Part shown: positions 1-64,000 of the stretch, piece after piece
Layout: each line of letters starts with the position of its first letter
How positions within the stretch are numbered: the first letter of the stretch is position 1
From: Dyella choica
Lineage (GTDB): Bacteria > Pseudomonadota > Gammaproteobacteria > Xanthomonadales > Rhodanobacteraceae
Direction of reading: 5' to 3'
Length of the DNA: 64,000 bases
Assembly (NCBI RefSeq): GCF_003977665.1
Contig: NZ_RYYV01000008.1
Location: 1 to 64,000 of the forward strand
The notes under the pieces: generated by a model
Databases searched by the model: none
Told to the model about the DNA's origin: nothing
What the model saw: only the letters and a program-made list of their open reading frames with translations
Position numbers and translations under genes: made by a program

Positions 1-1
1 C

Positions 2-82
2 CACGATGCGCTCGGCGGTATGACGCCCGCCGAGTACCGTTACCACTACGCCAGAAGCTCTACTTCTGAAATGTCCACTTGA
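2..82 (+). pseudogene. C-terminal end of an IS3-family transposase (OrfB-like)
   Basis: The window opens inside a reading frame ending HDALGGMTPAEYRYHYAR...EMST-stop. The block ALGGMTPAEYR matches the typical end of IS3-family OrfB integrases, where a His-(D/E)-(A/S)-LG-x-(L/M)-TP pattern closes the rve domain. The rest lies outside the window, so I cannot say whether the element is intact upstream. A second, unrelated transposase remnant begins 10 bases further on, which suggests a nested or decayed insertion hot spot. Confidence 0.6.
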
Positions 83-91
83 CGGGGGAGC

Positions 92-487
92 TTACGCTTC
101 CCGCTCAGCCATCGCTTGCATGACCTTGTGCTTGATGCGCCAGGCTACTTTGTAGTTCACCCCCAAGGTGCCGCATCAGCCCCAACGCCGCCATGTTGGT
201 CTTGATCGAGGTCAGCAGATGGATGGCCAGCATCCAGGTGCGCAGGGGCAACTTGGTGGCCTGGAAGATCGTGCCGCTGAGCAGGGTCGTCTGATGCCGA
301 CACGCACGGCATTGGCAGTAGACCTGGCTGCCGCGCCGGTAGCGCGTTCGTTACAGCTCGGACAACGAAAACCCTGCGGCCAACGCACACGATAGAGCGC
401 ACGATAGCACTTCGCCTCGGTACCGTACTGTTGCATGGACTCCATCATCGACAGGCCCGGCTGAAACTGCACAGGGTTGATGACCAT
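92..487 (-). pseudogene. IS1595-family transposase remnant, frameshifted
   Basis: Reading from an ATG at 487, the frame gives a zinc-ribbon start typical of IS1595 transposases (CYRALYRVRWPQGFRCPSC). After that the homology jumps frame at about 315-340 (CQCRACRHQTTLLSGTIF, then LPLRTWMLAIHLLTSIKTN) and again near 170 (LGVNYKVAWRIKHKVMQAM), ending at TAA 92-94. At least two indels are therefore needed to read it through. Only the zinc ribbon and the start of the catalytic domain remain, about 130 codons against roughly 300 in an intact element. It is non-functional. Together with the IS3 tail before it and the AT-rich gene after it, it marks an insertion-prone boundary. Confidence 0.65.
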
Positions 488-739
488 GACGCGCGACCCC
501 GCTCGAGACGATGGTGTCATCGTCAATCCGCACCGTCGCAAATCACGCGACGAGTGCCTGAGATTCGGAGCTAATCAAGAGGCTGTTTCATCATGAAAAT
601 AATCATATGAACCATCGTCCAACGGCAATTCATGCGTGTAATTACTTTCAACATTTTTCAAATTGACAAAAACGTCTTACAAAATACATTTATCTCGCTC
701 AATAACCGCAAAAAAAACATCAAAACCAAGGAATATATT

Positions 740-1402
740 ATGAGAACAAAATGTTTTTTAAAATTGTCAACCACCGGAACAATGGCATTGATATCAATGA
801 ACTTGCTGTCAACGCATAGCGCCATTGCGAATGACTGGAGCAGCTTCCACATCAACGCCAATGGATGCAAAACATTGTACGCTTACATAGACGGCAAGTG
901 GACTGAGCAGCCCACCAATTACATGAATTCCACAACTTCCAGAAACTATTGGTGCATATATAACAACGCTCCAATTCGTGTAATGGCAGCGGATTGGAAT
1001 GTTACATATTATTTTGGAGCACTAGGCTCTATATTACGCGCCGACTCCTACTTCATCACTAACAACGGAGATGAATATGGAATTGGCTATTGGTCTGGAT
1101 ATTATTACGATTACTGGAATCTAGCAGACGCGTGGAATGTGAACAACACACTATCTAAAGATGGATTTCATTTGCTTATTGACAAAAATCAACAAGACGG
1201 CTCGTATGCATTTTCATATGATAAGAGCTGGGCTGGAATAAATCTACGAGCATCCACCTATATGCTCGGAGGAACTTATCATGACGCGCCAGCTATTTAT
1301 TTTCAGGTGACGGGCAATGGAAATGCAAGCAGCCAGGAAATGATAGAGCAACCGGGCATTTATTTGCCTGTCAACAATAGCGCTCAGCCATCCAAAATTT
1401 GA
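740..1402 (+). CDS. AT-rich secreted protein of unknown function
   Basis: 220 residues from the ATG at 740, chosen because an AAGGA Shine-Dalgarno lies just upstream and because it starts a normal signal peptide: basic MRTK, a hydrophobic stretch, and a likely cleavage after HSAIA. The frame is open further upstream to 632, but those codons have no secretory logic. The mature part is rich in Tyr, Trp, Asn and Ser with only two Cys, and carries patterns such as WSGYYYDYWN. I recognise no family. Base composition is far more AT-rich than every neighbour and the gene follows two IS remnants, so recent acquisition is likely. A secreted lectin or toxin-like role is possible but unproven. Confidence 0.7.
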   Translation: MRTKCFLKLSTTGTMALISMNLLSTHSAIANDWSSFHINANGCKTLYAYIDGKWTEQPTNYMNSTTSRNYWCIYNNAPIRVMAADWNVTYYFGALGSILRADSYFITNNGDEYGIGYWSGYYYDYWNLADAWNVNNTLSKDGFHLLIDKNQQDGSYAFSYDKSWAGINLRASTYMLGGTYHDAPAIYFQVTGNGNASSQEMIEQPGIYLPVNNSAQPSKI

Positions 1403-1565
1403 ATTGATAGCTCTTTTTTTCGCTACACCGGCGACACAAGACCATGTTGTCCATCATCATGTTCCCTGTGCGAAGCATTGGTCGGCGTATGCGAGGGACT
1501 GTCATTTCTGCGGCACCTGAGGGCAGGCCAACGGAGCTCGGGACGCGGTGGCGTCTCGAGCTCCA

Positions 1566-2946
<1,381 letters not shown>

Positions 2947-2972
<26 letters not shown>

Positions 2973-3621
2973 GCACGGTGCGGATGATGGGTGGCTCGCC
3001 TTCGTTATCGACCTTGCGGCGCAGCCGCGCGATGTGCACGTCGATAAGGTTGGTCCCTGGATCGAACCGCAAGCCCCACACGCTTTCGAAGATCATCGCG
3101 CGCGTCAGCACCTGACCGGGATAGCGCATCAGGAATTCCAGCAGGCGGTATTCGGTTGGCAGCAGAGTCAGCTCCCTTGAGCCCCGGCGCGCGGTTCGCG
3201 TGATCACGTCCAGTTCCAGGTCAGCCACACGCAACTTGGTTTGCGCAGGATGTTGCTGCTGATGCCGGCGCAGCAGGACCTCGATGCGTGCTGCCATCTC
3301 GTCCGGCGCAAATGGCTTGGTGAGGTAGTCGTCACCACCGGCGCGCAGGCCCCGCACGCGCTCGTCCACGTCACCGAGTGCGCTGATCATCAGCACCGGC
3401 GTGGCGATGCCACGCTCGCGCAATTGCTTGACCAAGGTAAGGCCATCCATACCGGGCAGCATCAAGTCGAGCGTAATCGCATCGTAGTGCGGTTCCAGCG
3501 CGCGCTGAAAACCTTGCTGGCCATCGTGCACGCGATCGGCGCTGATGCCGTGCGCAGCGAGCTCCAGCACGATTTCACGTGCGGTGATCTCGTCGTCTTC
3601 GATGACCAGGATGTGAGGCAT
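2947..3621 (-). CDS. OmpR/PhoB-family response regulator
   Basis: 224 residues. The receiver domain starts directly with MPHILVIEDDE, with acidic pair Glu8-Asp10, phospho-acceptor Asp52 in ITLDLMLPGMDG and the conserved Lys in YLTKPF. A winged-helix Trans_reg_C domain follows, ending RTVRGSGYRLG. The ATG at 3621 is preferred over an open frame to 3663 because family members begin at this point. It is first in a two-gene operon with the histidine kinase. The target genes are unknown. Confidence 0.92.
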
Positions 3622-3665
3622 GGACCGCCTTGGCAAAAAGTCCCGCGCAGCACTTAAACACAAAG

Positions 3666-3686
3666 CGGCCTCCGCGCGGGAGGCCG
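3666..3686 (-). terminator. Hairpin terminator after rpoH
   Basis: An 8-bp perfect stem (CGGCCTCC / GGAGGCCG) with a 5-base loop lies just past the rpoH stop. On the minus strand it is followed by a moderately T-rich run (CTTTGTGTTT). It sits between rpoH and the response regulator and probably separates the two transcription units. Confidence 0.55.
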
Positions 3687-3712
3687 TCTGGGGTGGATAC
3701 GTCAGCGTCGCT

Positions 3713-4570
<858 letters not shown>

Positions 4571-4599
4571 GTTGGAACCTCCAGAAAGTGGGGATGAGC

Positions 4600-4626
4600 T
4601 TAGCACTCTGGTACTTGGAGTGCTAA
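4600..4626. promoter_or_regulatory. CIRCE element (HrcA operator) in the rpoH leader
   Basis: TTAGCACTC, nine bases, GAGTGCTAA: an exact match to the CIRCE consensus, both arms perfect. It lies 29 bases before the rpoH start codon and about 30-55 bases downstream of the predicted transcription start, the usual place for HrcA repression. CIRCE normally marks groESL or dnaK operons. Its presence before rpoH would put sigma-32 synthesis under HrcA. Confidence 0.93.
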
Positions 4627-4653
4627 AGGCGCCAGCAAGTTCCGGCACCTTTT

Positions 4654-4671
4654 ATGTACTGCATAGTACAT
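4654..4671. promoter_or_regulatory. Palindrome overlapping the rpoH -10 region
   Basis: ATGTACT-GCAT-AGTACAT: perfect 7-bp inverted arms with a 4-base centre, lying over the predicted -10 box and start site. The position fits an operator for a dimeric repressor. No known regulator is assigned. Confidence 0.4.
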
Positions 4672-4691
4672 GAATCCCCGGAGCTTGTCCA
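4663..4691 (-). promoter_or_regulatory. Predicted sigma-70 promoter of rpoH
   Basis: Read on the minus strand: -35 TGGACA (4686-4691), a 17-base spacer, and -10 TACTAT (4663-4668). Spacing is ideal and both hexamers are close to consensus. Predicted start is near 4656, upstream of CIRCE. Confidence 0.6.
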
Positions 4692-4789
4692 TGTGGGGTG
4701 GCTGCCGGGGATAGCGGTTTCAAGTATGACTTGTGGGGAGTGAAACCCGGGTTTGAACGGGACGCGACCAAGCGCAGCCCTCCTCCATC

Positions 4790-5527
4790 TCAGGCCGCGC
4801 CTAGCGCGGCCCTGGGCGGCAGGGACCAGTCGATAGGCGCCTGGCCATTGGCCTGCAGATAGCGATTGGCGGCGGAGAAATGCCCGCAGCCCAGAAAGCC
4901 CCGGTGCGCGGACAAGGGCGATGGGTGTACCGACTTCAGCACGGCATGGCGGCGGGTATCGATGAGCTGGCCCTTCCGCTGGGCGTAGGAGCCCCACAGC
5001 ATGAACACGATGCCCTCGCGCTCACGATTGAGAGCGTCGATGGCCGCGTCGGTGAAGCCTTCCCAGCCCTTGCCCTGATGCGAGGCGGCCAGGCTGTGCT
5101 CCACCGTAAGCACGGCGTTCAGCAGGAGTACGCCGCGATCCGCCCAGGGAGTGAGGCAGCCATGATCCGGAAAGGGGAGCCCCAGGTCGCGCTCGATCTC
5201 CTTGAAGATGTTGACCAGCGATGGCGGCGACGGCACGCCAGGCCGCACCGAGAAGCACAGACCGTGCGCCTGGCCCGCTCCGTGGTAGGGATCCTGTCCC
5301 AGGATCACCACGCGCACAGCCTCGAACGGCGTGTGGCTGAAAGCGTTGAAGATTTCCGGCCCCGGCGGATAGATCACCCTGCCGGCGCGTTTCTCCGTGC
5401 GCAGGAATTCGGACAGCGCGCGCATGTCGGGGCGCTGCAGGTAATCGCCGATGTGGCCTTTCCAGGATGGTTCGAGCTTGATCCGTTCTTCGTCGCTCAT
5501 CGGGACTGCGGGTGGTTCGGTAGCCAT
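4790..5527 (-). CDS. ung: Uracil-DNA glycosylase, family 1
   Basis: 245 residues. Removes uracil from DNA in base-excision repair. Family-1 signatures are present: [11 protein letters not shown] with the water-activating Asp79, [23 protein letters not shown], and the DNA-intercalation loop [11 protein letters not shown] with its catalytic His. The ATG at 5527 is kept; a second ATG 27 bases inside is possible. The last codons form a GC hairpin (4793-4811) that may help termination before rpoH. Confidence 0.97.
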
Positions 5528-5544
5528 CCCCGCATGATAGGAGA

Positions 5545-6393
5545 TCAGAGCTCTCCCGCGCTCTCCCGCGCACGCAGATGCTGCGCCACGCGCAATTGGA
5601 ACAGCAGCTTGGTGATCAGCAGTTTTTCTTCGACCGGCTTCTCCACCAGGTCGTTGGCGCCGGCACGAATCAGCGCGGCCTGGTTCTCTGGATTCTCGTC
5701 GCCGGTCATCACCAGCACCGGCAGCTTGCCTTTGCCGTAGCCGAATTCGGTGCGGATGCGATGCAACAGATCGCCGCCGGTCAATTCGCCCTTGAGGCTC
5801 ACGTCGGTGAGCACGACATCCGCGCCGACCCCACCTTGCGCACGCTCGGCTTCGAGCAGGACAAGCGCATCTTCCACGCTCACCACGTGGCGGACGGTCA
5901 GCCCGATCTTCTCCAGCATTCGGCGCGTCGCCAATGCAACTACCCGGCTGTCCTCGACGTACAGCACCACACCCTCGGCAGCGCTCTCCGGACGCACGTA
6001 GCCGCGGATGAACTCCGCCAGTGCCTGGAAACCGAGCGACTTGTCGAAGTAGTCGGTGACATGTTCGCCCAGCGCACGGCGGTGCAGCCGGTCATCGACG
6101 TCGCCGGAAACCACCACAATCGGCACGTAGATCTGCGGTGCGGATTCGCGCACATAGCGCGCCAGTTCCAACCCGTCCATATCAGGCAAGCGCAAGGAGA
6201 TCGTGATGAAGTCGAACACGCCGCTCTCGAGCAGCTTGTGCGCCTCTGCGCCGCTACCGCAATCGACCACTTCCGCTTGTGACAATTCTTTCCGCAACAC
6301 GCGCGTGATCAGCTGGCGGACCACCTTGGAGCCGTCCACCACGAGCACGCGCAGTGCGGCGTTCAAATCGCGATTGCTGATGCTTGCATTCAT
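5545..6393 (-). CDS. Two-receiver response regulator with a degenerate first receiver
   Basis: 282 residues from the ATG at 6393. It is made of two CheY-like domains and no output domain. The second receiver (about 142-270) is complete: VLYVEDSR, Asp197 in VLTDVSL, and Lys in LVEKPVEE. The first (about 14-130) has VVDGSK instead of the usual acidic pair. At the phospho-acceptor position it has Ser66 ([12 protein letters not shown]) where Asp is expected, so it should not be phosphorylated. It retains Lys118. No kinase gene is adjacent. It lies between ftsX and ung on the same strand, 17 bases from ung. A role in chemotaxis-like or phosphorelay signalling is an inference. Confidence 0.85.
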
Positions 6394-6574
6394 CAAAGAA
6401 CCCCACCATCCCGGTCTTGCATAGCTTCCCTGCATAGGCATTCGGCAGGCGCCCCCTGCGCCTGTAGGGCACCCATTCTATCCGGCCCAATGGCCGATAT
6501 ATTGACCCGGAAGGGTGCAAAGGAGCTGCGACCGGCTTCACCGCCAAAGCATCCCTAGGCTTACAGGAGATATA

Positions 6575-7546
6575 TCAGGCAGCCTTGCGTAACTGCCAGG
6601 CGCTCACCAGCCGCGCACCCAACCAGCCGAGGAAGGCTGCCGCCGCCGGCACCGCCAGCAGCAACCAGGGCGGCAAACCGCCCACGCGCAGCTTCCCTTC
6701 GTAAACCTGACTCAGCTTCGCCACCGGCTCGGCCAGCGCCAATTCGATACCCAGCGCCAGCCCCACCGCGAGCATCCCGCTGAACAGGCCATACCAGATG
6801 CCCGCATATAGATAGGGGCGCCGCACGAACGCACGGCTGGCACCGATGAGTTTGAGCACGCCGATCTCTTCGGCACGGCTGGTGATGTCCACGCGCACCG
6901 TGTTGCCCACGACCAGCAGCACCGCCAGCGCAAACAAGGCCGCCAGGATCAGGACTGCGCGGTTGCCCACGCCGAGCAGTGCATCCAGGCGCTGCCGCCA
7001 CGTGCCGCTGTCCTGCACCATCTGAACACCCCGCATGCCGCGCAGGTCGTCCACCAGCCGGCTGGCCGCATCGGCGGAAATCCCTTCCTGAGGCTGCACT
7101 TCAAGCACGAATGGCAGCGGGTTGTCGTCCAGCGCGTGCAAGGCATCGGAGAAACCCTGCATCTTGCTCAGTTCGTCCATGCCTTGCTGCGGGGATTTCA
7201 CCACTACGTTCGTCACACCATCGTGCTGCCCGATCTGCTTGGCCAGGAGCTGCGCATTGCCTGCCACCTGGTCGGTTTTCAGGAACACGTTGATCACTTG
7301 GTTGCGCCCCAACGCCAACCCAAGCGATTGCACGTTCGACAGCAATAAATAGAACGCCAGCGGCAAAGCCAGCGCCAAGCCCATCACGGCGATGGTGAGC
7401 AGGCTGCCCACCGGCCTGGCGGCAAGCCGGCGCAGGCTTGCTCCCGCGCTCCAGCCATGATGCTCGCGCCAGCTCGAAAACGGACGGCGATGGCTACGCT
7501 CGCTGCGGACGGGCACAGGGGCCTGCGTTTCGGTCGATGTGCTCAT
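6575..7546 (-). CDS. ftsX: Cell-division protein FtsX (ABC permease-like)
   Basis: 323 residues with a cytoplasmic N-terminus, one TM helix (about 45-70), a large periplasmic domain (about 70-195) and three more TM helices, the standard FtsX plan. The permease domain contains EEIGVLKLIGASRAFVRRPYLY. With FtsE it activates septal amidases through periplasmic partners. Its start overlaps the ftsE stop by four bases (ATGA), so translation is coupled. Confidence 0.96.
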   Translation of the reverse strand: MSTSTETQAPVPVRSERSHRRPFSSWREHHGWSAGASLRRLAARPVGSLLTIAVMGLALALPLAFYLLLSNVQSLGLALGRNQVINVFLKTDQVAGNAQLLAKQIGQHDGVTNVVVKSPQQGMDELSKMQGFSDALHALDDNPLPFVLEVQPQEGISADAASRLVDDLRGMRGVQMVQDSGTWRQRLDALLGVGNRAVLILAALFALAVLLVVGNTVRVDITSRAEEIGVLKLIGASRAFVRRPYLYAGIWYGLFSGMLAVGLALGIELALAEPVAKLSQVYEGKLRVGGLPPWLLLAVPAAAAFLGWLGARLVSAWQLRKAA

Positions 7547-8220
7547 AGCACTTCCTCCGCAGCGACATCGGCAACAAGCCGGCCGTGATCGAGCACGACC
7601 ACACGCTTCTTTACGCGCTTGATCAATGGTAGATCGTGGCTGGCGATCAGCACGGTCGTGCCGACCTGCTGGAACTCGGCGAACAGGCTCATGACTTCGA
7701 AAGCGAGCTGCGGATCGAGATTGCCGGTGGGCTCGTCGGCGATCAGCACGCTCGGCTTGGCCACGATGGCGCGTGCGATACCCACGCGCTGCTGTTCGCC
7801 CGTCGACAGCGAGGCGGGCAATTGCCGTTCGTAATCGAGCAGCCCGACTTTTTCCAGCGCTGCGCGCACGCGGCGTGCGCGCTCCAGCGGCGCGACGCCG
7901 CCGATCACCAGCGGCAATTCGACGTTGGCGAAGACGGTGCGATCCATCAGCAGCCGATGATCCTGGAACACCATCCCCAGGCTGCGGCGCAGCTTAGGTA
8001 TGCCGCTTGGGCCGATCTTGGAAAGATTCTGGCCGTCGAGCGAGACAGTCCCAAGCGAGGGGCGCTCGATCAGTGCCAGCAACTTGAGCAGAGTGCTCTT
8101 GCCGGCACCGGAATGCCCGGTCACGAACGCCATCTCGCCCTTGGCGACTTCGAACGTGAGCTGTGAAAGGGCTTCGTGCCCCCCTTCATAGCGCTTGCTG
8201 ACTTGATCGAAGCGGATCAC
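7543..8220 (-). CDS. ftsE: Cell-division ATP-binding protein FtsE
   Basis: 225 residues, an ABC ATPase. Walker A GHSGAGKST, Q-loop MVFQDH, signature LSTGEQQRVGIARAI, Walker B VLIADEPTGNLDP and switch ASHD are all present. The partner FtsX follows with a four-base overlap. FtsEX links cytoplasmic division machinery to periplasmic peptidoglycan hydrolysis. Confidence 0.97.
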   Translation of the reverse strand: MIRFDQVSKRYEGGHEALSQLTFEVAKGEMAFVTGHSGAGKSTLLKLLALIERPSLGTVSLDGQNLSKIGPSGIPKLRRSLGMVFQDHRLLMDRTVFANVELPLVIGGVAPLERARRVRAALEKVGLLDYERQLPASLSTGEQQRVGIARAIVAKPSVLIADEPTGNLDPQLAFEVMSLFAEFQQVGTTVLIASHDLPLIKRVKKRVVVLDHGRLVADVAAEEVL

Positions 8221-8336
8221 GCGTTCCCCGTCCCAGTCCCTGATTGGATGGCCGCAAGGATACGGGATGCACCCGGCTCCTGCGCAGCTCCCACGAGGGC
8301 GTCGCCACCAACAGTGTGACGACGCATGCTGATCGT

Positions 8337-10010
8337 TCAGCTACCGGTGAACAGCCGCGCGAGTCGGCGGAAGAACCCAATTTTCTTCGGCGCAGCCGGC
8401 TCGCTCGAGGGCGACTGCGCCACCACTTGTCGCGAAGGACGACCGTTGCCGGTCGCACCAACCTGATTGACGGCCGCCTCAGCTGCCGGCGCCGCACCTG
8501 ATGGACGACGGCCGCGACCGCCGCGGCGACGACGGCGCTTGCCTTCGCCACTTACGCCTTCCTGCCCCGGCCCCGCCGCTGCGGCGGCTTTTGCGGGGGT
8601 CGCAGTCACTTCGTTGCCATTCGCGGCCGCAGCATGTTCCTCGCGCGGCCTGCGCGGACGATCCTCGCGACGCTGGCGTTGCTCGGACGAACCGGAACGT
8701 TCACCTTGGCGTCCGCCACGGCGCCCGCGCGGGCCCTGGGGCTTGCTGTCGCCGCGAGGCGTCACCTTGTCGCCAAACTCCGCACTGTCCGCAGCGGCAT
8801 CGGCGGCGAACTGCGGATCGATCTGTTTCGGCGAAGGCATCACCAGCAGTTCCGGTTCGAGGTTGGCCACCGGAATCTTCTGACCGATGTAGCTTTCGAT
8901 CTCGGGCAGAGACATCGCGTAGAGATCGCAAGCAAAGCTGATTGCGTCTCCTTCCGCCCCCAGGCGCGCAGTGCGGCCGATGCGGTGAACGTAGTCCTCG
9001 GCATCCTGCGGCAGGTCGTAGTTGAATACGTGGCTGACCGCGGGAATATGCAGGCCACGCGCGGCGACATCGGTACACACCAGGACGTCGAGCTGGCCGT
9101 CCTGGAAGCGCTGCAGCAGCTTCTGCCGCTTGAGCTGCGGCACGTCGCCGGACAACGCGCCGACGCGGTAGCCCTGGCGCTTCACGCGCTCGGTAATGCG
9201 TTCGGCGGCGGCCTTGGTGTTGACGAAGATGATGCTGCGCTCGGCCTTGGTGCGCTCAAGCAGGTTGAGCAGCAGCGGCATCTTTTCTTCCTTGGCCGGG
9301 AAATACACCTGCTGGCGCACCCGATCGGCGGTGACGTTATCCGTTTCCACCACCAGCTTTTCGGCGTTGTGCATGTGCTCATAGGCCAGTTCAAGCACAC
9401 GGTGCGAAAGCGTGGCGGAGAACAGCAGCACCTGGCGTTGCTCGCGTACGGGCAGGCGGCGGAAGATGAAGCGCACGTCCTTGATGAAGCCGAGGTCGAA
9501 CATGCGGTCGGCTTCGTCGATCACCATCACTTCCACGCCGTTGAAGCCGAACACGTTCTGTTTGTAGTAGTCGAGCAGGCGGCCGGGCGTGGCGATGATG
9601 ATGTCGCAACCGTCCTTCAACAGCTGGCGCTGCTTGTCGTAATCGACGCCGCCATAGATCAGCGCCGTGCGCAGCCCGGTGTAGCGGCCGATGTTCTTGG
9701 CATCTTTTTCGATTTGGATCGCCAGTTCGCGCGTGGGGGCGATCACCAGGGCGCGCGGGTCGGAGTCCTTGCGTTCGGCCACGGCCGGCTGGTTGAGCAG
9801 CCGGTTCATCATGGCCACCAGGAAGGCGCAGGTCTTGCCGGTGCCGGTCTGTGCCTGGCCGGCGACATCGCGGCCGGTCAGCGCCATCGGCAGGGTCAGT
9901 GCCTGGATCGGTGTGCAGCGTGCAAAACCTGCCTCATCAAGGCCTTGCTGCAGCAACGGATGCAAGTCGAATTGGGTAAAGAAGGTTTCGGTAAGTACGG
10001 TTTGGGACAT
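8337..10010 (-). CDS. rhlB: DEAD-box ATP-dependent RNA helicase RhlB
   Basis: 557 residues. The core contains Q motif ([12 protein letters not shown]), Walker [28 protein letters not shown] box [16 protein letters not shown] motif FSATLS and HRIGRTAR. Sequence and context identify RhlB: it is divergent from trxA-rho, as in E. coli. After about residue 390 there is a tail of about 165 residues rich in Arg, Gly, Ala and Glu, longer than in E. coli and probably a disordered RNA-binding or RNase E-docking region. Role: RNA unwinding in the degradosome. Confidence 0.95.
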
Positions 10011-10370
10011 TTATAGGGAATCTGGTATGGACCGGCGACCAAGCGCTTGGGCCCGGTCCCGCAGTTAGTCTTGCAACCTTGGGACGGATGGATGGATGCG
10101 GCGCACTGAATGCCTGGCGCCGGAAGCGCGGCAACGCCCGCTGGCATAGGTGAAACGGCTGGTGAAACGGCTTCACCTATGCCAGCCGGACTGCCAAGAG
10201 TGCCCTTGAATCGCTTGAATCGAGGCCCGACTTAGGCTGGAATGGAACGCATGCCGCAACGGCACTGAACCACGACCGGATCGACCCCGCGCCCCACAGG
10301 CACTTGACTAGTGTAACTGATGATCGGCACGCGGTCTTAACCCCACACCGCCCTATCCCGGAGACCCACG
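10011..10370. other. rhlB/trxA divergent intergenic region
   Basis: 360 bases between divergent genes. Apart from promoters that must lie here, the visible structure is a long hairpin at 10140-10186 containing a 12-base tandem repeat, annotated separately. No convincing small ORF was found. Confidence 0.6.
10140..10186. repeat. Hairpin with internal tandem repeat in the rhlB leader region
   Basis: Perfect 15-bp arms (GCTGGCATAGGTGAA / TTCACCTATGCCAGC) separated by 17 bases. The arm and loop also contain a direct repeat, GGTGAAACGGCT twice in tandem (10149-10160 and 10161-10172), allowing an alternative shorter pairing with the TTCACC arm. It is about 130 bases upstream of the rhlB start. It could be an mRNA leader structure or a repeat remnant. 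Confidence 0.6.
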
Positions 10371-10697
10371 GTGAGCGAACTGATTACCCATGTGAGCGAT
10401 GACACCTTCGACCACGAAGTGCTGAAGTCCGAAACCCCCGTACTGCTCGACTTCTGGGCTGAATGGTGCGGGCCGTGCAAGGCCATCGCCCCGGCGCTGG
10501 ACGAGCTGGCCAAGGATTACCAGGGCAAGCTGCGGGTGGTGAAACTGAACATCGACCATAACCAGCAGACCCCCCGCAATTTCGGCGTACGCGGCATTCC
10601 GACCCTGATGGTGTTCAAGAACGGCAAGGTGGAAGCGACCCAGATCGGCGCCGTCAGCAAGGGCCAGCTCAAGCAGATGATCGATAAAGCCATCTGA
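10371..10697 (+). CDS. trxA: Thioredoxin 1
   Basis: 108 residues, starting with GTG at 10371 ([13 protein letters not shown]), the family's normal length. Active site WCGPCK within [17 protein letters not shown], and the cis-Pro in [11 protein letters not shown]. General protein-disulfide reductase. It is upstream of rho in the conserved rhlB-trxA-rho arrangement. Confidence 0.98.
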
Positions 10698-10705
10698 TAT
10701 CGTTG

Positions 10706-10711
10706 TATAAT
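10706..10711 (+). promoter_or_regulatory. Predicted -10 box of the rho promoter
   Basis: TATAAT, perfect consensus, nine bases after the trxA stop and about 140 bases before the rho start. The -35 region is poor. The long untranslated leader it implies is consistent with rho autoregulation known in other proteobacteria. Confidence 0.45.
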
Positions 10712-10851
10712 CCGTCGCTGCAGCCGCCCTTTACGGCGCTGCGCGGCGGGTGTTAGATTCCTTCCTCAGTTGGGGCTGTCCTGCCCCTCGCGCATTCCGC
10801 GCAACGCTCGTCTTCCCTCCTGTCACCAACGGCGCCCCGTGAGGTTTGCCC

Positions 10852-12603
10852 GTGTCCGATATCGAAAGCAAAGATTCTTCCGACGCTGTCCGCGCCGATA
10901 CCAAACCTGTGAGTGAAACCCCTACCCGTACCCGTTCGCCCCGCCGGTCGAGCGCAGCGGCCAGCGAGGCCAATCCAGCCCCCGCAAGGTCTGCCGAAGC
11001 GCGGACCGAGTACGCCGAGCGTCCCGCCATGGCTGCCGAAGCGTCCGCTCCCACCCAGGAGCCACTGCGCTATGGCGGCAGCCAGAGCGGAGGGGAGACG
11101 CTGGAGGCGCGCGAAAACGCGCAAGGCGGAGGCAGCAACGGCAATGCCGGCGGCCAGCCGCAGAACCAGGGCCAGGGCTACCAGGGCGGCAACGAGCGCC
11201 GCAATGACCGCAACGACCGCAATCGCCGCCGCCGTCACGAGCGCGGCCAGCGGCCGCCGGGCCAGGGCGGCGGTCAGCCGCGCAACCCGCACGGCCTGCC
11301 GGTGGACGACGAAAATGCCGACATCGGCAGCAACGATCGCGTCATCAACCTCACCGAGCTCAAGCGCAAGAACCCGATCCAACTGCTGGAATTCGCCGAA
11401 TCACTCGGTATCCAGGAAGGCGTCGCACGCCAGCGCCGCCAGGACGTGATCTTCAACATCCTCAAAGCCCACGCCCGCTCAGGCGGCGGCATCTGGGCCG
11501 AAGGTGTGCTGGAAATCCTGCAGGACGGCTTCGGTTTCCTGCGCTCGGCCGACGAGTCCTACCTTGCCGGCCCGGATGACATCTATGTGTCGCCCAGCCA
11601 GATCCGTCGCTTCAACCTGCGTACCGGCGACTACATCACCGGGCGCGTGCGTCACCCGAAGGAAGGCGAACGCTACTTCGCGCTGCTGAAGGTCGACGAC
11701 ATCAACGGCGACCCGCCGGAAGCATCGAAGAACAAGATGCTGTTCGAGAACCTGACACCGCTGTTTCCGCGCAAGGCCTTCCACCTGGAACGCGGCAACG
11801 GTTCGACCGAGGACATCACCGCACGCATCCTGGACCTAGTCGCGCCGATCGGCCGCGGCCAGCGCGGCCTGATCGTGTCCCAGCCGAAGTCCGGCAAGAC
11901 GATGATGCTGCAGAACATCGCGCATGCCATCCAGTACAACCACCCGGATGTGCACCTGATCATCCTGTTGGTCGACGAACGTCCGGAAGAAGTGACGGAA
12001 ATCGCACGCACCGTGCGCGCCGAGGTGATCAGCTCCACCTTCGACGAACCGGCCGTGCGCCACGTGCAGGTCGCCGAAATGGTGATCGAACGCGCCAAGC
12101 GCCTGGTCGAGCACAAGCGCGACGTGGTCATCCTGCTTGATTCGATCACGCGTCTTGCCCGCGCCTACAACACCGTGGTGCCCAGCTCCGGCAAGGTGCT
12201 CACCGGCGGCGTGGATGCCAATGCGTTGCAGCGTCCCAAGCGCTTCTTCGGCGCCGCGCGCAATGTGGAAGAAGGCGGCTCGCTCACCATTATCGCCACC
12301 GCGCTGATCGATACCGGCAGCAAGATGGACGAGGTGATCTACGAAGAGTTCAAGGGCACCGGCAACATGGAAGTGCACCTGTCCCGCCGCATCTCCGAGA
12401 AACGCGTCTATCCGGCGATCGACATCAACCGCTCCGGGACGCGCCGCGAGGATCTGCTGATCGATCCGGATCTGCTGGCCAAGATCTGGATCTTGCGCAA
12501 GCTGCTGCATCCGATGGATGAACTGGCGGCGATGGAGTTCATGCTGGACAAGATGAAGAACACCAAGTCGAACGACGAGTTCTTCAATTCGATGAAGCGT
12601 TGA
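10852..12603 (+). CDS. rho: Transcription termination factor Rho, long form
   Basis: 583 residues from a GTG with a GAGG Shine-Dalgarno; an in-frame TTG six bases earlier is less likely. E. coli Rho is 419 residues; the excess is an N-terminal extension of about 165 residues of low complexity, rich in Gly, Gln, Asn, Arg and Ala. The canonical protein begins at [14 protein letters not shown] (Rho_N). The cold-shock-like RNA-binding domain ([29 protein letters not shown]) and RecA-like motor follow, with Walker A QPKSGKT near 345 and Walker B region [12 protein letters not shown]. It is an RNA helicase that releases transcripts. The extension is probably disordered and may add RNA contacts. Confidence 0.97.
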
Positions 12604-12623
12604 GCGTTGCGCAAAAGCCGCAA

Positions 12624-12653
12624 CGAAAAAGCCGCCCAAGGGCGGCTTTTTCG
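12624..12653. terminator. Bidirectional intrinsic terminator between rho and yjdM
   Basis: Stem GCCGCCC / GGGCGGC with a two-base loop, flanked by A5 on the left and T5 on the right, so it can end transcripts of both converging genes. Confidence 0.9.
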
Positions 12654-12697
12654 TCTGAGCGCAATGAAAGTTCTTGCCTTGCCGACAGGGCGTATGC

Positions 12698-13039
12698 TCA
12701 CGCCTTCTTCAAGAAACAGACCTTGAGCACCAGATCCTTGATCTTGTCGGAGTGACCTTCGATGTGCTCCGCGTCGCCGTCGATCAGGCGGATGTTGCGG
12801 ATCAGCGTGCCCTGCTTGAGCGGAATCGACGCTCCCTTCACCTTAAGGTCCTTGACCACGGTGACGCTGTCGCCGTTTTCCAGCACATTGCCGTTCACAT
12901 CCCGCACGACCTGCCGGGCCTCCTCGGTGGCTGTGGCTTGCTGCGGCCACTCATGTCCGCAGTCCGGGCAGATATAGAGATCGCCGTCAGGATAGGTATG
13001 CTCCATGCTGCAAATCGGGCAGGCGGGGATATCGGACAT
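12698..13039 (-). CDS. yjdM: YjdM/PhnA-family zinc-ribbon protein
   Basis: 113 residues from the ATG at 13039. An N-terminal zinc ribbon (CPIC...CPDCGHEW) is followed by the conserved PhnA core: DVNGNVLENGDSVTVVKDLKVKG and GTLIRNIRLIDGD. The family was once called alkylphosphonate uptake protein, but its role is not established. It converges on rho through the shared terminator. Confidence 0.9.
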   Translation of the reverse strand: MSDIPACPICSMEHTYPDGDLYICPDCGHEWPQQATATEEARQVVRDVNGNVLENGDSVTVVKDLKVKGASIPLKQGTLIRNIRLIDGDAEHIEGHSDKIKDLVLKVCFLKKA

Positions 13040-13176
13040 GGGAACTGGCGCCAAAAAAATGCTGGCTGCACAGTGTAGCGTGACTGCCGATTACAGGCTG
13101 GATCTGGCCATATTGCATGACAGAACAGAACGTCTTTAGCTGATACGATCCTCCGATTCCACACACGTCCCGCCGC

Positions 13177-13842
13177 ATGCGCATACTGCTAATTGAAGAC
13201 GATCCGCTGGTTTCCGATGCCATCGTGCGCGGCCTGGCCGGCGCCGGCTACGTGGTGGATGCGGTGGGCGATGCCGAATCCGTCCAATCCCGCCTGGATA
13301 TCACCCATTACGACCTTGCCATCGTGGATCTGGGCCTGCCGGGCGAAGACGGTTTCACGCTGGTACGCCGTTTGCGCCACGATGGCAGCTCGCTGCCGCT
13401 GCTGATCGTCACGGCACGCGACGGATTGGACGATCGCGTCAACGCCCTGGATATCGGTGCGGACGATTACCTGGTCAAGCCGTTCGCCTTGCCGGAACTG
13501 GCCGCTCGGTGCCGTGCGCTGATCCGCCGCGCCACCGCCGCCGCCGCCAACGAAATGCAGGTGGGACGCCTGCGCATCGATCTGGCCGGCCGCCGCGCGA
13601 TCGACAACGCGGGGCGCGTGCTGGAACTGACCCGGCGCGAATGGTCGATCCTGGAATGCCTTGCCCACCACAGCGGTCGTGTCGTGAGCAAGGAACGCCT
13701 GATCCAGGCCATCGTGAGCTGGGACGAGGAAATTTCCGGCAACGCGATAGAGGTGCATGTATCGCGCTTGCGCGCAAAACTGGGCGAGTCGGCTACGGTA
13801 CGCGGTATACGCGGCCTCGGCTATCGCCTGGATGACGCATAG
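13177..13842 (+). CDS. OmpR-family response regulator (QseB/TctD-like)
   Basis: 221 residues. Receiver domain with MRILLIEDDP, Asp51 in AIVDLGLPGEDG and Lys in YLVKPF; winged-helix C-terminus ending VRGIRGLGYRLDDA. Paired with the kinase 14 bases downstream. The pairing with a kinase whose sensor resembles the TctE/QseC group suggests response to a small carboxylate, metal or envelope cue; this is an inference. Confidence 0.92.
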   Translation: MRILLIEDDPLVSDAIVRGLAGAGYVVDAVGDAESVQSRLDITHYDLAIVDLGLPGEDGFTLVRRLRHDGSSLPLLIVTARDGLDDRVNALDIGADDYLVKPFALPELAARCRALIRRATAAAANEMQVGRLRIDLAGRRAIDNAGRVLELTRREWSILECLAHHSGRVVSKERLIQAIVSWDEEISGNAIEVHVSRLRAKLGESATVRGIRGLGYRLDDA

Positions 13843-13856
13843 CTGTTGATCTGAGA

Positions 13857-15374
13857 ATGTCCGCAGTGTCCAGACCCCGACGTGCGCCGAGCATCCGCGG
13901 ACGCTTGCTCGGCTATCTGCTGCTGCCGCTGGTGCTGCTGCTGGTGGCCAGTGTGTGGGCGGACCACCGTACCTATGTGACGCCCCTGTATAACGCCTTC
14001 GACCGTGCGCTTTCCCACACGGTGCTGGCGATTGCGGCTCACTTGACCCGCGGACCTGACGGACAGGTTCATCTGGAAAAGCCCGACTCCGGCATTCCGC
14101 CGATGCCCCCGAACAGCACCGCTCCCCCGCCGCCATCCGACCCGCTCGGTGAACACGACAAACCGCCGCTGCGCTTCGAGTATGGCAACCGGCCATCGCT
14201 CTGGACGCATCTGTTTCCAGGCGGACGGGAAAGCTTTCTTTATCGCGTGAACCTGCCGGATGGACAGGCTGTCGCCGGCGACCAGGGCCTGCCGATCGCC
14301 CGGGGTGGCGGCGGCAATGGCTTCAGCTACAACGACGCCGTCTACAAGCAATTGCCGTTGCGCATCGTCAGCTACCACACGCAAGTAAGCGGCCAACCAG
14401 TCATCGTCAGCGTGGGCGAAACCATGCATCGGCGCGATCGGGCGGTGCGGCGGCTGGACACCCTTATCGGCTTGAGCGACGGCATCCAATTGTTGCTGGT
14501 GCTAGGTGTATGCCTGTTCGGCATTACGGTTGCCTTGCGTCCGATCAACCGCCTGGGTGAACGGATCGCGCATCGGCAACCGCAATCGCTGCAACCGTTG
14601 CCGGTGGCGCCTGTACCCAGCGAAGTGCGCCCATTGGTGCAATCGCTCAATACCCTGCTGGGCACCGTGCGCAATGCCGCGCAAGCTCAGCAGCACTTCC
14701 TTACCAATGCCGCTCATCAACTACGCACGCCGCTCTCCGGCTTGAAAGCGCAGCTGGAAGTATTGGCTGGCGAAACCCGCGATGGAGCGCAGCAGGAACG
14801 CATCGCACGTCTGCACGACAGCGTGGATCGCCTGGCGCACACTGCCAATCAGCTGCTTGCTCTTGCGCGTGCCGAGCCTTCGGCGCACAGCCCAGGCGAC
14901 TTCACCGAGGTCCAGCTGGAAGCACTGATCGGCACGGTGGCCGACTCCATGCTCGATCGCGCTATAGCGCGCAACATCGATCTGGGCGCGGAGTGCGAAC
15001 CGGCGCACGTTCATGGCGTCCTTTGGCTGCTGCACGAGCTGTTGATCAACCTCCTCGACAACGCCATCCGTCACACGCCCGAGGACGGCCGCATCACGCT
15101 GCGCTGCGGATTGCATGGCGGCGCGCCCTACCTGGAAGTGGAGGACAACGGCCCCGGCATTCCCATCTCAGAGCGCGAACGCGTGCGCGAACGTTTCTAT
15201 CGTGCGGCCGGCAGCGATGGCCAGAGCAGCGGGCTGGGGCTGGCGATCGTCGAGGAGATCGCTCGCAGCCACCACGCGCGGTTCGAAATCCTCGATGCGC
15301 GGGTAGGGACGGGGGCGCGAATGCGCGTGGCGTTTCCGTCCGAAGGCATGAAGGAACAGGTATTGACTGCGTAG
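13857..15374 (+). CDS. Sensor histidine kinase (TctE/QseC-like)
   Basis: 505 residues. TM helix at about 18-36, a periplasmic region to about 205 with a Pro-rich, flexible insertion (PPMPPNSTAPPPPSD), and a second TM at about 210-228. HisKA follows with His287 in FLTNAAHQLRTPLSG, then HATPase with N box LINLLDNAIRHTP, DNGPGIP and GLGLAIV. It is co-transcribed with the preceding regulator. The ligand is unknown. Confidence 0.92.
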   Translation: MSAVSRPRRAPSIRGRLLGYLLLPLVLLLVASVWADHRTYVTPLYNAFDRALSHTVLAIAAHLTRGPDGQVHLEKPDSGIPPMPPNSTAPPPPSDPLGEHDKPPLRFEYGNRPSLWTHLFPGGRESFLYRVNLPDGQAVAGDQGLPIARGGGGNGFSYNDAVYKQLPLRIVSYHTQVSGQPVIVSVGETMHRRDRAVRRLDTLIGLSDGIQLLLVLGVCLFGITVALRPINRLGERIAHRQPQSLQPLPVAPVPSEVRPLVQSLNTLLGTVRNAAQAQQHFLTNAAHQLRTPLSGLKAQLEVLAGETRDGAQQERIARLHDSVDRLAHTANQLLALARAEPSAHSPGDFTEVQLEALIGTVADSMLDRAIARNIDLGAECEPAHVHGVLWLLHELLINLLDNAIRHTPEDGRITLRCGLHGGAPYLEVEDNGPGIPISERERVRERFYRAAGSDGQSSGLGLAIVEEIARSHHARFEILDARVGTGARMRVAFPSEGMKEQVLTA

Positions 15375-15516
15375 CCCAGGGGGTTTTTGCTATTTCCTGT
15401 CCCCGCATGCTCCCTGGCTGTAGCTGTACTGTCACGTACAAATTTTTTCACATACCCCCTTTTCGCGACGATGCGCAGCCTCCATAGTCGGGGGCTATCC
15501 CCGTGAGGCTTGCCCC

Positions 15517-16884
15517 GTGTCCATACCCAGTGCCGTCAAAAGCACCCCGATCTACGGCCGCCAGCAACTGATCGATTACCTGGCCGCCGGCGAGAAGCCG
15601 CGTGATGCCTGGCTGATCGGCACCGAGCACGAAAAATTTGGCTTCCGTACAGAGGATCTTCGCCCACCGGCGTTCGAGGGTGAGCGCGGCATACGCGCAC
15701 TGCTGGAAGGCATTGCCTCACGTTATGGTTGGGAGATTGCCCGCGAAGGCGATACCCCGGTGGCGCTGATGCGCGACAAGGCCAACATCACGCTGGAGCC
15801 GGCCGGCCAGCTGGAGTTGTCCGGCGCGCCACTGGAAACCATCCACCAGACCTGTCTCGAAGTGAACACGCATCTGGCAGAAGTGCGCTCCGTAGCCGAC
15901 GAGCTGGGCCTGGGCTTCCTTGGCATGGGCTTCCAACCGAAGTGGCCCCGTGACCAGATGCCGTGGATGCCCAAGGGCCGCTACAAGATCATGCGCGAAT
16001 ACATGCCCAAGGTCGGCTCGCTCGGCCTGGACATGATGACGCGCACCTGCACCGTGCAGGTCAACCTGGATTTCGAGAGCGAAGGCGACATGGTGCGCAA
16101 GTTCCGCACCAGCCTCGCCTTGCAACCGATCGCCACCGCGCTTTTCGCCGATTCGCCATTTACGGACGGCAAGCCCAACGGCTATCTCTCCTACCGCTCG
16201 AATGTGTGGACGGATACCGATGCGGATCGTACCGGCATGCTCGACTTCGTATTCGAAGCGGGTTTCGGTTACGAACGCTATGTCGACTACATGCTGGACG
16301 TACCGATGTATTTCAGCTATCAGGACGGCCGCTACGTCGACCTGTCCGGCAAGGACTTCAAGCGTTTCATGTCAGGCGCGCTCGACGAACTGCCCGGCAC
16401 GCGCGCCACGATGAAGGACTGGGGCGATCATCTGACCACCGCCTTTCCGGAGGTACGGCTGAAGCAATACCTGGAAATGCGTGGCGCGGACGGTGGTCCG
16501 TGGAATCGCCTTTGTGCGCTTCCGGCGTTCTGGGTCGGCCTGCTCTACGACGATGAAGCGCTGCATGCAGCGTGGGATCTGGTGAAGGATTTCAGCCGCG
16601 AAGAACGCCATGCTTTGCGCGATGGCGTGCCCAAGCATGCACTGAAGCTGCCATTCCGCCGCGGCACCGTGCGCGACCTGGCCCGCGAGGCGTTGCAAAT
16701 CGCTGCGCATGGCCTGAAACGCCGCAACCGGCTCAATCGCAACGGCGCGAACGAGAGCATCTTCCTGGAACCGCTGATTGAAATCGTCGACGCCAATCAG
16801 ACGCCCGCCGAACGCAAGCTAGAGCTGTTCCACGGTGTGTGGAACGGCAGCGTGGATCCCGTCTTCAAGGAATTCGCCTATTGA
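15517..16884 (+). CDS. gshA: Glutamate-cysteine ligase, plant-type
   Basis: 455 residues from a GTG at 15517. It catalyses the first step of glutathione synthesis. It belongs to the GCS2 type of plants and alpha/xanthomonad bacteria rather than the E. coli type: [12 protein letters not shown] near the start, [31 protein letters not shown] and [11 protein letters not shown] small inverted repeat (TGTAC-6-GTACA, 15425-15440) lies in the upstream region. The lysE-type gene overlaps its stop. Confidence 0.95.
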
Positions 16885-17519
16885 TCGCGACAACGCCCGT
16901 TCAGGCACCTTTCCTTTCCGGATTGCTGCTTGGCGCCTCGCTGATCATCGCCATTGGCGCGCAGAACGCCTTCGTGCTGCGGCAAGGACTGTTGCGATCG
17001 CACCGCTTTGCGGTGGCGCTGTTTTGCGCACTTTCTGACGCGGCATTGATTGCGGCGGGCGTCGGCGGGCTGGGTGTCGCCATCGGCCAGCACCCGCGCA
17101 TGCTGGCCGTCGTGGCTTGTGCAGGCGCGTTGGTACTGGCGTGGTATGGCATCAAGGCACTGCGCCGCGCCTTGCATCCCGAGGTGCTTACACCGGACAC
17201 GCACGGCGCCACTGCCAGCCAGTGGCGGGTGCTTGCCGCCTGTGCCGGCTTCACCTGGCTCAATCCGCACGTTTACCTGGATACCGTGCTGCTGATCGGC
17301 AGCCTCGCCTCGGCCTGGCCGGTACCGGGACCGCGCACGCTGTTCGCCATCGGCGCGGCAACGGCTTCGTTCACCTGGTTCTTCGGTCTGGCCTATGGTG
17401 CGCGCTTGCTCGCGCCGCTGTTCCGCAAACCGCTGGCATGGCGCGTGCTGGATGTGTCGATCGCGCTGGTGATGTGGGGTATTGCCGGCAAGCTAATGCT
17501 TTCCTTCCTGGCGCATTGA
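16881..17519 (+). CDS. LysE/ArgO-family amino-acid exporter
   Basis: 212 residues from a TTG at 16881 that overlaps the gshA stop (TTGA); an ATG at 16839 is open but would embed 45 bases in gshA. Membrane protein with five or six helices. Family motif [24 protein letters not shown] near the start and [13 protein letters not shown] in the middle match the LysE/ArgO group (basic amino-acid export). Coupling to gshA may be positional only. Confidence 0.88.
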
Positions 17520-17677
17520 CGTCATCGCCTGGACGCGACTCGGGCGGAACATCTCAGGCGGCGATGGGCATCCCTGCCGCCCAAGATCTTGGCACACAGG
17601 TTGCTTCGGATAGAGCGAGGCACGGGTCGACGCAATCCCATGCGCCGGTGATCGTTTGATGACCTGACGAGAGGATC

Positions 17678-18196
17678 ATGCATATGATCGAGAACCGCGA
17701 CGAGCAATTCAAAGAGTTGTGCGCCCAGTACGGTGCCGTCATGTATCTCGTACAGGCATTCGAGAACGAAGTGGCTAACGCCAATTCATGCATCACTCTT
17801 GCGCCGGGCCTCAAGCAGCCAGTCACGGCGGGGGAAGAGGTGGAAGATCCGCCGTCGGACGAGCCATTTACGGTCGGCCTGCACACCCTGGTCAAGCGCC
17901 TGAGCGGGCTCACGTTTGTGCCAGCGACGCTCGTAAGCATGCTCGACCAGGCGAAATCTCGCCGGGACTTCCTGACCAAACGATTCTTTCGCGATCGCGC
18001 GGAAAGCTTCTACATGGGCAGGAGCGAAGAGTTGCTGGAAGAATTGGAAGGGCACGGAAAATTCTTTCACGGCGCGGAGAAGTCGCTGCAGGATTTCCTG
18101 TGTCCGCTACTTCTGAAACTGGGCTTTGCCCAGGCGGGCGTACAGGGAGAATTCGACATGTACTTCGCTGCGCCGGACTCCCACATGCTCCATTAG
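17678..18196 (+). CDS. Hypothetical cytoplasmic protein
   Basis: 172 residues from an ATG with GAGAGG upstream; a second ATG lies six bases on. No signal peptide or membrane helix. Mostly helical and charged, with an acidic stretch (GEEVEDPPSDEP) and a basic one (DQAKSRRDFLTKRFFRDRAESFY). I do not recognise the family. It stands alone between the gshA-lysE pair and a hairpin-rich repeat. Confidence 0.6.
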   Translation: MHMIENRDEQFKELCAQYGAVMYLVQAFENEVANANSCITLAPGLKQPVTAGEEVEDPPSDEPFTVGLHTLVKRLSGLTFVPATLVSMLDQAKSRRDFLTKRFFRDRAESFYMGRSEELLEELEGHGKFFHGAEKSLQDFLCPLLLKLGFAQAGVQGEFDMYFAAPDSHMLH

Positions 18197-18209
18197 GGAC
18201 GGTCTGAAA

Positions 18210-18314
18210 AAGTCCGTCACGGACTTCCGCGCCGCGTCCGGTACACGCCCGGACGCGGCTATGCCAAATCAAGCGCTTACGCACCTGTTTCGCGGCGGGC
18301 CTTCCCTGGCCCGC
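18210..18314 (+). repeat. Three-hairpin repeat element, left copy (+ orientation)
   Basis: Hairpin 1 at 18210-18226 (AAGTCCGT / ACGGACTT). Hairpin 2 at 18231-18259 (GCCGCGTCCGG / CCGGACGCGGC, 7-base loop). Then a single-stranded linker at 18257-18277 (GGCTATGCC-AAATCAAGCGCT), and hairpin 3 at 18295-18314 (GCGGGCC / GGCCCGC). The same order of hairpins and nearly the same linker occur in inverted orientation at 21249-21359, with paired base changes in hairpin 2. It is either an interspersed repeat or a structured RNA. The whole 18197-18534 gap holds no gene. Confidence 0.65.
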
Positions 18315-18363
18315 GGAAACTCTGAACTCATTCAGAGTTTCCTTAGCTGCCGCAAAGCGGCAG
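18315..18363. terminator. Tandem hairpins downstream of the left repeat
   Basis: GGAAACTCTGAA / TTCAGAGTTTCC (12-bp perfect arms, 4-base loop, 18315-18342), then CTGCCGC / GCGGCAG (18347-18363) followed by a short T run (GCCTTTTTGG). The second could terminate rightward transcription. A further CCGGGG/CCCCGG hairpin lies near 18500, close to the doxX stop. Confidence 0.5.
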
Positions 18364-18534
18364 TGCCTTTTTGGCCCCCCGGCGTCACGTCGCGGCGCCC
18401 GTGCACCCCATCCTGCCGACTATGCAGGAACGGCCCGCACACATAGGCTGTGATGACCATCCCAGCATCGAGCGCAGTGCATGCATGGCCATGCCGGGGT
18501 TTGCACCCCGGCTTACGATGGTCCCCAGCGCACA

Positions 18535-18996
18535 TCAATCGCGCGTTTGAATATTCAGCCAGCGCGCGACCAGCGTGTCCAGGCTGAACTTGCCCGGCCC
18601 CGCTATCAGGAGCCAGAAGAAAATCGTGATGTAGAGCACTTCGTCGGCTTCAACGTAGTCATCCAACCCCATCAGGCGGCTCGATACCACCAGGGCCAAG
18701 GCCACCAGCATGTTGATGATCATCGGAATGCTGACCAGGCGCGTGAACAGTCCGAGCATCAGCAGCAGGCCGCCAACCAGCTCCGTCCAGGCCGACAAAG
18801 CTGCATTGAACGCCGGGTGAGGAATGCCCCAGCCGATGAAGCGCTGGGTAAAACCGTCCAGGTTCTGCACCTTGCCGATACCCGTCTCCAGCCAGAAGTA
18901 ACCGAACACCAGCCTTATCACCAAGGGGCCCAGCGAGCGTCCCGCATGCAGGATGCCGAGCCAACGCGAAGCTGTCGTCGCCAAGAAATGACGCAT
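18535..18996 (-). CDS. DoxX-family membrane protein next to the bufferin operon
   Basis: 153 residues from the ATG at 18996; the frame is open further upstream but only this start gives a normal DoxX protein. Four TM helices. Motifs LGPLVIRLVFGYFWLETGIGK and the later WTELVGGLLLMLGLFTRL are typical. DoxX proteins are frequent partners of DUF692/DUF2063 bufferin operons, usually in the same operon. Here it is divergent from bufA, with 243 bases between. Likely role: redox or quinone-linked membrane function; unproven. Confidence 0.85.
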   Translation of the reverse strand: MRHFLATTASRWLGILHAGRSLGPLVIRLVFGYFWLETGIGKVQNLDGFTQRFIGWGIPHPAFNAALSAWTELVGGLLLMLGLFTRLVSIPMIINMLVALALVVSSRLMGLDDYVEADEVLYITIFFWLLIAGPGKFSLDTLVARWLNIQTRD

Positions 18997-19239
18997 TGCA
19001 CCTATTCCCACACGTGGAGTAGGCGCATGATGCGCGGGCTGCCCCATTGCCTCAATGTCCAGACGTCCAGACTTTCTTGCCTGGCATCCGCCGGACTGTT
19101 GGGCATAAATGCAGGATGCACGGATGCAGCGACCGATGGAGCGAAGCAGCACAATCGCCCTTGTCCGGGTGGCCTCATGGCACCGGGCAAGTATCCCTGT
19201 GCCGCCCTGCGGCGACCCACAAATCTTGGAGCGATAGAT

Positions 19240-19512
19240 ATGAACGTCAAGACAGTCAATGCCAGCGCCATGGCCCTGATGGTGGCCGGTTTGTTCGCCG
19301 CCGCCACGGTTTCCGCCGCGCCTGCCGGTGCCGCCGCCGGCGACCAGGCCCAGGTCAAGTGCGTGAACTCCAGCTCTTGCAAGGGCCAGGGCGCCTGCAA
19401 GCAGGCCACCAATTCCTGCAAGGGCCAGAACTCGTGCAAGGGTCAAGGCTTCACCATGCAGAAGACCCAGGCCGATTGCGAAAAGGCGCAGGCCGCAGCC
19501 AAAGCGAAGTGA
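19240..19512 (+). CDS. bufA2: Bufferin-type ribosomal peptide precursor (BufA2-like)
   Basis: 90 residues with a good GGAG ribosome site. A Sec-type signal peptide (residues 1 to about 26, cut near VSAAPA) precedes a Cys/Lys/Gly-rich core. Six cysteines (41, 47, 53, 60, 66, 80) sit in a repeating pattern CKGQGACKQATNSCKGQNSCKGQGF. This is the layout of BufA2-type precursors, whose cysteines are converted to thiooxazoles by the neighbouring DUF692 enzyme to give periplasmic copper-binding peptides. Family knowledge is from the described bufferins; the modification here is inferred from context. Confidence 0.88.
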   Translation: MNVKTVNASAMALMVAGLFAAATVSAAPAGAAAGDQAQVKCVNSSSCKGQGACKQATNSCKGQNSCKGQGFTMQKTQADCEKAQAAAKAK

Positions 19513-19572
19513 TGCACACGGCGGGATGCACGCACGCCGCATGCGTCCCGCCTTCTCCAGGAGACTCTCGCC

Positions 19573-20430
19573 ATGGCCATGCAATCCGCCGAGCGCTCCG
19601 ATGCCTTGCCCTACCTGGGCTACGGATTGGGCTTGCGCGTTGAGCACTACGAAGCGCTGCGTGCCCAGCCATCCGGTGTCGATTGGCTGGAGATTGTTTC
19701 AGAAAATTACATGGTGCAGGGCGGCTTGCCGCTGACCTGGCTGGACCGCTTCCGCGAACGGTTTCCGCTGGTGATGCATGGCGTGTCGATGTCGATCGGC
19801 AGCACCGACCCGCTGGACGACGATTACCTGGCCCGCCTTGTCACGCTGGCCAGGCGCATCGAACCGGCCTGGGTTTCCGACCACCTTTGCTGGACCGGCG
19901 TGCAGGGCGTGAATCTGCACGACTTGATGCCGCTGCCCTATACCGAGGAAGCCCTCGACCATGTCGTTGCCCGTGTCCAACAGGTACAGGACCGGCTCAA
20001 GCGCCGCATTTTGCTCGAAAACGTTTCCAGCTATGTCAGCTATGCCGATTCACAGCTGACCGAGTGGGAGTTTCTGGCCGAAGTGGCCGGACGCGCCGAT
20101 TGCATGATCCTGCTGGACATCAACAACGTGCATGTCAGCGCGAAGAACCATGGGTTTTCGGCGCTGGATTACCTGCACGGCATTCCGGTTTCGCGCGTGC
20201 AGCAGTTTCACCTAGCCGGCTACGAACAGGGCGAGCGTTTGATCATCGATACCCATGACGCGCCGGTTTCCAACGCAGTGTGGGACCTGTACACCGAAGC
20301 CGTGCGTCGGTTTGGCCGCGTATCGACGATGATCGAACGCGATGACCATTTCCCACCGCTGGCCGAATTGAAGGCGGAACTGGAACATGCGCGCATGCTC
20401 GCCGAACCGCTCTTGCGAGATGCCGCATGA
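19573..20430 (+). CDS. bufB: DUF692 multinuclear non-heme iron oxygenase (MNIO)
   Basis: 285 residues, TIM-barrel. Conserved metal-site and core motifs are present: LGYGLGLRVEHYE, DWLEIVSENYM, VMHGVSMSIG, WVSDHLCW, LLENVSSY, LLDINNVHVSAKNHG, FHLAGYEQ and IDTHDAPVSNAVWDLY. This family modifies cysteines in RiPP precursors (methanobactin, bufferins). It lies 60 bases after the precursor gene and overlaps the partner gene by four bases. Confidence 0.93.
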   Translation: MAMQSAERSDALPYLGYGLGLRVEHYEALRAQPSGVDWLEIVSENYMVQGGLPLTWLDRFRERFPLVMHGVSMSIGSTDPLDDDYLARLVTLARRIEPAWVSDHLCWTGVQGVNLHDLMPLPYTEEALDHVVARVQQVQDRLKRRILLENVSSYVSYADSQLTEWEFLAEVAGRADCMILLDINNVHVSAKNHGFSALDYLHGIPVSRVQQFHLAGYEQGERLIIDTHDAPVSNAVWDLYTEAVRRFGRVSTMIERDDHFPPLAELKAELEHARMLAEPLLRDAA

Positions 20431-21206
20431 CCTCGCTGCAGGCCACGCAACAGCAGATGCTGCAGGCCGTGTTGGCGGAATCGGCACAGATACCGCCGAT
20501 CATTCGTGGCAGCGATCTTACCGATGCCCGTAGCCGCCTGGAGATCTACCGGCACGGCTACCGTGTGCGTCTGCGCGACGCCTTGCAAGCCGAATTCTCC
20601 GGGCTGCGCAGCATGGCCGGCGCGCGCTTCGAAGTCATGCTGGACAAATACATCAGCGCACACCCTTCCGAGCACTACAATATTCGCTGGTACGGCGCCG
20701 GCCTTGCCGCCTTTCTCGACTATGCCCGTCCGTGGCGCGACCAGCCCCAGTTCGGGGACATGGCGCGACTGGACTGGGCGATTTCCGTCGCCTTCGACGC
20801 AGCCGATGAAACCAGCGCAAGCGCCGCCGATCTCGCCAGCGTACCGCCGGATGCATGGCCGCGGCTGCAGCTTTCCCTGCTGCGTAACCTGCATGTGCTG
20901 GACTGCCGCTGCAATGTCGATGCATTCCGCCGGGCAGCGGACCATGGACATCCTCGGCCACGCCTGCGCAGGCTCGCGCCGGCGCGGCAGATCCTGGTAT
21001 GGCGCAAGGAAACCACCGTGCACTACCGGCGCCTGGACGACACCGAATGGCAGGTGCTGAGCGCCGCCCTGCGGGGTGAAACCTTGGCTGGCCTGTGCGA
21101 ATGCCTGGCCGCGCGCCACGATGGTGCAGCCGCCATGGCGCACATGGTGACGTTGCTGCAGGGCTGGCTGTCAGCCGGACTGATCCATGGCTGGACATTC
21201 GCCTGA
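20427..21206 (+). CDS. bufC: DUF2063 partner protein of the bufferin enzyme
   Basis: 259 residues. The N-terminal DUF2063 domain is recognisable by LTDARSRLEIYRHGYRVRLRDALQAEFSGL and the HPSEHYNIRWYG region. A C-terminal segment resembles the RRE-like, wHTH-containing part of BufC proteins. It would deliver the precursor peptide to the MNIO. Start overlaps the bufB stop (ATGA). The coding strand is followed directly by the right-hand hairpin repeat. Confidence 0.9.
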   Translation: MTSLQATQQQMLQAVLAESAQIPPIIRGSDLTDARSRLEIYRHGYRVRLRDALQAEFSGLRSMAGARFEVMLDKYISAHPSEHYNIRWYGAGLAAFLDYARPWRDQPQFGDMARLDWAISVAFDAADETSASAADLASVPPDAWPRLQLSLLRNLHVLDCRCNVDAFRRAADHGHPRPRLRRLAPARQILVWRKETTVHYRRLDDTEWQVLSAALRGETLAGLCECLAARHDGAAAMAHMVTLLQGWLSAGLIHGWTFA

Positions 21207-21248
21207 GCGAACGCTGCTGCCTTCTGATTGATGTGGCAGTGCCGCAAC

Positions 21249-21359
21249 CGCTAGCCGGCTGTTTAGAAACAGCCGGCTAGCGCTTGATTTAAGCGTAGCC
21301 AAGTACGGACCCGTGCCGGACTTGGCGCGTTGAGAAAGGCAGGGAAGCCCTTTCTCAAC
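21249..21359 (-). repeat. Three-hairpin repeat element, right copy (- orientation)
   Basis: Read on the minus strand: hairpin 1 (21329-21359, GTTGAGAAAGG / CCTTTCTCAAC), hairpin 2 (21298-21326, GCCAAGT / ACTTGGC outer stem), linker GGCTACGCTT-AAATCAAGCGCT (21279-21300), and hairpin 3 (21249-21282, 16-bp arms, two-base loop). Order and linker match the element at 18210-18314. In hairpin 2, two stem pairs differ from the left copy by compensated changes (G-C and C-G become A-T). Hairpin 3 may also end the bufABC transcript. Confidence 0.65.
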
Positions 21360-21434
21360 ATTCTGCTTCAGCACGTAACCCGAGCCGACTTCCCGGCGAA
21401 TGATTGTCAAAGCGCAGTCCAAGGAAGTCTGTCC

Positions 21435-22337
21435 ATGTACGTCGATGCTTACGCCAAACCAACCCAGGCATCACGACCGCCTACCGTCGCGCCGGCCCTG
21501 GAAGCCCTGCTCAACCAGTCGATGCTGCGTGTCGAAGTGGTGGCGGAGCCGAAATTCTGCGGTTCCTGGTTCGCCGATGCGCCGTGCAATGGCCATGGAC
21601 TGTTCCATCTGGTGGGTTCGGGCGAATGCCTGATTGAAAGCGAATCCCTCGCCGAAACCTGGCATCTGCAAGCCGGAGACCTGGTGGTGTTTGCGCATGG
21701 CGACCCGCATCGGCTGCGTGCTCGCGACGCCGGGGCCGATATCGACACCAGCCTGATCTGTGGCGAACTTCGTTACGCCAGCCACACTCGTCACCCTCTC
21801 AGCCATGCCTTGCCGGCTTGCTTTGTGGTGCGCGACGCACAAGCCCACACCCTGTTCCGCCATCTGTCGACGATGATGGTCGAGATCGCGAAAACCGAGG
21901 TGCCGGGCCGCAAGGTGCTGCTGAACAAGCTGGCCGATACGCTGTTCACGCTCGCCGTATGCGATTACGCCCACCGCCACGCCGACCAGCAGGGCCTGTT
22001 CGCCGCCCTGGCCGACAATCGCATCTGCAAGGTGCTGCAGGCCGTACACGAAGAGCCCGGACGCCTGTGGACGATGCAGAACATGGCTGCCCTGGCCTGC
22101 ATGTCGCGCTCGTCATTTGCCGAACGCTTCGCGCAACTGATGAACGTACCGCCCATGCAGTACGTCACACAGTGGCGCGTCAATGTTGCGGAACGTCTGC
22201 TGCATGACCCTGAAATGTCGGTGGCGTCGATCGCCGAGCGGCTGGGGTATAGCAGCGAGGCCGCCTTCCGCCGCCTGTTCAAACGCGTGAGCGGCATTTG
22301 CCCCGGCCGCATCCGCTCGGGCAGCCGTCACGCCTAA
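21435..22337 (+). CDS. AraC-family transcriptional regulator with N-terminal cupin
   Basis: 300 residues. An N-terminal cupin-type sensor (GLFHLVGSGECLIE, LQAGDLVVFAHGDPHRL) is followed by a C-terminal pair of HTH motifs (MAALACMSRSSFAERFAQLMNVPPMQYVTQWRV and VASIAERLGYSSEAAFRRLFKRVSG). It lies between the bufferin operon and the galactose genes. Its targets cannot be read directly. Many relatives of this cupin_6 type control redox or small-molecule detoxification genes. Confidence 0.88.
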   Translation: MYVDAYAKPTQASRPPTVAPALEALLNQSMLRVEVVAEPKFCGSWFADAPCNGHGLFHLVGSGECLIESESLAETWHLQAGDLVVFAHGDPHRLRARDAGADIDTSLICGELRYASHTRHPLSHALPACFVVRDAQAHTLFRHLSTMMVEIAKTEVPGRKVLLNKLADTLFTLAVCDYAHRHADQQGLFAALADNRICKVLQAVHEEPGRLWTMQNMAALACMSRSSFAERFAQLMNVPPMQYVTQWRVNVAERLLHDPEMSVASIAERLGYSSEAAFRRLFKRVSGICPGRIRSGSRHA

Positions 22338-22569
22338 GCATTCCATCCAGGTGCCGGCTCGATTCCGCCGTGGTCGCGGCACGACTTGGCACGAGGCAAA
22401 AACATCCTGCCCGGCCGCAGCCTCTAGTCTCCTTCCTGAAACGTGGCATCATTTCCCACGGCGTGTTGACCGGCGCCGCGGATTCACGTTGTCCTGCTGC
22501 GATTAGTGAACGATCAGGTTTTCTATCGGGCAGGTCTTTCCATGGGGTGGGATTGGAGGAGACGGCAGC

Positions 22570-23352
22570 ATGGCAACCTTTCGAAGTGGCAGGGATGGGG
22601 CCACCAAGACTGCCCGTCCTGTGCTCGCGCGGCGCATCCGCAGCGGCGCCGGCCCCATGGCCGCGCGCAACCTGCATGGGCACGTAGTGCAGGTCCTTGG
22701 ACAGCGCATCGTCAGCGGCGCGATCAAGCAGGGCGAGGTACTGCCGCCCGAAGCGACCATGGCCGAAGAAATGGACGTGAGCCGAACCTCCCTGCGCGAG
22801 GCCATGAAGGTGCTCTCGGCCAAAGGCCTGGTGGAAGCGCGCCCCAAGGTCGGCACGCGCGTGCGCGATGCGCGGTTCTGGAGTCAGCTGGATGCCGACG
22901 TACTCGCCTGGCGCTGCGCCTCGATGCCCACTTCGGACTTCGTGCAGAAGCTGTCGGAAATGCGCGAAATCATCGAGCCGGCGGCCGCGGCGAGCGCCGC
23001 ACGGCATCGCAGCGTCACGCAATTGAAGCGCATGCAGGTCGCCTTCGATGCCATGGAAGCCTCACACGATCCGGAGTCATGGACCACTGCCGACATCGAC
23101 TTCCACGAGGCGATTCTGGCCGCCACCGGCAACGAACTGCTGATCTCGCTGTTCTCGGTGATCGAAACGGCGCTCAGCAGCTACTTCACGATGTCGGCGC
23201 ATACGGCCGTGAACTTCAAATATTCGCTGCCGCAACACCGCACGGTGCTGCAGGCCATCCGCGACAAAGATCCGGAAGCAGCCCACAAGGCCATGGTCAA
23301 GGTGATTTCGGATACGAAGGAAAACCTGAGCAGCAAGCGGCGCAAGGCGTGA
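22570..23352 (+). CDS. FadR-type GntR regulator, paralogue A
   Basis: 260 residues. Winged-helix GntR domain (RIVSGAIKQGEVLPPEATMAEEMDVSRTSLREAMKVLSAKGLVEARPKVGTRV), then an all-helical FCD domain with metal/ligand residues in DIDFHEAILAATGNELL and FKYSLPQHRTVL. The first 30 residues are a loose extension and an internal ATG near 22657 is a possible start. It is strongly similar along its length to the regulator at 24972-25685 on the other side of galM, so the two are duplicates. Effector is probably a sugar acid. Confidence 0.9.
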   Translation: MATFRSGRDGATKTARPVLARRIRSGAGPMAARNLHGHVVQVLGQRIVSGAIKQGEVLPPEATMAEEMDVSRTSLREAMKVLSAKGLVEARPKVGTRVRDARFWSQLDADVLAWRCASMPTSDFVQKLSEMREIIEPAAAASAARHRSVTQLKRMQVAFDAMEASHDPESWTTADIDFHEAILAATGNELLISLFSVIETALSSYFTMSAHTAVNFKYSLPQHRTVLQAIRDKDPEAAHKAMVKVISDTKENLSSKRRKA

Positions 23353-23403
23353 GTTGGAACGAAGATGCTGCCATCACGGCCCTGGGTAAATTTTGCTGAG
23401 TAC

Positions 23404-23484
23404 AGCCGCGTAGGCTGGGATGACAATCCCAGCTTTTGGTTCGGCATTGCAAATGCTGGGATTGTCATCCCAGCCTACGCGGCT
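23404..23484. repeat. Interspersed palindromic repeat, 30-bp perfect arms
   Basis: Left arm 23404-23433 and right arm 23455-23484 are exact reverse complements (30 bp) around a 21-base loop. Each arm itself contains the smaller palindrome CTGGGATGACAATCCCAG. Related copies are seen at 31717-31791 and, as the core GGGATTGTCATCCC or variants, at 52128-52143 and 58543-58562. It lies between the convergent ends of the GntR gene and galM and may act as a terminator for both. Confidence 0.85.
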
Positions 23485-23511
23485 TAGCTGCGCCCTAACC
23501 GCCGGCTCGAC

Positions 23512-24663
23512 TCACTGTTGCTTCGCGGCCTGGTCGATACCGAAACGATAAACGATGACGTTGCGATAGGTTTCGCCCGGCGCCAGCCGCGCGGAGCCGA
23601 AGTCCGGATGATTGGGCGTGTCTGGAAACAGCTGCGGCTCCAGCACGAAGGCATCGCCCTGGCGATAGATATGGTGATCCTTGCCCACGGTGGCGCCGTC
23701 AAGGAAGTTGCCCGAATCGAATTGCAGGCCCGGCTTGCCCGACCAGATGGTCATCACCCGGCCCGAATGCGGATCCTCCGCCCGCGCCACCACGCGCGGC
23801 TCGATTTCCTTGCGGCTGAGCACCCAGTTCATGTCGTATCCGTGGCCGAACAGCAGCTGTTGCGAGCGGCCATCGCGAATGTCGCGGCCGATCGGCTTGG
23901 CGACGCGAAAATCGTACGGCGTGCCCGATACGGAGACGATTGCTCCCGTCGGTATCGCAGCGGCATCGCTCACCGGCGTGATCGCATCGCCGGGGATCAT
24001 CAGTTCCTGCTCCATCACGGAGCCCGAGCCTTCACCGCCCAGGTTCCAATAGGTGTGATTGGATAAGTTGACGATGCTGGGCTTGTCCGTAGTCGCGGTG
24101 TAGGCAATCTTCAGCTGGTTGTCGTCGCTCAAGGCGTAGGTCGCCTTCACCGTCAAGGTGCCGGGATAACCCTGGTCGCCATCGGGACTGACGTATTCCA
24201 TCATCACGCCGGGCGTCGGACCCGGCTTTACCTCGAGCACCTTCCACACCTGCACGTCGAAGCCTTTCGTGCCGCCATGCAGGGTATTCGTGCCGTCATT
24301 CAAGCCAAGGCTGTAGCTCTTGCTGTCCAGCGTGAATTTGCCGTGCGCGATGCGGTTCGCATAGCGGCCAACGGTCGAACCGAAATACTGGCGCCGGTCG
24401 AGATACCCCTGCAGCGTGTCGTAGCCGAGTACTACGTCGGCGAGCTTGCCGTCGCGGTCCGGCACCAACAAGGACTGCAGCGACGCGCCATAGCTCATGA
24501 TACGCGCGCGCATGCCATGGCTATTGGTAAGCGTCACGATTTCCACCTCCTGCCCATCCGCCGTGTGGCCGAATGAGGCACGCGTCGCCTGGCCGGCTGT
24601 CGCGACCAGCGGCAACAGCACGGTTGCCGTAAAGATCGAGCCGAGCAGCCCTGCAGATTTCAA
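23512..24663 (-). CDS. galM: Secreted aldose 1-epimerase (galactose mutarotase)
   Basis: 383 residues from a TTG at 24663 chosen for its AAGGGAG ribosome site and because it begins a Sec signal peptide (LKSAGLLGSIFTATVLLPLVATAGQA). GalM motifs: GRYANRIAHGKF, NDGTNTLHGG, the catalytic His in LSNHTYWNLGG, and PDTPNHPDFGS with QLFPDTPNHP. It interconverts galactose anomers, here in the periplasm before uptake. It is divergent from the dgo operon, with which it shares the regulatory gap. Confidence 0.9.
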   Translation of the reverse strand: MKSAGLLGSIFTATVLLPLVATAGQATRASFGHTADGQEVEIVTLTNSHGMRARIMSYGASLQSLLVPDRDGKLADVVLGYDTLQGYLDRRQYFGSTVGRYANRIAHGKFTLDSKSYSLGLNDGTNTLHGGTKGFDVQVWKVLEVKPGPTPGVMMEYVSPDGDQGYPGTLTVKATYALSDDNQLKIAYTATTDKPSIVNLSNHTYWNLGGEGSGSVMEQELMIPGDAITPVSDAAAIPTGAIVSVSGTPYDFRVAKPIGRDIRDGRSQQLLFGHGYDMNWVLSRKEIEPRVVARAEDPHSGRVMTIWSGKPGLQFDSGNFLDGATVGKDHHIYRQGDAFVLEPQLFPDTPNHPDFGSARLAPGETYRNVIVYRFGIDQAAKQQ

Positions 24664-24971
24664 GCAACTCCCTTTATGAAATCGGCCAGCCAAGGGCCCT
24701 GTCGCTTCTGAGCATATTGTATGATTATATAGACGCATGGCCGTCCGGGCTTTACGCGCCGCAGCACGGGCTTCGAACAAGCAGAACCGGGACATGATCG
24801 TGGCAAGGGGCATGAGCGGAGGGTGACCAAAGGCGAAGTGGAAAAGACGCATGTTATAGGCGAGCAACGTGACAAACAGAACGTCCGCACCCGACAGCCA
24901 TCATCCGTACGCAGGAGCAAATTTCGCAATGCAACACGAGCATCTATCTCCCATCACTCCGTAGAGCGCCG
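24664..24971. promoter_or_regulatory. Divergent galM / dgo control region
   Basis: 308 bases between divergent genes. A sharply AT-rich block at about 24710-24735 (ATATTGTATGATTATATAG) stands out in high-GC surroundings and is a candidate promoter/operator for the FadR-type regulators; its symmetry is imperfect, so this is tentative. No ORF seen. Confidence 0.4.
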
Positions 24972-25685
24972 ATGAGAGTCGCAAACACCCGCAACCTGCA
25001 CGGCCATGTCACCCAGGAACTGGGGGTGCGGATCGTCAGCGGCCAGCTCCAGCCCGGGGAGGCATTGCCACGTGAAGAAGCGCTTGCCGAGCAAATGGCG
25101 GTGAGCCGCACGGCCCTGCGCGAAGCAATGCGTGTGCTGTCCGCCAAGGGCCTGGTCGAGGCACGCCCCAAGGTCGGTACGCGGGTGCGCGAAGAACGCT
25201 ACTGGCATCAGCTTGATGCCGACGTGTTGGCCTGGCGCTGCGCCTCGATGCCCCCGGCGGATTTCGTGCAGAAGCTGGCGCAGATGCGCGAAATCTTCGA
25301 GCCCGCCGCAGCCGCCCTGGCCGCGCGCCGCTGCGATGCCTCACAGCTGAAGCAGATCGAGCTGGCATACCGTGCCATGGAAGCGGCCCAAGATACCGAT
25401 GAGTGGGCCGAAGCGGATCTGCAGTTCCACGAGGCCGTGCTCGTCGCAACGCATAACGAACTGATGATTTCGCTTTTTTCCGTGGTGGAAACCGCCCTGG
25501 GCTCGTTCTTTGTCCAGTCCGCTCGCAGGAGCGGCGACTTCAAGTATTCCCTGCCGTATCACCGCCAGGTGTTCGAGGCGATACGGCGTCGCCAGCCCGA
25601 GGTGGCCCGCCGCGCCATGCAGCAGATGATTCTCGATTCGAGTGCCCACATGACCGGCAAGCGCCGCACGAGGAAGTCCACATGA
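24972..25685 (+). CDS. dgoR: FadR-type GntR regulator of galactonate genes
   Basis: 237 residues. GntR winged helix (RIVSGQLQPGEALPREEALAEQMAVSRTALREAM) and FCD domain (DLQFHEAVLVATHNELM, FKYSLPYHRQVF). First gene of the dgo operon; its stop overlaps the dgoK start (ATGA). Known DgoR proteins repress galactonate catabolism and are released by D-galactonate; the same is expected here. Close paralogue of the gene at 22570-23352. Confidence 0.9.
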   Translation: MRVANTRNLHGHVTQELGVRIVSGQLQPGEALPREEALAEQMAVSRTALREAMRVLSAKGLVEARPKVGTRVREERYWHQLDADVLAWRCASMPPADFVQKLAQMREIFEPAAAALAARRCDASQLKQIELAYRAMEAAQDTDEWAEADLQFHEAVLVATHNELMISLFSVVETALGSFFVQSARRSGDFKYSLPYHRQVFEAIRRRQPEVARRAMQQMILDSSAHMTGKRRTRKST

Positions 25686-26641
25686 TGGCCCAGGTGCGGC
25701 TGATCGGGCTGGACTGGGGTACCAGCAGCCTGCGTGCCTACCTCTACGATGCCGATGGCAAGGTGGTGGCTTCGCGCCAGCAAGCCTGGGGCATCCGTCA
25801 ATTGCCTGAAGGCGGATTCGCAGCGGCCTTGCGGGCCATCACCGCCGATTGGCCGGCCTGCGTGGCGGTTGCCGCCGGCATGGTCGGCAGCCGGCAAGGC
25901 TGGCACGAAGTGCCTTACGTGGCGTTGCCCGCCGACGTGGCAAGCATTGCTCAAGGCATGCTGCGCGTGGAGGATTGCGCAAGCCACGAACTATGGATCG
26001 CGCCAGGCCTGCAGCGGCGCCAACCGGCCGACGTCATGCGCGGTGAGGAAACACAGATCATCGGCGCCCTGGCACCGCAGTCGCTGCATCAGCCGAATAG
26101 GCGTTTCGTGCTGCCTGGCACGCACAGCAAATGGGCCACGGTCGTCAATGGCCGCATCAACGCATTCGATACGGTCATGACCGGTGAAATGTATGCGCTG
26201 CTGATCAGGCACTCCATCCTTGGCGCCGGCCTTCCCGCCGAGTCCACGCCATCCTCGTTTGTGCAGGAAGCCTTCGTCCGCGGCCTGCTCGCCGCCAGGG
26301 ACAGCGGCGGCGAGGGCATTTTCAGCCGCCTGTTTTCCATCCGGGCGTTGATGCTGGCCGGTGAGCTGCTGCCGGCCCATGTGCCGGATTTTCTGTCCGG
26401 CCTGCTGATAGGCGAGGAATTCCGTATTGCACGCCTGCGTGACGATGGCGACTTTTCGCCACTGTGCCTGATTGGCGAGGCTTCGTTGTGCCAACGCTAT
26501 GCCCTGGCCGCGCAACACTTCCATTACGCGCTGCCGGCCGTCATCGATGACGCCGCCGCGCAAGGGCTGTGGCAGCTGGCTTGCGCTGCTGGACTGCTGG
26601 TCAAGGCCCAGCTTCATTCTTATTCCGGAGTAACAGCATGA
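25682..26641 (+). CDS. dgoK: 2-dehydro-3-deoxygalactonokinase
   Basis: 319 residues. Starts at ATG 25682 (ATGATG; either Met possible). IGLDWGTSSLRAYL is the family's phosphate-binding start; RFVLPGTHSKWATVVNGRI and FLSGLLIGEEF are typical DgoK blocks. Phosphorylates 2-keto-3-deoxy-D-galactonate with ATP. Overlaps both neighbours by four bases. Confidence 0.95.
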   Translation: MMAQVRLIGLDWGTSSLRAYLYDADGKVVASRQQAWGIRQLPEGGFAAALRAITADWPACVAVAAGMVGSRQGWHEVPYVALPADVASIAQGMLRVEDCASHELWIAPGLQRRQPADVMRGEETQIIGALAPQSLHQPNRRFVLPGTHSKWATVVNGRINAFDTVMTGEMYALLIRHSILGAGLPAESTPSSFVQEAFVRGLLAARDSGGEGIFSRLFSIRALMLAGELLPAHVPDFLSGLLIGEEFRIARLRDDGDFSPLCLIGEASLCQRYALAAQHFHYALPAVIDDAAAQGLWQLACAAGLLVKAQLHSYSGVTA

Positions 26642-27273
26642 TAGGTGCGTGGCTCGATGCCCTTCCCCTGGTGGCGATTCTTCGCGGTATTCGGCCGGAG
26701 GAAGCGCTCGATATCGGTAACGCGCTGGCCGGGGCCCAATTCCGCCTGATCGAAGTGCCGCTGAATTCACCGGAGCCGTTCGAAAGCATCCGCCTGCTTT
26801 CGGCACAGCTCGGCCAGCACTGCCTAATCGGTGCCGGCACCGTGTTGCAGCCCGAACAGGTCACGCAGGTTGCCGCCGCGGGAGGTCGTCTGATCGTGAT
26901 GCCGCACGCGGATGTCCGTGTGATCACCGCCGCCAAACGCGCAGGAATGTATTGCGTGCCAGGCGTGGCCACGCCTACCGAGGCGTTTGCCGCCATCCAG
27001 GCCGGTGCCGATGCGCTCAAGCTGTTCCCCGCCGAATTGCTGGCGCCCCCTGTACTCAAGGCCTGGCGTGCGGTGATGCCGCGTGAGCTGGCGATGCTGC
27101 CGGTAGGCGGTATCACGCCGGAAAACATGGCCTCTTATATCGCCGCGGGCGCCAACGGCTTTGGCCTCGGCTCCGCCCTGTACGCACCCGGCCGCGATGC
27201 GGACGACGTCGGTCGTCGCGCCCACGCCTTCGCGCAAGCCTGGAAATCGAGTCTCCAAGGAAATCCTGCATGA
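26638..27273 (+). CDS. dgoA: 2-dehydro-3-deoxy-6-phosphogalactonate aldolase
   Basis: 211 residues, class I KDPG/KDPGal aldolase. [20 protein letters not shown] at the start, the catalytic Glu in [18 protein letters not shown], and the Schiff-base Lys in [13 protein letters not shown]. Splits KDPGal to pyruvate and glyceraldehyde-3-phosphate. The EVPLNSP block separates KDPGal from KDPG aldolases. Confidence 0.95.
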
Positions 27274-28418
27274 AGATCACCCGTCTGACCACGTTCCTCG
27301 TTCCGCCGCGCTGGCTGTTCGTACGCATCGATACCGATGAAGGCATCAGCGGCTGGGGTGAACCGGTTGTGGAAGGCCGTGCGCACACTGTCGCGGCGGC
27401 GGTCGACGAATTGTCCGATTATCTCGTCGGCAAGGATCCACGCCACATCGAGGATCATTGGAACGTGATGTACCGCGGCGGCTTCTACCGCGGCGGTCCG
27501 ATCCTGATGAGCGCGATCGCCGGCATCGACCAGGCGCTGTGGGACATCAAGGGCAAGCATCTGGGCGTCCCCGTGCATGCGCTGCTGGGTGGACCGGTGC
27601 GCGATCGCATCCGCGTGTACTCGTGGATTGGCGGCGATCGTCCGTCGGACACCGCCAAGGCGGCCAAGGAGGCGGTCGCGCGCGGCTTCACCGCAGTGAA
27701 AATGAATGCCACCGAAGAGATGCATTTCGTCGACACGCACGCCAAGGTGCAGCGCGTGCTGGAGAACGTACAGGCCGTGCGCGATGCGGTGGGGCCGGAC
27801 ATCGGCCTGGGGCTGGATTTCCATGGCCGCGTGCACAAGCCGATGGCGAAGGTGCTGATGCGTGAGCTGGCGCCATTCAAGCTGATGTTCATCGAAGAGC
27901 CAGTGCTATCCGATCACCTGGAATGCATTCCGGAACTCGCCAGCATCTCCCCCGCACCGATCGCGTTGGGTGAGCGCCTGTACTCGCGCTATGACTTCAA
28001 GCGCGTATTCGCTACCGGCGGCGTGGACATCATCCAGCCCGATCCTTCGCATGCCGGCGGCATCACCGAAACGCACAAGATTGCGATGATGGCAGAAGCC
28101 TACGACGTAGCGCTGGCGTTGCACTGCCCGTTGGGACCGATCGCGCTGGCAGCCAACCTTCAGTTGGATGCGATGTGCCACAACGCATTCATCCAGGAAC
28201 AAAGCCTGGGCATCCACTACAACGCCACCAACGATCTGCTCGATTACATTACCGATCGCAGCGTGTTCGCCTACGAAAATGGCTACGTGTCCATGCCGGA
28301 CGGCCCTGGCCTGGGCGTCGAGGTCAATGAGGCCTACGTCGCCGAACGCGCCGCCGTGGGCCATCGCTGGCGCAATCCGGTCTGGCGCCACGACGACGGC
28401 AGCGTGGCGGAATGGTAA
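27270..28418 (+). CDS. dgoD: D-galactonate dehydratase (enolase superfamily)
   Basis: 382 residues, the standard length. Mg2+ ligands and catalytic residues are visible: GLDFHGRVH (Asp and His), [15 protein letters not shown] and [14 protein letters not shown]. Dehydrates D-galactonate to 2-keto-3-deoxygalactonate. Overlaps dgoA by four bases, and its stop (TAATG) overlaps the dehydrogenase start. Confidence 0.97.
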
Positions 28419-29203
28419 TGTCCACGAAGAGACCCCAGATGCCCATGTTCGCCACCTACCCCAGCCTGGTCGATCGCGCGGTATTGATTACCGGCGGCGC
28501 AACCGGCATTGGCGCCGCCTTCGTTACGCACTTTGCGCAGCAAGGCGCTCGCGTGGCCTTTCTCGACATCGATGAGCAGGGCGCCTCAGCCTTGCGCGAC
28601 GCCTTGCCGCAAGTACGTCATGCACCGCTGTTCCTTCCCTGCGACGTCACCGACATTGCGGCTCTGCGCAAATCCATCGCAACGGCCAGCCAGAGCATCG
28701 GCACGTTCGGAGTATTGGTCAACAACGCCGCCAACGATCGGCGACATCGTCTTGAGGACACGACGCCGGAAGAATTCGAACAGAGCGTCGCCGTCAACTT
28801 GCGCCACCAGTATTTCGCCACCCAGGCGGTAGTGCCCGGGATGCGCGAGCTAGGCGGCGGCTCGATCATCTGCCTGGGCTCCACCGGCTGGATGATCAAG
28901 AACGCCGGCTACCCGATGTACGCGATGGCGAAGTCGGCTGTGCGCGGCCTGGTCAACGGCCTGGCGCGCGAGCTGGGCAAGGACCGCATCCGCATCAACG
29001 CCCTGGTGCCCGGCTGGGTGATCACCGAGAAGCAGCGCGAGCTATGGCTGGATGAAGCCGGCGAGCAGGAAATCCGCAGCAAGCAATGCATGCCCGGATA
29101 TCTGGGCGCGGATGATCTGGCACGCGCGGCCTTGTTCCTGGCCGCCGATGACAGCCACATGTGCACCGGCCACGATTTTATCGTCGATGGCGGCTGGGCA
29201 TGA
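28418..29203 (+). CDS. SDR-family dehydrogenase, probable galactose 1-dehydrogenase
   Basis: 261 residues from an ATG that overlaps the dgoD stop; an ATG two codons earlier is possible. Rossmann glycine motif VLITGGATGIGAAF, VNNAAND, active-site Ser in ICLGSTGW and Tyr-x-x-x-Lys in MYAMAKS. In this operon the missing step is oxidation of galactose to galactonolactone, so that substrate is inferred; L-arabinose or fucose are alternatives. Confidence 0.85.
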   Translation: MSTKRPQMPMFATYPSLVDRAVLITGGATGIGAAFVTHFAQQGARVAFLDIDEQGASALRDALPQVRHAPLFLPCDVTDIAALRKSIATASQSIGTFGVLVNNAANDRRHRLEDTTPEEFEQSVAVNLRHQYFATQAVVPGMRELGGGSIICLGSTGWMIKNAGYPMYAMAKSAVRGLVNGLARELGKDRIRINALVPGWVITEKQRELWLDEAGEQEIRSKQCMPGYLGADDLARAALFLAADDSHMCTGHDFIVDGGWA

Positions 29204-30090
29204 GCCTGCAAGCAACATTGGTGCTGGACGCACGCAACACCCTGGGTGAAGGCGTGACCTGGTGCGTGCGCAGCCAGGCGCTGTACTGGACGGATATCCA
29301 TGCCTCCATGCTGTGGCGTTATCGCCCTGCCGATGGCAGCACGCGCCAGTGGACGATGCCCGAGCGCCTTGCTTCGTTCGCTTTGTGCGATGCGGCTGAC
29401 TGGCTGCTATTGGGATTGGCCAGCAGCCTGGCCTACTTCCACCTGGAAAGCGGCGAATTGATCCGCTTGGCTGAAGTCGAAGCCGGTCTGCCTACGCGGC
29501 TCAACGATGGCGCCTGCGACCGCCACGGGCGCTTTGTGTTCGGCACGCTGCATGAACCTGCCAGCGGCGAAGCACGGCGTGCTGCCGGTGCTTTCTATCG
29601 GCTACGCGCGGATCTGACGCTGGAACTGCTACCACTTGGACCGGTCGCGATCAGTAACAGCATCGCGTTCAGTCCCGAGGGCGGCACGATGTATTACTGC
29701 GATTCGTTCACGCGCATAGTTTGTCGCTGCAGCTACGGCGACAGCATCACCAAGCCTGAAGTGCATATCGACTTATCGCAAGCCCAAGGTGAGCCGGACG
29801 GGTCCGCGGTGGATAGCGAAGGCGGCTTATGGAATGCCGAATGGGGTTCCGGCCGCGTGGTGCGTTATACGCCCGACGGCAAGCAAGACTTGATCATCAC
29901 GCTGCCTGCCAGCCAGCCCACACGCGTGGCTTTCGGCGGCGAAAGATTGAACACGCTCTACATTACCAGCGCTCGGGACGGACTCAGCGCCGAAGCACTG
30001 GCGCAAGAGCCGCATGCCGGCGGGCTGTTTGCCGTCGAGGTGCCCTTCACCGGCATGCCCGAGCCACGTTTTGCAGGCCGGCCCATGTGA
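29200..30090 (+). CDS. SMP-30/gluconolactonase-family lactonase
   Basis: 296 residues, six-bladed propeller. Start overlaps the SDR stop (ATGA). Motifs NTLGEGVTWC (metal Glu), RLNDGACDRHGRFVFGTLHE (Asn and Asp region), ISNSIAFSPEGGTMYYCDSF and GEPDGSAVDSEGGLWNAEWGSGRVVRY identify the family. Expected to open galactono-1,5-lactone to galactonate, linking the dehydrogenase to DgoD. Confidence 0.9.
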   Translation: MSLQATLVLDARNTLGEGVTWCVRSQALYWTDIHASMLWRYRPADGSTRQWTMPERLASFALCDAADWLLLGLASSLAYFHLESGELIRLAEVEAGLPTRLNDGACDRHGRFVFGTLHEPASGEARRAAGAFYRLRADLTLELLPLGPVAISNSIAFSPEGGTMYYCDSFTRIVCRCSYGDSITKPEVHIDLSQAQGEPDGSAVDSEGGLWNAEWGSGRVVRYTPDGKQDLIITLPASQPTRVAFGGERLNTLYITSARDGLSAEALAQEPHAGGLFAVEVPFTGMPEPRFAGRPM

Positions 30091-30160
30091 GCCGGCTTTT
30101 TCTAGGCATTGGGAAGTAGCCGAAAACATCCGCTTGACGCGAACGACCGGGGAGTCATTC

Positions 30161-31573
30161 ATGAGTGTCAATACCATTCCAGCACCTGTCACAAGCCATT
30201 CGCATGCCAGGCCCCACGCCAAGGCCACTGCCATCTTCACCTGCGTGCTCGCCGCGCTGGCCGGCTTGATGTTCGGCCTGGACATCGGCGTGATTTCGGG
30301 CGCCACCCAGTTCATCCAGAAACAGTTCGGCGTCTCCGATCACCAGATCGAATGGATTGTCAGCGCCATGATGTTCGGCGCCGCGGTCGGCGCACTGTTT
30401 GCTGGATGGATGTCGTCCGCACTGGGGCGCAAACGCTCGCTGATTCTTGGTGCGGTGCTGTTCGTGGTCGGCTCATTGTTGAGCGGACTCGCCTGGTCGC
30501 CCGATACGTTGATCGCGGCGCGCGTGGTGCTGGGCCTGGCGATCGGCCTCGCCACCTTCACCGCACCGCTGTATCTGGCGGAAGTCGCACCTGAGTATAT
30601 TCGTGGCGCGATGATTTCGGTCTACCAGCTGATGATCACCATCGGTATCCTGGTCGCCTTCCTCTCGGATACGGCTTTCAGCTACACCGGCAACTGGCGC
30701 TGGATGCTCGGCATCATCGCGATCCCCGGCGCGCTGTTCCTGGTCGGCGTGCTGTTTCTCCCGGATAGCCCGCGCTGGCTGATGATGAAGCAACGCGAAG
30801 CGGAAGCGCTGGACGTACTGCAACGTCTGCGCGGCGATGCAGCCATCGTCGAGCGAGAAGCGAACGATATCCGCGAACAACTGCGCACGCCGCAACGCGG
30901 CTGGCACTTGTTCCAGGAAAACAGTAACTTTCGCCGTTCCGTGGGGCTGGGCATCCTGCTGCAGCTCATGCAGCAGTTCACCGGCATGAACGTGGTGATG
31001 TACTACGCGCCGCGCATCTTCCAGGACATGGGCTACGACCCCACGGCACAGATGTGGTTTACGGCCATCGTCGGCCTCACCAACGTCCTGGCTACCTTCA
31101 TCGCCATCGGCCTGATCGACCGCTGGGGCCGCAAGCCGATCCTTTATACCGGCTTTGCGGTGATGGCCGTCGGCCTCGGTGTGGTCGGAAGCATGATGGG
31201 CGTCGGCGCGAGTTCGCACGGCATGCAGCTGTTCACCGTGGGCATGCTGTTGGTATTCATCGTCGGCTTCGCGATGTCCGCCGGCCCGTTGATCTGGACC
31301 CTTTGCTCGGAAGTGCAGCCATTGAAGGGGCGCGACTTCGGCATCGGCTGCTCCACCATGACCAACTGGATTGCCAACATGATCGTTGGCTTCACTTTCC
31401 TCACCCTGCTCAACCGTTTTGGTCACACCAACACGTTCTGGCTCTACGCAGGACTCAATCTGGTCTTCATCGTACTGACCTTCTGGCTGGTGCCGGAAAC
31501 CAAGGGCATCACGCTAGAACAGATCGAGCGCAATCTGATGAGCGGCAAGCGGCTGCGCGACATCGGCCGCTGA
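30161..31573 (+). CDS. MFS sugar/H+ symporter (GalP/XylE type)
   Basis: 470 residues from an ATG with GGGGAG upstream; 12 TM helices. Sugar-porter signatures: GLMFGLDIGVISGA, GRKRSLILGAVLF, LYLAEVAPEYIRGAMI, DSPRWLM, RWGRKPILY and PETKG. Imports the hexose to be oxidised, most likely galactose. Last gene of the galactose operon, followed by an interspersed palindrome. Confidence 0.93.
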   Translation: MSVNTIPAPVTSHSHARPHAKATAIFTCVLAALAGLMFGLDIGVISGATQFIQKQFGVSDHQIEWIVSAMMFGAAVGALFAGWMSSALGRKRSLILGAVLFVVGSLLSGLAWSPDTLIAARVVLGLAIGLATFTAPLYLAEVAPEYIRGAMISVYQLMITIGILVAFLSDTAFSYTGNWRWMLGIIAIPGALFLVGVLFLPDSPRWLMMKQREAEALDVLQRLRGDAAIVEREANDIREQLRTPQRGWHLFQENSNFRRSVGLGILLQLMQQFTGMNVVMYYAPRIFQDMGYDPTAQMWFTAIVGLTNVLATFIAIGLIDRWGRKPILYTGFAVMAVGLGVVGSMMGVGASSHGMQLFTVGMLLVFIVGFAMSAGPLIWTLCSEVQPLKGRDFGIGCSTMTNWIANMIVGFTFLTLLNRFGHTNTFWLYAGLNLVFIVLTFWLVPETKGITLEQIERNLMSGKRLRDIGR

Positions 31574-31716
31574 TTCAGCTCTACATCTTCAGAGGGAAGC
31601 TCCCGGCCGGCGCACCACCGGCCGGCAACAAAGTCGTCTTGCGGAGCTACTCAGACAACGCGTACCAGGCATAGCTGTTCATGGCCCCGGACGATTTGCG
31701 CGAACAGTTCGGGTAG

Positions 31717-31791
31717 CGCGTAGGCTGGAATGACAATCCCGGCCTGGTCGATATTCAAGGAAAGCTGGGATTGCCATCCCAACCTACGCAG
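31717..31791. repeat. Interspersed palindromic repeat, second copy
   Basis: GCGTAGGCTGGAATGACAATCCC on the left and its imperfect reverse complement (AGCTGGGATTGCCATCCCAACCTACGC) on the right, about 22 bases apart. Clearly the same family as 23404-23484 but with several mismatches. It lies in the gap between the galactose symporter and the M3 peptidase, which converge. Confidence 0.75.
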
Positions 31792-31801
31792 CGTCCGAAA
31801 A

Positions 31802-31832
31802 GCAAAGGGCCGGCATGTAGCCGACCCTTTGC
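31802..31832 (-). terminator. Intrinsic terminator of the M3 peptidase gene
   Basis: On the minus strand GCAAAGGGTCGGC, five bases, GCCGGCCCTTTGC, then TTTT. The 13-bp stem has one G-T wobble. Eighteen bases past the stop codon. Confidence 0.85.
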
Positions 31833-31849
31833 ATCGATAACGCGAAGTT

Positions 31850-34057
31850 TTACTTGGCCGGTTGCTGCTTCAGGCCGCGATGTTCGAGCATCGGCTCGAT
31901 GCTCGGATCCGCGCCGCGCCAATCCTTGTACAACTTCGCAAGCTCTTCGGTATTGCCGCGCGAGAGCACCATGGCGCGGAAATGGTCCCCATTTTCGCGC
32001 GTCAGGCCGCCCTTCTCTTTGAAGCCCTCGAAGGCATCGTCGGCGAGCATCTGCGTCCACAGGTAGGCGTAGTAGCCCGCAGAATAGCCGTTGCTCCAGA
32101 TGTGCAGGAAGTAGCTGGAACGGTAGCGAGGCGGTACGTAGGTCAGATCCGTACCATCCTTTTTCAGTGCAGCCACTTCGAACGCGTCGACATCCTGCTT
32201 GGACTCGTCGGCCGACAGCATGTGCCAGTTCATGTCCAGCATGGCCGCCGAAACCAGCTCAGTCATGTCATAGCCCTTGTTGAACAGCTGGGCCTTCTTG
32301 ATCTTCTCGACCAGCTCCTGCGGCATCGGCTGGTGCGACTGGTAATGCTTGGCGTAGTTGGCGAAGACCTTCGGATCGAACGCCCAGTTCTCATTGAACT
32401 GCGAGGGGAATTCGACGAAGTCGCGGGCGGTCTGCGTACCGGACAAAGTGGGGTACTGCGCGTCGGCAAACAGACCATGCAGGCCATGGCCGAATTCGTG
32501 GAACATGGTGATCACGTCATCGGTCGACAGCAGCGCCGGCTGGCCGGCAGCCGGTTTGGTGAAGTTGGCGACGTTGTAGATCACAGGCTTAGTGCCCCGC
32601 AACCCGGACTGCTGCACGAAGTTGTCCATCCACGCGCCGCCATTCTTGTTGTCGCGCTTGAAGTAGTCGAAGTAGGCGAGCGCCATCGACTTGCCGTCCT
32701 TGTCGAACACTTCGAACACGCGCACGTCCGGGTTGTAGACGGGGATGTCCTTGCGCTCCTTGAACGAAAGGCCGTAAAGCTGGTTCGCCGCGTAGAACAC
32801 TCCGTTCTGCAGCACGTTGTCGAGTTCGAAGTACGGCTTGATCTGCGACTCGTCCAGATCGTACTTGGCCTTGCGTACTTCCTCTGAGTAGTGCTCCCAA
32901 TCCCACGGCGTGAGCTTGAAGCTGGGTTGCTTGAGCGCGGACTGGTCCTTGTCGATCTGCTTTTGGATGTCCTGCGCTTCCGTCTTGGCGCGCACGACCG
33001 CGGCAGGTGCAAGTTTCTGCATGAAGCTCATGACCGTTTCCGGCGTCTTGGCCATCTGGTCCTGCAACGTCCATGCAGCGTAATTGGGGAAACCAAGCAG
33101 CTTGGCCTCTTGCGCGCGCAGCTGAGCGAGGCGCGCAATGATGTCCCGGGTATCGTTGGCGTCGCCCTTTTCAGCGCGAGTTGACGAGGCATCGAACAGC
33201 GCCTTGCGTGTGACGCGATCGGTTAGATCCTGCAGGGCCGGCTGCTGCGTGGTGTTCTGCAGGGTGAGCACCCATTTGCCGTCCAGGTGGCGGTCTTTGG
33301 CCGCTTGCTCGGCGGCGGCGATGTCTTCGTCGGAAAGGCCGGCTAGCTTGGCCTTGTCATCGACGACCAGCGCGCCATTCTTGGCGGCGGCCAGGAGCTT
33401 GTTGTTGTACTGCGCTTCAAGCGCGGCATCTTCCTTGTTGTAGTCCTTGAGCTTGGCCTTGTCCGCGTCGGAAAGCTTCGCACCGGCCATCACGAACTGG
33501 CGGTACACCACTTCCACCAGGCGATGCGATTCCGGATCGAGCTTGAGCGAATCACGCTGGTCGTAGACCGCTTGAATGCGCTGGAAAAGTTTGCCGTTGA
33601 GATGGATCGCGTCTGCATGCGCAGCCAGCTTGGGCGCTTCCTCTTCCTGCACCTTTTGCAATGCATCGTTCGTATTGGCGGCGGTGATCGCGTTGAACAC
33701 CTCCGACACACGGTTCAGCAGCACGCCGGATTTCTCCAGCGCCACATAGGTGTTTTCAAAGGTGGGCGGCTCGGGGTTGTTGGCGATCTTCTCGACCTCC
33801 TCCAGCTGCTGCCGCATGCCTTCTTCGATCGCCGGCTGGTAGTCGCTGTCCTTGATCTTGTCGAACGGCGGCGCCTGATAGGGCAGCGTGCTGGCGGTGA
33901 AGAAAGGATTGCTGGCCTGCGCCTCGGCGGCGGCGGTGGAAGCCTTGGCCGGGGCACTACCGGAGGTAGCCGGCGCGTTGTGGCTTTCATTGGGGGATTG
34001 CGAACAGGCAGCAAGCGCGACGGACATGGCGATCGCAAGCAGGCGGAGACGAGGCAT
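31850..34057 (-). CDS. dcp: M3-family peptidyl-dipeptidase, lipoprotein
   Basis: 735 residues from the ATG at 34057, with GGGAG upstream; the frame stays open far upstream but only this start gives a lipoprotein signal (lipobox LAAC at about residue 18). Zn protease motif HEFGHGLHG (His520-His524) with the downstream Glu in FVEFPSQFNENW. It removes C-terminal dipeptides in the periplasm. An Ala/Ser-rich linker (residues 20-50) follows the lipid anchor. It may belong to the Dcp or OpdA branch; lipidation points to a periplasmic Dcp. Confidence 0.92.
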   Translation of the reverse strand: MPRLRLLAIAMSVALAACSQSPNESHNAPATSGSAPAKASTAAAEAQASNPFFTASTLPYQAPPFDKIKDSDYQPAIEEGMRQQLEEVEKIANNPEPPTFENTYVALEKSGVLLNRVSEVFNAITAANTNDALQKVQEEEAPKLAAHADAIHLNGKLFQRIQAVYDQRDSLKLDPESHRLVEVVYRQFVMAGAKLSDADKAKLKDYNKEDAALEAQYNNKLLAAAKNGALVVDDKAKLAGLSDEDIAAAEQAAKDRHLDGKWVLTLQNTTQQPALQDLTDRVTRKALFDASSTRAEKGDANDTRDIIARLAQLRAQEAKLLGFPNYAAWTLQDQMAKTPETVMSFMQKLAPAAVVRAKTEAQDIQKQIDKDQSALKQPSFKLTPWDWEHYSEEVRKAKYDLDESQIKPYFELDNVLQNGVFYAANQLYGLSFKERKDIPVYNPDVRVFEVFDKDGKSMALAYFDYFKRDNKNGGAWMDNFVQQSGLRGTKPVIYNVANFTKPAAGQPALLSTDDVITMFHEFGHGLHGLFADAQYPTLSGTQTARDFVEFPSQFNENWAFDPKVFANYAKHYQSHQPMPQELVEKIKKAQLFNKGYDMTELVSAAMLDMNWHMLSADESKQDVDAFEVAALKKDGTDLTYVPPRYRSSYFLHIWSNGYSAGYYAYLWTQMLADDAFEGFKEKGGLTRENGDHFRAMVLSRGNTEELAKLYKDWRGADPSIEPMLEHRGLKQQPAK

Positions 34058-34176
34058 GGAGGCTCCCGAAGATGGCTGCCCGGGGGCAGGAATAGGAAGG
34101 ATTGGACCCCCGACTCTAGCCACAGCGCCCCCATCTTCCAAGCCTGCCGGACGACACAGGGCTTCAGAACACCCCG

Positions 34177-35286
34177 TCACGTGCTGTAGGTGCGATCCTT
34201 CCAGCGCGAACGGACACCCCGCCAGTAGCGGATGGCCGAGCTCCAGGTCATGCCCAGATACAGCACGGCGCCGAACGGAAGCAGCAGCGCCCAGGCCAGC
34301 CGCATGTGGTAGTAGCGCAGCATCGGAAGGTAGCTCAGCATCATGGCGACCAACGCGAGCAGGCCCATGCGCCAGGTAGCCGGCGAAGCCAACAGCAGGA
34401 AAGGCAGGCCATAGGAAATCGCAAACAACACGGTTACCACCAGCAGCAGCAGGGTGGAGTAGCCGAGCTGGGTGAAGGCCGAGCGCGCCACCATGTCGTG
34501 AATCGAGCGCAAGCTGCCATAGGGACGAAGACTTACCACGCCGCGGCTCAGGCCCAGCCAGGTGCGATAGCCGGCATTTTTCACCTGTCGCGCCAAGGTG
34601 CAGTCGTCGATCAACGCATTGCGCAGGCTGGCAAAGGCGCCGGCACGCTGCAGTGCTTCTGAGTCGACCAGGATGCAACCGCCTGCCGCAGCGGCGACCA
34701 GACGCGAGGATGAATTGGAGATCGAGAAGGGATAGATCAGCTTGAAGTAGTACACGAACGCCGGTAGCAGCAGGCGATCCCAGAAGCTGGTGCGCCTCAG
34801 GTCCGCCATCAGCGAGACGAACTGGCGGTTTTCGCGCTGCTTGTGTGCCAGCAATGCGGGCAGCAATCCCGGTTGCAATTGAATGTCCGCGTCCAACAGC
34901 AGCGTCATCGGCGTATGCACGTGCGCCCTGCCCTGCTCCAGCGCCCACAGCTTGCCTGCCCAACCTGCCGGCAACGCTTGACCACGGATCACGCGTACGT
35001 TCGGGAAGGAGGCGGCGATTTTCGCCGTATCGTCAGTCGACTGATCGTCTACCACGACCACTTGCAAGCCATGGCCCTGCGCCTGCAGGCCGGACAGCGT
35101 GAGGCCGATGACATCGGCCTCGTTGCGCGCAGGAATCAATACGGTGATCTGGCTCAGATCGGCCGGCCCGGTCCGCGGGTCGGCCTCGATGCGTTCACGC
35201 GTGCTCCAGGCCCGCCACGGTGTCAGTAGCAGGCCTACCCACATCAGCGCCGGCAGCGACGCGGCAATCCATCCCACTGTGCCCAT
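34177..35286 (-). CDS. hpnB: Hopanoid-associated glycosyltransferase HpnB
   Basis: 369 residues. Glycosyltransferase family 2 fold: ITVLIPARNEADVIGLTLSGL, VVVVDDQSTDDT, LLLDADIQLQPG and LIDDCTLARQVK, between an N-terminal and several C-terminal TM helices. The combination and its place 21 bases behind hpnH identify HpnB. Its exact acceptor in hopanoid synthesis is not established. Confidence 0.9.
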   Translation of the reverse strand: MGTVGWIAASLPALMWVGLLLTPWRAWSTRERIEADPRTGPADLSQITVLIPARNEADVIGLTLSGLQAQGHGLQVVVVDDQSTDDTAKIAASFPNVRVIRGQALPAGWAGKLWALEQGRAHVHTPMTLLLDADIQLQPGLLPALLAHKQRENRQFVSLMADLRRTSFWDRLLLPAFVYYFKLIYPFSISNSSSRLVAAAAGGCILVDSEALQRAGAFASLRNALIDDCTLARQVKNAGYRTWLGLSRGVVSLRPYGSLRSIHDMVARSAFTQLGYSTLLLLVVTVLFAISYGLPFLLLASPATWRMGLLALVAMMLSYLPMLRYYHMRLAWALLLPFGAVLYLGMTWSSAIRYWRGVRSRWKDRTYST

Positions 35287-35307
35287 CGAAAGTCGACGCC
35301 TTGGCGC

Positions 35308-36450
35308 TTAGTGGTTCGCTTCGGTACCGGTCTCAGCGCTGCGGCGCTGAATCGAGCTGATCGGAATGTGGATCGCCGTGGCGTCCGCACGATTGCCATA
35401 CTTAACCGGCAGATCAGGCGCCATCGGGCCATCGGTACGCGGACCGAACATCGACACCTTCAGCGCTTTCAGCGGATGGGCGAACATGTCGTCCACCGCC
35501 GTGCCCTCGAAACCGCAGTGCGCCATGCAGTTGTCGCACTTCGGATTGATGCCCACGCCGTACTTGTCCCACTCGGTATCTTCCATCAATTCCTTGTAGG
35601 TCTTGGCGTAGCCTTCGTCGACCAGCAGGTAGCACGGCTTCTGCCAACCGAAGATGTTGTAGGTGGGGTTGGACCACGGCGTGCACTGGTAGGCCTGGTT
35701 GCCCGCGATGAAGTCCATGAACATCGCCGACTGGTTGAACGCCCACTTGCGCTTGCGTTCCTTGCCGATCTTGAAGATGTCGCGGAACAGCTGCTTGCTC
35801 TCGGTGCGGCCCAGGAACACGTCCTGGCGCGGCGCATGCTGGTAGCTGTAGCCCGGCGACACGGTGATGCCTTCCACGCCCAGCTCCATCGCGTAGTCGA
35901 AGAAATCGGCCACTTCTTCCGGCGGCTCGCTGTTGAACAGCGTGCAGTTCACCGTGACGCGGAACCCCTTCGACAGCGCAAGCTTGATCGCTGTCACCGC
36001 CTTCTCGAACACGCCATCCATGCAAACGGATTTGTCATGCTGCTTTTCCAGGCCGTCCAGGTGCACCGACCAGGTGAAGTACGGCGACGGCTTGTACTCG
36101 TCGATGTGCTTGGGCAGCAGGATCGCGTTGGTGCACAGGTACACGAACTTCTTGCGCGCCACGATACCTTCGACGATCTTCGGCAGATCCTTGTGGATCA
36201 GCGGCTCGCCGCCGGGGATCGACACCACCGGAGCATCGCACTCGTCCACCGCGGCCAGCGCCTGCTCGACGCTCATGCGCTTTTGCAGGATTTCCTTCGG
36301 CTGATCAATCTTGCCGCAACCGGCGCAAGCCAGATTGCACTGGAACAGCGGCTCCAGCATCATCGCCAGCGGGTAGCGCTTCTGGCCGCTCAGCTTCTTC
36401 TTGAGGATGTAGCTGGCGATCGTGGTTTGCTGAATAAGAGGGATACCCAA
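35308..36450 (-). CDS. hpnH: Adenosyl-hopene transferase (radical SAM) HpnH
   Basis: 380 residues from a TTG start with GGAG upstream (MGIPLIQQTTIASYILKKKL matches family N-termini). Radical SAM [4Fe-4S] motif CNLACAGC, SIPGGEPLIH, and C-terminal Cys cluster CDNCMAHCGFEG. Adds 5-deoxyadenosyl to diploptene, giving adenosylhopane, the first side-chain step. hpnG, which acts next, lies 20 kb away on the other strand. Confidence 0.97.
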   Translation of the reverse strand: MGIPLIQQTTIASYILKKKLSGQKRYPLAMMLEPLFQCNLACAGCGKIDQPKEILQKRMSVEQALAAVDECDAPVVSIPGGEPLIHKDLPKIVEGIVARKKFVYLCTNAILLPKHIDEYKPSPYFTWSVHLDGLEKQHDKSVCMDGVFEKAVTAIKLALSKGFRVTVNCTLFNSEPPEEVADFFDYAMELGVEGITVSPGYSYQHAPRQDVFLGRTESKQLFRDIFKIGKERKRKWAFNQSAMFMDFIAGNQAYQCTPWSNPTYNIFGWQKPCYLLVDEGYAKTYKELMEDTEWDKYGVGINPKCDNCMAHCGFEGTAVDDMFAHPLKALKVSMFGPRTDGPMAPDLPVKYGNRADATAIHIPISSIQRRSAETGTEANH

Positions 36451-36504
36451 GGGATTTCTCCGGAATGTCAGGACGCCCGTGCAGCACGGCGTTTGGAAAT
36501 CTTA

Positions 36505-36519
36505 ACTGTTCGGTACAGT
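36505..36519. promoter_or_regulatory. Short inverted repeat upstream of hpnH
   Basis: ACTGT-5-ACAGT within an AT-rich island (36501-36525) in the 115-base gap between idi and hpnH. It overlaps a possible -10 (TATACT on the minus strand), so hpnH may have its own promoter. Weak evidence. Confidence 0.3.
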
Positions 36520-36565
36520 ATAAGTCACTCGGACGTCAGCCATGCTTTTGGCTTGCGTCCGGCCT

Positions 36566-37165
36566 TTAAGCTTGGCGCGGCGCGAAGACTTCGGGGTGTT
36601 CGCGACGAATCCGCTGCCACTCGATCTTGAACCAGGGCGTGAAGGCTTCGGGCTTAGCCGCCATCTCCGCGTCGAGCGCATCCGGAGCGATGTAGCGCAG
36701 GCCGGAAATCTCGTTCACGTTCACCGTAGGCGCGGCGTCGCTGCGGCCGGCATACACCCAGCACAACTCATGCTCGGCCCCGTCCGCGTCGAATTGCGCC
36801 TGATACTCGAACTTGAACAGATAGTTCAGTTCGCAAGCCAGACCCAGCTCTTCCTTCAGGCGACGATGAGTGGCGCTATCCACCGTCTCGCCGCGGCGAG
36901 GATGGCTGCAGCAGGTATTCGACCAGTAACCCGGCCACAGGCGCTTGCCCGCTGCGCGCTGCTGCAATAACAGCTCGCCTTTCGCATTGAACACGAACAG
37001 CGAGAACGCACGGTGCAGGGTGCCCTTGCCGACGTGCGCGGCTGCCTTGTCGAGGAAGCCGACATCCCGGTCGTCATGGTCGACCAGGATCAGCGGTTCG
37101 TCGTCGAACGACACCACCTCGTTCGAATCGCGCCACTCCTGGCGCTCGAGTTCTGTGTTATCCAA
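36566..37165 (-). CDS. idi: Isopentenyl-diphosphate delta-isomerase, type I
   Basis: 199 residues, starting at TTG 37165 (GGAGG six bases upstream), which overlaps the end of the fused HMGR/MK gene by eight bases. Nudix-type core: LHRAFSLFVFN, the active-site Cys in WSNTCCSHPRRGE, RRLKEELGL, and the catalytic Glu region EHELCWVYAGR. Interconverts IPP and DMAPP. Idi is essential when IPP is made by the mevalonate route, matching its place in this operon. Confidence 0.95.
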   Translation of the reverse strand: MDNTELERQEWRDSNEVVSFDDEPLILVDHDDRDVGFLDKAAAHVGKGTLHRAFSLFVFNAKGELLLQQRAAGKRLWPGYWSNTCCSHPRRGETVDSATHRRLKEELGLACELNYLFKFEYQAQFDADGAEHELCWVYAGRSDAAPTVNVNEISGLRYIAPDALDAEMAAKPEAFTPWFKIEWQRIRREHPEVFAPRQA

Positions 37166-39440
37166 TCTCGACCTCCATCGCCTGATAGCCGGCGTCGCGA
37201 ATCGCGGCCACTACCTTTTCGCGGTTTTGCGGGCACAGCGCGACGATCGAGCCGCCGCCGCCGCCGCCCGTGAGCTTGGCGCCCAGGGCGCCGTGTTCGC
37301 GTGCGATCTGCACCAGTTCTTCCACTTCCCAGCTCGACACGCGCAGCGCGTTGAGCAGACCGTGGCAGATGTTCATCAGATCGCCAAGGCGTTCCAGATC
37401 GTATTGCTGCATGGCATCCACGCCTTGCAGCGTGAGTGCGTCGATCTGCTGGAAAATGCCGTCATACAGAGCCGGATTGCGCTGCCATGCCGTGCGCACC
37501 TTGCCCACCGTTACGGCAGTGAGGCTTTCCTTGCCACTGATGCCGATCACCAGTGGAATGCGCTTGGGCAGATGGAGCTCGCGCACCATCGGCTGCTCGC
37601 CCTTCTTGCCAGCGCGCTTGTACAGCAACGGCTTGCCGTAGGTGGCCACTGTGTTGTCGATGCCGGAGGCCGAGCCATGCGCCACTTCTTCGCAACGGAA
37701 AGCCAGTGCGTTGATCTCTTCATCGTTCAAGCCCAGCTTGTAATGCTGGTCGAGCGCGCGGATCACCGCCACCGCCATCGCCGCCGAACCGCCCAGGCCC
37801 ATCGCACGCGGCACATTCGGGAACACTTCGATGCGCATCGAGCGATCGGTCAGCTGCAGCTCGTCGAAAATGATGCCGAGCGAGCGCTGGAACGAATCGC
37901 GATGCGCCGGATCACGATGCAAGCGGTATTCCACGCCCCAGCGCGGGATGAACATGTCGACGCCGCCGGACTTGGTGTCCTGCGCCACCGCGCGCACGGC
38001 AAGCGGCACCGGCGCGGCAACGGCATGGCTACCGTAGACGACGGCATGCTCGCCGAGCAGGATGATCTTGCCGTGCCCGCAGGCCCGATGGTCGACCGAA
38101 GGTTGCTCCGCCGTCGTTGCCGGCACTCCGCGCGACTCCTTGCGCACCTGCTCGACAATCTCCTGCGCTTTCCAGATCTTGATCTCGCCGGTTTCCACTA
38201 GGCGCTCCACCACGGTGTCGAAGATTTCCGGCGTGGCACCTGCCGCCACGGCAACACTGCGCGCATGCAGGGTCATGTGGCCTTGCTGGATACCTTCGGT
38301 GACCAGCGCGCGCAGGGCGGAGAAATTCTGTGCCAGACCGACCGCGCCCATGATCTCGGCCAGTTCGCGCGCCGTCTTCACGCCGAGCAGGCGCAGATTC
38401 AGTGCCACGGTGGCGTTCGATTGCAGCGGACCGCCAACCGTGCCGACCTTCATCGGAATGTCCAGCTCGCCGATCAGCTCGCCCTTCTCGCCCTTGTACC
38501 AGCGCGTGAGCGAGGTGTAGCGGCCACCGCGCGCAGCATACGCATGCGCAGCTGCTTCGATCGCGCGCCAGTCGTTGCCGGTTGCCAACGCCACGGCATC
38601 AACGCCGTTCATGATGCCCTTGTTGTGCGTCGCTGCACGGTACGGGTCGATGCTGGCGAACTCGTTCGCGAGCACGATGCCGTCGCGCACTTCCTCGCCC
38701 TCGAAGCCCTTGCCGGTGAGCTGGTCGGCGGGGATCACGCAGCGCGCGCGCACCATCGAGCGATCGGTGAGATTGGAAAGAATGCGCAGGAACACGCGCC
38801 CGCCGGTCATCGTTTCGACCAGCGAGGCAATCCCCTCGCACATTGTATTGACCAGGTTGGCGCCCATCGCGTCGCGCGTGTCGACCAACAGATGCAGCAC
38901 CAGCATGTCGCCGCCTTCGGGGCGCGGATGCACGTGCACTTCCAGATCCTGCGCGCCGCCGCCACGCGCCACCATCTGCGGATGCAGGCTGTTGGCGAGA
39001 TTGAGCAGTTCGTCCTTGCGCTGGAGCAGAGTGGCCTTGGCGTGCGCCAGATGCGGCACGTCCACCACTTGCACCTGGCCGATCAGCACCGGTTCGGTGC
39101 TCTCGACCGTGAAGCCACCGGTACCGCGCACCAGCTTGGCCGCCGACGACAGGGCCGCGACGATCGAGGGCTCCTCCACCACCAGCGGCACGATGTAGTC
39201 GCGGCCGTTGACCAGGAAGTTCAGGCCCAGCCCCACCGGCAACCCCATCACGCCGACGACGTTTTCGATCATCTTGTCGGCTTTGTGAATCTTCAGCGTG
39301 TGATCACCGGAGACCAGAGCCTGATAATCCTCGGCCGACAACCAGCCGCGCTCATGGATGATGCGTACACGGTCGGATACCGAGAGTTTGTAGAAAGCGG
39401 GAAATCGGGACCGTTCGGCACTCGATGGTTCGGCGCTCAT
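37158..39440 (-). CDS. Fused class II HMG-CoA reductase / mevalonate kinase
   Basis: 760 residues from the ATG at 39440 (AAGG upstream). Residues 1 to about 435 are a class II HMG-CoA reductase: ENVVGVMGLP (catalytic Glu59), AATHNKGIMNG (Lys274), TGNDWRAIE (Asp290) and MTLHARS (His392). From about 450 to the end is a GHMP mevalonate kinase: HGKIILLGEHAVVYG, the ATP loop PRAMGLGGSAAM (about 545-555), ASGIDNTVATYGKPL and GALGAKLTGGGGGGS. Both active sites are complete, joined by a short linker. The two successive steps (HMG-CoA to mevalonate to phosphomevalonate) thus sit on one chain. I know no well-described precedent for this fusion. The frame is continuous, so it is not an artefact of ORF calling. 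Confidence 0.93.
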   Translation of the reverse strand: MSAEPSSAERSRFPAFYKLSVSDRVRIIHERGWLSAEDYQALVSGDHTLKIHKADKMIENVVGVMGLPVGLGLNFLVNGRDYIVPLVVEEPSIVAALSSAAKLVRGTGGFTVESTEPVLIGQVQVVDVPHLAHAKATLLQRKDELLNLANSLHPQMVARGGGAQDLEVHVHPRPEGGDMLVLHLLVDTRDAMGANLVNTMCEGIASLVETMTGGRVFLRILSNLTDRSMVRARCVIPADQLTGKGFEGEEVRDGIVLANEFASIDPYRAATHNKGIMNGVDAVALATGNDWRAIEAAAHAYAARGGRYTSLTRWYKGEKGELIGELDIPMKVGTVGGPLQSNATVALNLRLLGVKTARELAEIMGAVGLAQNFSALRALVTEGIQQGHMTLHARSVAVAAGATPEIFDTVVERLVETGEIKIWKAQEIVEQVRKESRGVPATTAEQPSVDHRACGHGKIILLGEHAVVYGSHAVAAPVPLAVRAVAQDTKSGGVDMFIPRWGVEYRLHRDPAHRDSFQRSLGIIFDELQLTDRSMRIEVFPNVPRAMGLGGSAAMAVAVIRALDQHYKLGLNDEEINALAFRCEEVAHGSASGIDNTVATYGKPLLYKRAGKKGEQPMVRELHLPKRIPLVIGISGKESLTAVTVGKVRTAWQRNPALYDGIFQQIDALTLQGVDAMQQYDLERLGDLMNICHGLLNALRVSSWEVEELVQIAREHGALGAKLTGGGGGGSIVALCPQNREKVVAAIRDAGYQAMEVEIG

Positions 39441-39532
39441 AGCCTTAAGCACTCCGTGATGGGTCAAAAGTCACAGGCCGCGTCACGACCTGGCACGCGG
39501 CCGGTAAGCCATGACGTTCAAGCGGACTGTGA

Positions 39533-40630
39533 TCACGTCAAAATCCTTGCGGGGGAGGGAATCGCATCCGGGCGCATATGGCAGCTCACACCGCGGGAAT
39601 CAAGGCCCAGGGGAACGACGTGCATACCGGCCGACACAATGGCTCGTTCAAATGTCGCCAACCTTTCCGCGTCCTGGGCAAACACCACCCCGAAGTCGCC
39701 GCCGGCGCCGCAAGGCTTATAGCTGACATCGCTACCGGAAGCCATATCGGCGAGCTGTTTTTGTGCGGGGGAATAGATTTCCAGTCCGCAAGCGGCGCCG
39801 AAGCGCTGCAAGCCCCGCGCATAATCACGCGTAAGCTCTATGAAAGATGGCATGCGCCGCTGCTTCAGCGCGTCGATCGCAGCAGCGGAAACGATGCCCA
39901 GTTCGCTCATATGTGCGGCGTAATCGCCTGCATGGGCCTGGCGCCATTGCGCCAAACGCTGCAGCGAATCGCTGGTGGAAACCGACTGCCCCGACCAAAC
40001 GAACAGGCAGTTCAGACCGTCCGCTGAAATCGACTCGTAGGCGGGTTCGCGATCGGAGCCCACCAGCTGGTAGCTGATCAAGCCACCGGCCACGCTGGCC
40101 GCCACGTCCACTCCGCTGCCCCGGCCGCCTTGCCAGCCCCCATGCATGTGCAGCAGCCGCCGCATCCAGCCCAGGCGATCGGTCATGACATCGCCATGGC
40201 CGGCATAAGTGGCCAGGGCGGAAGCGAGCGCCACGGTCAGTGCTGCGCTGGATCCGAGCCCCAGTTTGGAGCGCACGCCTCCATCCGTATGAAAGAAACC
40301 GGACGTATCCAACTGCAGGTCGAAACCGGCCGCCGATACTGGCGCCAGGTCTTCGCGCAGCATGCCATGCCACACGTGATCGACCAACGTAAGCTTGGCC
40401 TTGGTCGCTTCGTCGCATTGCCATTGCAGGCGCCCATCGCTGCCGACAAGGGCCCGCGCCTCACTGATGTCAAGGTCCGGCGCACTGACATTGCACACGC
40501 AATCGGCGCGCGAAACGATGCGTACATGGGCACGGCGATCCACTGCCAGCACCAGGGCGCGCGCGCCCTCCAGCACGGCGTAGTCGCCAAGCAGCACCAG
40601 CTTGGCAGGTGCTTCGGCGGTGACTTCCAT
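39533..40630 (-). CDS. Phosphomevalonate kinase (GHMP family)
   Basis: 365 residues from the ATG at 40630, which overlaps the mvaD stop (TGATG) and has GGAGG at the right distance. GHMP motifs: APAKLVLLGDYAVLEG, KLGLGSSAALTVALASAL and KPCGAGGDFGVVF. ATP-dependent formation of mevalonate diphosphate. By position between mvaD and the HMGR/MK fusion it supplies the missing kinase of the classical mevalonate pathway. Confidence 0.9.
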   Translation of the reverse strand: MEVTAEAPAKLVLLGDYAVLEGARALVLAVDRRAHVRIVSRADCVCNVSAPDLDISEARALVGSDGRLQWQCDEATKAKLTLVDHVWHGMLREDLAPVSAAGFDLQLDTSGFFHTDGGVRSKLGLGSSAALTVALASALATYAGHGDVMTDRLGWMRRLLHMHGGWQGGRGSGVDVAASVAGGLISYQLVGSDREPAYESISADGLNCLFVWSGQSVSTSDSLQRLAQWRQAHAGDYAAHMSELGIVSAAAIDALKQRRMPSFIELTRDYARGLQRFGAACGLEIYSPAQKQLADMASGSDVSYKPCGAGGDFGVVFAQDAERLATFERAIVSAGMHVVPLGLDSRGVSCHMRPDAIPSPARILT

Positions 40631-41658
40631 CACGCCTCCACCCAGTCCAAGGCAATCGCGCGGGCGCCTTCGCCGAGGCCAGTGTCAAGCACTTCCAGCA
40701 CGCCCGGCACATCGCGCAGGGCCGCTTTCACCTGCTCGATCGCCGACGGTGCACACACGGCCTTGAGCTGCGGACCGGCATCGACGGTGAAGAACACAGG
40801 CACACCTTGTTGGCGCAGGGCACGCACGCGATGCATGCATTCCACCGTGGCGCCGTTCCAATAGAGCAGGCCCGGCTGTGCCGCCAGCGCCAGCGCGTGC
40901 ATCTTCAGGCAGCTGTATTCGGAAATGCGCGCCAGCGCGTCGAAATCGCGCGCACGAATCGCATCACGTGCCACGCCGAGGTCCGCTTCCTGGGTCTCGA
41001 TCCATGCGGACTGATAAGGCGAAGTTTCCGCCGTACGGCGCATGCCTTCCGTGGAGCCCACCTGCTTGGCCGCGGTGGAGGTGATCGCCACCGCGACACG
41101 CAGCGGCCACGCCTCGGCGTCAAGCAGCGGGCGCGCAACCGAATCGGTGCCGTCGGCCAGCTTGCCGTGCGCCCATTCCACGTAGCCGCCGAAGATCGAA
41201 CGTGCTGCCGAACCCGAGCAGCGGCGCGCCAGCACGGACTGCTCCGCCAGGCTCAGCTCGAGACCCAGCGCACGCGCACCGGCATGCACCAGTGCGGCAA
41301 AGCCGGAGGCGGAAGAAGCCAGCCCCGCCGCCGTGGGAAAGTTGTTGCGGCTCGCAACCTCTGCACCGTAGTCGACGCCAGCGCACGCGCGCAGCAGGTC
41401 GAGGCACTTGCTGATGCGCTTGGCTTCGGCCTCATCGCTGCGTCCATTGAGGCTGACGCGATCGCCTTGTTGCCCCGGCACGAAGCGCACGTCCGTACGT
41501 GTCCACAGGCTTTCCAGCGTAATGGAGAGGGAGCCGACGACCGGCAGGTTCAAGGCGGCGTCGCGCTTGCCCCAGTACTTGACCAGGGCGATGTTGGGCT
41601 GTGCCTGGGATGCAGCACGCAGTTCACCGGATACGCCGGTGCTCGGTTTGCGATTCAT
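40630..41658 (-). CDS. mvaD: Diphosphomevalonate decarboxylase
   Basis: 342 residues. Family signatures NIALVKYWGKRD, SLSITL, NNFPTAAGLASSASGFAAL, the SGSAARSIFGGYVEW block and the catalytic Asp in VFFTVDAGPQ. Converts mevalonate diphosphate to IPP with loss of CO2. First enzyme gene of the minus-strand mevalonate operon mvaD - pmk - HMGR/MK - idi. Confidence 0.95.
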   Translation of the reverse strand: MNRKPSTGVSGELRAASQAQPNIALVKYWGKRDAALNLPVVGSLSITLESLWTRTDVRFVPGQQGDRVSLNGRSDEAEAKRISKCLDLLRACAGVDYGAEVASRNNFPTAAGLASSASGFAALVHAGARALGLELSLAEQSVLARRCSGSAARSIFGGYVEWAHGKLADGTDSVARPLLDAEAWPLRVAVAITSTAAKQVGSTEGMRRTAETSPYQSAWIETQEADLGVARDAIRARDFDALARISEYSCLKMHALALAAQPGLLYWNGATVECMHRVRALRQQGVPVFFTVDAGPQLKAVCAPSAIEQVKAALRDVPGVLEVLDTGLGEGARAIALDWVEA

Positions 41659-41710
41659 AACATCTCGCTGAGGAAAGGGGATCGGTACGGGTATCGCGCG
41701 GGCTGCCGAA

Positions 41711-42265
41711 TTATTGGTCCGGCTCGTCCATCACGAAAGGCAATTCGCCCGGGGCCGGCGTTCTCATCGTGACCCTGCTCCACACCGTACTGCCGCCGAA
41801 CAGGCTGATGCCGATGTAGCCATGCAACTGCAATCGGTTCAGGCCGCGCAGCCGAACCCAACAATTATAAGTGCGGCCATCGTCGGAGTTATAGACATGA
41901 CCGTGTTCCCACTTTTCCTTTTCCGGGTCGAAGCTCAGGCCGGTAAGCAGCCGCAACCCCGTCAGCGGCCGGTCACGCAAGGCAGGATTGGGGTTGCGCC
42001 GGTCGGTAGCGATCTTACCGTTGAGCTCAGGGCCATCCTCCGGACCATAGGTCTCATGCAGCTGCCAAAGGATATGACCTTGGTATTCGTCGCCGACCCG
42101 CTCGATCCGGATGACCGCATCGCGGCTCTCCACCAGCCAGTCGCCGACGATATCGGATGGAGTGGGTGCGTAGGGGTTGGCACGGCCAGCCATGGCCTGG
42201 CCACCGAGTCCCCAGCACAGCAAACAAGCCAGCGCGCCCAGCCATGCACGGCACCAGCCCTTCAT
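41711..42265 (-). CDS. DUF2147 secreted protein
   Basis: 184 residues from the ATG at 42265, starting a signal peptide (MKGWCRAWLGALACLLCWGLGGQAMA). The mature part has the DUF2147 pattern: IVGDWLVESRDAVIRIERVGDEYQGHILW and the WEHGHVYNSDDGRTYNCWVRL block. Function of the family is unknown; the fold is lipocalin-like in related proteins. It lies 52 bases ahead of mvaD on the same strand and could share its promoter. Divergent from hpnI with 82 bases between. Confidence 0.85.
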   Translation of the reverse strand: MKGWCRAWLGALACLLCWGLGGQAMAGRANPYAPTPSDIVGDWLVESRDAVIRIERVGDEYQGHILWQLHETYGPEDGPELNGKIATDRRNPNPALRDRPLTGLRLLTGLSFDPEKEKWEHGHVYNSDDGRTYNCWVRLRGLNRLQLHGYIGISLFGGSTVWSRVTMRTPAPGELPFVMDEPDQ

Positions 42266-42347
42266 CGCACGCCCTCTTGCACGCGCTCGGGGTCGCCCCC
42301 ATATGTGCGCGCTTCGTGTCGACGGATTGCCGCTAGCATAAGCCTCT

Positions 42348-43502
42348 ATGTCCTTTAACTGGTTGGTCGACACCCTGGTTCATGCACTAGGCATCGCGCT
42401 TGCGTTCGCCGCGACGGGCTATGCCTGCGTCGCGCTTTGGGCCGTAACGAAAGGATCACGAAAGACTCACCCCGTTTCTGCTCCAGCTGGCACACCGCGA
42501 CCGGCGAGTGTACTCAAGCCTTTGCATGGTACCGAGCCGAGGCTGTATGAAAACTTGCGCAGCTTTTGCCAGCAGACGCACCCGGATTATCAACTGGTAT
42601 TCGGCGTGCGTGAGGCCGACGACCCGGCCATTGCCGTGGTCGAACGTCTGCGCCGGGAATTCCCGCAGCTGCCCATGGCACTGGCGATCGATTCGCGCGT
42701 GCATGGCGCGAACTTCAAGGTCAGCAACCTGATCAACATGCTGCCGCATGCGCGGCACGACCACCTGGTGCTGGCCGATGCCGACATCCACGTACAGCCC
42801 GATTACCTGACGCGCGTCACTACGCCACTGGCCGATAGCGACGTGGGCATCGTCACTTGCCTGTATTACGGCCGGCCAGGGCCTTCGCTGTGGTCGCGGC
42901 TTGGCCGTCTATTCATCGACGATTGGTTCGCCCCTTCCGTCAAGCTTTCCCATGCCTTCGGCTCGACTCGCTTCGCCTTCGGCTCGACCATCGCTTTGCG
43001 CCGCAACGCGCTTGCAGCCATCGGCGGGTTTGCCGCCCTGCGCGACACTCTGGCCGATGATTTCTGGCTGGGCGAGCTGACCCGTCGCGCCGGCTTGCGC
43101 ACGGTGCTGTCGGACGTAGTGGTCGGCACCGATGTCGGCGAAAGCCAATTGAAAGATTTGTGGTCGCACGAGCTGCGCTGGCTGCGCACCATACGCTCGA
43201 TCGCGCCCGCGGGCTTTGCCATGACTTTCGTGTGCTTTGCGTCACCCTTGCTGGGCTTGGGCCTGTGCCTGGCGCCAGGGCCTACGAGCGGGAGCCTTGC
43301 CCTGCTCGGTGGCGCAGCGCGGGTTTTGCTACACTTTTTACAGCGGCGCTTCAGCGATCGAGCCTTCGCCTGGCATGAGGTCCTGTTGATTCCCCTCCGC
43401 GACACCTTATTGCTGATGGAATGGGCAGCCGCCCTGGCTGGTTGGCAGGTAAGATGGCGCGGGCAGGTACTGCACGCACGAGGCGACGGTTCAGCGCCGT
43501 AG
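42348..43502 (+). CDS. hpnI: Hopanoid glycosyltransferase HpnI
   Basis: 384 residues. N-terminal TM helix, GT2 catalytic domain (SVLKPLHGTEPRLYENLRSF, VLADADIHVQPDYL, the DDFWLGELTRRAG block) and C-terminal TM helices. HpnI adds N-acetylglucosamine to bacteriohopanetetrol. First gene of hpnI-hpnJ-hpnK-hpnL, the standard order for hopanoids with a composite (glucosaminyl or cyclitol ether) head group. Confidence 0.93.
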   Translation: MSFNWLVDTLVHALGIALAFAATGYACVALWAVTKGSRKTHPVSAPAGTPRPASVLKPLHGTEPRLYENLRSFCQQTHPDYQLVFGVREADDPAIAVVERLRREFPQLPMALAIDSRVHGANFKVSNLINMLPHARHDHLVLADADIHVQPDYLTRVTTPLADSDVGIVTCLYYGRPGPSLWSRLGRLFIDDWFAPSVKLSHAFGSTRFAFGSTIALRRNALAAIGGFAALRDTLADDFWLGELTRRAGLRTVLSDVVVGTDVGESQLKDLWSHELRWLRTIRSIAPAGFAMTFVCFASPLLGLGLCLAPGPTSGSLALLGGAARVLLHFLQRRFSDRAFAWHEVLLIPLRDTLLLMEWAAALAGWQVRWRGQVLHARGDGSAP

Positions 43503-43576
43503 ACCATAATAACGGGTTGAATTTCTGAACCATCTGCTGTCCACGGGCACCGACCGCCCCGCAGGAGTCATTCGTA

Positions 43577-45004
43577 ATGAAAACGCTTTTTCTGCAAGCT
43601 CCTTCCTTCGATGGCTTTGATGGCGGCGCGGGTTCGCGCTACCAGGCCAAACGCGAGATCAAGAGCTTCTGGTATCCGACCTGGCTGGCGCAGCCGGCGG
43701 CGATGGTGCCCGATTCGCGCGTGCTCGATGCGCCGGCCGACGAGATCTCGGTCGAAGACAGCCTGAAGATCGCCGAGGGCTATGACCTGGTGATCATCCA
43801 CACCAGCACGCCATCGTTCCCGACCGACGCGAAGTTCGCCGAGCTGCTCAAGGCACGCAAGCCGAACGTACTGATCGGCCTGGTTGGCGCCAAGGTTGCA
43901 GTGGACCCCACCGGCTCGCTCATGGCTTCGCCCGCGGTCGATTTCGTCGCCCGCGAAGAATTCGACTACACCTGTAAGGAAGTGGCCGAAGGCCGTCCGT
44001 TCGAAAGCATCACCGGCATCAGCTACAAGCTGGCCGACGGCTCCGCGCAGCACAATCCGCCGCGCGCGATGATCGAGAACATGGACGACCTGCCGTTCGT
44101 GGCGCCGATCTACAAGCGCGACCTGAAGATCAGCAACTATTTCATCGGGTATCTCAACTATCCGTACGTGTCGATCTACACCGGCCGCGGCTGCCGCTCC
44201 AAGTGCACGTTCTGCCTGTGGCCGCAGACCGTCGGCGGCCATCGCTACCGCACGCGCTCGGCCGCCAACGTGCTGGCCGAGGCGAAGTGGATCAAGGAGA
44301 ACATGCCCGAAGTGAAGGAGCTGATGTTCGACGACGACACCTTCACCGACAGCTCCAACATGGAGCGCGTGCACGAGATCGCGCGCGGCCTGGGCGCCAT
44401 GGGCTGGACCTGGTCTTGCAACGCCAAGGCGAACGTGCCCTACGAGTCGTTGAAGATCATGAAGGAAAACGGCCTGCGCCTGCTGCTGGTGGGCTACGAA
44501 TCGGGCGACGACCAGATCCTGCACAACATCAAGAAGGGCCTGCGCACCGACATCGCGCGCCGCTTCACCGAAGACTGCCGCAAGCTGGGCATCACCATCC
44601 ACGGCACCTTCATCCTCGGCCTGCCGGGCGAAACCAAGGAAACGATCGAAAAGACGATCCAGTTCGCCAAGGAAATCAACCCGCACACCATCCAGGTGTC
44701 GCTGGCGGCACCGTATCCGGGCACCTCGCTGTACAAGCAGGCGGTCGAGAACGGCTGGCTGAAGGAAAACGAAGCGGTCAACCTGGTCAACGACAAGGGC
44801 GTGCAGTTGGCGCTGATCGAGTACCCGCATCTGTCGAAGCAGGAAATTTTCCACGGCGTGGAGAAATTCTACCGGGCCTTCTATTTCCGCCCGTCGAAGA
44901 TCTGGGAAATCGTCAAGGAAATGCTGATGAGCTGGGACATGATGAAGCGCCGTCTGCGCGAAGGCGTGGAGTTCTTCCGCTTCCTGCGCGCGCACGAAGC
45001 CTGA
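43577..45004 (+). CDS. hpnJ: Hopanoid radical SAM protein HpnJ
   Basis: 475 residues, GGAG before the ATG. N-terminal B12-binding-like domain, then the radical SAM motif GRGCRSKCTFCLWPQ, GYESGDD and TFILGLPGET. HpnJ is required for the cyclitol-ether head group, acting on the glucosaminyl-hopanoid made by HpnI and HpnK. Confidence 0.95.
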   Translation: MKTLFLQAPSFDGFDGGAGSRYQAKREIKSFWYPTWLAQPAAMVPDSRVLDAPADEISVEDSLKIAEGYDLVIIHTSTPSFPTDAKFAELLKARKPNVLIGLVGAKVAVDPTGSLMASPAVDFVAREEFDYTCKEVAEGRPFESITGISYKLADGSAQHNPPRAMIENMDDLPFVAPIYKRDLKISNYFIGYLNYPYVSIYTGRGCRSKCTFCLWPQTVGGHRYRTRSAANVLAEAKWIKENMPEVKELMFDDDTFTDSSNMERVHEIARGLGAMGWTWSCNAKANVPYESLKIMKENGLRLLLVGYESGDDQILHNIKKGLRTDIARRFTEDCRKLGITIHGTFILGLPGETKETIEKTIQFAKEINPHTIQVSLAAPYPGTSLYKQAVENGWLKENEAVNLVNDKGVQLALIEYPHLSKQEIFHGVEKFYRAFYFRPSKIWEIVKEMLMSWDMMKRRLREGVEFFRFLRAHEA

Positions 45005-45124
45005 TTCCCGCTTGCTTGGGCATGGGTGTCTGCATGACATTCGCAATGCCCAATTTTCCCCGCCCGCCATGCCAGCGAACGCCGGCGTGACGGGCGGGCA
45101 AGATTGAGCGTCGCCCGGATACCC

Positions 45125-45970
45125 ATGAATCCCCGCATGAAGTCACCCTCCCAACACCGCCCACGACTGATCGTCACAGCCGACGACTTCGGCCTGCACG
45201 AGGCCGTCAATGAAGCCGTCGAAAGCGGTTACCGTGACGGCGTGCTGCGTGCCGCCAGCCTGATGGTGGCTGCACCCGCAGTGGCTGACGCGGTCGCGCG
45301 CGCCAAGCAGAGCCCCGGTCTTGCCGTGGGCTTGCACCTGGTGCTCGCCGATGGCCGCGCGATGCTACCGCCCACTCGCATTCCCGATCTGGTCGATGGA
45401 CTAGGCATGTTCGATTCGAACATGGTGCGCAATGGCTTCCGCTTCTTCTTCCTGCCTCACGTGCGCCGCCAGTTGGCCGACGAAATTCGCGCACAGTTCG
45501 AAGCCTTCGCGGCGACCGGCCTGAAGCTCGATCACGTCAACGCGCACAAGCATTTTCACCTGCATCCCACGATCCTGACCCTGATGCTGAGCATCGGCCG
45601 CGAATACGGCGTGCGCGCCATTCGCCTACCATCGGAACCAGGCATGGGCCCTTGGCTGCGGCCGTGGCTGGCGCTGATGCGCTGGCGCCTGGACCGCGCC
45701 GGCGTCGCTTATAACGATCATGTGTTCGGCCTTCGCCACAGCGGCGGCATGGATGAAGCGGTGATGCTGGAAATCCTCGAACAGCTGCCGGACGGCCTGT
45801 CGGAGGTCTACCTGCATCCAGCTTCGCACGGCCAGCTTTCCGACAGCATGGCCAACTACCGGCACTCCGACGAACTCGCGGCGCTGCTGTCGCCGCGCGT
45901 ACGCCAGACCATCGCCGATCGTTATCGCCTATGCGACGGCTTCTCCGATCCAGCGGCGCTCGCCATATGA
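45125..45970 (+). CDS. hpnK: Hopanoid deacetylase HpnK (YdjC family)
   Basis: 281 residues from ATG 45125; an ATG 12 bases on is an alternative. YdjC/ChbG-type carbohydrate deacetylase: LIVTADDFGLHEAVN (metal Asp-Asp), VGLHLVLAD (His) and KLDHVNAHKHFHLHP. Removes the acetyl group from the HpnI product. Overlaps hpnL by four bases. Confidence 0.92.
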   Translation: MNPRMKSPSQHRPRLIVTADDFGLHEAVNEAVESGYRDGVLRAASLMVAAPAVADAVARAKQSPGLAVGLHLVLADGRAMLPPTRIPDLVDGLGMFDSNMVRNGFRFFFLPHVRRQLADEIRAQFEAFAATGLKLDHVNAHKHFHLHPTILTLMLSIGREYGVRAIRLPSEPGMGPWLRPWLALMRWRLDRAGVAYNDHVFGLRHSGGMDEAVMLEILEQLPDGLSEVYLHPASHGQLSDSMANYRHSDELAALLSPRVRQTIADRYRLCDGFSDPAALAI

Positions 45971-46989
45971 GCATGAAGCTAGTCAGTTATATCGCCGGCC
46001 TGCTCGGCCTGGGCGTCGCCATCGCCCTGGTGGCACACCAGGGTTGGGGCGAGATCGTCACGGCGATCGACCGCGCCGGCTGGCCGTTGTTGTGGCTGCT
46101 GCCGTTCCACGTGCTGCCGCTGTTGCTGGATGTGATCGGCTGGCGCGTGCTGATCGCACCGCGCGATCCGCAGCGGCAGGCCACGCTGCCGTTCCTGTTC
46201 TGGGTGGCGGCCATTCGCGAAGCCAGCAATCGCCTGTTGCCGGTGGCGAACATCGGCGGCGAGATCATCGGCATCCGCCTGGTGAAATGGCGCGGCATCG
46301 GCGGCGCCGCCGCGGCAGCCAGCGTAATCATGGAAGTGCTGCTCACCCTGGTGAATCAATACCTGTTCACCGCCCTGGGCATCATTCTGCTGATCGAACT
46401 GACCAGCAACATCAGTGCGTTCAGCACAGTGATTTCGGCCCTGGCGGCCAGCGTGCCACTGCCGATCTTCCTGATCATCCTGCTGCGCCATGGCAAGGTG
46501 TTCTCGCGCCTGGAAGGCTTCGCCGAGAAACTGCTTGGCGGGCGCTCCAAGCTTACCGAGCTGATCGACGGGACCAACCTGGATCAGGAGATCCGCGAAC
46601 AGTATTCGCGACCGCTGCGCCTGATATTCGCCACCGGCTGGCAGTTCGCGGGCTACGTGGTAGGCAGCTTCGAAACCTGGCTCGCGCTGCACCTGCTCGG
46701 CTACCCGATCAGCGTGTGGGATGCACTTGCCATCGAAGCGGTTACGCAAGCGCTGCGCCACATCATCTTTGTAGTGCCGGCCGGTCTGGGCGTGCAGGAA
46801 GGCGGTCTGGTGCTGTTCGGCAACATGATCGGCCTGCCGCCAGAAGCCAGCGTCGCACTGTCGCTGGTCAAGCGCATGCGTGAAGTAGGATTCGGTGTGC
46901 CCGCGCTGATCTCCTGGCAGTGGGCCGAAGCACGCAGGCTGTATGCGGGCTCCTCCGTGCGCGCGGACTCCGGTCAGCCGCCCATCTGA
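45967..46989 (+). CDS. hpnL: Hopanoid-associated membrane protein HpnL
   Basis: 340 residues, about 7-8 TM helices, of the UPF0104/MprF-flippase superfamily. NRLLPVANIGGEIIGIRLVKWRG and VVPAGLGVQEGGLVLFG are characteristic family blocks. Possibly moves the finished hopanoid between membrane leaflets; that role is an inference. Confidence 0.9.
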   Translation: MSMKLVSYIAGLLGLGVAIALVAHQGWGEIVTAIDRAGWPLLWLLPFHVLPLLLDVIGWRVLIAPRDPQRQATLPFLFWVAAIREASNRLLPVANIGGEIIGIRLVKWRGIGGAAAAASVIMEVLLTLVNQYLFTALGIILLIELTSNISAFSTVISALAASVPLPIFLIILLRHGKVFSRLEGFAEKLLGGRSKLTELIDGTNLDQEIREQYSRPLRLIFATGWQFAGYVVGSFETWLALHLLGYPISVWDALAIEAVTQALRHIIFVVPAGLGVQEGGLVLFGNMIGLPPEASVALSLVKRMREVGFGVPALISWQWAEARRLYAGSSVRADSGQPPI

Positions 46990-47002
46990 AGAGAATGGAT
47001 TG

Positions 47003-48007
47003 ATGACGTTCGAACACGACGCCTTTGACCCCGAAGCACTGGTGCCGGGCTATCGCGAACCGGTGTTGCCGGAAAGCGAGCCGGATGCAGCCACCATCGC
47101 GGCCTCCGAGACACGCACCCGGCATTGGTCGAGCAAGCAGCAGGGCAAACGCGTCAGGTATGGCTCGGCCGAGCACAAGCTGATGATGTGCCGGATGTTC
47201 GAGGAAACCTTCAATCCCTATCGCCCGTCCGTGCTCAGGTGGCCAACGCTGGACGAGGCGGCCCTGCACCGCATCACTTCGCTGCCGATCTGGGATATCG
47301 CCGTGCAGACCGAAGGCAAGGCGCGCCTACGCATGGCCGCCTATGCGCGCACAGTTGCCGATCCTGACATGCGCAACGTTCTCGCACAGAACGCATGGGA
47401 GGAAAACCGGCACAAGGAAGTGCTGTCGAAGATGGTGCAGCACTATGGCATTGCGCTGGTGCCCGAACCTCCCTACGAATACCCGCAAGATCCGGAATGG
47501 GCCTATCTGGTAACCGGCTACAGCGAGTGCATCGACAGCTTTTTTGCCTTTGGCTTGTTCAAGGTGGCGCATGATTCGGGCCTGTTCCCGCCCGAGCTGA
47601 TCGACACTTTCGAACCGGTGATGCAGGAGGAATGCCGGCACATCCTGCTGTTCGCCAACTGGGTGGCTTGGCATCGCCGCAACCTCAGCCTGCTCCAGCG
47701 CATTGCCTTCGAGTGGAAAGTGTTTCGCGTCTGGTGCTTCCTTGGGCTGGAACGCATGGAGCTGGCCAAGAGCCTCGATGCGGACGGCAACGAGCACGCG
47801 CAGGACAACAACTTTACCGTCACCGGTGCGCAATCGGTCACCACGCAGGACCTGAGTGTGGCCGAACTGATGGCCACCTGCCTCAGCGAAAACGATCGCC
47901 GGTTTTCCGGCTACGATCCGCGCCTGCTGCGACCGGCCACCATGCCTTTCTTGGTGAAGCTTGCGTTGCCGGTGCTCAGGTTCTTTGAGCGACGCAAGCG
48001 CAAATAA
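47003..48007 (+). CDS. Ferritin-like putative diiron protein at the end of the hpnIJKL operon
   Basis: 334 residues, 13 bases after hpnL. A four-helix carboxylate-bridged diiron pattern is visible: Glu104, Glu134-x-x-His137 (EENRHKE), Glu175 and Glu210-x-x-His213 (EECRHIL), the spacing of ferritin-like oxygenases and oxidases. No signal peptide. A basic C-terminal tail (FFERRKRK) follows a hydrophobic stretch (MPFLVKLALPVL), so it may sit at the membrane. I know no named hpn gene of this type. Membership of the operon suggests an O2-dependent modification such as hydroxylation or desaturation of hopanoid, but this is inference. Confidence 0.8.
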   Translation: MTFEHDAFDPEALVPGYREPVLPESEPDAATIAASETRTRHWSSKQQGKRVRYGSAEHKLMMCRMFEETFNPYRPSVLRWPTLDEAALHRITSLPIWDIAVQTEGKARLRMAAYARTVADPDMRNVLAQNAWEENRHKEVLSKMVQHYGIALVPEPPYEYPQDPEWAYLVTGYSECIDSFFAFGLFKVAHDSGLFPPELIDTFEPVMQEECRHILLFANWVAWHRRNLSLLQRIAFEWKVFRVWCFLGLERMELAKSLDADGNEHAQDNNFTVTGAQSVTTQDLSVAELMATCLSENDRRFSGYDPRLLRPATMPFLVKLALPVLRFFERRKRK

Positions 48008-48180
48008 ATCCACGGCGTCTCACTGGACCATCACCTTCGCGAAAGCATGAGTCTACCTTGCACGGATGCAACGGTTGCTCGCTTTCGCAGGCACAACGAC
48101 GTTCAAGTCCCTGCAAGCGTCGCTGGCCCGTCAAAGGCCTTTGGGATGTATTCCGGCTTGTTCGCGTGATCCAATCCCGT

Positions 48181-48861
48181 TCACGCGTTGCTGCCTGGCT
48201 TGGACGGCTTGATTGGCTGCATACGGTATACGCAGCGCCGCCCCTCCCGCAGCAGATGCTCTTCGCGTGACACTTGCGCCAATCCGTGCATGAGCGCCTG
48301 GAACTGCTGCAGTTCGGACATGCACAATCTTTGGCACAGCGTGGCCGCTGCGCAAATCGGGCAATGGTCTTCGATCAGCAGAAAATCAGCGCCGTCACGT
48401 TCCGCCCACGCCATATACCCTTGCTCTGTGCGTATCTGCGCCAATCGAGCGACCCGCTGCGGCAGGGACGTTGCGGACGCCATCCGCTCTCGATACTCGG
48501 CCAATTGCCGCACGCCGCGGTGCTCGACCATTTGAGCTACGCCATCCTGGCCGAACACTTCACCGACAGATTGAATGAGCTGCACGGTCAGTTGGGCGTG
48601 GGTATCGGGAAAGCGGCCGTGGCCGGCGGCTGTCAATTGCCAAAGTTGCTTGGGCCGCCCCACCCCAGTGCGAGCCACCACACCCTCCACGAGCCCCTGC
48701 TCGACCAGCTTCGCGATCTGCTGACGCACGGCCTCAGTCGTCGTGCCCAAAGCCTCGGCCAGACTCGCTGTGCTGCACGACGGATGGGTCTTCAAGCACA
48801 TCAGCAACTGGTTCGCTGAACGTGCAATCCCATTAAACAAGTTTTCTCTTGTGTAATTCAT
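48181..48861 (-). CDS. SufR/ArsR-like helix-turn-helix regulator with C-terminal cysteines
   Basis: 226 residues from the ATG at 48861. N-terminal winged HTH (SCSTASLAEALGTTTEAVRQQIAKLVEQGLVEG and a GRPKQLWQLTAAG wing). C-terminal Cys set DHCPICAAATLCQRLCMSEL with a later Cys (GRRCVYRM), matching the COG2345 group that includes the Fe-S sensor SufR. Divergent from the EamA transporter, which it probably controls. Ligand, Fe-S cluster or thiol-reactive compound, unknown. Confidence 0.82.
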   Translation of the reverse strand: MNYTRENLFNGIARSANQLLMCLKTHPSCSTASLAEALGTTTEAVRQQIAKLVEQGLVEGVVARTGVGRPKQLWQLTAAGHGRFPDTHAQLTVQLIQSVGEVFGQDGVAQMVEHRGVRQLAEYRERMASATSLPQRVARLAQIRTEQGYMAWAERDGADFLLIEDHCPICAAATLCQRLCMSELQQFQALMHGLAQVSREEHLLREGRRCVYRMQPIKPSKPGSNA

Positions 48862-48966
48862 GGCCGATCGACTAATATTAAAAGTACTTACTTGCATTAT
48901 AGGACAGACCGCATGTGCGCAGAAGCACTCGATTCCGCATGCGAGATCAGAAAAAAGGAGCGTTTC
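48862..48966. promoter_or_regulatory. Divergent regulator/EamA control region
   Basis: 105 bases with an AT-rich core (48871-48902) that contains AAGTACTT and, on the minus strand, a TATAAT at about 48896-48901. Plausible shared operator for the regulator and the transporter. Confidence 0.4.
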
Positions 48967-49875
48967 ATGCAAAACCCAACCTCATGGCGCAGCTACCTGC
49001 TGCTGCTTGGCCTTGGTCTCATCTGGGGCGGACAGTTCCTGTTCAATGCCCAGGCGGTGAAGGATTTTCCGCCGATTACCGTTACCGCCATTCGTGTACT
49101 CCTGGGCGCGCTCACACTGAGCCTCGCGTCATGCTTCGTTCCGGAAGGTTCAGGCCGCCGCGGCAAACGCTCGTGGTCCGTTGCCATCGTGCTCGGCCTG
49201 ATCGCCTTGTTCGAAGCTGTTTTACCGCTATTCTTCGTCACCTGGGGCCAGCAGCATGTGGCGAGCAGCATCACGGCGGTCGTGGTCGGTGGTGTGCCCA
49301 TCATCACGCTGCTGTTTTCTTTATTCATGGGTGGGCGGCATAACTTCACGGTCTATTCGGGACTTAGCGTGCTGGTGGGCTTCCTGGGCATCGTCGTTCT
49401 GGTCGCCCCAAGCGGCGGTGGCATGAACAATCAAAGCCTGGTCTACGAATTGGCCATATTTATGGGCGCGATATGCTTCGCGATTGGCTTGAACCTGTGG
49501 GAAAGAGTCCCGCACGACGAACCGATCCGCTCCACCCGGGACATGCTGTGGATGGCGTCAGTGCCGCTGACGGTCGCCGCACTCGTGCTGGACAAGCCGT
49601 GGTCGTTGCACTGGAGCCTTGAGGGCGTGCTGTCGCTGATCCTGCTCGGGACGCTGGGCTCGGGGGCTGCGTACTTGATGTATGTCTCGTTGGTCCACCG
49701 CAATGGTCCGGTATTTACTTCGTTGTCGAATTTCATCGTTCCCATGGTCGGCGTGGTGTTGGGCGTGGCCGTGCGAGGCGAGGCGTTCGGAGCGCGGCAA
49801 GGCTGGGCGCTGGCGCTGATCGTCGCCGCCCTGGCGATCAATGAAATGCGCGGATTGATCAAGGTCAAGGCGTAA
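48967..49875 (+). CDS. EamA/DMT-family transporter
   Basis: 302 residues from the ATG at 48967 with a strong AGGAG. Ten TM helices in two EamA repeats (LGLGLIWGGQFLFNAQAVKD ... ITAVVVGGVPIITLLFSLF; later LGTLGSGAAYLMYVSLVHRNGPVFTSL). Small-metabolite exporter of unknown substrate. Probably the first gene of a three-gene unit of which the next two are broken. Confidence 0.88.
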   Translation: MQNPTSWRSYLLLLGLGLIWGGQFLFNAQAVKDFPPITVTAIRVLLGALTLSLASCFVPEGSGRRGKRSWSVAIVLGLIALFEAVLPLFFVTWGQQHVASSITAVVVGGVPIITLLFSLFMGGRHNFTVYSGLSVLVGFLGIVVLVAPSGGGMNNQSLVYELAIFMGAICFAIGLNLWERVPHDEPIRSTRDMLWMASVPLTVAALVLDKPWSLHWSLEGVLSLILLGTLGSGAAYLMYVSLVHRNGPVFTSLSNFIVPMVGVVLGVAVRGEAFGARQGWALALIVAALAINEMRGLIKVKA

Positions 49876-49915
49876 TGAACAGACGGAATTAGCCCTCAAT
49901 AGAAGGAGCATTCCC

Positions 49916-50722
49916 ATGGCTTATTTCAAAGCATCCCCGCAGCGTCGCAACTATTTCGCAACTTTCGGTATGGGACGCCCGCTGGTCCTGCTACACGGCA
50001 TCACCAACACCGGCCGCGCCTGGGGCGCGCAACTGGAACCGTTTGTCGCCGCCGGCTTCCAGCTGATCATTCCAGATCATGCCGGACATGGCGCATCGGA
50101 TCCGCTCCACCGCCCGGTGAGCGTCAAGGACCTGGCCGATGACGTACTGACGCTGCTCGATGCGCTTTCGATACGAAGCGCCGACGTCGTTGGGCTGTAG
50201 CTGGGCGGGCTCGTCGCCATGCAACTTGCGTTCGAAGCACCCGAACGGGTCAAACGTCTGGTGGTCGCCAACAGCTTTCCAGCGTTCAAGGGGGATGATG
50301 TTCGCAACATGGTGGCGACCTGGACGGAAACTTTCCGCCAGCCGGATGGAGCGGTGAAACGTTTCGAAAACACTTGGCCGGTCAACGCGAGCGAAACGTT
50401 CCGGCAATCCGCCGAGGGCATGCGGGTGTACCAAATGCTGCATGGGCTCGCCGCTGCAGCGGATGGCGCTTCTTTGGCACATGCGGCTGAGGGTGCCCTG
50501 GGCTTCGGCACCGATGGCCAATTGAACCGCCTTGAGCACGAAACCCTGTTTGTCGCCGGCACCCTGGACGCAGTACCGCCCCCCGCACTCTCTCGACAGA
50601 TGGCCCAGACCGCTCCGCGCGGGCACTACGTCGAACTGCCGCATGCCGCGCATCTGTCCAACGTGGATTCCGCGCAGGCATTCAATGCGGCTGTTCTCTC
50701 GTTTCTGTCCGACAAAGGCTGA
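49916..50722 (+). pseudogene. Alpha/beta hydrolase with a stop codon at the catalytic serine
   Basis: A 268-codon alpha/beta-hydrolase frame: oxyanion motif LVLLHGITNTGRAWG, then the nucleophile elbow VVGL-stop-LGGLVAMQLA, where the family has G-L-S-L-G. The TAG at 50198-50200 stands in place of the nucleophile Ser; TCG to TAG is one change. The frame then runs on normally (FEAPERVKRLVVANSF) with the acid and His regions (HAAHLSNVD) intact to the TGA at 50722. Either a recent nonsense mutation, a sequencing error, or readthrough. As it stands, no active enzyme is made. Confidence 0.85.
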
Positions 50723-50734
50723 GAGATTCATGCG

Positions 50735-51013
50735 ATGAACAGGCGACACTTTCAGACGGCTTCGACCACCGGCCTGGGACTCCTGGCGGTAGAAATGGCA
50801 GCAGGACGGACCGCAACAACAGCGACGAACCAGACGATATCCGCGCGAGGCTCACGTCCCTTGCTAATCCAAGGCGGCACCGTCATAACGCTCGAAAACG
50901 CCGGCATCCTTCTGGATGCCGATGTGCTCATCGAAAGCGGCTCCATCGTGGCCGTCGGAAGGCATCTTTACGCCTAGAATGCGGAAATCATCGAATCGAT
51001 TCCGCGACCATAG
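50735..51013 (+). pseudogene. N-terminal stump of an amidohydrolase
   Basis: Starts with a Tat-like leader (MNRRHFQTASTTGLGLLAVEMA) and the amidohydrolase strand block LIQGGTVITLENAGILLDADVLIESGSIVAVG, then meets TAG at 50975-50977. In-frame codons past it (NAEIIES) still look like the family, up to a second TAG at 51011-51013. No metal-binding HxH or later domain remains in the 75 bases before the hpnA stop. Truncated remnant, 12 bases behind the broken hydrolase. Confidence 0.75.
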
Positions 51014-51088
51014 CAGCCGAAGCCGCCTTATCCGGCGCATACCTTTTTGCTCAAATACAGGCACCGACGTAAGTAGGCACGAAACGCG

Positions 51089-52066
51089 CTAGCCCTGCTG
51101 CCGGAACCACCGTACCGCGTCTTCCAACGCCAATCGCGCCGGACGCGCCGTATAGCCCAGTTCCCGCTGCGCCTTTTCGCTGGAAAAGAACATGCGCTTC
51201 TTTGACATGCGCACTTCTTCCACCGTGGCGACCGGTGCCATGCCGGTGAGGCGCGCCCAGGCTTCGGCGACATACGCCACCGGCATCACGGCGGCATGTG
51301 GCAAGCGCACTTTCGGCGGCGCGCGCCCGGCGATATCGGCGATTTCGGTGAGCACTTCACGCAGGCTCATGTTGAAGCCGCCGAGAATGTAGCGCTCGCC
51401 GACGACCCCGCGCTCATAGGCCAGCCAGTGGCCCTCGGCCACGTCCTCCACATGCACGACGTTGAGGCCTGTATCCACGTAGGCGGGCAGGCGCCCCGCC
51501 ATCGCGTCACGCACGATGCGGCCGGTGGGCGTGGGCTTGATGTCGTAGGGGCCGATCGGCGTGGAAGGATTGACGATCACGATCGGTACGCCGTCCTTCG
51601 CGAACTGCTTGGCCACTTCCTCGGCCAGGAACTTAGAGCGCTTGTAGTGGCCGATCATGTCGTCCACGGTTACCGGCGTGGTCTCGCTGCCGGGCGTGCC
51701 GTCCTTGGGAATGCCCAGCGTCGCAACACTGCTGGTGTAGACGATGCGTGTGACTCCGACACGCCTGGCGGCTTCCAGGATCGCGCGCGTACCCTCGACG
51801 TTGGCGCGATAAAGCTCCGCCGGATCGGGCGCCCACAGGCGGTAATCGGCGGCGACGTGGAACAACGCATCGCAGCCGTCGCAGGCGGGCAGCAGGCTGG
51901 CCGGCTTGGTGAGATCGCCTTCCATCACTTCCACGTCCAGGCCCTGCAGGTTGCGGCGATCCGAGCCCGCTCGCGCCAGCACACGCACCTTGTGGCCGTC
52001 GCGCAACAGGCGACGAGCCACGGCCGAGCCGACGAAGCCGGTGGCGCCGGTAACCAGCGCCCTCAC
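51089..52066 (-). CDS. hpnA: Hopanoid-associated sugar epimerase HpnA
   Basis: 325 residues from a GTG at 52066. Extended SDR: VTGATGFVGSAVARRLL, the Tyr-x-x-x-Lys motif in HYKRSKFLAEE and IVNPSTPIGPYDIKPTPTGRIV, typical of HpnA. Its substrate in hopanoid synthesis is not established. It is transcribed away from sqs. Confidence 0.93.
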   Translation of the reverse strand: MRALVTGATGFVGSAVARRLLRDGHKVRVLARAGSDRRNLQGLDVEVMEGDLTKPASLLPACDGCDALFHVAADYRLWAPDPAELYRANVEGTRAILEAARRVGVTRIVYTSSVATLGIPKDGTPGSETTPVTVDDMIGHYKRSKFLAEEVAKQFAKDGVPIVIVNPSTPIGPYDIKPTPTGRIVRDAMAGRLPAYVDTGLNVVHVEDVAEGHWLAYERGVVGERYILGGFNMSLREVLTEIADIAGRAPPKVRLPHAAVMPVAYVAEAWARLTGMAPVATVEEVRMSKKRMFFSSEKAQRELGYTARPARLALEDAVRWFRQQG

Positions 52067-52420
52067 GATGCCGCTACCTGGGCCACGCCCGCACGCATCC
52101 AGAGCGAGGCGCGCGCATTCGAAAAAGTGGGGATTGTCATCCCGCGATTATGGATGAAATCCGCCAGCAGGGCTCTGCCTCTCGCCCCGTATTCCTTTCA
52201 TCTGCATTTCACAGCATGGCCCGATGCCTATCCGTTCATCGCACAGGCTTGTCCAAGCACCTGATGTGCTTCAGCATATTACGATGCCCATTCCCCCCCG
52301 CCAGCCCCAAGCCAGCGTGCGCTCACCGCATATGGTGCTTTCCTGCACGGCCGCATCGACCGCCGCGCCGGATTCGTACCCGTATGGATATGTCATAATT
52401 CCGGCGCTCGAGGCATCCCA
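52067..52420. other. hpnA/sqs divergent gap
   Basis: 354 bases with no convincing ORF. It holds a short copy of the interspersed repeat core (GGGGATTGTCATCCC at about 52129-52143). An AT-rich possible -10 (CATAAT, about 52394-52399) lies 22 bases before the sqs start, with GAGG as its ribosome site. Confidence 0.5.
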
Positions 52421-53593
52421 ATGATCGAATTCAACAATGCCACCGCCGGTAACGGAAGCGGGGAGGCCGACACCTATCAGGATGCGATCCTGCCGAAGGT
52501 ATCCCGGACTTTTGCGCTGACCATCCCGCAGCTCCCGCCGGAGCTGCGCCGCGCCGTTGCGAACGCGTATTTGCTATGCCGCATCGCCGACACCATCGAA
52601 GACGAACCGGTATTCTCGGCCGAGCAGAAGCGCTCGTTCGAGAACGCCTTCGTCCAGGCGGTGATCGGGGACGCCGATCCGCAGGAGGTGGCGGACGAAA
52701 TCGCCCCCCTGCTTTCGAGCAGCACGCTGGATGCCGAACGCGACCTCATGCAGCAGTTGCCGCTGGTGCTCGAAGTCACGCGCAGCCTCTCGCCGTCGCA
52801 GCAGGCGTCGATCGTCAAGTGCCTGCGCATCATGTCGCACGGCATGCACGACTTTCAGCGCAAAGCCGGCCTGCATGGCTTGCCCACGCTGCATGACATG
52901 GACCGTTACTGCTATTGCGTGGCCGGTGTCGTCGGCGAAATGCTGACGGAGCTGTTCGTCGACTTCGAACCGCTGCTCGCCCCCCACCGCAACGCCATGC
53001 TGCAGTTGGCGGTGTCGTTCGGCCAGGGCCTGCAGATGGTCAACATCCTCAAGGACCAGTGGGAAGACCGTGCACGCGGCGCCTGCTGGCTGCCGCAAGA
53101 CCTGTTCGCGCGTCACGGCGTGAAGCTCGCCACGCTGCAATCCGGCACGCAGAACGCCGGCTACGCCGCCACCATGTCCGAGCTGGTCGGCATCGCCCAC
53201 GCGCATCTGCGCCAGGCGCTGGACTACACCCTGCTCATTCCCACCAAGCACGCCGGCATCCGGCGCTTCTGCTTGTGGGCCATTGGCATGGCAGTGCTGA
53301 CGCTGCGCAAGCTGCAACAGAACCTCGATTTTTCCGCGGGGGTGCAGGTCAAGATCTCGCGTAAGGATGTCGCCCGCACCATCCTGCTGACGCGCGTGCT
53401 GTGCAAGTCGAACTCCGGCCTGCGCTGGCTGTTCGCGATGAGCGCGCGCGGCTTGCCGCTGACGCCCCTGACGGCGGAATGGAGCGAGCCTTCCACACCC
53501 GCCCGCACCTGGCCCAAGCGCTCCATTCCGCACATTGCCGACGCCGCCGCCTGGCGCGAGCCGGCCGATGTCGAGGAAGCAGGACAGCGATGA
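52421..53593 (+). CDS. sqs: Squalene synthase (single-enzyme type)
   Basis: 390 residues, longer than HpnC or HpnD (about 280-300). Two Asp-rich motifs: DTIEDE (57-62) and NILKDQWEDRARGACWLP (Asp212, Asp216). Also SRTFALTIPQLPPELRRAV and VAGVVGEMLTELF. A C-terminal extension of about 90 residues includes a hydrophobic segment. This architecture is that of one-step, NADPH-dependent squalene synthases, so FPP is probably turned directly into squalene rather than by HpnCDE. Its end overlaps the cyclase start by four bases. Confidence 0.88.
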   Translation: MIEFNNATAGNGSGEADTYQDAILPKVSRTFALTIPQLPPELRRAVANAYLLCRIADTIEDEPVFSAEQKRSFENAFVQAVIGDADPQEVADEIAPLLSSSTLDAERDLMQQLPLVLEVTRSLSPSQQASIVKCLRIMSHGMHDFQRKAGLHGLPTLHDMDRYCYCVAGVVGEMLTELFVDFEPLLAPHRNAMLQLAVSFGQGLQMVNILKDQWEDRARGACWLPQDLFARHGVKLATLQSGTQNAGYAATMSELVGIAHAHLRQALDYTLLIPTKHAGIRRFCLWAIGMAVLTLRKLQQNLDFSAGVQVKISRKDVARTILLTRVLCKSNSGLRWLFAMSARGLPLTPLTAEWSEPSTPARTWPKRSIPHIADAAAWREPADVEEAGQR

Positions 53594-55566
53594 ATCCTTT
53601 CACGCCCAAGACCGCTGCCGTCGCCTCCGACGATCTGTTCCAGGCTGCCCAAAGCAGCACGCTGGACCAGGTGATCGAGCGCGGCCGTGCCGCCTTGCTG
53701 GCGCGCCAGCACCAAGATGGCCACTGGTGCTTCGAGCTGGAATCGGACTGCACCATCACCGCCGAATACATCCTGATGATGCACTTCATGGATGACATCG
53801 ACGACGTACTGCAGGAGAAAATGGCGCGCTACCTGCGCGCCACGCAGGCAAAGGCCAAGCACGGTGGCTGGTCGCAATATTACGGCGGCGACCTCGACCT
53901 GTCTTGCACGGTGAAGGCCTATTACGCCCTTAAGGCCGCGGGCGACGACACGCAAGCCGAACACATGCGCATCGCGCGCGAGGCCATTCTCGCGCACGGT
54001 GGAGCGGCCAAGGCCAACGTGTTCACGCGCATCCTGCTGGCGCTGTTCGAGCAGGTGCCATGGCGCGCCACGCCTTATGTACCAGTGGAAATCATGCTGC
54101 TGCCGCGCTGGTTTCCGTTCCACATCGAGAAGATTTCGTACTGGGCGCGCACCACGCTGGTACCGCTCACCATCCTTTGTTCGCTGAAGGCCAAGGCGGC
54201 CAATCCGCGCAAAGTGCATATCCGTGAGCTGTTCGTTACGGCGCCAGAGCAGGAACGCCATTACTTCGTTCGCGGCGGCCTGCTGAATCGCTGCTTCCTG
54301 GCGCTGGACAAACTCGGCCGCAGCTGCGATCGCCTCATTCCGAAGTCGCTGCGCCAGCGTGCCGTAAAGAGGGCCGTCGACTGGTTCATGCCGCGCCTGA
54401 ATGGCGAAGACGGCATCGGCGCGATCTTCCCGCCGATGGTCAACAGCCTCGAAGCGATGGCCCTGCTCGGCTATCCCAAGGATCATCCCGCGCGGCAAAC
54501 CTGCTTGCGTTCGATCCAGAAGCTGGTCGTGCATCGCGCCGATGGCTCGGCCTATTGCCAGCCCTGCGTGTCACCGATCTGGGACACGGTGTGGAGCGCG
54601 CTTACGCTGATGCACACCAGCGACGACGCGCAGACGCAAGGCGCCATCGACAAGTCGATCGACTGGTTCGTCTCCAAGCAGGAGCTGGAACTCAAGGGCG
54701 ACTGGGCCGTTCGTGCGCCGGACCTCAAACCGGGTGGCTGGGCATTCCAGTACAACAATGCCTATTACCCCGACATCGACGACACCGCGGTGGTCGCCGC
54801 CTTGCTGCACATCCAGGATCGCCGCCGCGGCGAACCCGGCCGGCATCGCCTGAACGTCGATCGCGCCGCAGACTGGATGATCGGCCTGCAGTCCAGGAAC
54901 GGCGGCTTCGCCGCTTTTGACGCGGACAACACCTACTACTACCTCAACGCAATTCCGTTCGCCGACCACGGCGCCCTGCTCGATCCTCCGACCGAGGACG
55001 TATCGGGTCGCGTTGCCGCGGCCCTTGGAGTGCTGGGCCGTCCGCAAGACGCCCAGGCGTTGCGTCGCTGCGTCGATTATCTGCGCGACACGCAACTCGA
55101 GGACGGCAGTTGGTGGGGCCGCTGGGGCAGCAACTACATCTACGGCACCTGGAGCGTCCTGGCTGGCCTTGCGCTGGCCGGTGAAGATCCCTCCCAGCCA
55201 GCCATTCGCAAGGCGGTTCAGTGGCTGCGTTCGCGCCAGAACGCCGATGGCGGTTGGGGCGAGACCAACGACAGCTATATCGATCCAGCCTTGCGCGGCA
55301 CCCACGGCGGAATCAGCACCTCGCAATCGACAGCGTGGGCGTTGCTGGCGCAGATGGCGGTCGGCGAGGTGCGTACGGAATCGGTACGCCGCGGCATCGA
55401 GTTCCTGCTTGACCACCAGCAGCCGGATGGTTTCTGGTCCAACCCCACGCACAATGCGCCCGGTTTCCCGCGCGTGTATTACCTGAAGTACCACGGCTAT
55501 ACCGCGTACTTTCCGCTATGGGCGCTGTCGCGCTATCGCCAGTTGCTGTCATCGGCCCAGGCTTGA
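53590..55566 (+). CDS. shc: Squalene-hopene cyclase
   Basis: 658 residues, standard length. The protonating DxDD motif is DIDD at 395-398; several QW repeats are seen (DGHWCFELES, GGWAFQYNN, NGGFAAFD, DGSWWGRWG, DGGWGETND, DGFWSN). Cyclises squalene to hopene/diplopterol at the membrane. Also called hpnF. Coupled to sqs by an ATGA overlap and to hpnG by a TTGA overlap. Confidence 0.98.
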   Translation: MNPFTPKTAAVASDDLFQAAQSSTLDQVIERGRAALLARQHQDGHWCFELESDCTITAEYILMMHFMDDIDDVLQEKMARYLRATQAKAKHGGWSQYYGGDLDLSCTVKAYYALKAAGDDTQAEHMRIAREAILAHGGAAKANVFTRILLALFEQVPWRATPYVPVEIMLLPRWFPFHIEKISYWARTTLVPLTILCSLKAKAANPRKVHIRELFVTAPEQERHYFVRGGLLNRCFLALDKLGRSCDRLIPKSLRQRAVKRAVDWFMPRLNGEDGIGAIFPPMVNSLEAMALLGYPKDHPARQTCLRSIQKLVVHRADGSAYCQPCVSPIWDTVWSALTLMHTSDDAQTQGAIDKSIDWFVSKQELELKGDWAVRAPDLKPGGWAFQYNNAYYPDIDDTAVVAALLHIQDRRRGEPGRHRLNVDRAADWMIGLQSRNGGFAAFDADNTYYYLNAIPFADHGALLDPPTEDVSGRVAAALGVLGRPQDAQALRRCVDYLRDTQLEDGSWWGRWGSNYIYGTWSVLAGLALAGEDPSQPAIRKAVQWLRSRQNADGGWGETNDSYIDPALRGTHGGISTSQSTAWALLAQMAVGEVRTESVRRGIEFLLDHQQPDGFWSNPTHNAPGFPRVYYLKYHGYTAYFPLWALSRYRQLLSSAQA

Positions 55567-56291
55567 GCACGCCTGCAACCCTTCGCGCGACTGGCATCGT
55601 CGTCGCGTTGGCATCCGAAGCCCGCGCCCTGACCTCGCGCACTACGCAGCCCGAGCGCATCACGGTTCTGGCCGGTGGCTCGGCGTTATGTCTCAGCGGC
55701 ATGGGGCTTTCGGCGGCCCGACGCGCGGCGCAGATGCTGGTCGAAGCAGGTGCACCGGCGCTCGCCGTGTTCGGCGTGGCCGGTGCGCTCAGCCCGAATT
55801 TGCGCAATGGCACGCTGTTTTGTCCGGAACGCGTACTGGATGAAGAAGGACACCAGCGCGACACCGATCCCGCGTGGCGCGCAAGCCTGCGAAAACAGCT
55901 CACTTTGCCGGTCCGAACCGAAGGGGCCCTGCTCAGCGTTGCCGCTCCTTTGTTGACCGGGATGGCCAAGACCACCGCGCATCAACGCTGCGGCGCGCTC
56001 GCGGTGGATATGGAAAGCGCCGCTGTCGCGGCTGTGGCGGCAGAACATGGCCTGCCGTTCCTGGTGCTGCGTGCCATCGTCGACGAAAGCGATGACGCCA
56101 TTCCCGAGGCATTGAACGGCAGCGTGGACGCCTGGGGACGCCCGCGCACGCTGAACCTGATCGCCGCGCTGGGCAGGCATCCGTCGCTATGGGGCGAGCT
56201 GCCGCGACTATACTCACGCATGCAAAAAGCCACCCAGGCGCTTCGCGCCGTCACCGCCGCCGCGGGGCCTAGCCTGGGCTGGCATCGATAA
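55563..56291 (+). CDS. hpnG: Adenosylhopane nucleosidase HpnG
   Basis: 242 residues from a TTG overlapping the shc stop; an ATG at 55518 is open but lacks a ribosome site. Purine-nucleoside phosphorylase/MTA-nucleosidase fold: GIVVALASEARAL, LCLSGMG, VFGVAGAL, ALAVDMESAAVAAVAAEHGLPFLVLRAIVDE. Removes adenine from adenosylhopane made by HpnH to give ribosylhopane (or its phosphate). Confidence 0.92.
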   Translation: MSTPATLRATGIVVALASEARALTSRTTQPERITVLAGGSALCLSGMGLSAARRAAQMLVEAGAPALAVFGVAGALSPNLRNGTLFCPERVLDEEGHQRDTDPAWRASLRKQLTLPVRTEGALLSVAAPLLTGMAKTTAHQRCGALAVDMESAAVAAVAAEHGLPFLVLRAIVDESDDAIPEALNGSVDAWGRPRTLNLIAALGRHPSLWGELPRLYSRMQKATQALRAVTAAAGPSLGWHR

Positions 56292-56302
56292 CGTGTTCGA
56301 AT

Positions 56303-56325
56303 TGCCGCCAGGCGGCAGCGTTTTT
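56303..56325 (+). terminator. Intrinsic terminator after hpnG
   Basis: TGCCGCC-A-GGCGGCA, three bases, then TTTTT. It closes the sqs-shc-hpnG unit, and the copC ribosome site (AGGAG) follows at once. Confidence 0.75.
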
Positions 56326-56339
56326 AGGAGAACCTCAGC

Positions 56340-56708
56340 ATGTCCCTGCGTCATCGTTTTGGATCGATTCTGATCGCCGGCCTTTGCGCTTTCGCCAGCA
56401 TGGCCGCGTCCGCGCACGCCATCCTCGTCGCCAGTTCACCCAAGCTGAACGGCACGGTCGCCGCCGGCCATGTGCAGATGGTGTTCAAATACAACAGCAA
56501 GATCGACCAGCACCGCTCGCGCATGCTGCTGATCGGCCCCGATAAGAGCGAAACGGTGCTGACCATCGCCACCGACAGCAAGAGCAACGAAATCGACACC
56601 AGCGCGGATCTCGCACCCGGCTCGTACACCTTGCGCTGGCAGGCACTGGCGCTGGATGGCCACATCACGCGCGGCGACCTGCCGTTTACGGTGGTGGCCA
56701 AGCAGTAA
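56340..56708 (+). CDS. copC: Periplasmic copper-binding protein CopC
   Basis: 122 residues. Signal peptide cut before HAILVASSP, giving the N-terminal His that is a Cu(II) ligand in CopC proteins. KLNGTVAAGHVQMVFKYNSKID and the end WQALALDGHITRGDLPFTV, with the conserved Asp-Gly-His, match the family. The mature protein has few Met residues, so it looks like a Cu(II)-only CopC. Paired with CopD downstream. Confidence 0.93.
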   Translation: MSLRHRFGSILIAGLCAFASMAASAHAILVASSPKLNGTVAAGHVQMVFKYNSKIDQHRSRMLLIGPDKSETVLTIATDSKSNEIDTSADLAPGSYTLRWQALALDGHITRGDLPFTVVAKQ

Positions 56709-56751
56709 CGAGCCGCCACGAGCGAATCGCCGTCACCCATGACCTCCATCG

Positions 56752-56781
56752 CAGTCACTCCCGCTTTTGCGGGAATGACTG
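56752..56781. repeat. Hairpin repeat of the CCCGC/GCGGG type between copC and copD
   Basis: CAGTCACTCCCGC-TTTT-GCGGGAATGACTG, 13-bp arms with one mismatch. It resembles the ATTCCCGC...GCGGGAAT dispersed repeats common in proteobacteria. It may stabilise the copC mRNA. Confidence 0.6.
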
Positions 56782-56828
56782 TCGCAAGGGTTACCAGCCC
56801 CGATCACTCTTCCTGCCGAGCATCCTAA

Positions 56829-58484
56829 GTGGAACTTCTCGTCGACATCTTCGGCTACCTCAGCATCATCCTGCACGGCTTCACGATCGTCGCGCAGTCG
56901 ATGACGCTGGGTGGCATCCTGTTCCTGGTTTTCCTGGTCCGCCCTTTCATGCACCTGCTTGCGCAAGGCGCAGACCTGGAACGGCGCATCGCAAGACTGA
57001 CCATCCTGAGCGCGATCGGCCTGGTCATCGCCGAACTGGCCGGCGTCGGCTTGCAGGTGTCGGTCGTGAAATCCACGGTGGGCCTGAGTTTTCTCGACGT
57101 GATGCAAGCGCCCTTCGCGATTGCCGGCACGATCAAGATTCTGTGCGCACTATTGCTGATTCCCGCGTTGAGCAGACGCATGTCCGCAGGGCTGCTTGGC
57201 GCCGCGCTGCCGCTGCTGATTGGCGCAGTGGAACTGATTGCAGCGACGTTCACTACGCATGCGTACGCGCGCCTGGACAACAATGTTCTGCTGCTGTTGG
57301 TGGAGGGTTTGCACCAGTTCGGCGCAGCGATCTGGATCGGCGCCATTCCCTGCTTCGTGCTGGCGCTGAGCAAGCTGCATGACGAGAACGGTTGGCGCGT
57401 GGTTGGCGCACGCTTCTCGCGCATGTCGATGGTTGGCGTGGCCAGCATCATCCTTTCCGGCACGGTCATGAGCTTGTTCTACATCGGCGACGTGCAGGGC
57501 TTCTACGGCACGGCGTATGGCGTGATGGTGGGGGCGAAGATCGCGATGTTCGTAGCGCTGTTGCTGCTCGGCCTCGGCAACCTGCTGGTGACCGAGCGGA
57601 TGCGCAAGAACCAGAATACCTCGGTGATTCGTCTGCGTCGGTTTGCCGAAGTGGAGATCGGCATCGGTTTCACCATCTTTTTTGCCGCCGCATCGCTGAC
57701 GTCGGTACCGCCCGCGGTCGACCTCAGCGCCGATCGCGTCACCTTGCACGAGATTGCCGTGCGCAATGCACCGGCCTGGCCACGGCTCACTTCGCCCGAC
57801 CACGATCAGCTGGCGGTCTCGCAAGCGCAGGCACAACTGGATCGCGAGGCCGAACAACGCCACCAGGCCGCTGCACAGGCCATCGTTCCCGGTTCGGGCG
57901 TGCTGCCGCCGCGCAATGCCGAAGACATCGCCTGGTCCGAATACAACCATCACTGGGCCGGTATCTTCGTCTTGCTGATCGGCTTCCTGGCCCTGCTCAA
58001 TCGTGCTGGCGTGGGCTGGCTCAAGCATTGGCCGTTGCTGTTCCTGCTGATGGCCGGATTCCTGCTGGTGCGCTCGGACCCCGAAGTGTGGCCCATGGGC
58101 CACGAGGGGTTCTGGGTGGCATGGCGTGACGTGGAAGTGGCGCAGCATCGCTTCTTCGTGGCACTGATCATTCTGTTCGGCCTGTTCGAATGGGCGGTGC
58201 GGACCGGGCGCTTGCGCAGCGCGAAAGCCGGTCTGGTGTTTCCATTGCTGGTCTCGGTGGGCGGCGCGATGCTGCTGACGCACAGCCATCAGATCTCGAA
58301 CGTGAAGGACCAACTGCTGATCGAGCTGACCCACACGCCGCTGGCGCTTGCCGGCGTGACCTCGGGCTGGGCGCGCTGGCTGGAGCTGCGCTTGCCAGGG
58401 CGCGGCGGCCGCATCGCGGGCTGGGCGTGGCCGAGCTGCTTCATGCTGGTCGGCGTGATCCTGCTCTGGTACCGCGAAGCCTAA
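56829..58484 (+). CDS. copD: Copper-resistance/uptake membrane protein CopD
   Basis: 551 residues from a GTG. About 12 TM helices; the CopD domain is recognisable by LLLVEGLHQFGAAIWIGAIPCF and the Met/His-bearing helices. A second membrane part includes VWPMGHEGFW and LLTHSHQISNVKDQLLIELTHTPLALAG. Larger than P. syringae CopD (about 300), so it resembles fused CopD-plus-extension proteins of other bacteria. Acts with CopC in copper movement across the inner membrane. Confidence 0.88.
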   Translation: MELLVDIFGYLSIILHGFTIVAQSMTLGGILFLVFLVRPFMHLLAQGADLERRIARLTILSAIGLVIAELAGVGLQVSVVKSTVGLSFLDVMQAPFAIAGTIKILCALLLIPALSRRMSAGLLGAALPLLIGAVELIAATFTTHAYARLDNNVLLLLVEGLHQFGAAIWIGAIPCFVLALSKLHDENGWRVVGARFSRMSMVGVASIILSGTVMSLFYIGDVQGFYGTAYGVMVGAKIAMFVALLLLGLGNLLVTERMRKNQNTSVIRLRRFAEVEIGIGFTIFFAAASLTSVPPAVDLSADRVTLHEIAVRNAPAWPRLTSPDHDQLAVSQAQAQLDREAEQRHQAAAQAIVPGSGVLPPRNAEDIAWSEYNHHWAGIFVLLIGFLALLNRAGVGWLKHWPLLFLLMAGFLLVRSDPEVWPMGHEGFWVAWRDVEVAQHRFFVALIILFGLFEWAVRTGRLRSAKAGLVFPLLVSVGGAMLLTHSHQISNVKDQLLIELTHTPLALAGVTSGWARWLELRLPGRGGRIAGWAWPSCFMLVGVILLWYREA

Positions 58485-58498
58485 AGTCCACCCGCACC

Positions 58499-58562
58499 GC
58501 TGGGTTACAAAACCCAGCATTGCCATGCCGCAGCGCGCGCGGTGCTGGGATTGCCGTCCCAG
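58499..58562. repeat. Tandem hairpins related to the GGGATTGTCATCCC repeat
   Basis: GCTGGGTT-4-AACCCAGC (58499-58518) and GCTGGGA-6-TCCCAGC (58543-58562). The second shares CTGGGATTGCC..TCCCAGCC with the repeats at 23404 and 31717. It lies between copD and ispA and may end copD transcripts. Confidence 0.6.
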
Positions 58563-58633
58563 CCCACATGCTAAAATCCGAGATCCCGCCCTGCGCCTGG
58601 GCGGTTGCTCCCCTTTTTCTGCCCGGATTGCCC

Positions 58634-59536
58634 ATGAGTCTGACGTCGCCTGAGGTTTCTGCGTTTGCCCAGCGCGTGCCTGCCTACCTGCAACGGCTGG
58701 AACGCACGACGGACGCCCTCCTCCCCGCTGCCTCCACCGACCCTGAGCGGCTGCACCAGGCCATGCGCTACGCCTGCGAAGGTGGCAAGCACCTGCGTGC
58801 ACTGATGGTGTATGCCACCGGCGAAACGCTGGGCGTGGCCATCGACAAGCTCGATGCAGCCGCCTGCGCGGTGGAGCTGATTCATGCCTACTCGCTGGTG
58901 CACGATGACCTGCCCGCGATGGACAACGATGATCTGCGTCGCGGCCGCCCCACTGTGCACAAGGCTTATGACGAAGCCATCGGCATCCTGGTGGGCGATG
59001 CGCTGCAAACTTCGGCGTTCGAAGTGCTGGCCAATACCGCGGCGCTTGACGCGGAGCAGAAGGTGCGCATGATCCGCGTCCTTGCGCACGCTTCCGGCTC
59101 ACTCGGCATGGTCGGCGGCCAGGCGGTCGACATGGCGTCCGAGAACAAGACCCTCACGCTCGCGCAGCTTCAATCTCTGCATGCGCGCAAGACCGGTGCG
59201 CTGATCCTGGTGACCTGCCAGCTCGCCGGCATCGCCGCGAATGCTTCCGAAGCTGTCGAGCAAGCGCTGGAGCGTTACGGCAAGTGCATCGGCCTGGCGT
59301 TCCAGATCCAGGACGACGTGCTCGACCAGATCGCCGACACCGCCACGCTGGGCAAGACGGCCGGCAAGGATGTCGCGCAACACAAATCCACCTTCCCCTC
59401 CCTGCTCGGGCTGGAGCAGGCCAGACAGCGTGCCGATGCCTTGTTCGACGAGGCGCGTGACGCGGCGCGCGGCATTTCCGATCAGGCCGAAGCGCTGCTG
59501 TGGTTGGCCGACTTCATCCAGCAGCGTGACCACTGA
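58634..59536 (+). CDS. ispA: Farnesyl diphosphate synthase
   Basis: 300 residues. First Asp-rich motif VHDDLPAMDNDDLRRGRPTVHK (Asp91-Asp97) and second QIQDDVLD (Asp227, Asp228, Asp231); GGKHLRALMVY binds substrate. The DDxxxxD spacing with small residues before it fits bacterial C15 synthases. Makes FPP for squalene, ubiquinone and cell-wall carriers. Unlike most gammaproteobacteria, neither xseB nor dxs is adjacent. Confidence 0.95.
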   Translation: MSLTSPEVSAFAQRVPAYLQRLERTTDALLPAASTDPERLHQAMRYACEGGKHLRALMVYATGETLGVAIDKLDAAACAVELIHAYSLVHDDLPAMDNDDLRRGRPTVHKAYDEAIGILVGDALQTSAFEVLANTAALDAEQKVRMIRVLAHASGSLGMVGGQAVDMASENKTLTLAQLQSLHARKTGALILVTCQLAGIAANASEAVEQALERYGKCIGLAFQIQDDVLDQIADTATLGKTAGKDVAQHKSTFPSLLGLEQARQRADALFDEARDAARGISDQAEALLWLADFIQQRDH

Positions 59537-59581
59537 AGCTACGTTTCGTTGAGGTAATCCTTTGCACGCAGGAACGCGCGG

Positions 59582-59932
59582 CTATGCCGGCCGCACGTCG
59601 TGCAATTGCCAATTGGCGCCGATCAGCCAGTTCAGGCGCTGACGAATGATGCTCATCGGCAGGCTGCTGATCACATCCACTTCGGTGTGCAGATCCACGA
59701 GTTTCGCGCTCACGCTGGCGAGCTGATCGGTGACACCGAGGCGCTCGTCCACGTCCTCGGGATCAGGTTGCATGGCGCGCCACCGCTGGAACAGCAATGG
59801 GCTGCGCAGTGCTTCCTGCAAGGCGGCCGCGAAGTCGTTCGGGCCGGCGCCATCGTAGCTCAGCGCCAGTTCCAGGCCGCGCGCATGCTTGAGATCCTTG
59901 ATCTGTAGATAGTAATGACTGCGACTGGTCAT
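59582..59932 (-). CDS. Hypothetical small soluble protein
   Basis: 116 residues. Contains SHYYLQIKDLKHARGLELALSYDGAGPNDFAAALQEAL and ends LIGANWQLHDVRPA. No signal or TM segment. Family not recognised. It is 38 bases downstream of bioD on the same strand and may be cotranscribed. Confidence 0.65.
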   Translation of the reverse strand: MTSRSHYYLQIKDLKHARGLELALSYDGAGPNDFAAALQEALRSPLLFQRWRAMQPDPEDVDERLGVTDQLASVSAKLVDLHTEVDVISSLPMSIIRQRLNWLIGANWQLHDVRPA

Positions 59933-59970
59933 CTCTGACTCCCTTTGTGGTGACCATTTCTGTAACCCCC

Positions 59971-60648
59971 TTAAAACGGTAGCGCGCCCTGCTCCAGCAG
60001 GCTCGCAGCATGCTCAGGCGCCAGGCCATGCGGCAGGATGCCTAGACAAGGCGCCGGCAGCAGCGCGCGCAGCGTGTCGATATTCTCCCCGACCGCCGCC
60101 ATTTCGGGGTCGATGCAGTTCCCAATCCAGCCCATCAACCGGCAGCCATCCGCGACGATGGCTTCGGCAGTGAGCAACGCGTGGCTGAGACAGCCCAGCC
60201 GCAAGCCCACGATCAGCACCACTGGCAGCTTCCACGCCTTAGGAATCTCCGAAGCGAACAGGCCCGGCGAGAGCGGCACGCGCCAGCCGCCGACGCCTTC
60301 GACCACCACCGTGTCATAGCGTGTGTGCAGAGCATGGAAAGCCGCCTGCAGCGGTGGCAATGCAATCGCCACACCTGCGTGCGCGGCTGCCAGATGCGGT
60401 GACAGCGGTTCGCGCAGGGCGATCGGATTGACCTCGGCGTAAGCGGGAACCGGCGTGCTGCTGGCGCCTTGCAATGAGAGTGCATCGTCGTTGCGCAAAC
60501 CTTGTGCCGTCTCGACACAGCCGCTGGCCACGGGCTTCATGCCGCAAACGCGCAAGCCCTTCGCGCGCAGCGCATGAATCAAGGTACAGGCCGCGTGGGT
60601 TTTGCCGATGCCGGTGTCGGTGCCGGCCACGAACAGCGCCGAGCTCAT
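59971..60648 (-). CDS. bioD: Dethiobiotin synthetase
   Basis: 225 residues from the ATG at 60648. P-loop FVAGTDTGIGKTHAACTL, KPVASGC, VVEGVGGWRVPLSP and LIVGLRLGCLSHALLTAEAI. Closes the ureido ring of dethiobiotin with ATP and CO2. The start overlaps the stop of the upstream membrane protein by four bases. Other bio genes are not in the window. Confidence 0.96.
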   Translation of the reverse strand: MSSALFVAGTDTGIGKTHAACTLIHALRAKGLRVCGMKPVASGCVETAQGLRNDDALSLQGASSTPVPAYAEVNPIALREPLSPHLAAAHAGVAIALPPLQAAFHALHTRYDTVVVEGVGGWRVPLSPGLFASEIPKAWKLPVVLIVGLRLGCLSHALLTAEAIVADGCRLMGWIGNCIDPEMAAVGENIDTLRALLPAPCLGILPHGLAPEHAASLLEQGALPF

Positions 60649-61349
60649 GCTGCCCTCAGCTTGGCTTGTTTCGCCCAACGCCCGAGCAGCCAATACAGCG
60701 GAGTCAGCAACATATACACGAACCCCGGCAAAGACGCCCCCCACGGCGTGTCGGGAACGACCAGCGTCACGACAATCGAAAGCGAGGCCACGCACACAGC
60801 GATCGCCCACATGTAGAAAAGCTTGCGCGCATCGATCCGATCCGCATGCGGCATATTTACCGTGCGCAAACTATGGTGATAAAGACAGGCAATGCAGCCT
60901 GCCATGCAAGCGTAGGCCAAGGCGTAGCACAGGTAGAGCTCCTTTACGTCGCGCAGGCTATCAATGCTCGGCGCACCCGGCAATTCCTGATGGGCGAACA
61001 GCGCATAGAGCGCGCTGAACATTCCCTGGAACAGCAGGTTGAGCGGGTACACGAATATCAGTGCGAAGAACACCAGCATCAGACTCAGCAGCATGCTGGT
61101 CTTGTCGTGCAGCCGGAAGCGGTCGCGCCAGCGTACCTGCTGGTGCCAGAAAACCATCAACGAGGCAAAACTGCAGGCAAAGGCCGGAATCCGGTACAAC
61201 GCCAGCGCGAAATCGTGCAGGCTATGCGGCACCTCGGCCCCTGCAATGGCCAGTACGCTTATCGCAAAAGCGAAGGCCGCATCGATGAATCCATCCAGCC
61301 GGTGCACCTCGACACGCCCGCCCTGCGCAGCATCGTGCTGCTCGCTCAT
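60645..61349 (-). CDS. TMEM175-like (DUF1211) membrane protein
   Basis: 234 residues, six TM helices. The N-terminal helix RLDGFIDAAFAFAISVLAIAGAEVP matches the TMEM175 pore-helix pattern R-x-x-x-F-S-D-x-x-x-A, but the Ser of FSD is Ile here. Bacterial relatives are K+ channels; the altered motif leaves channel function uncertain. Divergent from msrC and coupled to bioD. Confidence 0.75.
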   Translation of the reverse strand: MSEQHDAAQGGRVEVHRLDGFIDAAFAFAISVLAIAGAEVPHSLHDFALALYRIPAFACSFASLMVFWHQQVRWRDRFRLHDKTSMLLSLMLVFFALIFVYPLNLLFQGMFSALYALFAHQELPGAPSIDSLRDVKELYLCYALAYACMAGCIACLYHHSLRTVNMPHADRIDARKLFYMWAIAVCVASLSIVVTLVVPDTPWGASLPGFVYMLLTPLYWLLGRWAKQAKLRAA

Positions 61350-61426
61350 GGTCCACGCCCCTTGTGACTGTGCTGCAGATGACCCATCTTTGCCCTATCA
61401 GTCTGCAGCAATCGAGTCCAGCCGTC

Positions 61427-61918
61427 ATGTTCCAGATCCAAAACCTGTCCACGGCAAGCAAATCCGAGCAGTACGCCGACCTGACCGAACAGGTCCGCGG
61501 CATGCTTGCCGGCGAACCCAATATGATCGCCAACGCGGCCAACTTCTCGGCCCTGGTGTTTCACAGCCTGCCCGACTTCAATTGGGCCGGTTTTTATCTG
61601 TTTGACGGGCGGGAGCTGGTTGTAGGACCGTTCCAGGGCAAGCCGGCCTGCGTACGCATCGCACTGGGCCGTGGCGTATGCGGCACCGCGGCGCAGACGC
61701 GCCAGAGCCAACTGGTACGCAACGTCAACGAGTTCGATGGCCACATTGCCTGTGATGCCGCATCGCAATCGGAGATCGTGGTGCCCTTGGTGAAGGCGGA
61801 CGGTACGCTGCTGGGCGTATGGGATGTCGACAGCCCGTCGATCGGCCGTTTCGACGAGGAGGATCGCGCCGGCATGGAAGCGTTGTGTGCAGCCTTTATG
61901 GAAAGCGTCAACGCGTAG
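61427..61918 (+). CDS. msrC: Free methionine-(R)-sulfoxide reductase (GAF type)
   Basis: 163 residues from the ATG at 61427. Single GAF domain with the three conserved Cys of fRMsr: GKPACVRI, GRGVCGTAA and GHIACDAASQSEIVVPL. Reduces free Met-R-sulfoxide. NWAGFYLFDGRELVVGPFQG is a further family block. Confidence 0.92.
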   Translation: MFQIQNLSTASKSEQYADLTEQVRGMLAGEPNMIANAANFSALVFHSLPDFNWAGFYLFDGRELVVGPFQGKPACVRIALGRGVCGTAAQTRQSQLVRNVNEFDGHIACDAASQSEIVVPLVKADGTLLGVWDVDSPSIGRFDEEDRAGMEALCAAFMESVNA

Positions 61919-61938
61919 CCTGGGGTGCAAACCGCAAT

Positions 61939-62580
61939 CTACGTGTTGCGTTCTTGCCCTTCCAGCAGGCGCATGACAGCTATACGCGCCTCTTCCACCC
62001 CCGTGCCGTCGGGTGCCGAGAACACCTGCATCGTCACCGGGGTATTCGCACCGATGTCCTTGCGCAAGGCGGCCAGCGCCTGGCTCGCCTGATTGCGCGA
62101 AAGCTTGTCCGCCTTGGTCATCAGCACGTGGCATGGCAGGACGGTGCCGAGGCAGAAATCCAGCATCATCCGGTCGAAGTCCTTGAGCGGATGACGGATG
62201 TCCACGATCAGCACCACCCCACGCAGACTGCGGCGTACGTGCAGGTAGCGGTCGATCTCATGCCGCCAGTGTTCGCGCAAGGCATCGGGCACCTTGGCAT
62301 AACCATAGCCGGGCAGGTCGATCAGGCGCGTCTCCAACGGCTGCGACGTTTCACCACGCAGCACTGTGGGTAGCGAAAAAGCAACCATCTGCTGGGTGCG
62401 CCCCGGCGTTTTCGAGGTGCGCGCCAGGCCCTTCTGGCCGGTCAGTGCGTTCAGCGCGCTGGACTTGCCCGCATTGGAACGCCCGGCGAATGCCACTTCG
62501 GCGCCCTCGTCGGCGGGCAGTTGCTGGACGCGATGGGCGGCAAGCACGAATTGTGCACCCTGCAGGGGATTGGTAGGCAT
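61939..62580 (-). CDS. engB: Ribosome-biogenesis GTPase EngB/YihA
   Basis: 213 residues. G1 FAGRSNAGKSSALNAL, G3 LIDLPGYGYAKVP, G4 MTKADKLS and G5 VFSAPDGTGVEE. Essential in assembly of the large ribosomal subunit. Convergent with msrC, divergent from the cytochrome c4 gene as in other gammaproteobacteria. Confidence 0.97.
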   Translation of the reverse strand: MPTNPLQGAQFVLAAHRVQQLPADEGAEVAFAGRSNAGKSSALNALTGQKGLARTSKTPGRTQQMVAFSLPTVLRGETSQPLETRLIDLPGYGYAKVPDALREHWRHEIDRYLHVRRSLRGVVLIVDIRHPLKDFDRMMLDFCLGTVLPCHVLMTKADKLSRNQASQALAALRKDIGANTPVTMQVFSAPDGTGVEEARIAVMRLLEGQERNT

Positions 62581-62696
62581 AGTCCTGGGTTTGACCGGCT
62601 AAGATGGGGTAAGGATAATTTCGAAGTTCTGCCAGTCACGGTACCCTGAGAGTGCGTACCGTACATCCAACAGCAGTATTTTCTGGAGGCAAGTGT

Positions 62697-63500
62697 ATGA
62701 GTTTTCGGCTCGCCGGTTGCCGGCCCGCTGTCGTGAATGCAGTAGCCCTGGTTCTTGCTCTTTCCTCCAGCGTCGCCTTTGCGCAGAACCCCAAAGCCGC
62801 GCCCAAACCGAATGCACCGGCTCCGGCCGCTTCCACCGCCAAACCCGCGCTCGTGGCCAGCGCCGCCCCGGCAGCCACAGCCACGCCGCACGACGACAAC
62901 TGGATGATGACCACCAAGCCCGGCGATGCCACCGCCGGCCAGGCCAAGGCCGCCGCTTGTGGCGCCTGCCACGGCATGGACGGCAACTCCTCCGATGCGC
63001 AGTATCCGAAGCTCGCCGGCCAGCACGAGATGTACATCGCGCATTCCCTGCACAGCTTCAAATCCGGCGAGCGCCAGAACGCGATCATGCTGGGCATGTC
63101 CACGGCGCTCTCCGGCCAGGACATGCGCGACATCGGCGCCTATTTCGCCAGCAAACAGCCGCTGCCGGGCGTTGCCGACCAGGCGCTGGTCGAGCACGGC
63201 CAGAAGCTTTATCGCGAAGGTGATCCCGCACGCGGCATTCCGGCATGCATGGCTTGCCACGGCATCGATGGCCGCGGCAATCCGGGCGCGATGTACCCAC
63301 AGCTCACCAGCCAGCATGCCCAGTACGTCGAGGCCAAGCTGAAGGACTTCCACGACGGCACGGTCTGGGGCCAGGAGGCGCATGCGCAGATCATGCCGAC
63401 CGTCGCCAAAAACCTTGACCCGCAGGATATCGCCGCATTGGCCAGCTATATCGAAGGCCTGCACGTTACCGACCACGTCGCGGCCGCCAAGTCGCCGTAA
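62697..63500 (+). CDS. Cytochrome c4-type diheme cytochrome
   Basis: 267 residues; TGGAGG ribosome site. Signal peptide to about residue 29, then a Pro/Ala-rich linker of about 40 residues, then two class I cytochrome domains with CGACHG and CMACHG heme sites and Met ligand regions (MLGMSTALS, QIMPTVAK). Electron carrier to terminal oxidases, probably periplasmic or loosely membrane-bound. Confidence 0.93.
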   Translation: MSFRLAGCRPAVVNAVALVLALSSSVAFAQNPKAAPKPNAPAPAASTAKPALVASAAPAATATPHDDNWMMTTKPGDATAGQAKAAACGACHGMDGNSSDAQYPKLAGQHEMYIAHSLHSFKSGERQNAIMLGMSTALSGQDMRDIGAYFASKQPLPGVADQALVEHGQKLYREGDPARGIPACMACHGIDGRGNPGAMYPQLTSQHAQYVEAKLKDFHDGTVWGQEAHAQIMPTVAKNLDPQDIAALASYIEGLHVTDHVAAAKSP

Positions 63501-63558
63501 CTTCCGGCCGGCCATGTTGTCCTAAGCTTTCCCGTTTTCCCCTGTCCTGAGACCAGCC

Positions 63559-64000
63559 ATGCTGAAGCGTTTGCCCTTCCTCTGCGCAGCGTTGATCGCG
63601 CTTGCCGCCTGTAGCCACAACGGCTCCGATTCGACGGCGCCGCAGCCCGCACCGGCCCAGACCTCCGCGCCAGCCGCCCCAGTCTCGGCCGCGCAGCCTG
63701 CCCCTGCCAGCACCGCACAGGCGCAGGCTGCCGCCTCCACGGCCGCACCTGCCAGCAGCGCAGCCACGCCCGCCGCAGCTTCCACGGCAACCGCACCGCG
63801 CAAACCCTCTGCGCCGGCCGAACCCTTCGTGGACAACGGCAAATGGGTGGAAGGCAAGAACTACTTCCCGATCGAGCCGCAACAGCCCACCGGCATTCCG
63901 GACAAGATCGTGGTAACCGAAGCGTTCTCCTATGCCTGCCCGGCCTGCAACGCCTACCACACCTCGGCCGATCAGCTTGAGCAGAGCCTGCCGTCGAATG
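63559..64000 (+). CDS. DsbA-like thiol:disulfide oxidoreductase, lipoprotein (partial)
   Basis: Starts at ATG 63559 and runs off the window (147 codons seen). Lipoprotein signal with lipobox LAAC at residue 18, then an unusually long Ala/Pro/Ser/Thr linker to about residue 90, then YFPIEPQQPTG and the active site FSYACPACNAYH. The C-P-A-C dipeptide differs from E. coli DsbA (CPHC), which should alter redox potential. It follows cytochrome c4, as dsbA-like genes do in several xanthomonads. Confidence 0.88.
   Translation, partial: MLKRLPFLCAALIALAACSHNGSDSTAPQPAPAQTSAPAAPVSAAQPAPASTAQAQAAASTAAPASSAATPAAASTATAPRKPSAPAEPFVDNGKWVEGKNYFPIEPQQPTGIPDKIVVTEAFSYACPACNAYHTSADQLEQSLPSN

Follow-up and report, generated by a model that had tools for sequence, protein, structure and literature searches.

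A natural, probably bifunctional fusion of HMG-CoA reductase and mevalonate kinase in Dyella choica and other bacteria

The fusion gene and its neighbourhood

The window analysed here, a 64-kb stretch of DNA from Dyella choica, harbours on its minus strand a gene in which a class II HMG-CoA reductase (HMGR) is followed in the same frame by a GHMP-type mevalonate kinase (MK) (Table 1). The 760-codon frame runs from 39440 to 37158 with no internal stop, in line with the initial annotation, which had placed a continuous frame of this length here without naming a strand; a plus-strand reading of 37158–39440 was ruled out by an in-frame stop. A TTG at 39467 is a possible alternative start, and the first possible start of the isomerase gene, likewise TTG, overlaps the stop codon of the fusion. 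Decarboxylase, probable phosphomevalonate kinase, fusion and isomerase follow one another on the minus strand in an operon-like order and are adjoined by hopanoid genes, with HpnK and HpnL also near the fusion locus. Among 80 related loci searched by tblastn, many of them cut by contig ends, the isomerase neighbours the fusion in 77, a phosphomevalonate-kinase-like gene in 75, the decarboxylase in 68 and HpnH in 40.

Table 1. Features of the fusion locus, in order of position within the window
Feature	Position	Strand	Details
HpnB-like glycosyltransferase	34177..35286	minus	TIGR03469 370 bits, slightly below cut-off 379
Adenosyl-hopene transferase HpnH	35308..36450	minus	TIGR03470 536 bits, cut-off 225
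Type 1 isopentenyl-diphosphate isomerase	36566..37165	minus	TIGR02150 above cut-off
HMG-CoA reductase–mevalonate kinase fusion gene	37158..39440	minus	760 codons, ATG start at 39440
GHMP mevalonate kinase domain	37161..38078	minus	residues 455–760; K458, S552, D595 invariant
Tether	38079..38141	minus	residues 434–454, unconserved; pLDDT under 50 at 438–450
Class II HMGR domain	38142..39440	minus	residues 1–433; catalytic E90, K274, D290, H388
Cofactor-helix motif H153-P-Q-M-V-A-R159	38964..38984	minus	close to NADPH-type (H/Y)xSxxxR
Probable phosphomevalonate kinase (GHMP kinase)	39533..40633	minus	TIGR01220 81 bits, below cut-off 166
Diphosphomevalonate decarboxylase	40630..41658	minus	TIGR01240 292 bits, cut-off 171
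HpnI glycosyltransferase	42348..43502	plus	TIGR03472 458 bits, cut-off 310
HpnJ radical SAM protein	43577..45004	plus	TIGR03471 834 bits, cut-off 578
Squalene-synthase-like protein	52421..53593	plus	TIGR01559 128 bits, below cut-off 287
Squalene-hopene cyclase	53401..55566	plus	TIGR01507 811 bits, cut-off 431

In a search of the host genome no HMG-CoA synthase was found within the 64-kb window. A divergent candidate lies on another host contig (L084:4757-6376), scoring above the Pfam and below the NCBIfam cut-offs, and its assignment is supported by homologues (47–50% identical) in the flanks of 9 of the 80 loci, near the fusion and downstream of HpnB. Four thiolases in the host genome exceed their cut-off. 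The whole genome yielded a single class II HMGR match and a single MK over cut-off, in both cases the fusion, which is further evidence for the bifunctional role that had been proposed for it; weaker matches to the MK model (cut-off 163) came from the phosphomevalonate-kinase-like neighbour (63 bits) and from a fragment elsewhere (30 bits). In the host searches for HMGR, MK and thiolases, as in those for dxr and ispG described below, all first-look candidates were scored in the rows inspected. The scores of the neighbouring phosphomevalonate kinase and of the HMG-CoA synthase, both below NCBIfam cut-offs, are points to be set against the overall reading of the locus.

The reductase and kinase halves

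The N-terminal half matches the NCBIfam model TIGR00532 over residues 5–393 (417 bits, cut-off 260), and a PF00368 score of 368 bits (cut-off 27) places it within the curated definition of HMGR; Pfam resolves the same two blocks as NCBIfam, reductase and then kinase. When compared with sequences of solved structures the reductase match extends to residue 433, and the C-terminal flap of the enzyme would by analogy occupy about residues 384–433, with limits taken from PMC12292504. The closest point of reference is the class II HMGR of Pseudomonas mevalonii (1QAX, 4I4B), which shares the fold, about 52% identity and the same four catalytic residues but stands alone, whereas here a kinase comes after the reductase. 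Alignment to the P. mevalonii residues named in PMC12292504 (E83, K267, D283, H381) yields a complete Glu/Lys/Asp/His set, E90, K274, D290 and H388. Lys274 and Asp290 had thus been correctly assigned from the start; Glu59 and His392, proposed alongside them, are conserved, yet the alignment identifies Glu90 and His388 as the true pair. In the fused rows that extend far enough, 88 for each of the first three residues and 89 for H388, the set is invariant.

The initial annotation had also described a complete GHMP mevalonate kinase behind the reductase, and residues 456–735 are indeed recognised as such by the curated model TIGR00549 (234 bits, cut-off 163). This half contains the sequence GLGGSAA, which fits the GLGxSAA pattern that we take to be the glycine-rich loop of the family, and K458, S552 and D595 are kept in 89 of 89 fused rows, the Lys and Asp being presumably catalytic. 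Among solved structures it is nearest to mevalonate kinases, the first being that of Leishmania major (2HFS); this enzyme and that of Methanosarcina mazei (6MDE) have the same fold and about 31% identity to the kinase half, and unlike the fusion both are stand-alone proteins. The invariance of both active sites in the fused rows reaching them strongly supports the suggestion that one protein combines the two activities, with the proviso that the 89 rows are not independent, some coming from the same or near-identical genomes (L087 belongs to the same genome as L029, and the junctions of L088 and L089 are those of L070 and L080).

The tether between the two halves

The segment joining the halves differs from both in its conservation, with a median identity to the Dyella protein of 16%, where the reductase reaches 76% and the kinase 63%. 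It also varies in length, 27–44 residues separating columns 425 and 460 in the alignment of fused rows. An AlphaFold model (46 rows; mean pLDDT 79.7, pTM 0.50) consists of two folded parts and a low-confidence tether that is probably disordered, and a Foldseek search with this model returned HMG-CoA reductases as its first 42 matches and mevalonate kinases as the next eight listed.

These properties bear on how mevalonate might pass between the active sites. True substrate channelling, a possibility raised in the initial annotation and one in which mevalonate would be handed from reductase to kinase through a fixed interface or by the moving flap, has some appeal, as the enzymes are consecutive and fused throughout the clade as sampled. 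The flap domain has the catalytic His at its start and the kinase joined to its end (limits again by analogy to PMC12292504), so that a coupling of flap and kinase motions is conceivable. Pairwise distances of the two halves also rise together (Spearman 0.78 over 38 rows, with a p value that carries no meaning since pairs share rows), as shared descent alone would have them do. Against such a device stand the unconserved tether of changeable length, its low pLDDT and a pTM that indicates no fixed arrangement, albeit in a single-chain model of a dimeric enzyme. Channelling in this strict sense appears rather unlikely, and the poor conservation and variable length of the tether favour a flexible leash, securing nearness and a fixed stoichiometry, over a built tunnel.

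The tether is also where a separate kinase could begin. At residue 439 of the Dyella fusion a GTG codon is preceded by a ribosome-binding-like AAGGA, so that a free mevalonate kinase could also be made, and a start with a Shine-Dalgarno-like site occurs near the junction in 32 of 80 rows, compared with 17% of 900 control windows. The idea that the halves exist as separate products besides the fusion, through internal initiation or cleavage of the tether, is nevertheless improbable: the rows are related, and their excess may reflect one inheritance; the other 48 of the 80 rows have no such start near the junction; and ATG is rarer there (22 of 80 rows) than elsewhere (68% of control windows). 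The possible internal GTG start remains a point on the debit side of a purely fused enzyme.

Cofactor preference

PMC13370337 cites two helix motifs for the cofactor site, Dx(V/L)xxxL for NADH and (H/Y)xSxxxR for NADPH. According to PMC12292504, the site carries an Asp in the five NAD(H)-dependent HMGRs aligned there; in four class II enzymes that depend on NADP(H) it is occupied by Tyr or His, and replacement of the Asp by Lys in the Ruegeria enzyme brought a 53.7-fold gain with NADPH. Where P. mevalonii HMGR has D146 and L148 (NADH type), the fusion has H153 and Q155. Throughout the fused clade the first helix position is His in 87 of 88 rows and the last (R159) is Arg in 88 of 88, while the Ser of the motif is replaced by Gln, Lys, Asn or Arg in 87 of 88. 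The first position in stand-alone rows (n = 19) is Ala in ten, Asp in six, Leu in two and Ile in one; the terminal Arg is also present in 13 of these 19, and is thus not special to the fusion. On this basis the reductase is predicted to use NADPH. The motif fits at its His and Arg, the middle Ser being Gln, and the best model is a ‘degradative’ (NAD) one, both of which count against the reading preferred here.

Taken at its word, the name of TIGR00532, the best NCBIfam model, would make this an NADH-type enzyme of mevalonate catabolism, and the P. mevalonii type is indeed among its nearest stand-alone relatives in the tree. Yet the reductase is fused to a mevalonate kinase and surrounded by biosynthetic genes, its cofactor helix has H/R rather than D/L, and the host lacks the MEP genes dxr and ispG. 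A degradative role is accordingly highly improbable, and the label is probably misleading in this case.

Distribution and origin of the fusion

A search of named genomes yielded 219 relatives, of which the best 80 were examined; all 80 are fused. Their frames are uninterrupted as far as the contig goes in 79 (in L013, L026 and L050 the contig ends before the frame does), the remaining one, L014, having an in-frame stop. Carriers among the best 80 include Dyella (up to 98%), Nevskia, Wenzhouxiangella, Marinobacter gelidimuriae, Litchfieldella, Thermoanaerobaculales and further groups; numerous carriers are metagenome-assembled genomes (MAGs), for which the bin name may be a poor guide. Within the host's family the fusion was found in at least 26 of 147 genomes, as one open frame in 26 of 26, and in all 12 genomes seen of the host's genus. 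An evenly drawn sample of 369 genomes of the class held the full fusion in at least nine, the host included, plus one cut by a contig end, and a stand-alone class II HMGR of 34–52% identity in at least 18. For 396 genomes of the phylum to which a Thermoanaerobaculales genome belongs, the figures are at least seven full fusions, one cut by a contig end and one stand-alone HMGR. These counts are lower bounds from scoring at most seven candidates per genome in the family and two in the class and in the latter phylum.

An assembly or sequencing artefact that merged two neighbouring genes through a missed stop or frameshift can be dismissed, for although HMGR and MK genes often lie side by side, where a lost stop could join them, and L014 does have a stop (within its HMGR), the same joined frame in a further 25 genomes of the family and in the named genomes excludes the error at 38100–38200 for which a check had been advised, and the junction is common to independent genomes, isolates as well as MAGs from several groups, and to those seven of 396 in the phylum of the Thermoanaerobaculales genome. 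The parallel concern, that orthologues might always be two separate genes, is likewise laid to rest, as the fusion is the rule in its clade and it is the distant HMGRs (34–52%) that stand alone. No stand-alone orthologue was seen within the clade, the partial matches in genomes G327 (locus L095) and G769 (locus L143) being cut by contig ends. In a plasmid collection 37 records match, none covering 80% of the query, and the 15 listed cover 51–62%.

Quick maximum-likelihood trees place the fused rows on one side of a branch for each half, with a support of 97 for the reductase (42 fused, 20 stand-alone rows) and 99 for the kinase (42 fused, 18 stand-alone). Upon removal of two long rows per tree the former stays at 97 and the latter drops from 99 to 89. 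The trees comprise 38 of the 89 fused rows together with L136, L139, L141 and L142; L137, L138, L140, L143 and L145 are absent from them, and L014, with its in-frame stop, was left out of alignments and trees. The stand-alone HMGR set excludes L112, L114 and L115, and the kinase tree L122, L134 and L115, while L117 has no kinase match. Acidobacteriota, Marinobacter and Litchfieldella rows are nested among Gammaproteobacteria in both trees, which suggests transfer of the fusion between lineages. Since each half forms a single clade, one old fusion is likely, and the simplest reading is of one event, likely inherited and transferred as a unit and present also in Acidobacteriota.

Association with loss of the MEP pathway

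Presence of the MEP pathway was judged from dxr and ispG, neither of which was found in the host genome (99.96% complete). Within the family, dxr is absent from 19 of the 26 fusion genomes (one by elimination), over cut-off in four (G038, G039, G043, G136) and below it in three (G115, G135, G145), whereas a dxr match is present in 119 of the 121 non-fusion genomes, and the two lacking one are 82–85% complete. Similarly, ispG is missing from 22 of the 26 (three by elimination) and present in 117 of the 121, the four exceptions (G037 as listed; G129, G139 and G142 by elimination) being 76–85% complete. A broader set of 39 fusion-bearing entries, which includes the host, counts one genome twice and is mostly of unstated kinship, has dxr over cut-off in six (among them Marinobacter gelidimuriae and Litchfieldella), a fragment in one and none in 32. 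Thus the fusion usually, though not always, accompanies loss of the MEP pathway, and in the 22 family genomes without ispG it is probably part of the sole isoprenoid route. One of the family's fusion genomes, G128, has ispG and no dxr. Three others (G039, G043, G136) keep both genes, so that the fusion is not their sole route to isoprenoids, a point that also counts against the main reading.

Proposed function and relation to known systems

The interpretation that best accommodates these findings is a natural bifunctional HMGR–mevalonate kinase, coupling the two activities 1:1 as part of the host's sole route to IPP and DMAPP, and from the sequence evidence we assign it a probability of roughly 0.88. 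Its N-terminal class II HMGR would convert HMG-CoA to mevalonate, probably with NADPH, and the C-terminal GHMP kinase, held behind the flap on a flexible tether of ~20 residues, would phosphorylate mevalonate with ATP. Fusion would set a 1:1 ratio of reductase and kinase, and trapping of the product as 5-phosphomevalonate beside the reductase could pull the reversible reaction forward. Together with the probable phosphomevalonate kinase, decarboxylase, isomerase, thiolases and HMG-CoA synthase candidate, the enzyme would make up the host's only IPP/DMAPP route, from which hopanoids, quinones and the cell-wall lipid carrier would presumably be made. As most carriers apparently do without the usual bacterial route, all their isoprenoid synthesis probably passes through the fusion. 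A more elaborate scenario, in which a single old, NADPH-using fusion moved between phyla with its operon and allowed the MEP pathway to be discarded, the kinase on the flap coupling the two catalytic cycles, is speculative and less likely than not.

Fusions involving HMGR have a precedent in MvaE, which joins it to acetoacetyl-CoA thiolase. As in MvaE, a class II HMGR is here joined to the enzyme of an adjacent pathway step, but the partner is the later enzyme, a kinase, and is C-terminal; a Pfam scan of the fusion protein found no thiolase domain, and the protein falls outside the definition of MvaE. IspDF, described in PMC13001223, likewise unites two enzymes of isoprenoid synthesis and occurs naturally in bacteria; it differs in belonging to the MEP pathway and in joining non-consecutive steps. 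Both enzymes of the Dyella protein are thus members of known families, and their fusion is apparently undescribed in the open-licence literature, a body that most subscription papers lie outside. No description of it was found there, nor any paper on mevalonate or hopanoid genes in Dyella or Xanthomonadales, nor a mention of it in passages of PMC13001223 and PMC10663253, both on pathway evolution, and of PMC13370337, which agrees with the earlier remark that no well-characterised example was known.

The abstract of PMC12292504 names HMG-CoA reductase as the enzyme that determines the rate of the mevalonate pathway. Its natural coupling to the next step supplies isoprenoid engineering with a pull already in place and allows a clear test of whether joining enzymes speeds flux. 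The fusion also marks a set of bacteria that includes Dyella, Nevskia and Wenzhouxiangella; many of this set have apparently swapped the MEP for the mevalonate pathway, frequently with hopanoid genes close by.

dxr matches without ispG and duplicated fusion genes

Among the genomes of the host's family that carry the HMG-CoA reductase-mevalonate kinase fusion, four, all of the host's genus (G038, G115, G135 and G145), have a match to the MEP pathway gene dxr but no ispG, scoring above the cut-off in G038 and below it in G115, G135 and G145, and this pairing of presence and absence indicates that the dxr-like gene is a remnant or has another role. The fusion gene occurs twice at the related locus L078, the second copy being cut by the end, and twice in G921, a genome from the phylum search around a Thermoanaerobaculales genome.

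Isoprenoid-related and other genes

For the squalene-synthase-like protein, the model of single-enzyme squalene synthase gave a higher score than the HpnC and HpnD models did, although each of the three scores falls short of its cut-off. On a contig other than that of the window, a terpene synthase family 2 gene adjoins the host's HMG-CoA synthase candidate, the pair occupying L084:3324-6376. The window also holds a Bufferin-type metallophore cluster (18481-21206, +) and a gene set for galactonate-type sugar catabolism.

Further features of the window
Feature	Position	Strand	Remark
BufA2 match	C-terminal part of frame 18481-19512	+	
BufB maturase	19573-20430	+	
DUF2063 protein	20427-21206	+	
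GntR-type regulator	within 24972-31573	+	
2-keto-3-deoxy-galactonokinase	within 24972-31573	+	
Aldolase	within 24972-31573	+	
Galactonate dehydratase	within 24972-31573	+	
Dehydrogenase	within 24972-31573	+	
SMP-30-like lactonase	within 24972-31573	+	
Sugar porter	within 24972-31573	+	
Squalene-synthase-like protein	52421-53593	+	adjoins squalene-hopene cyclase
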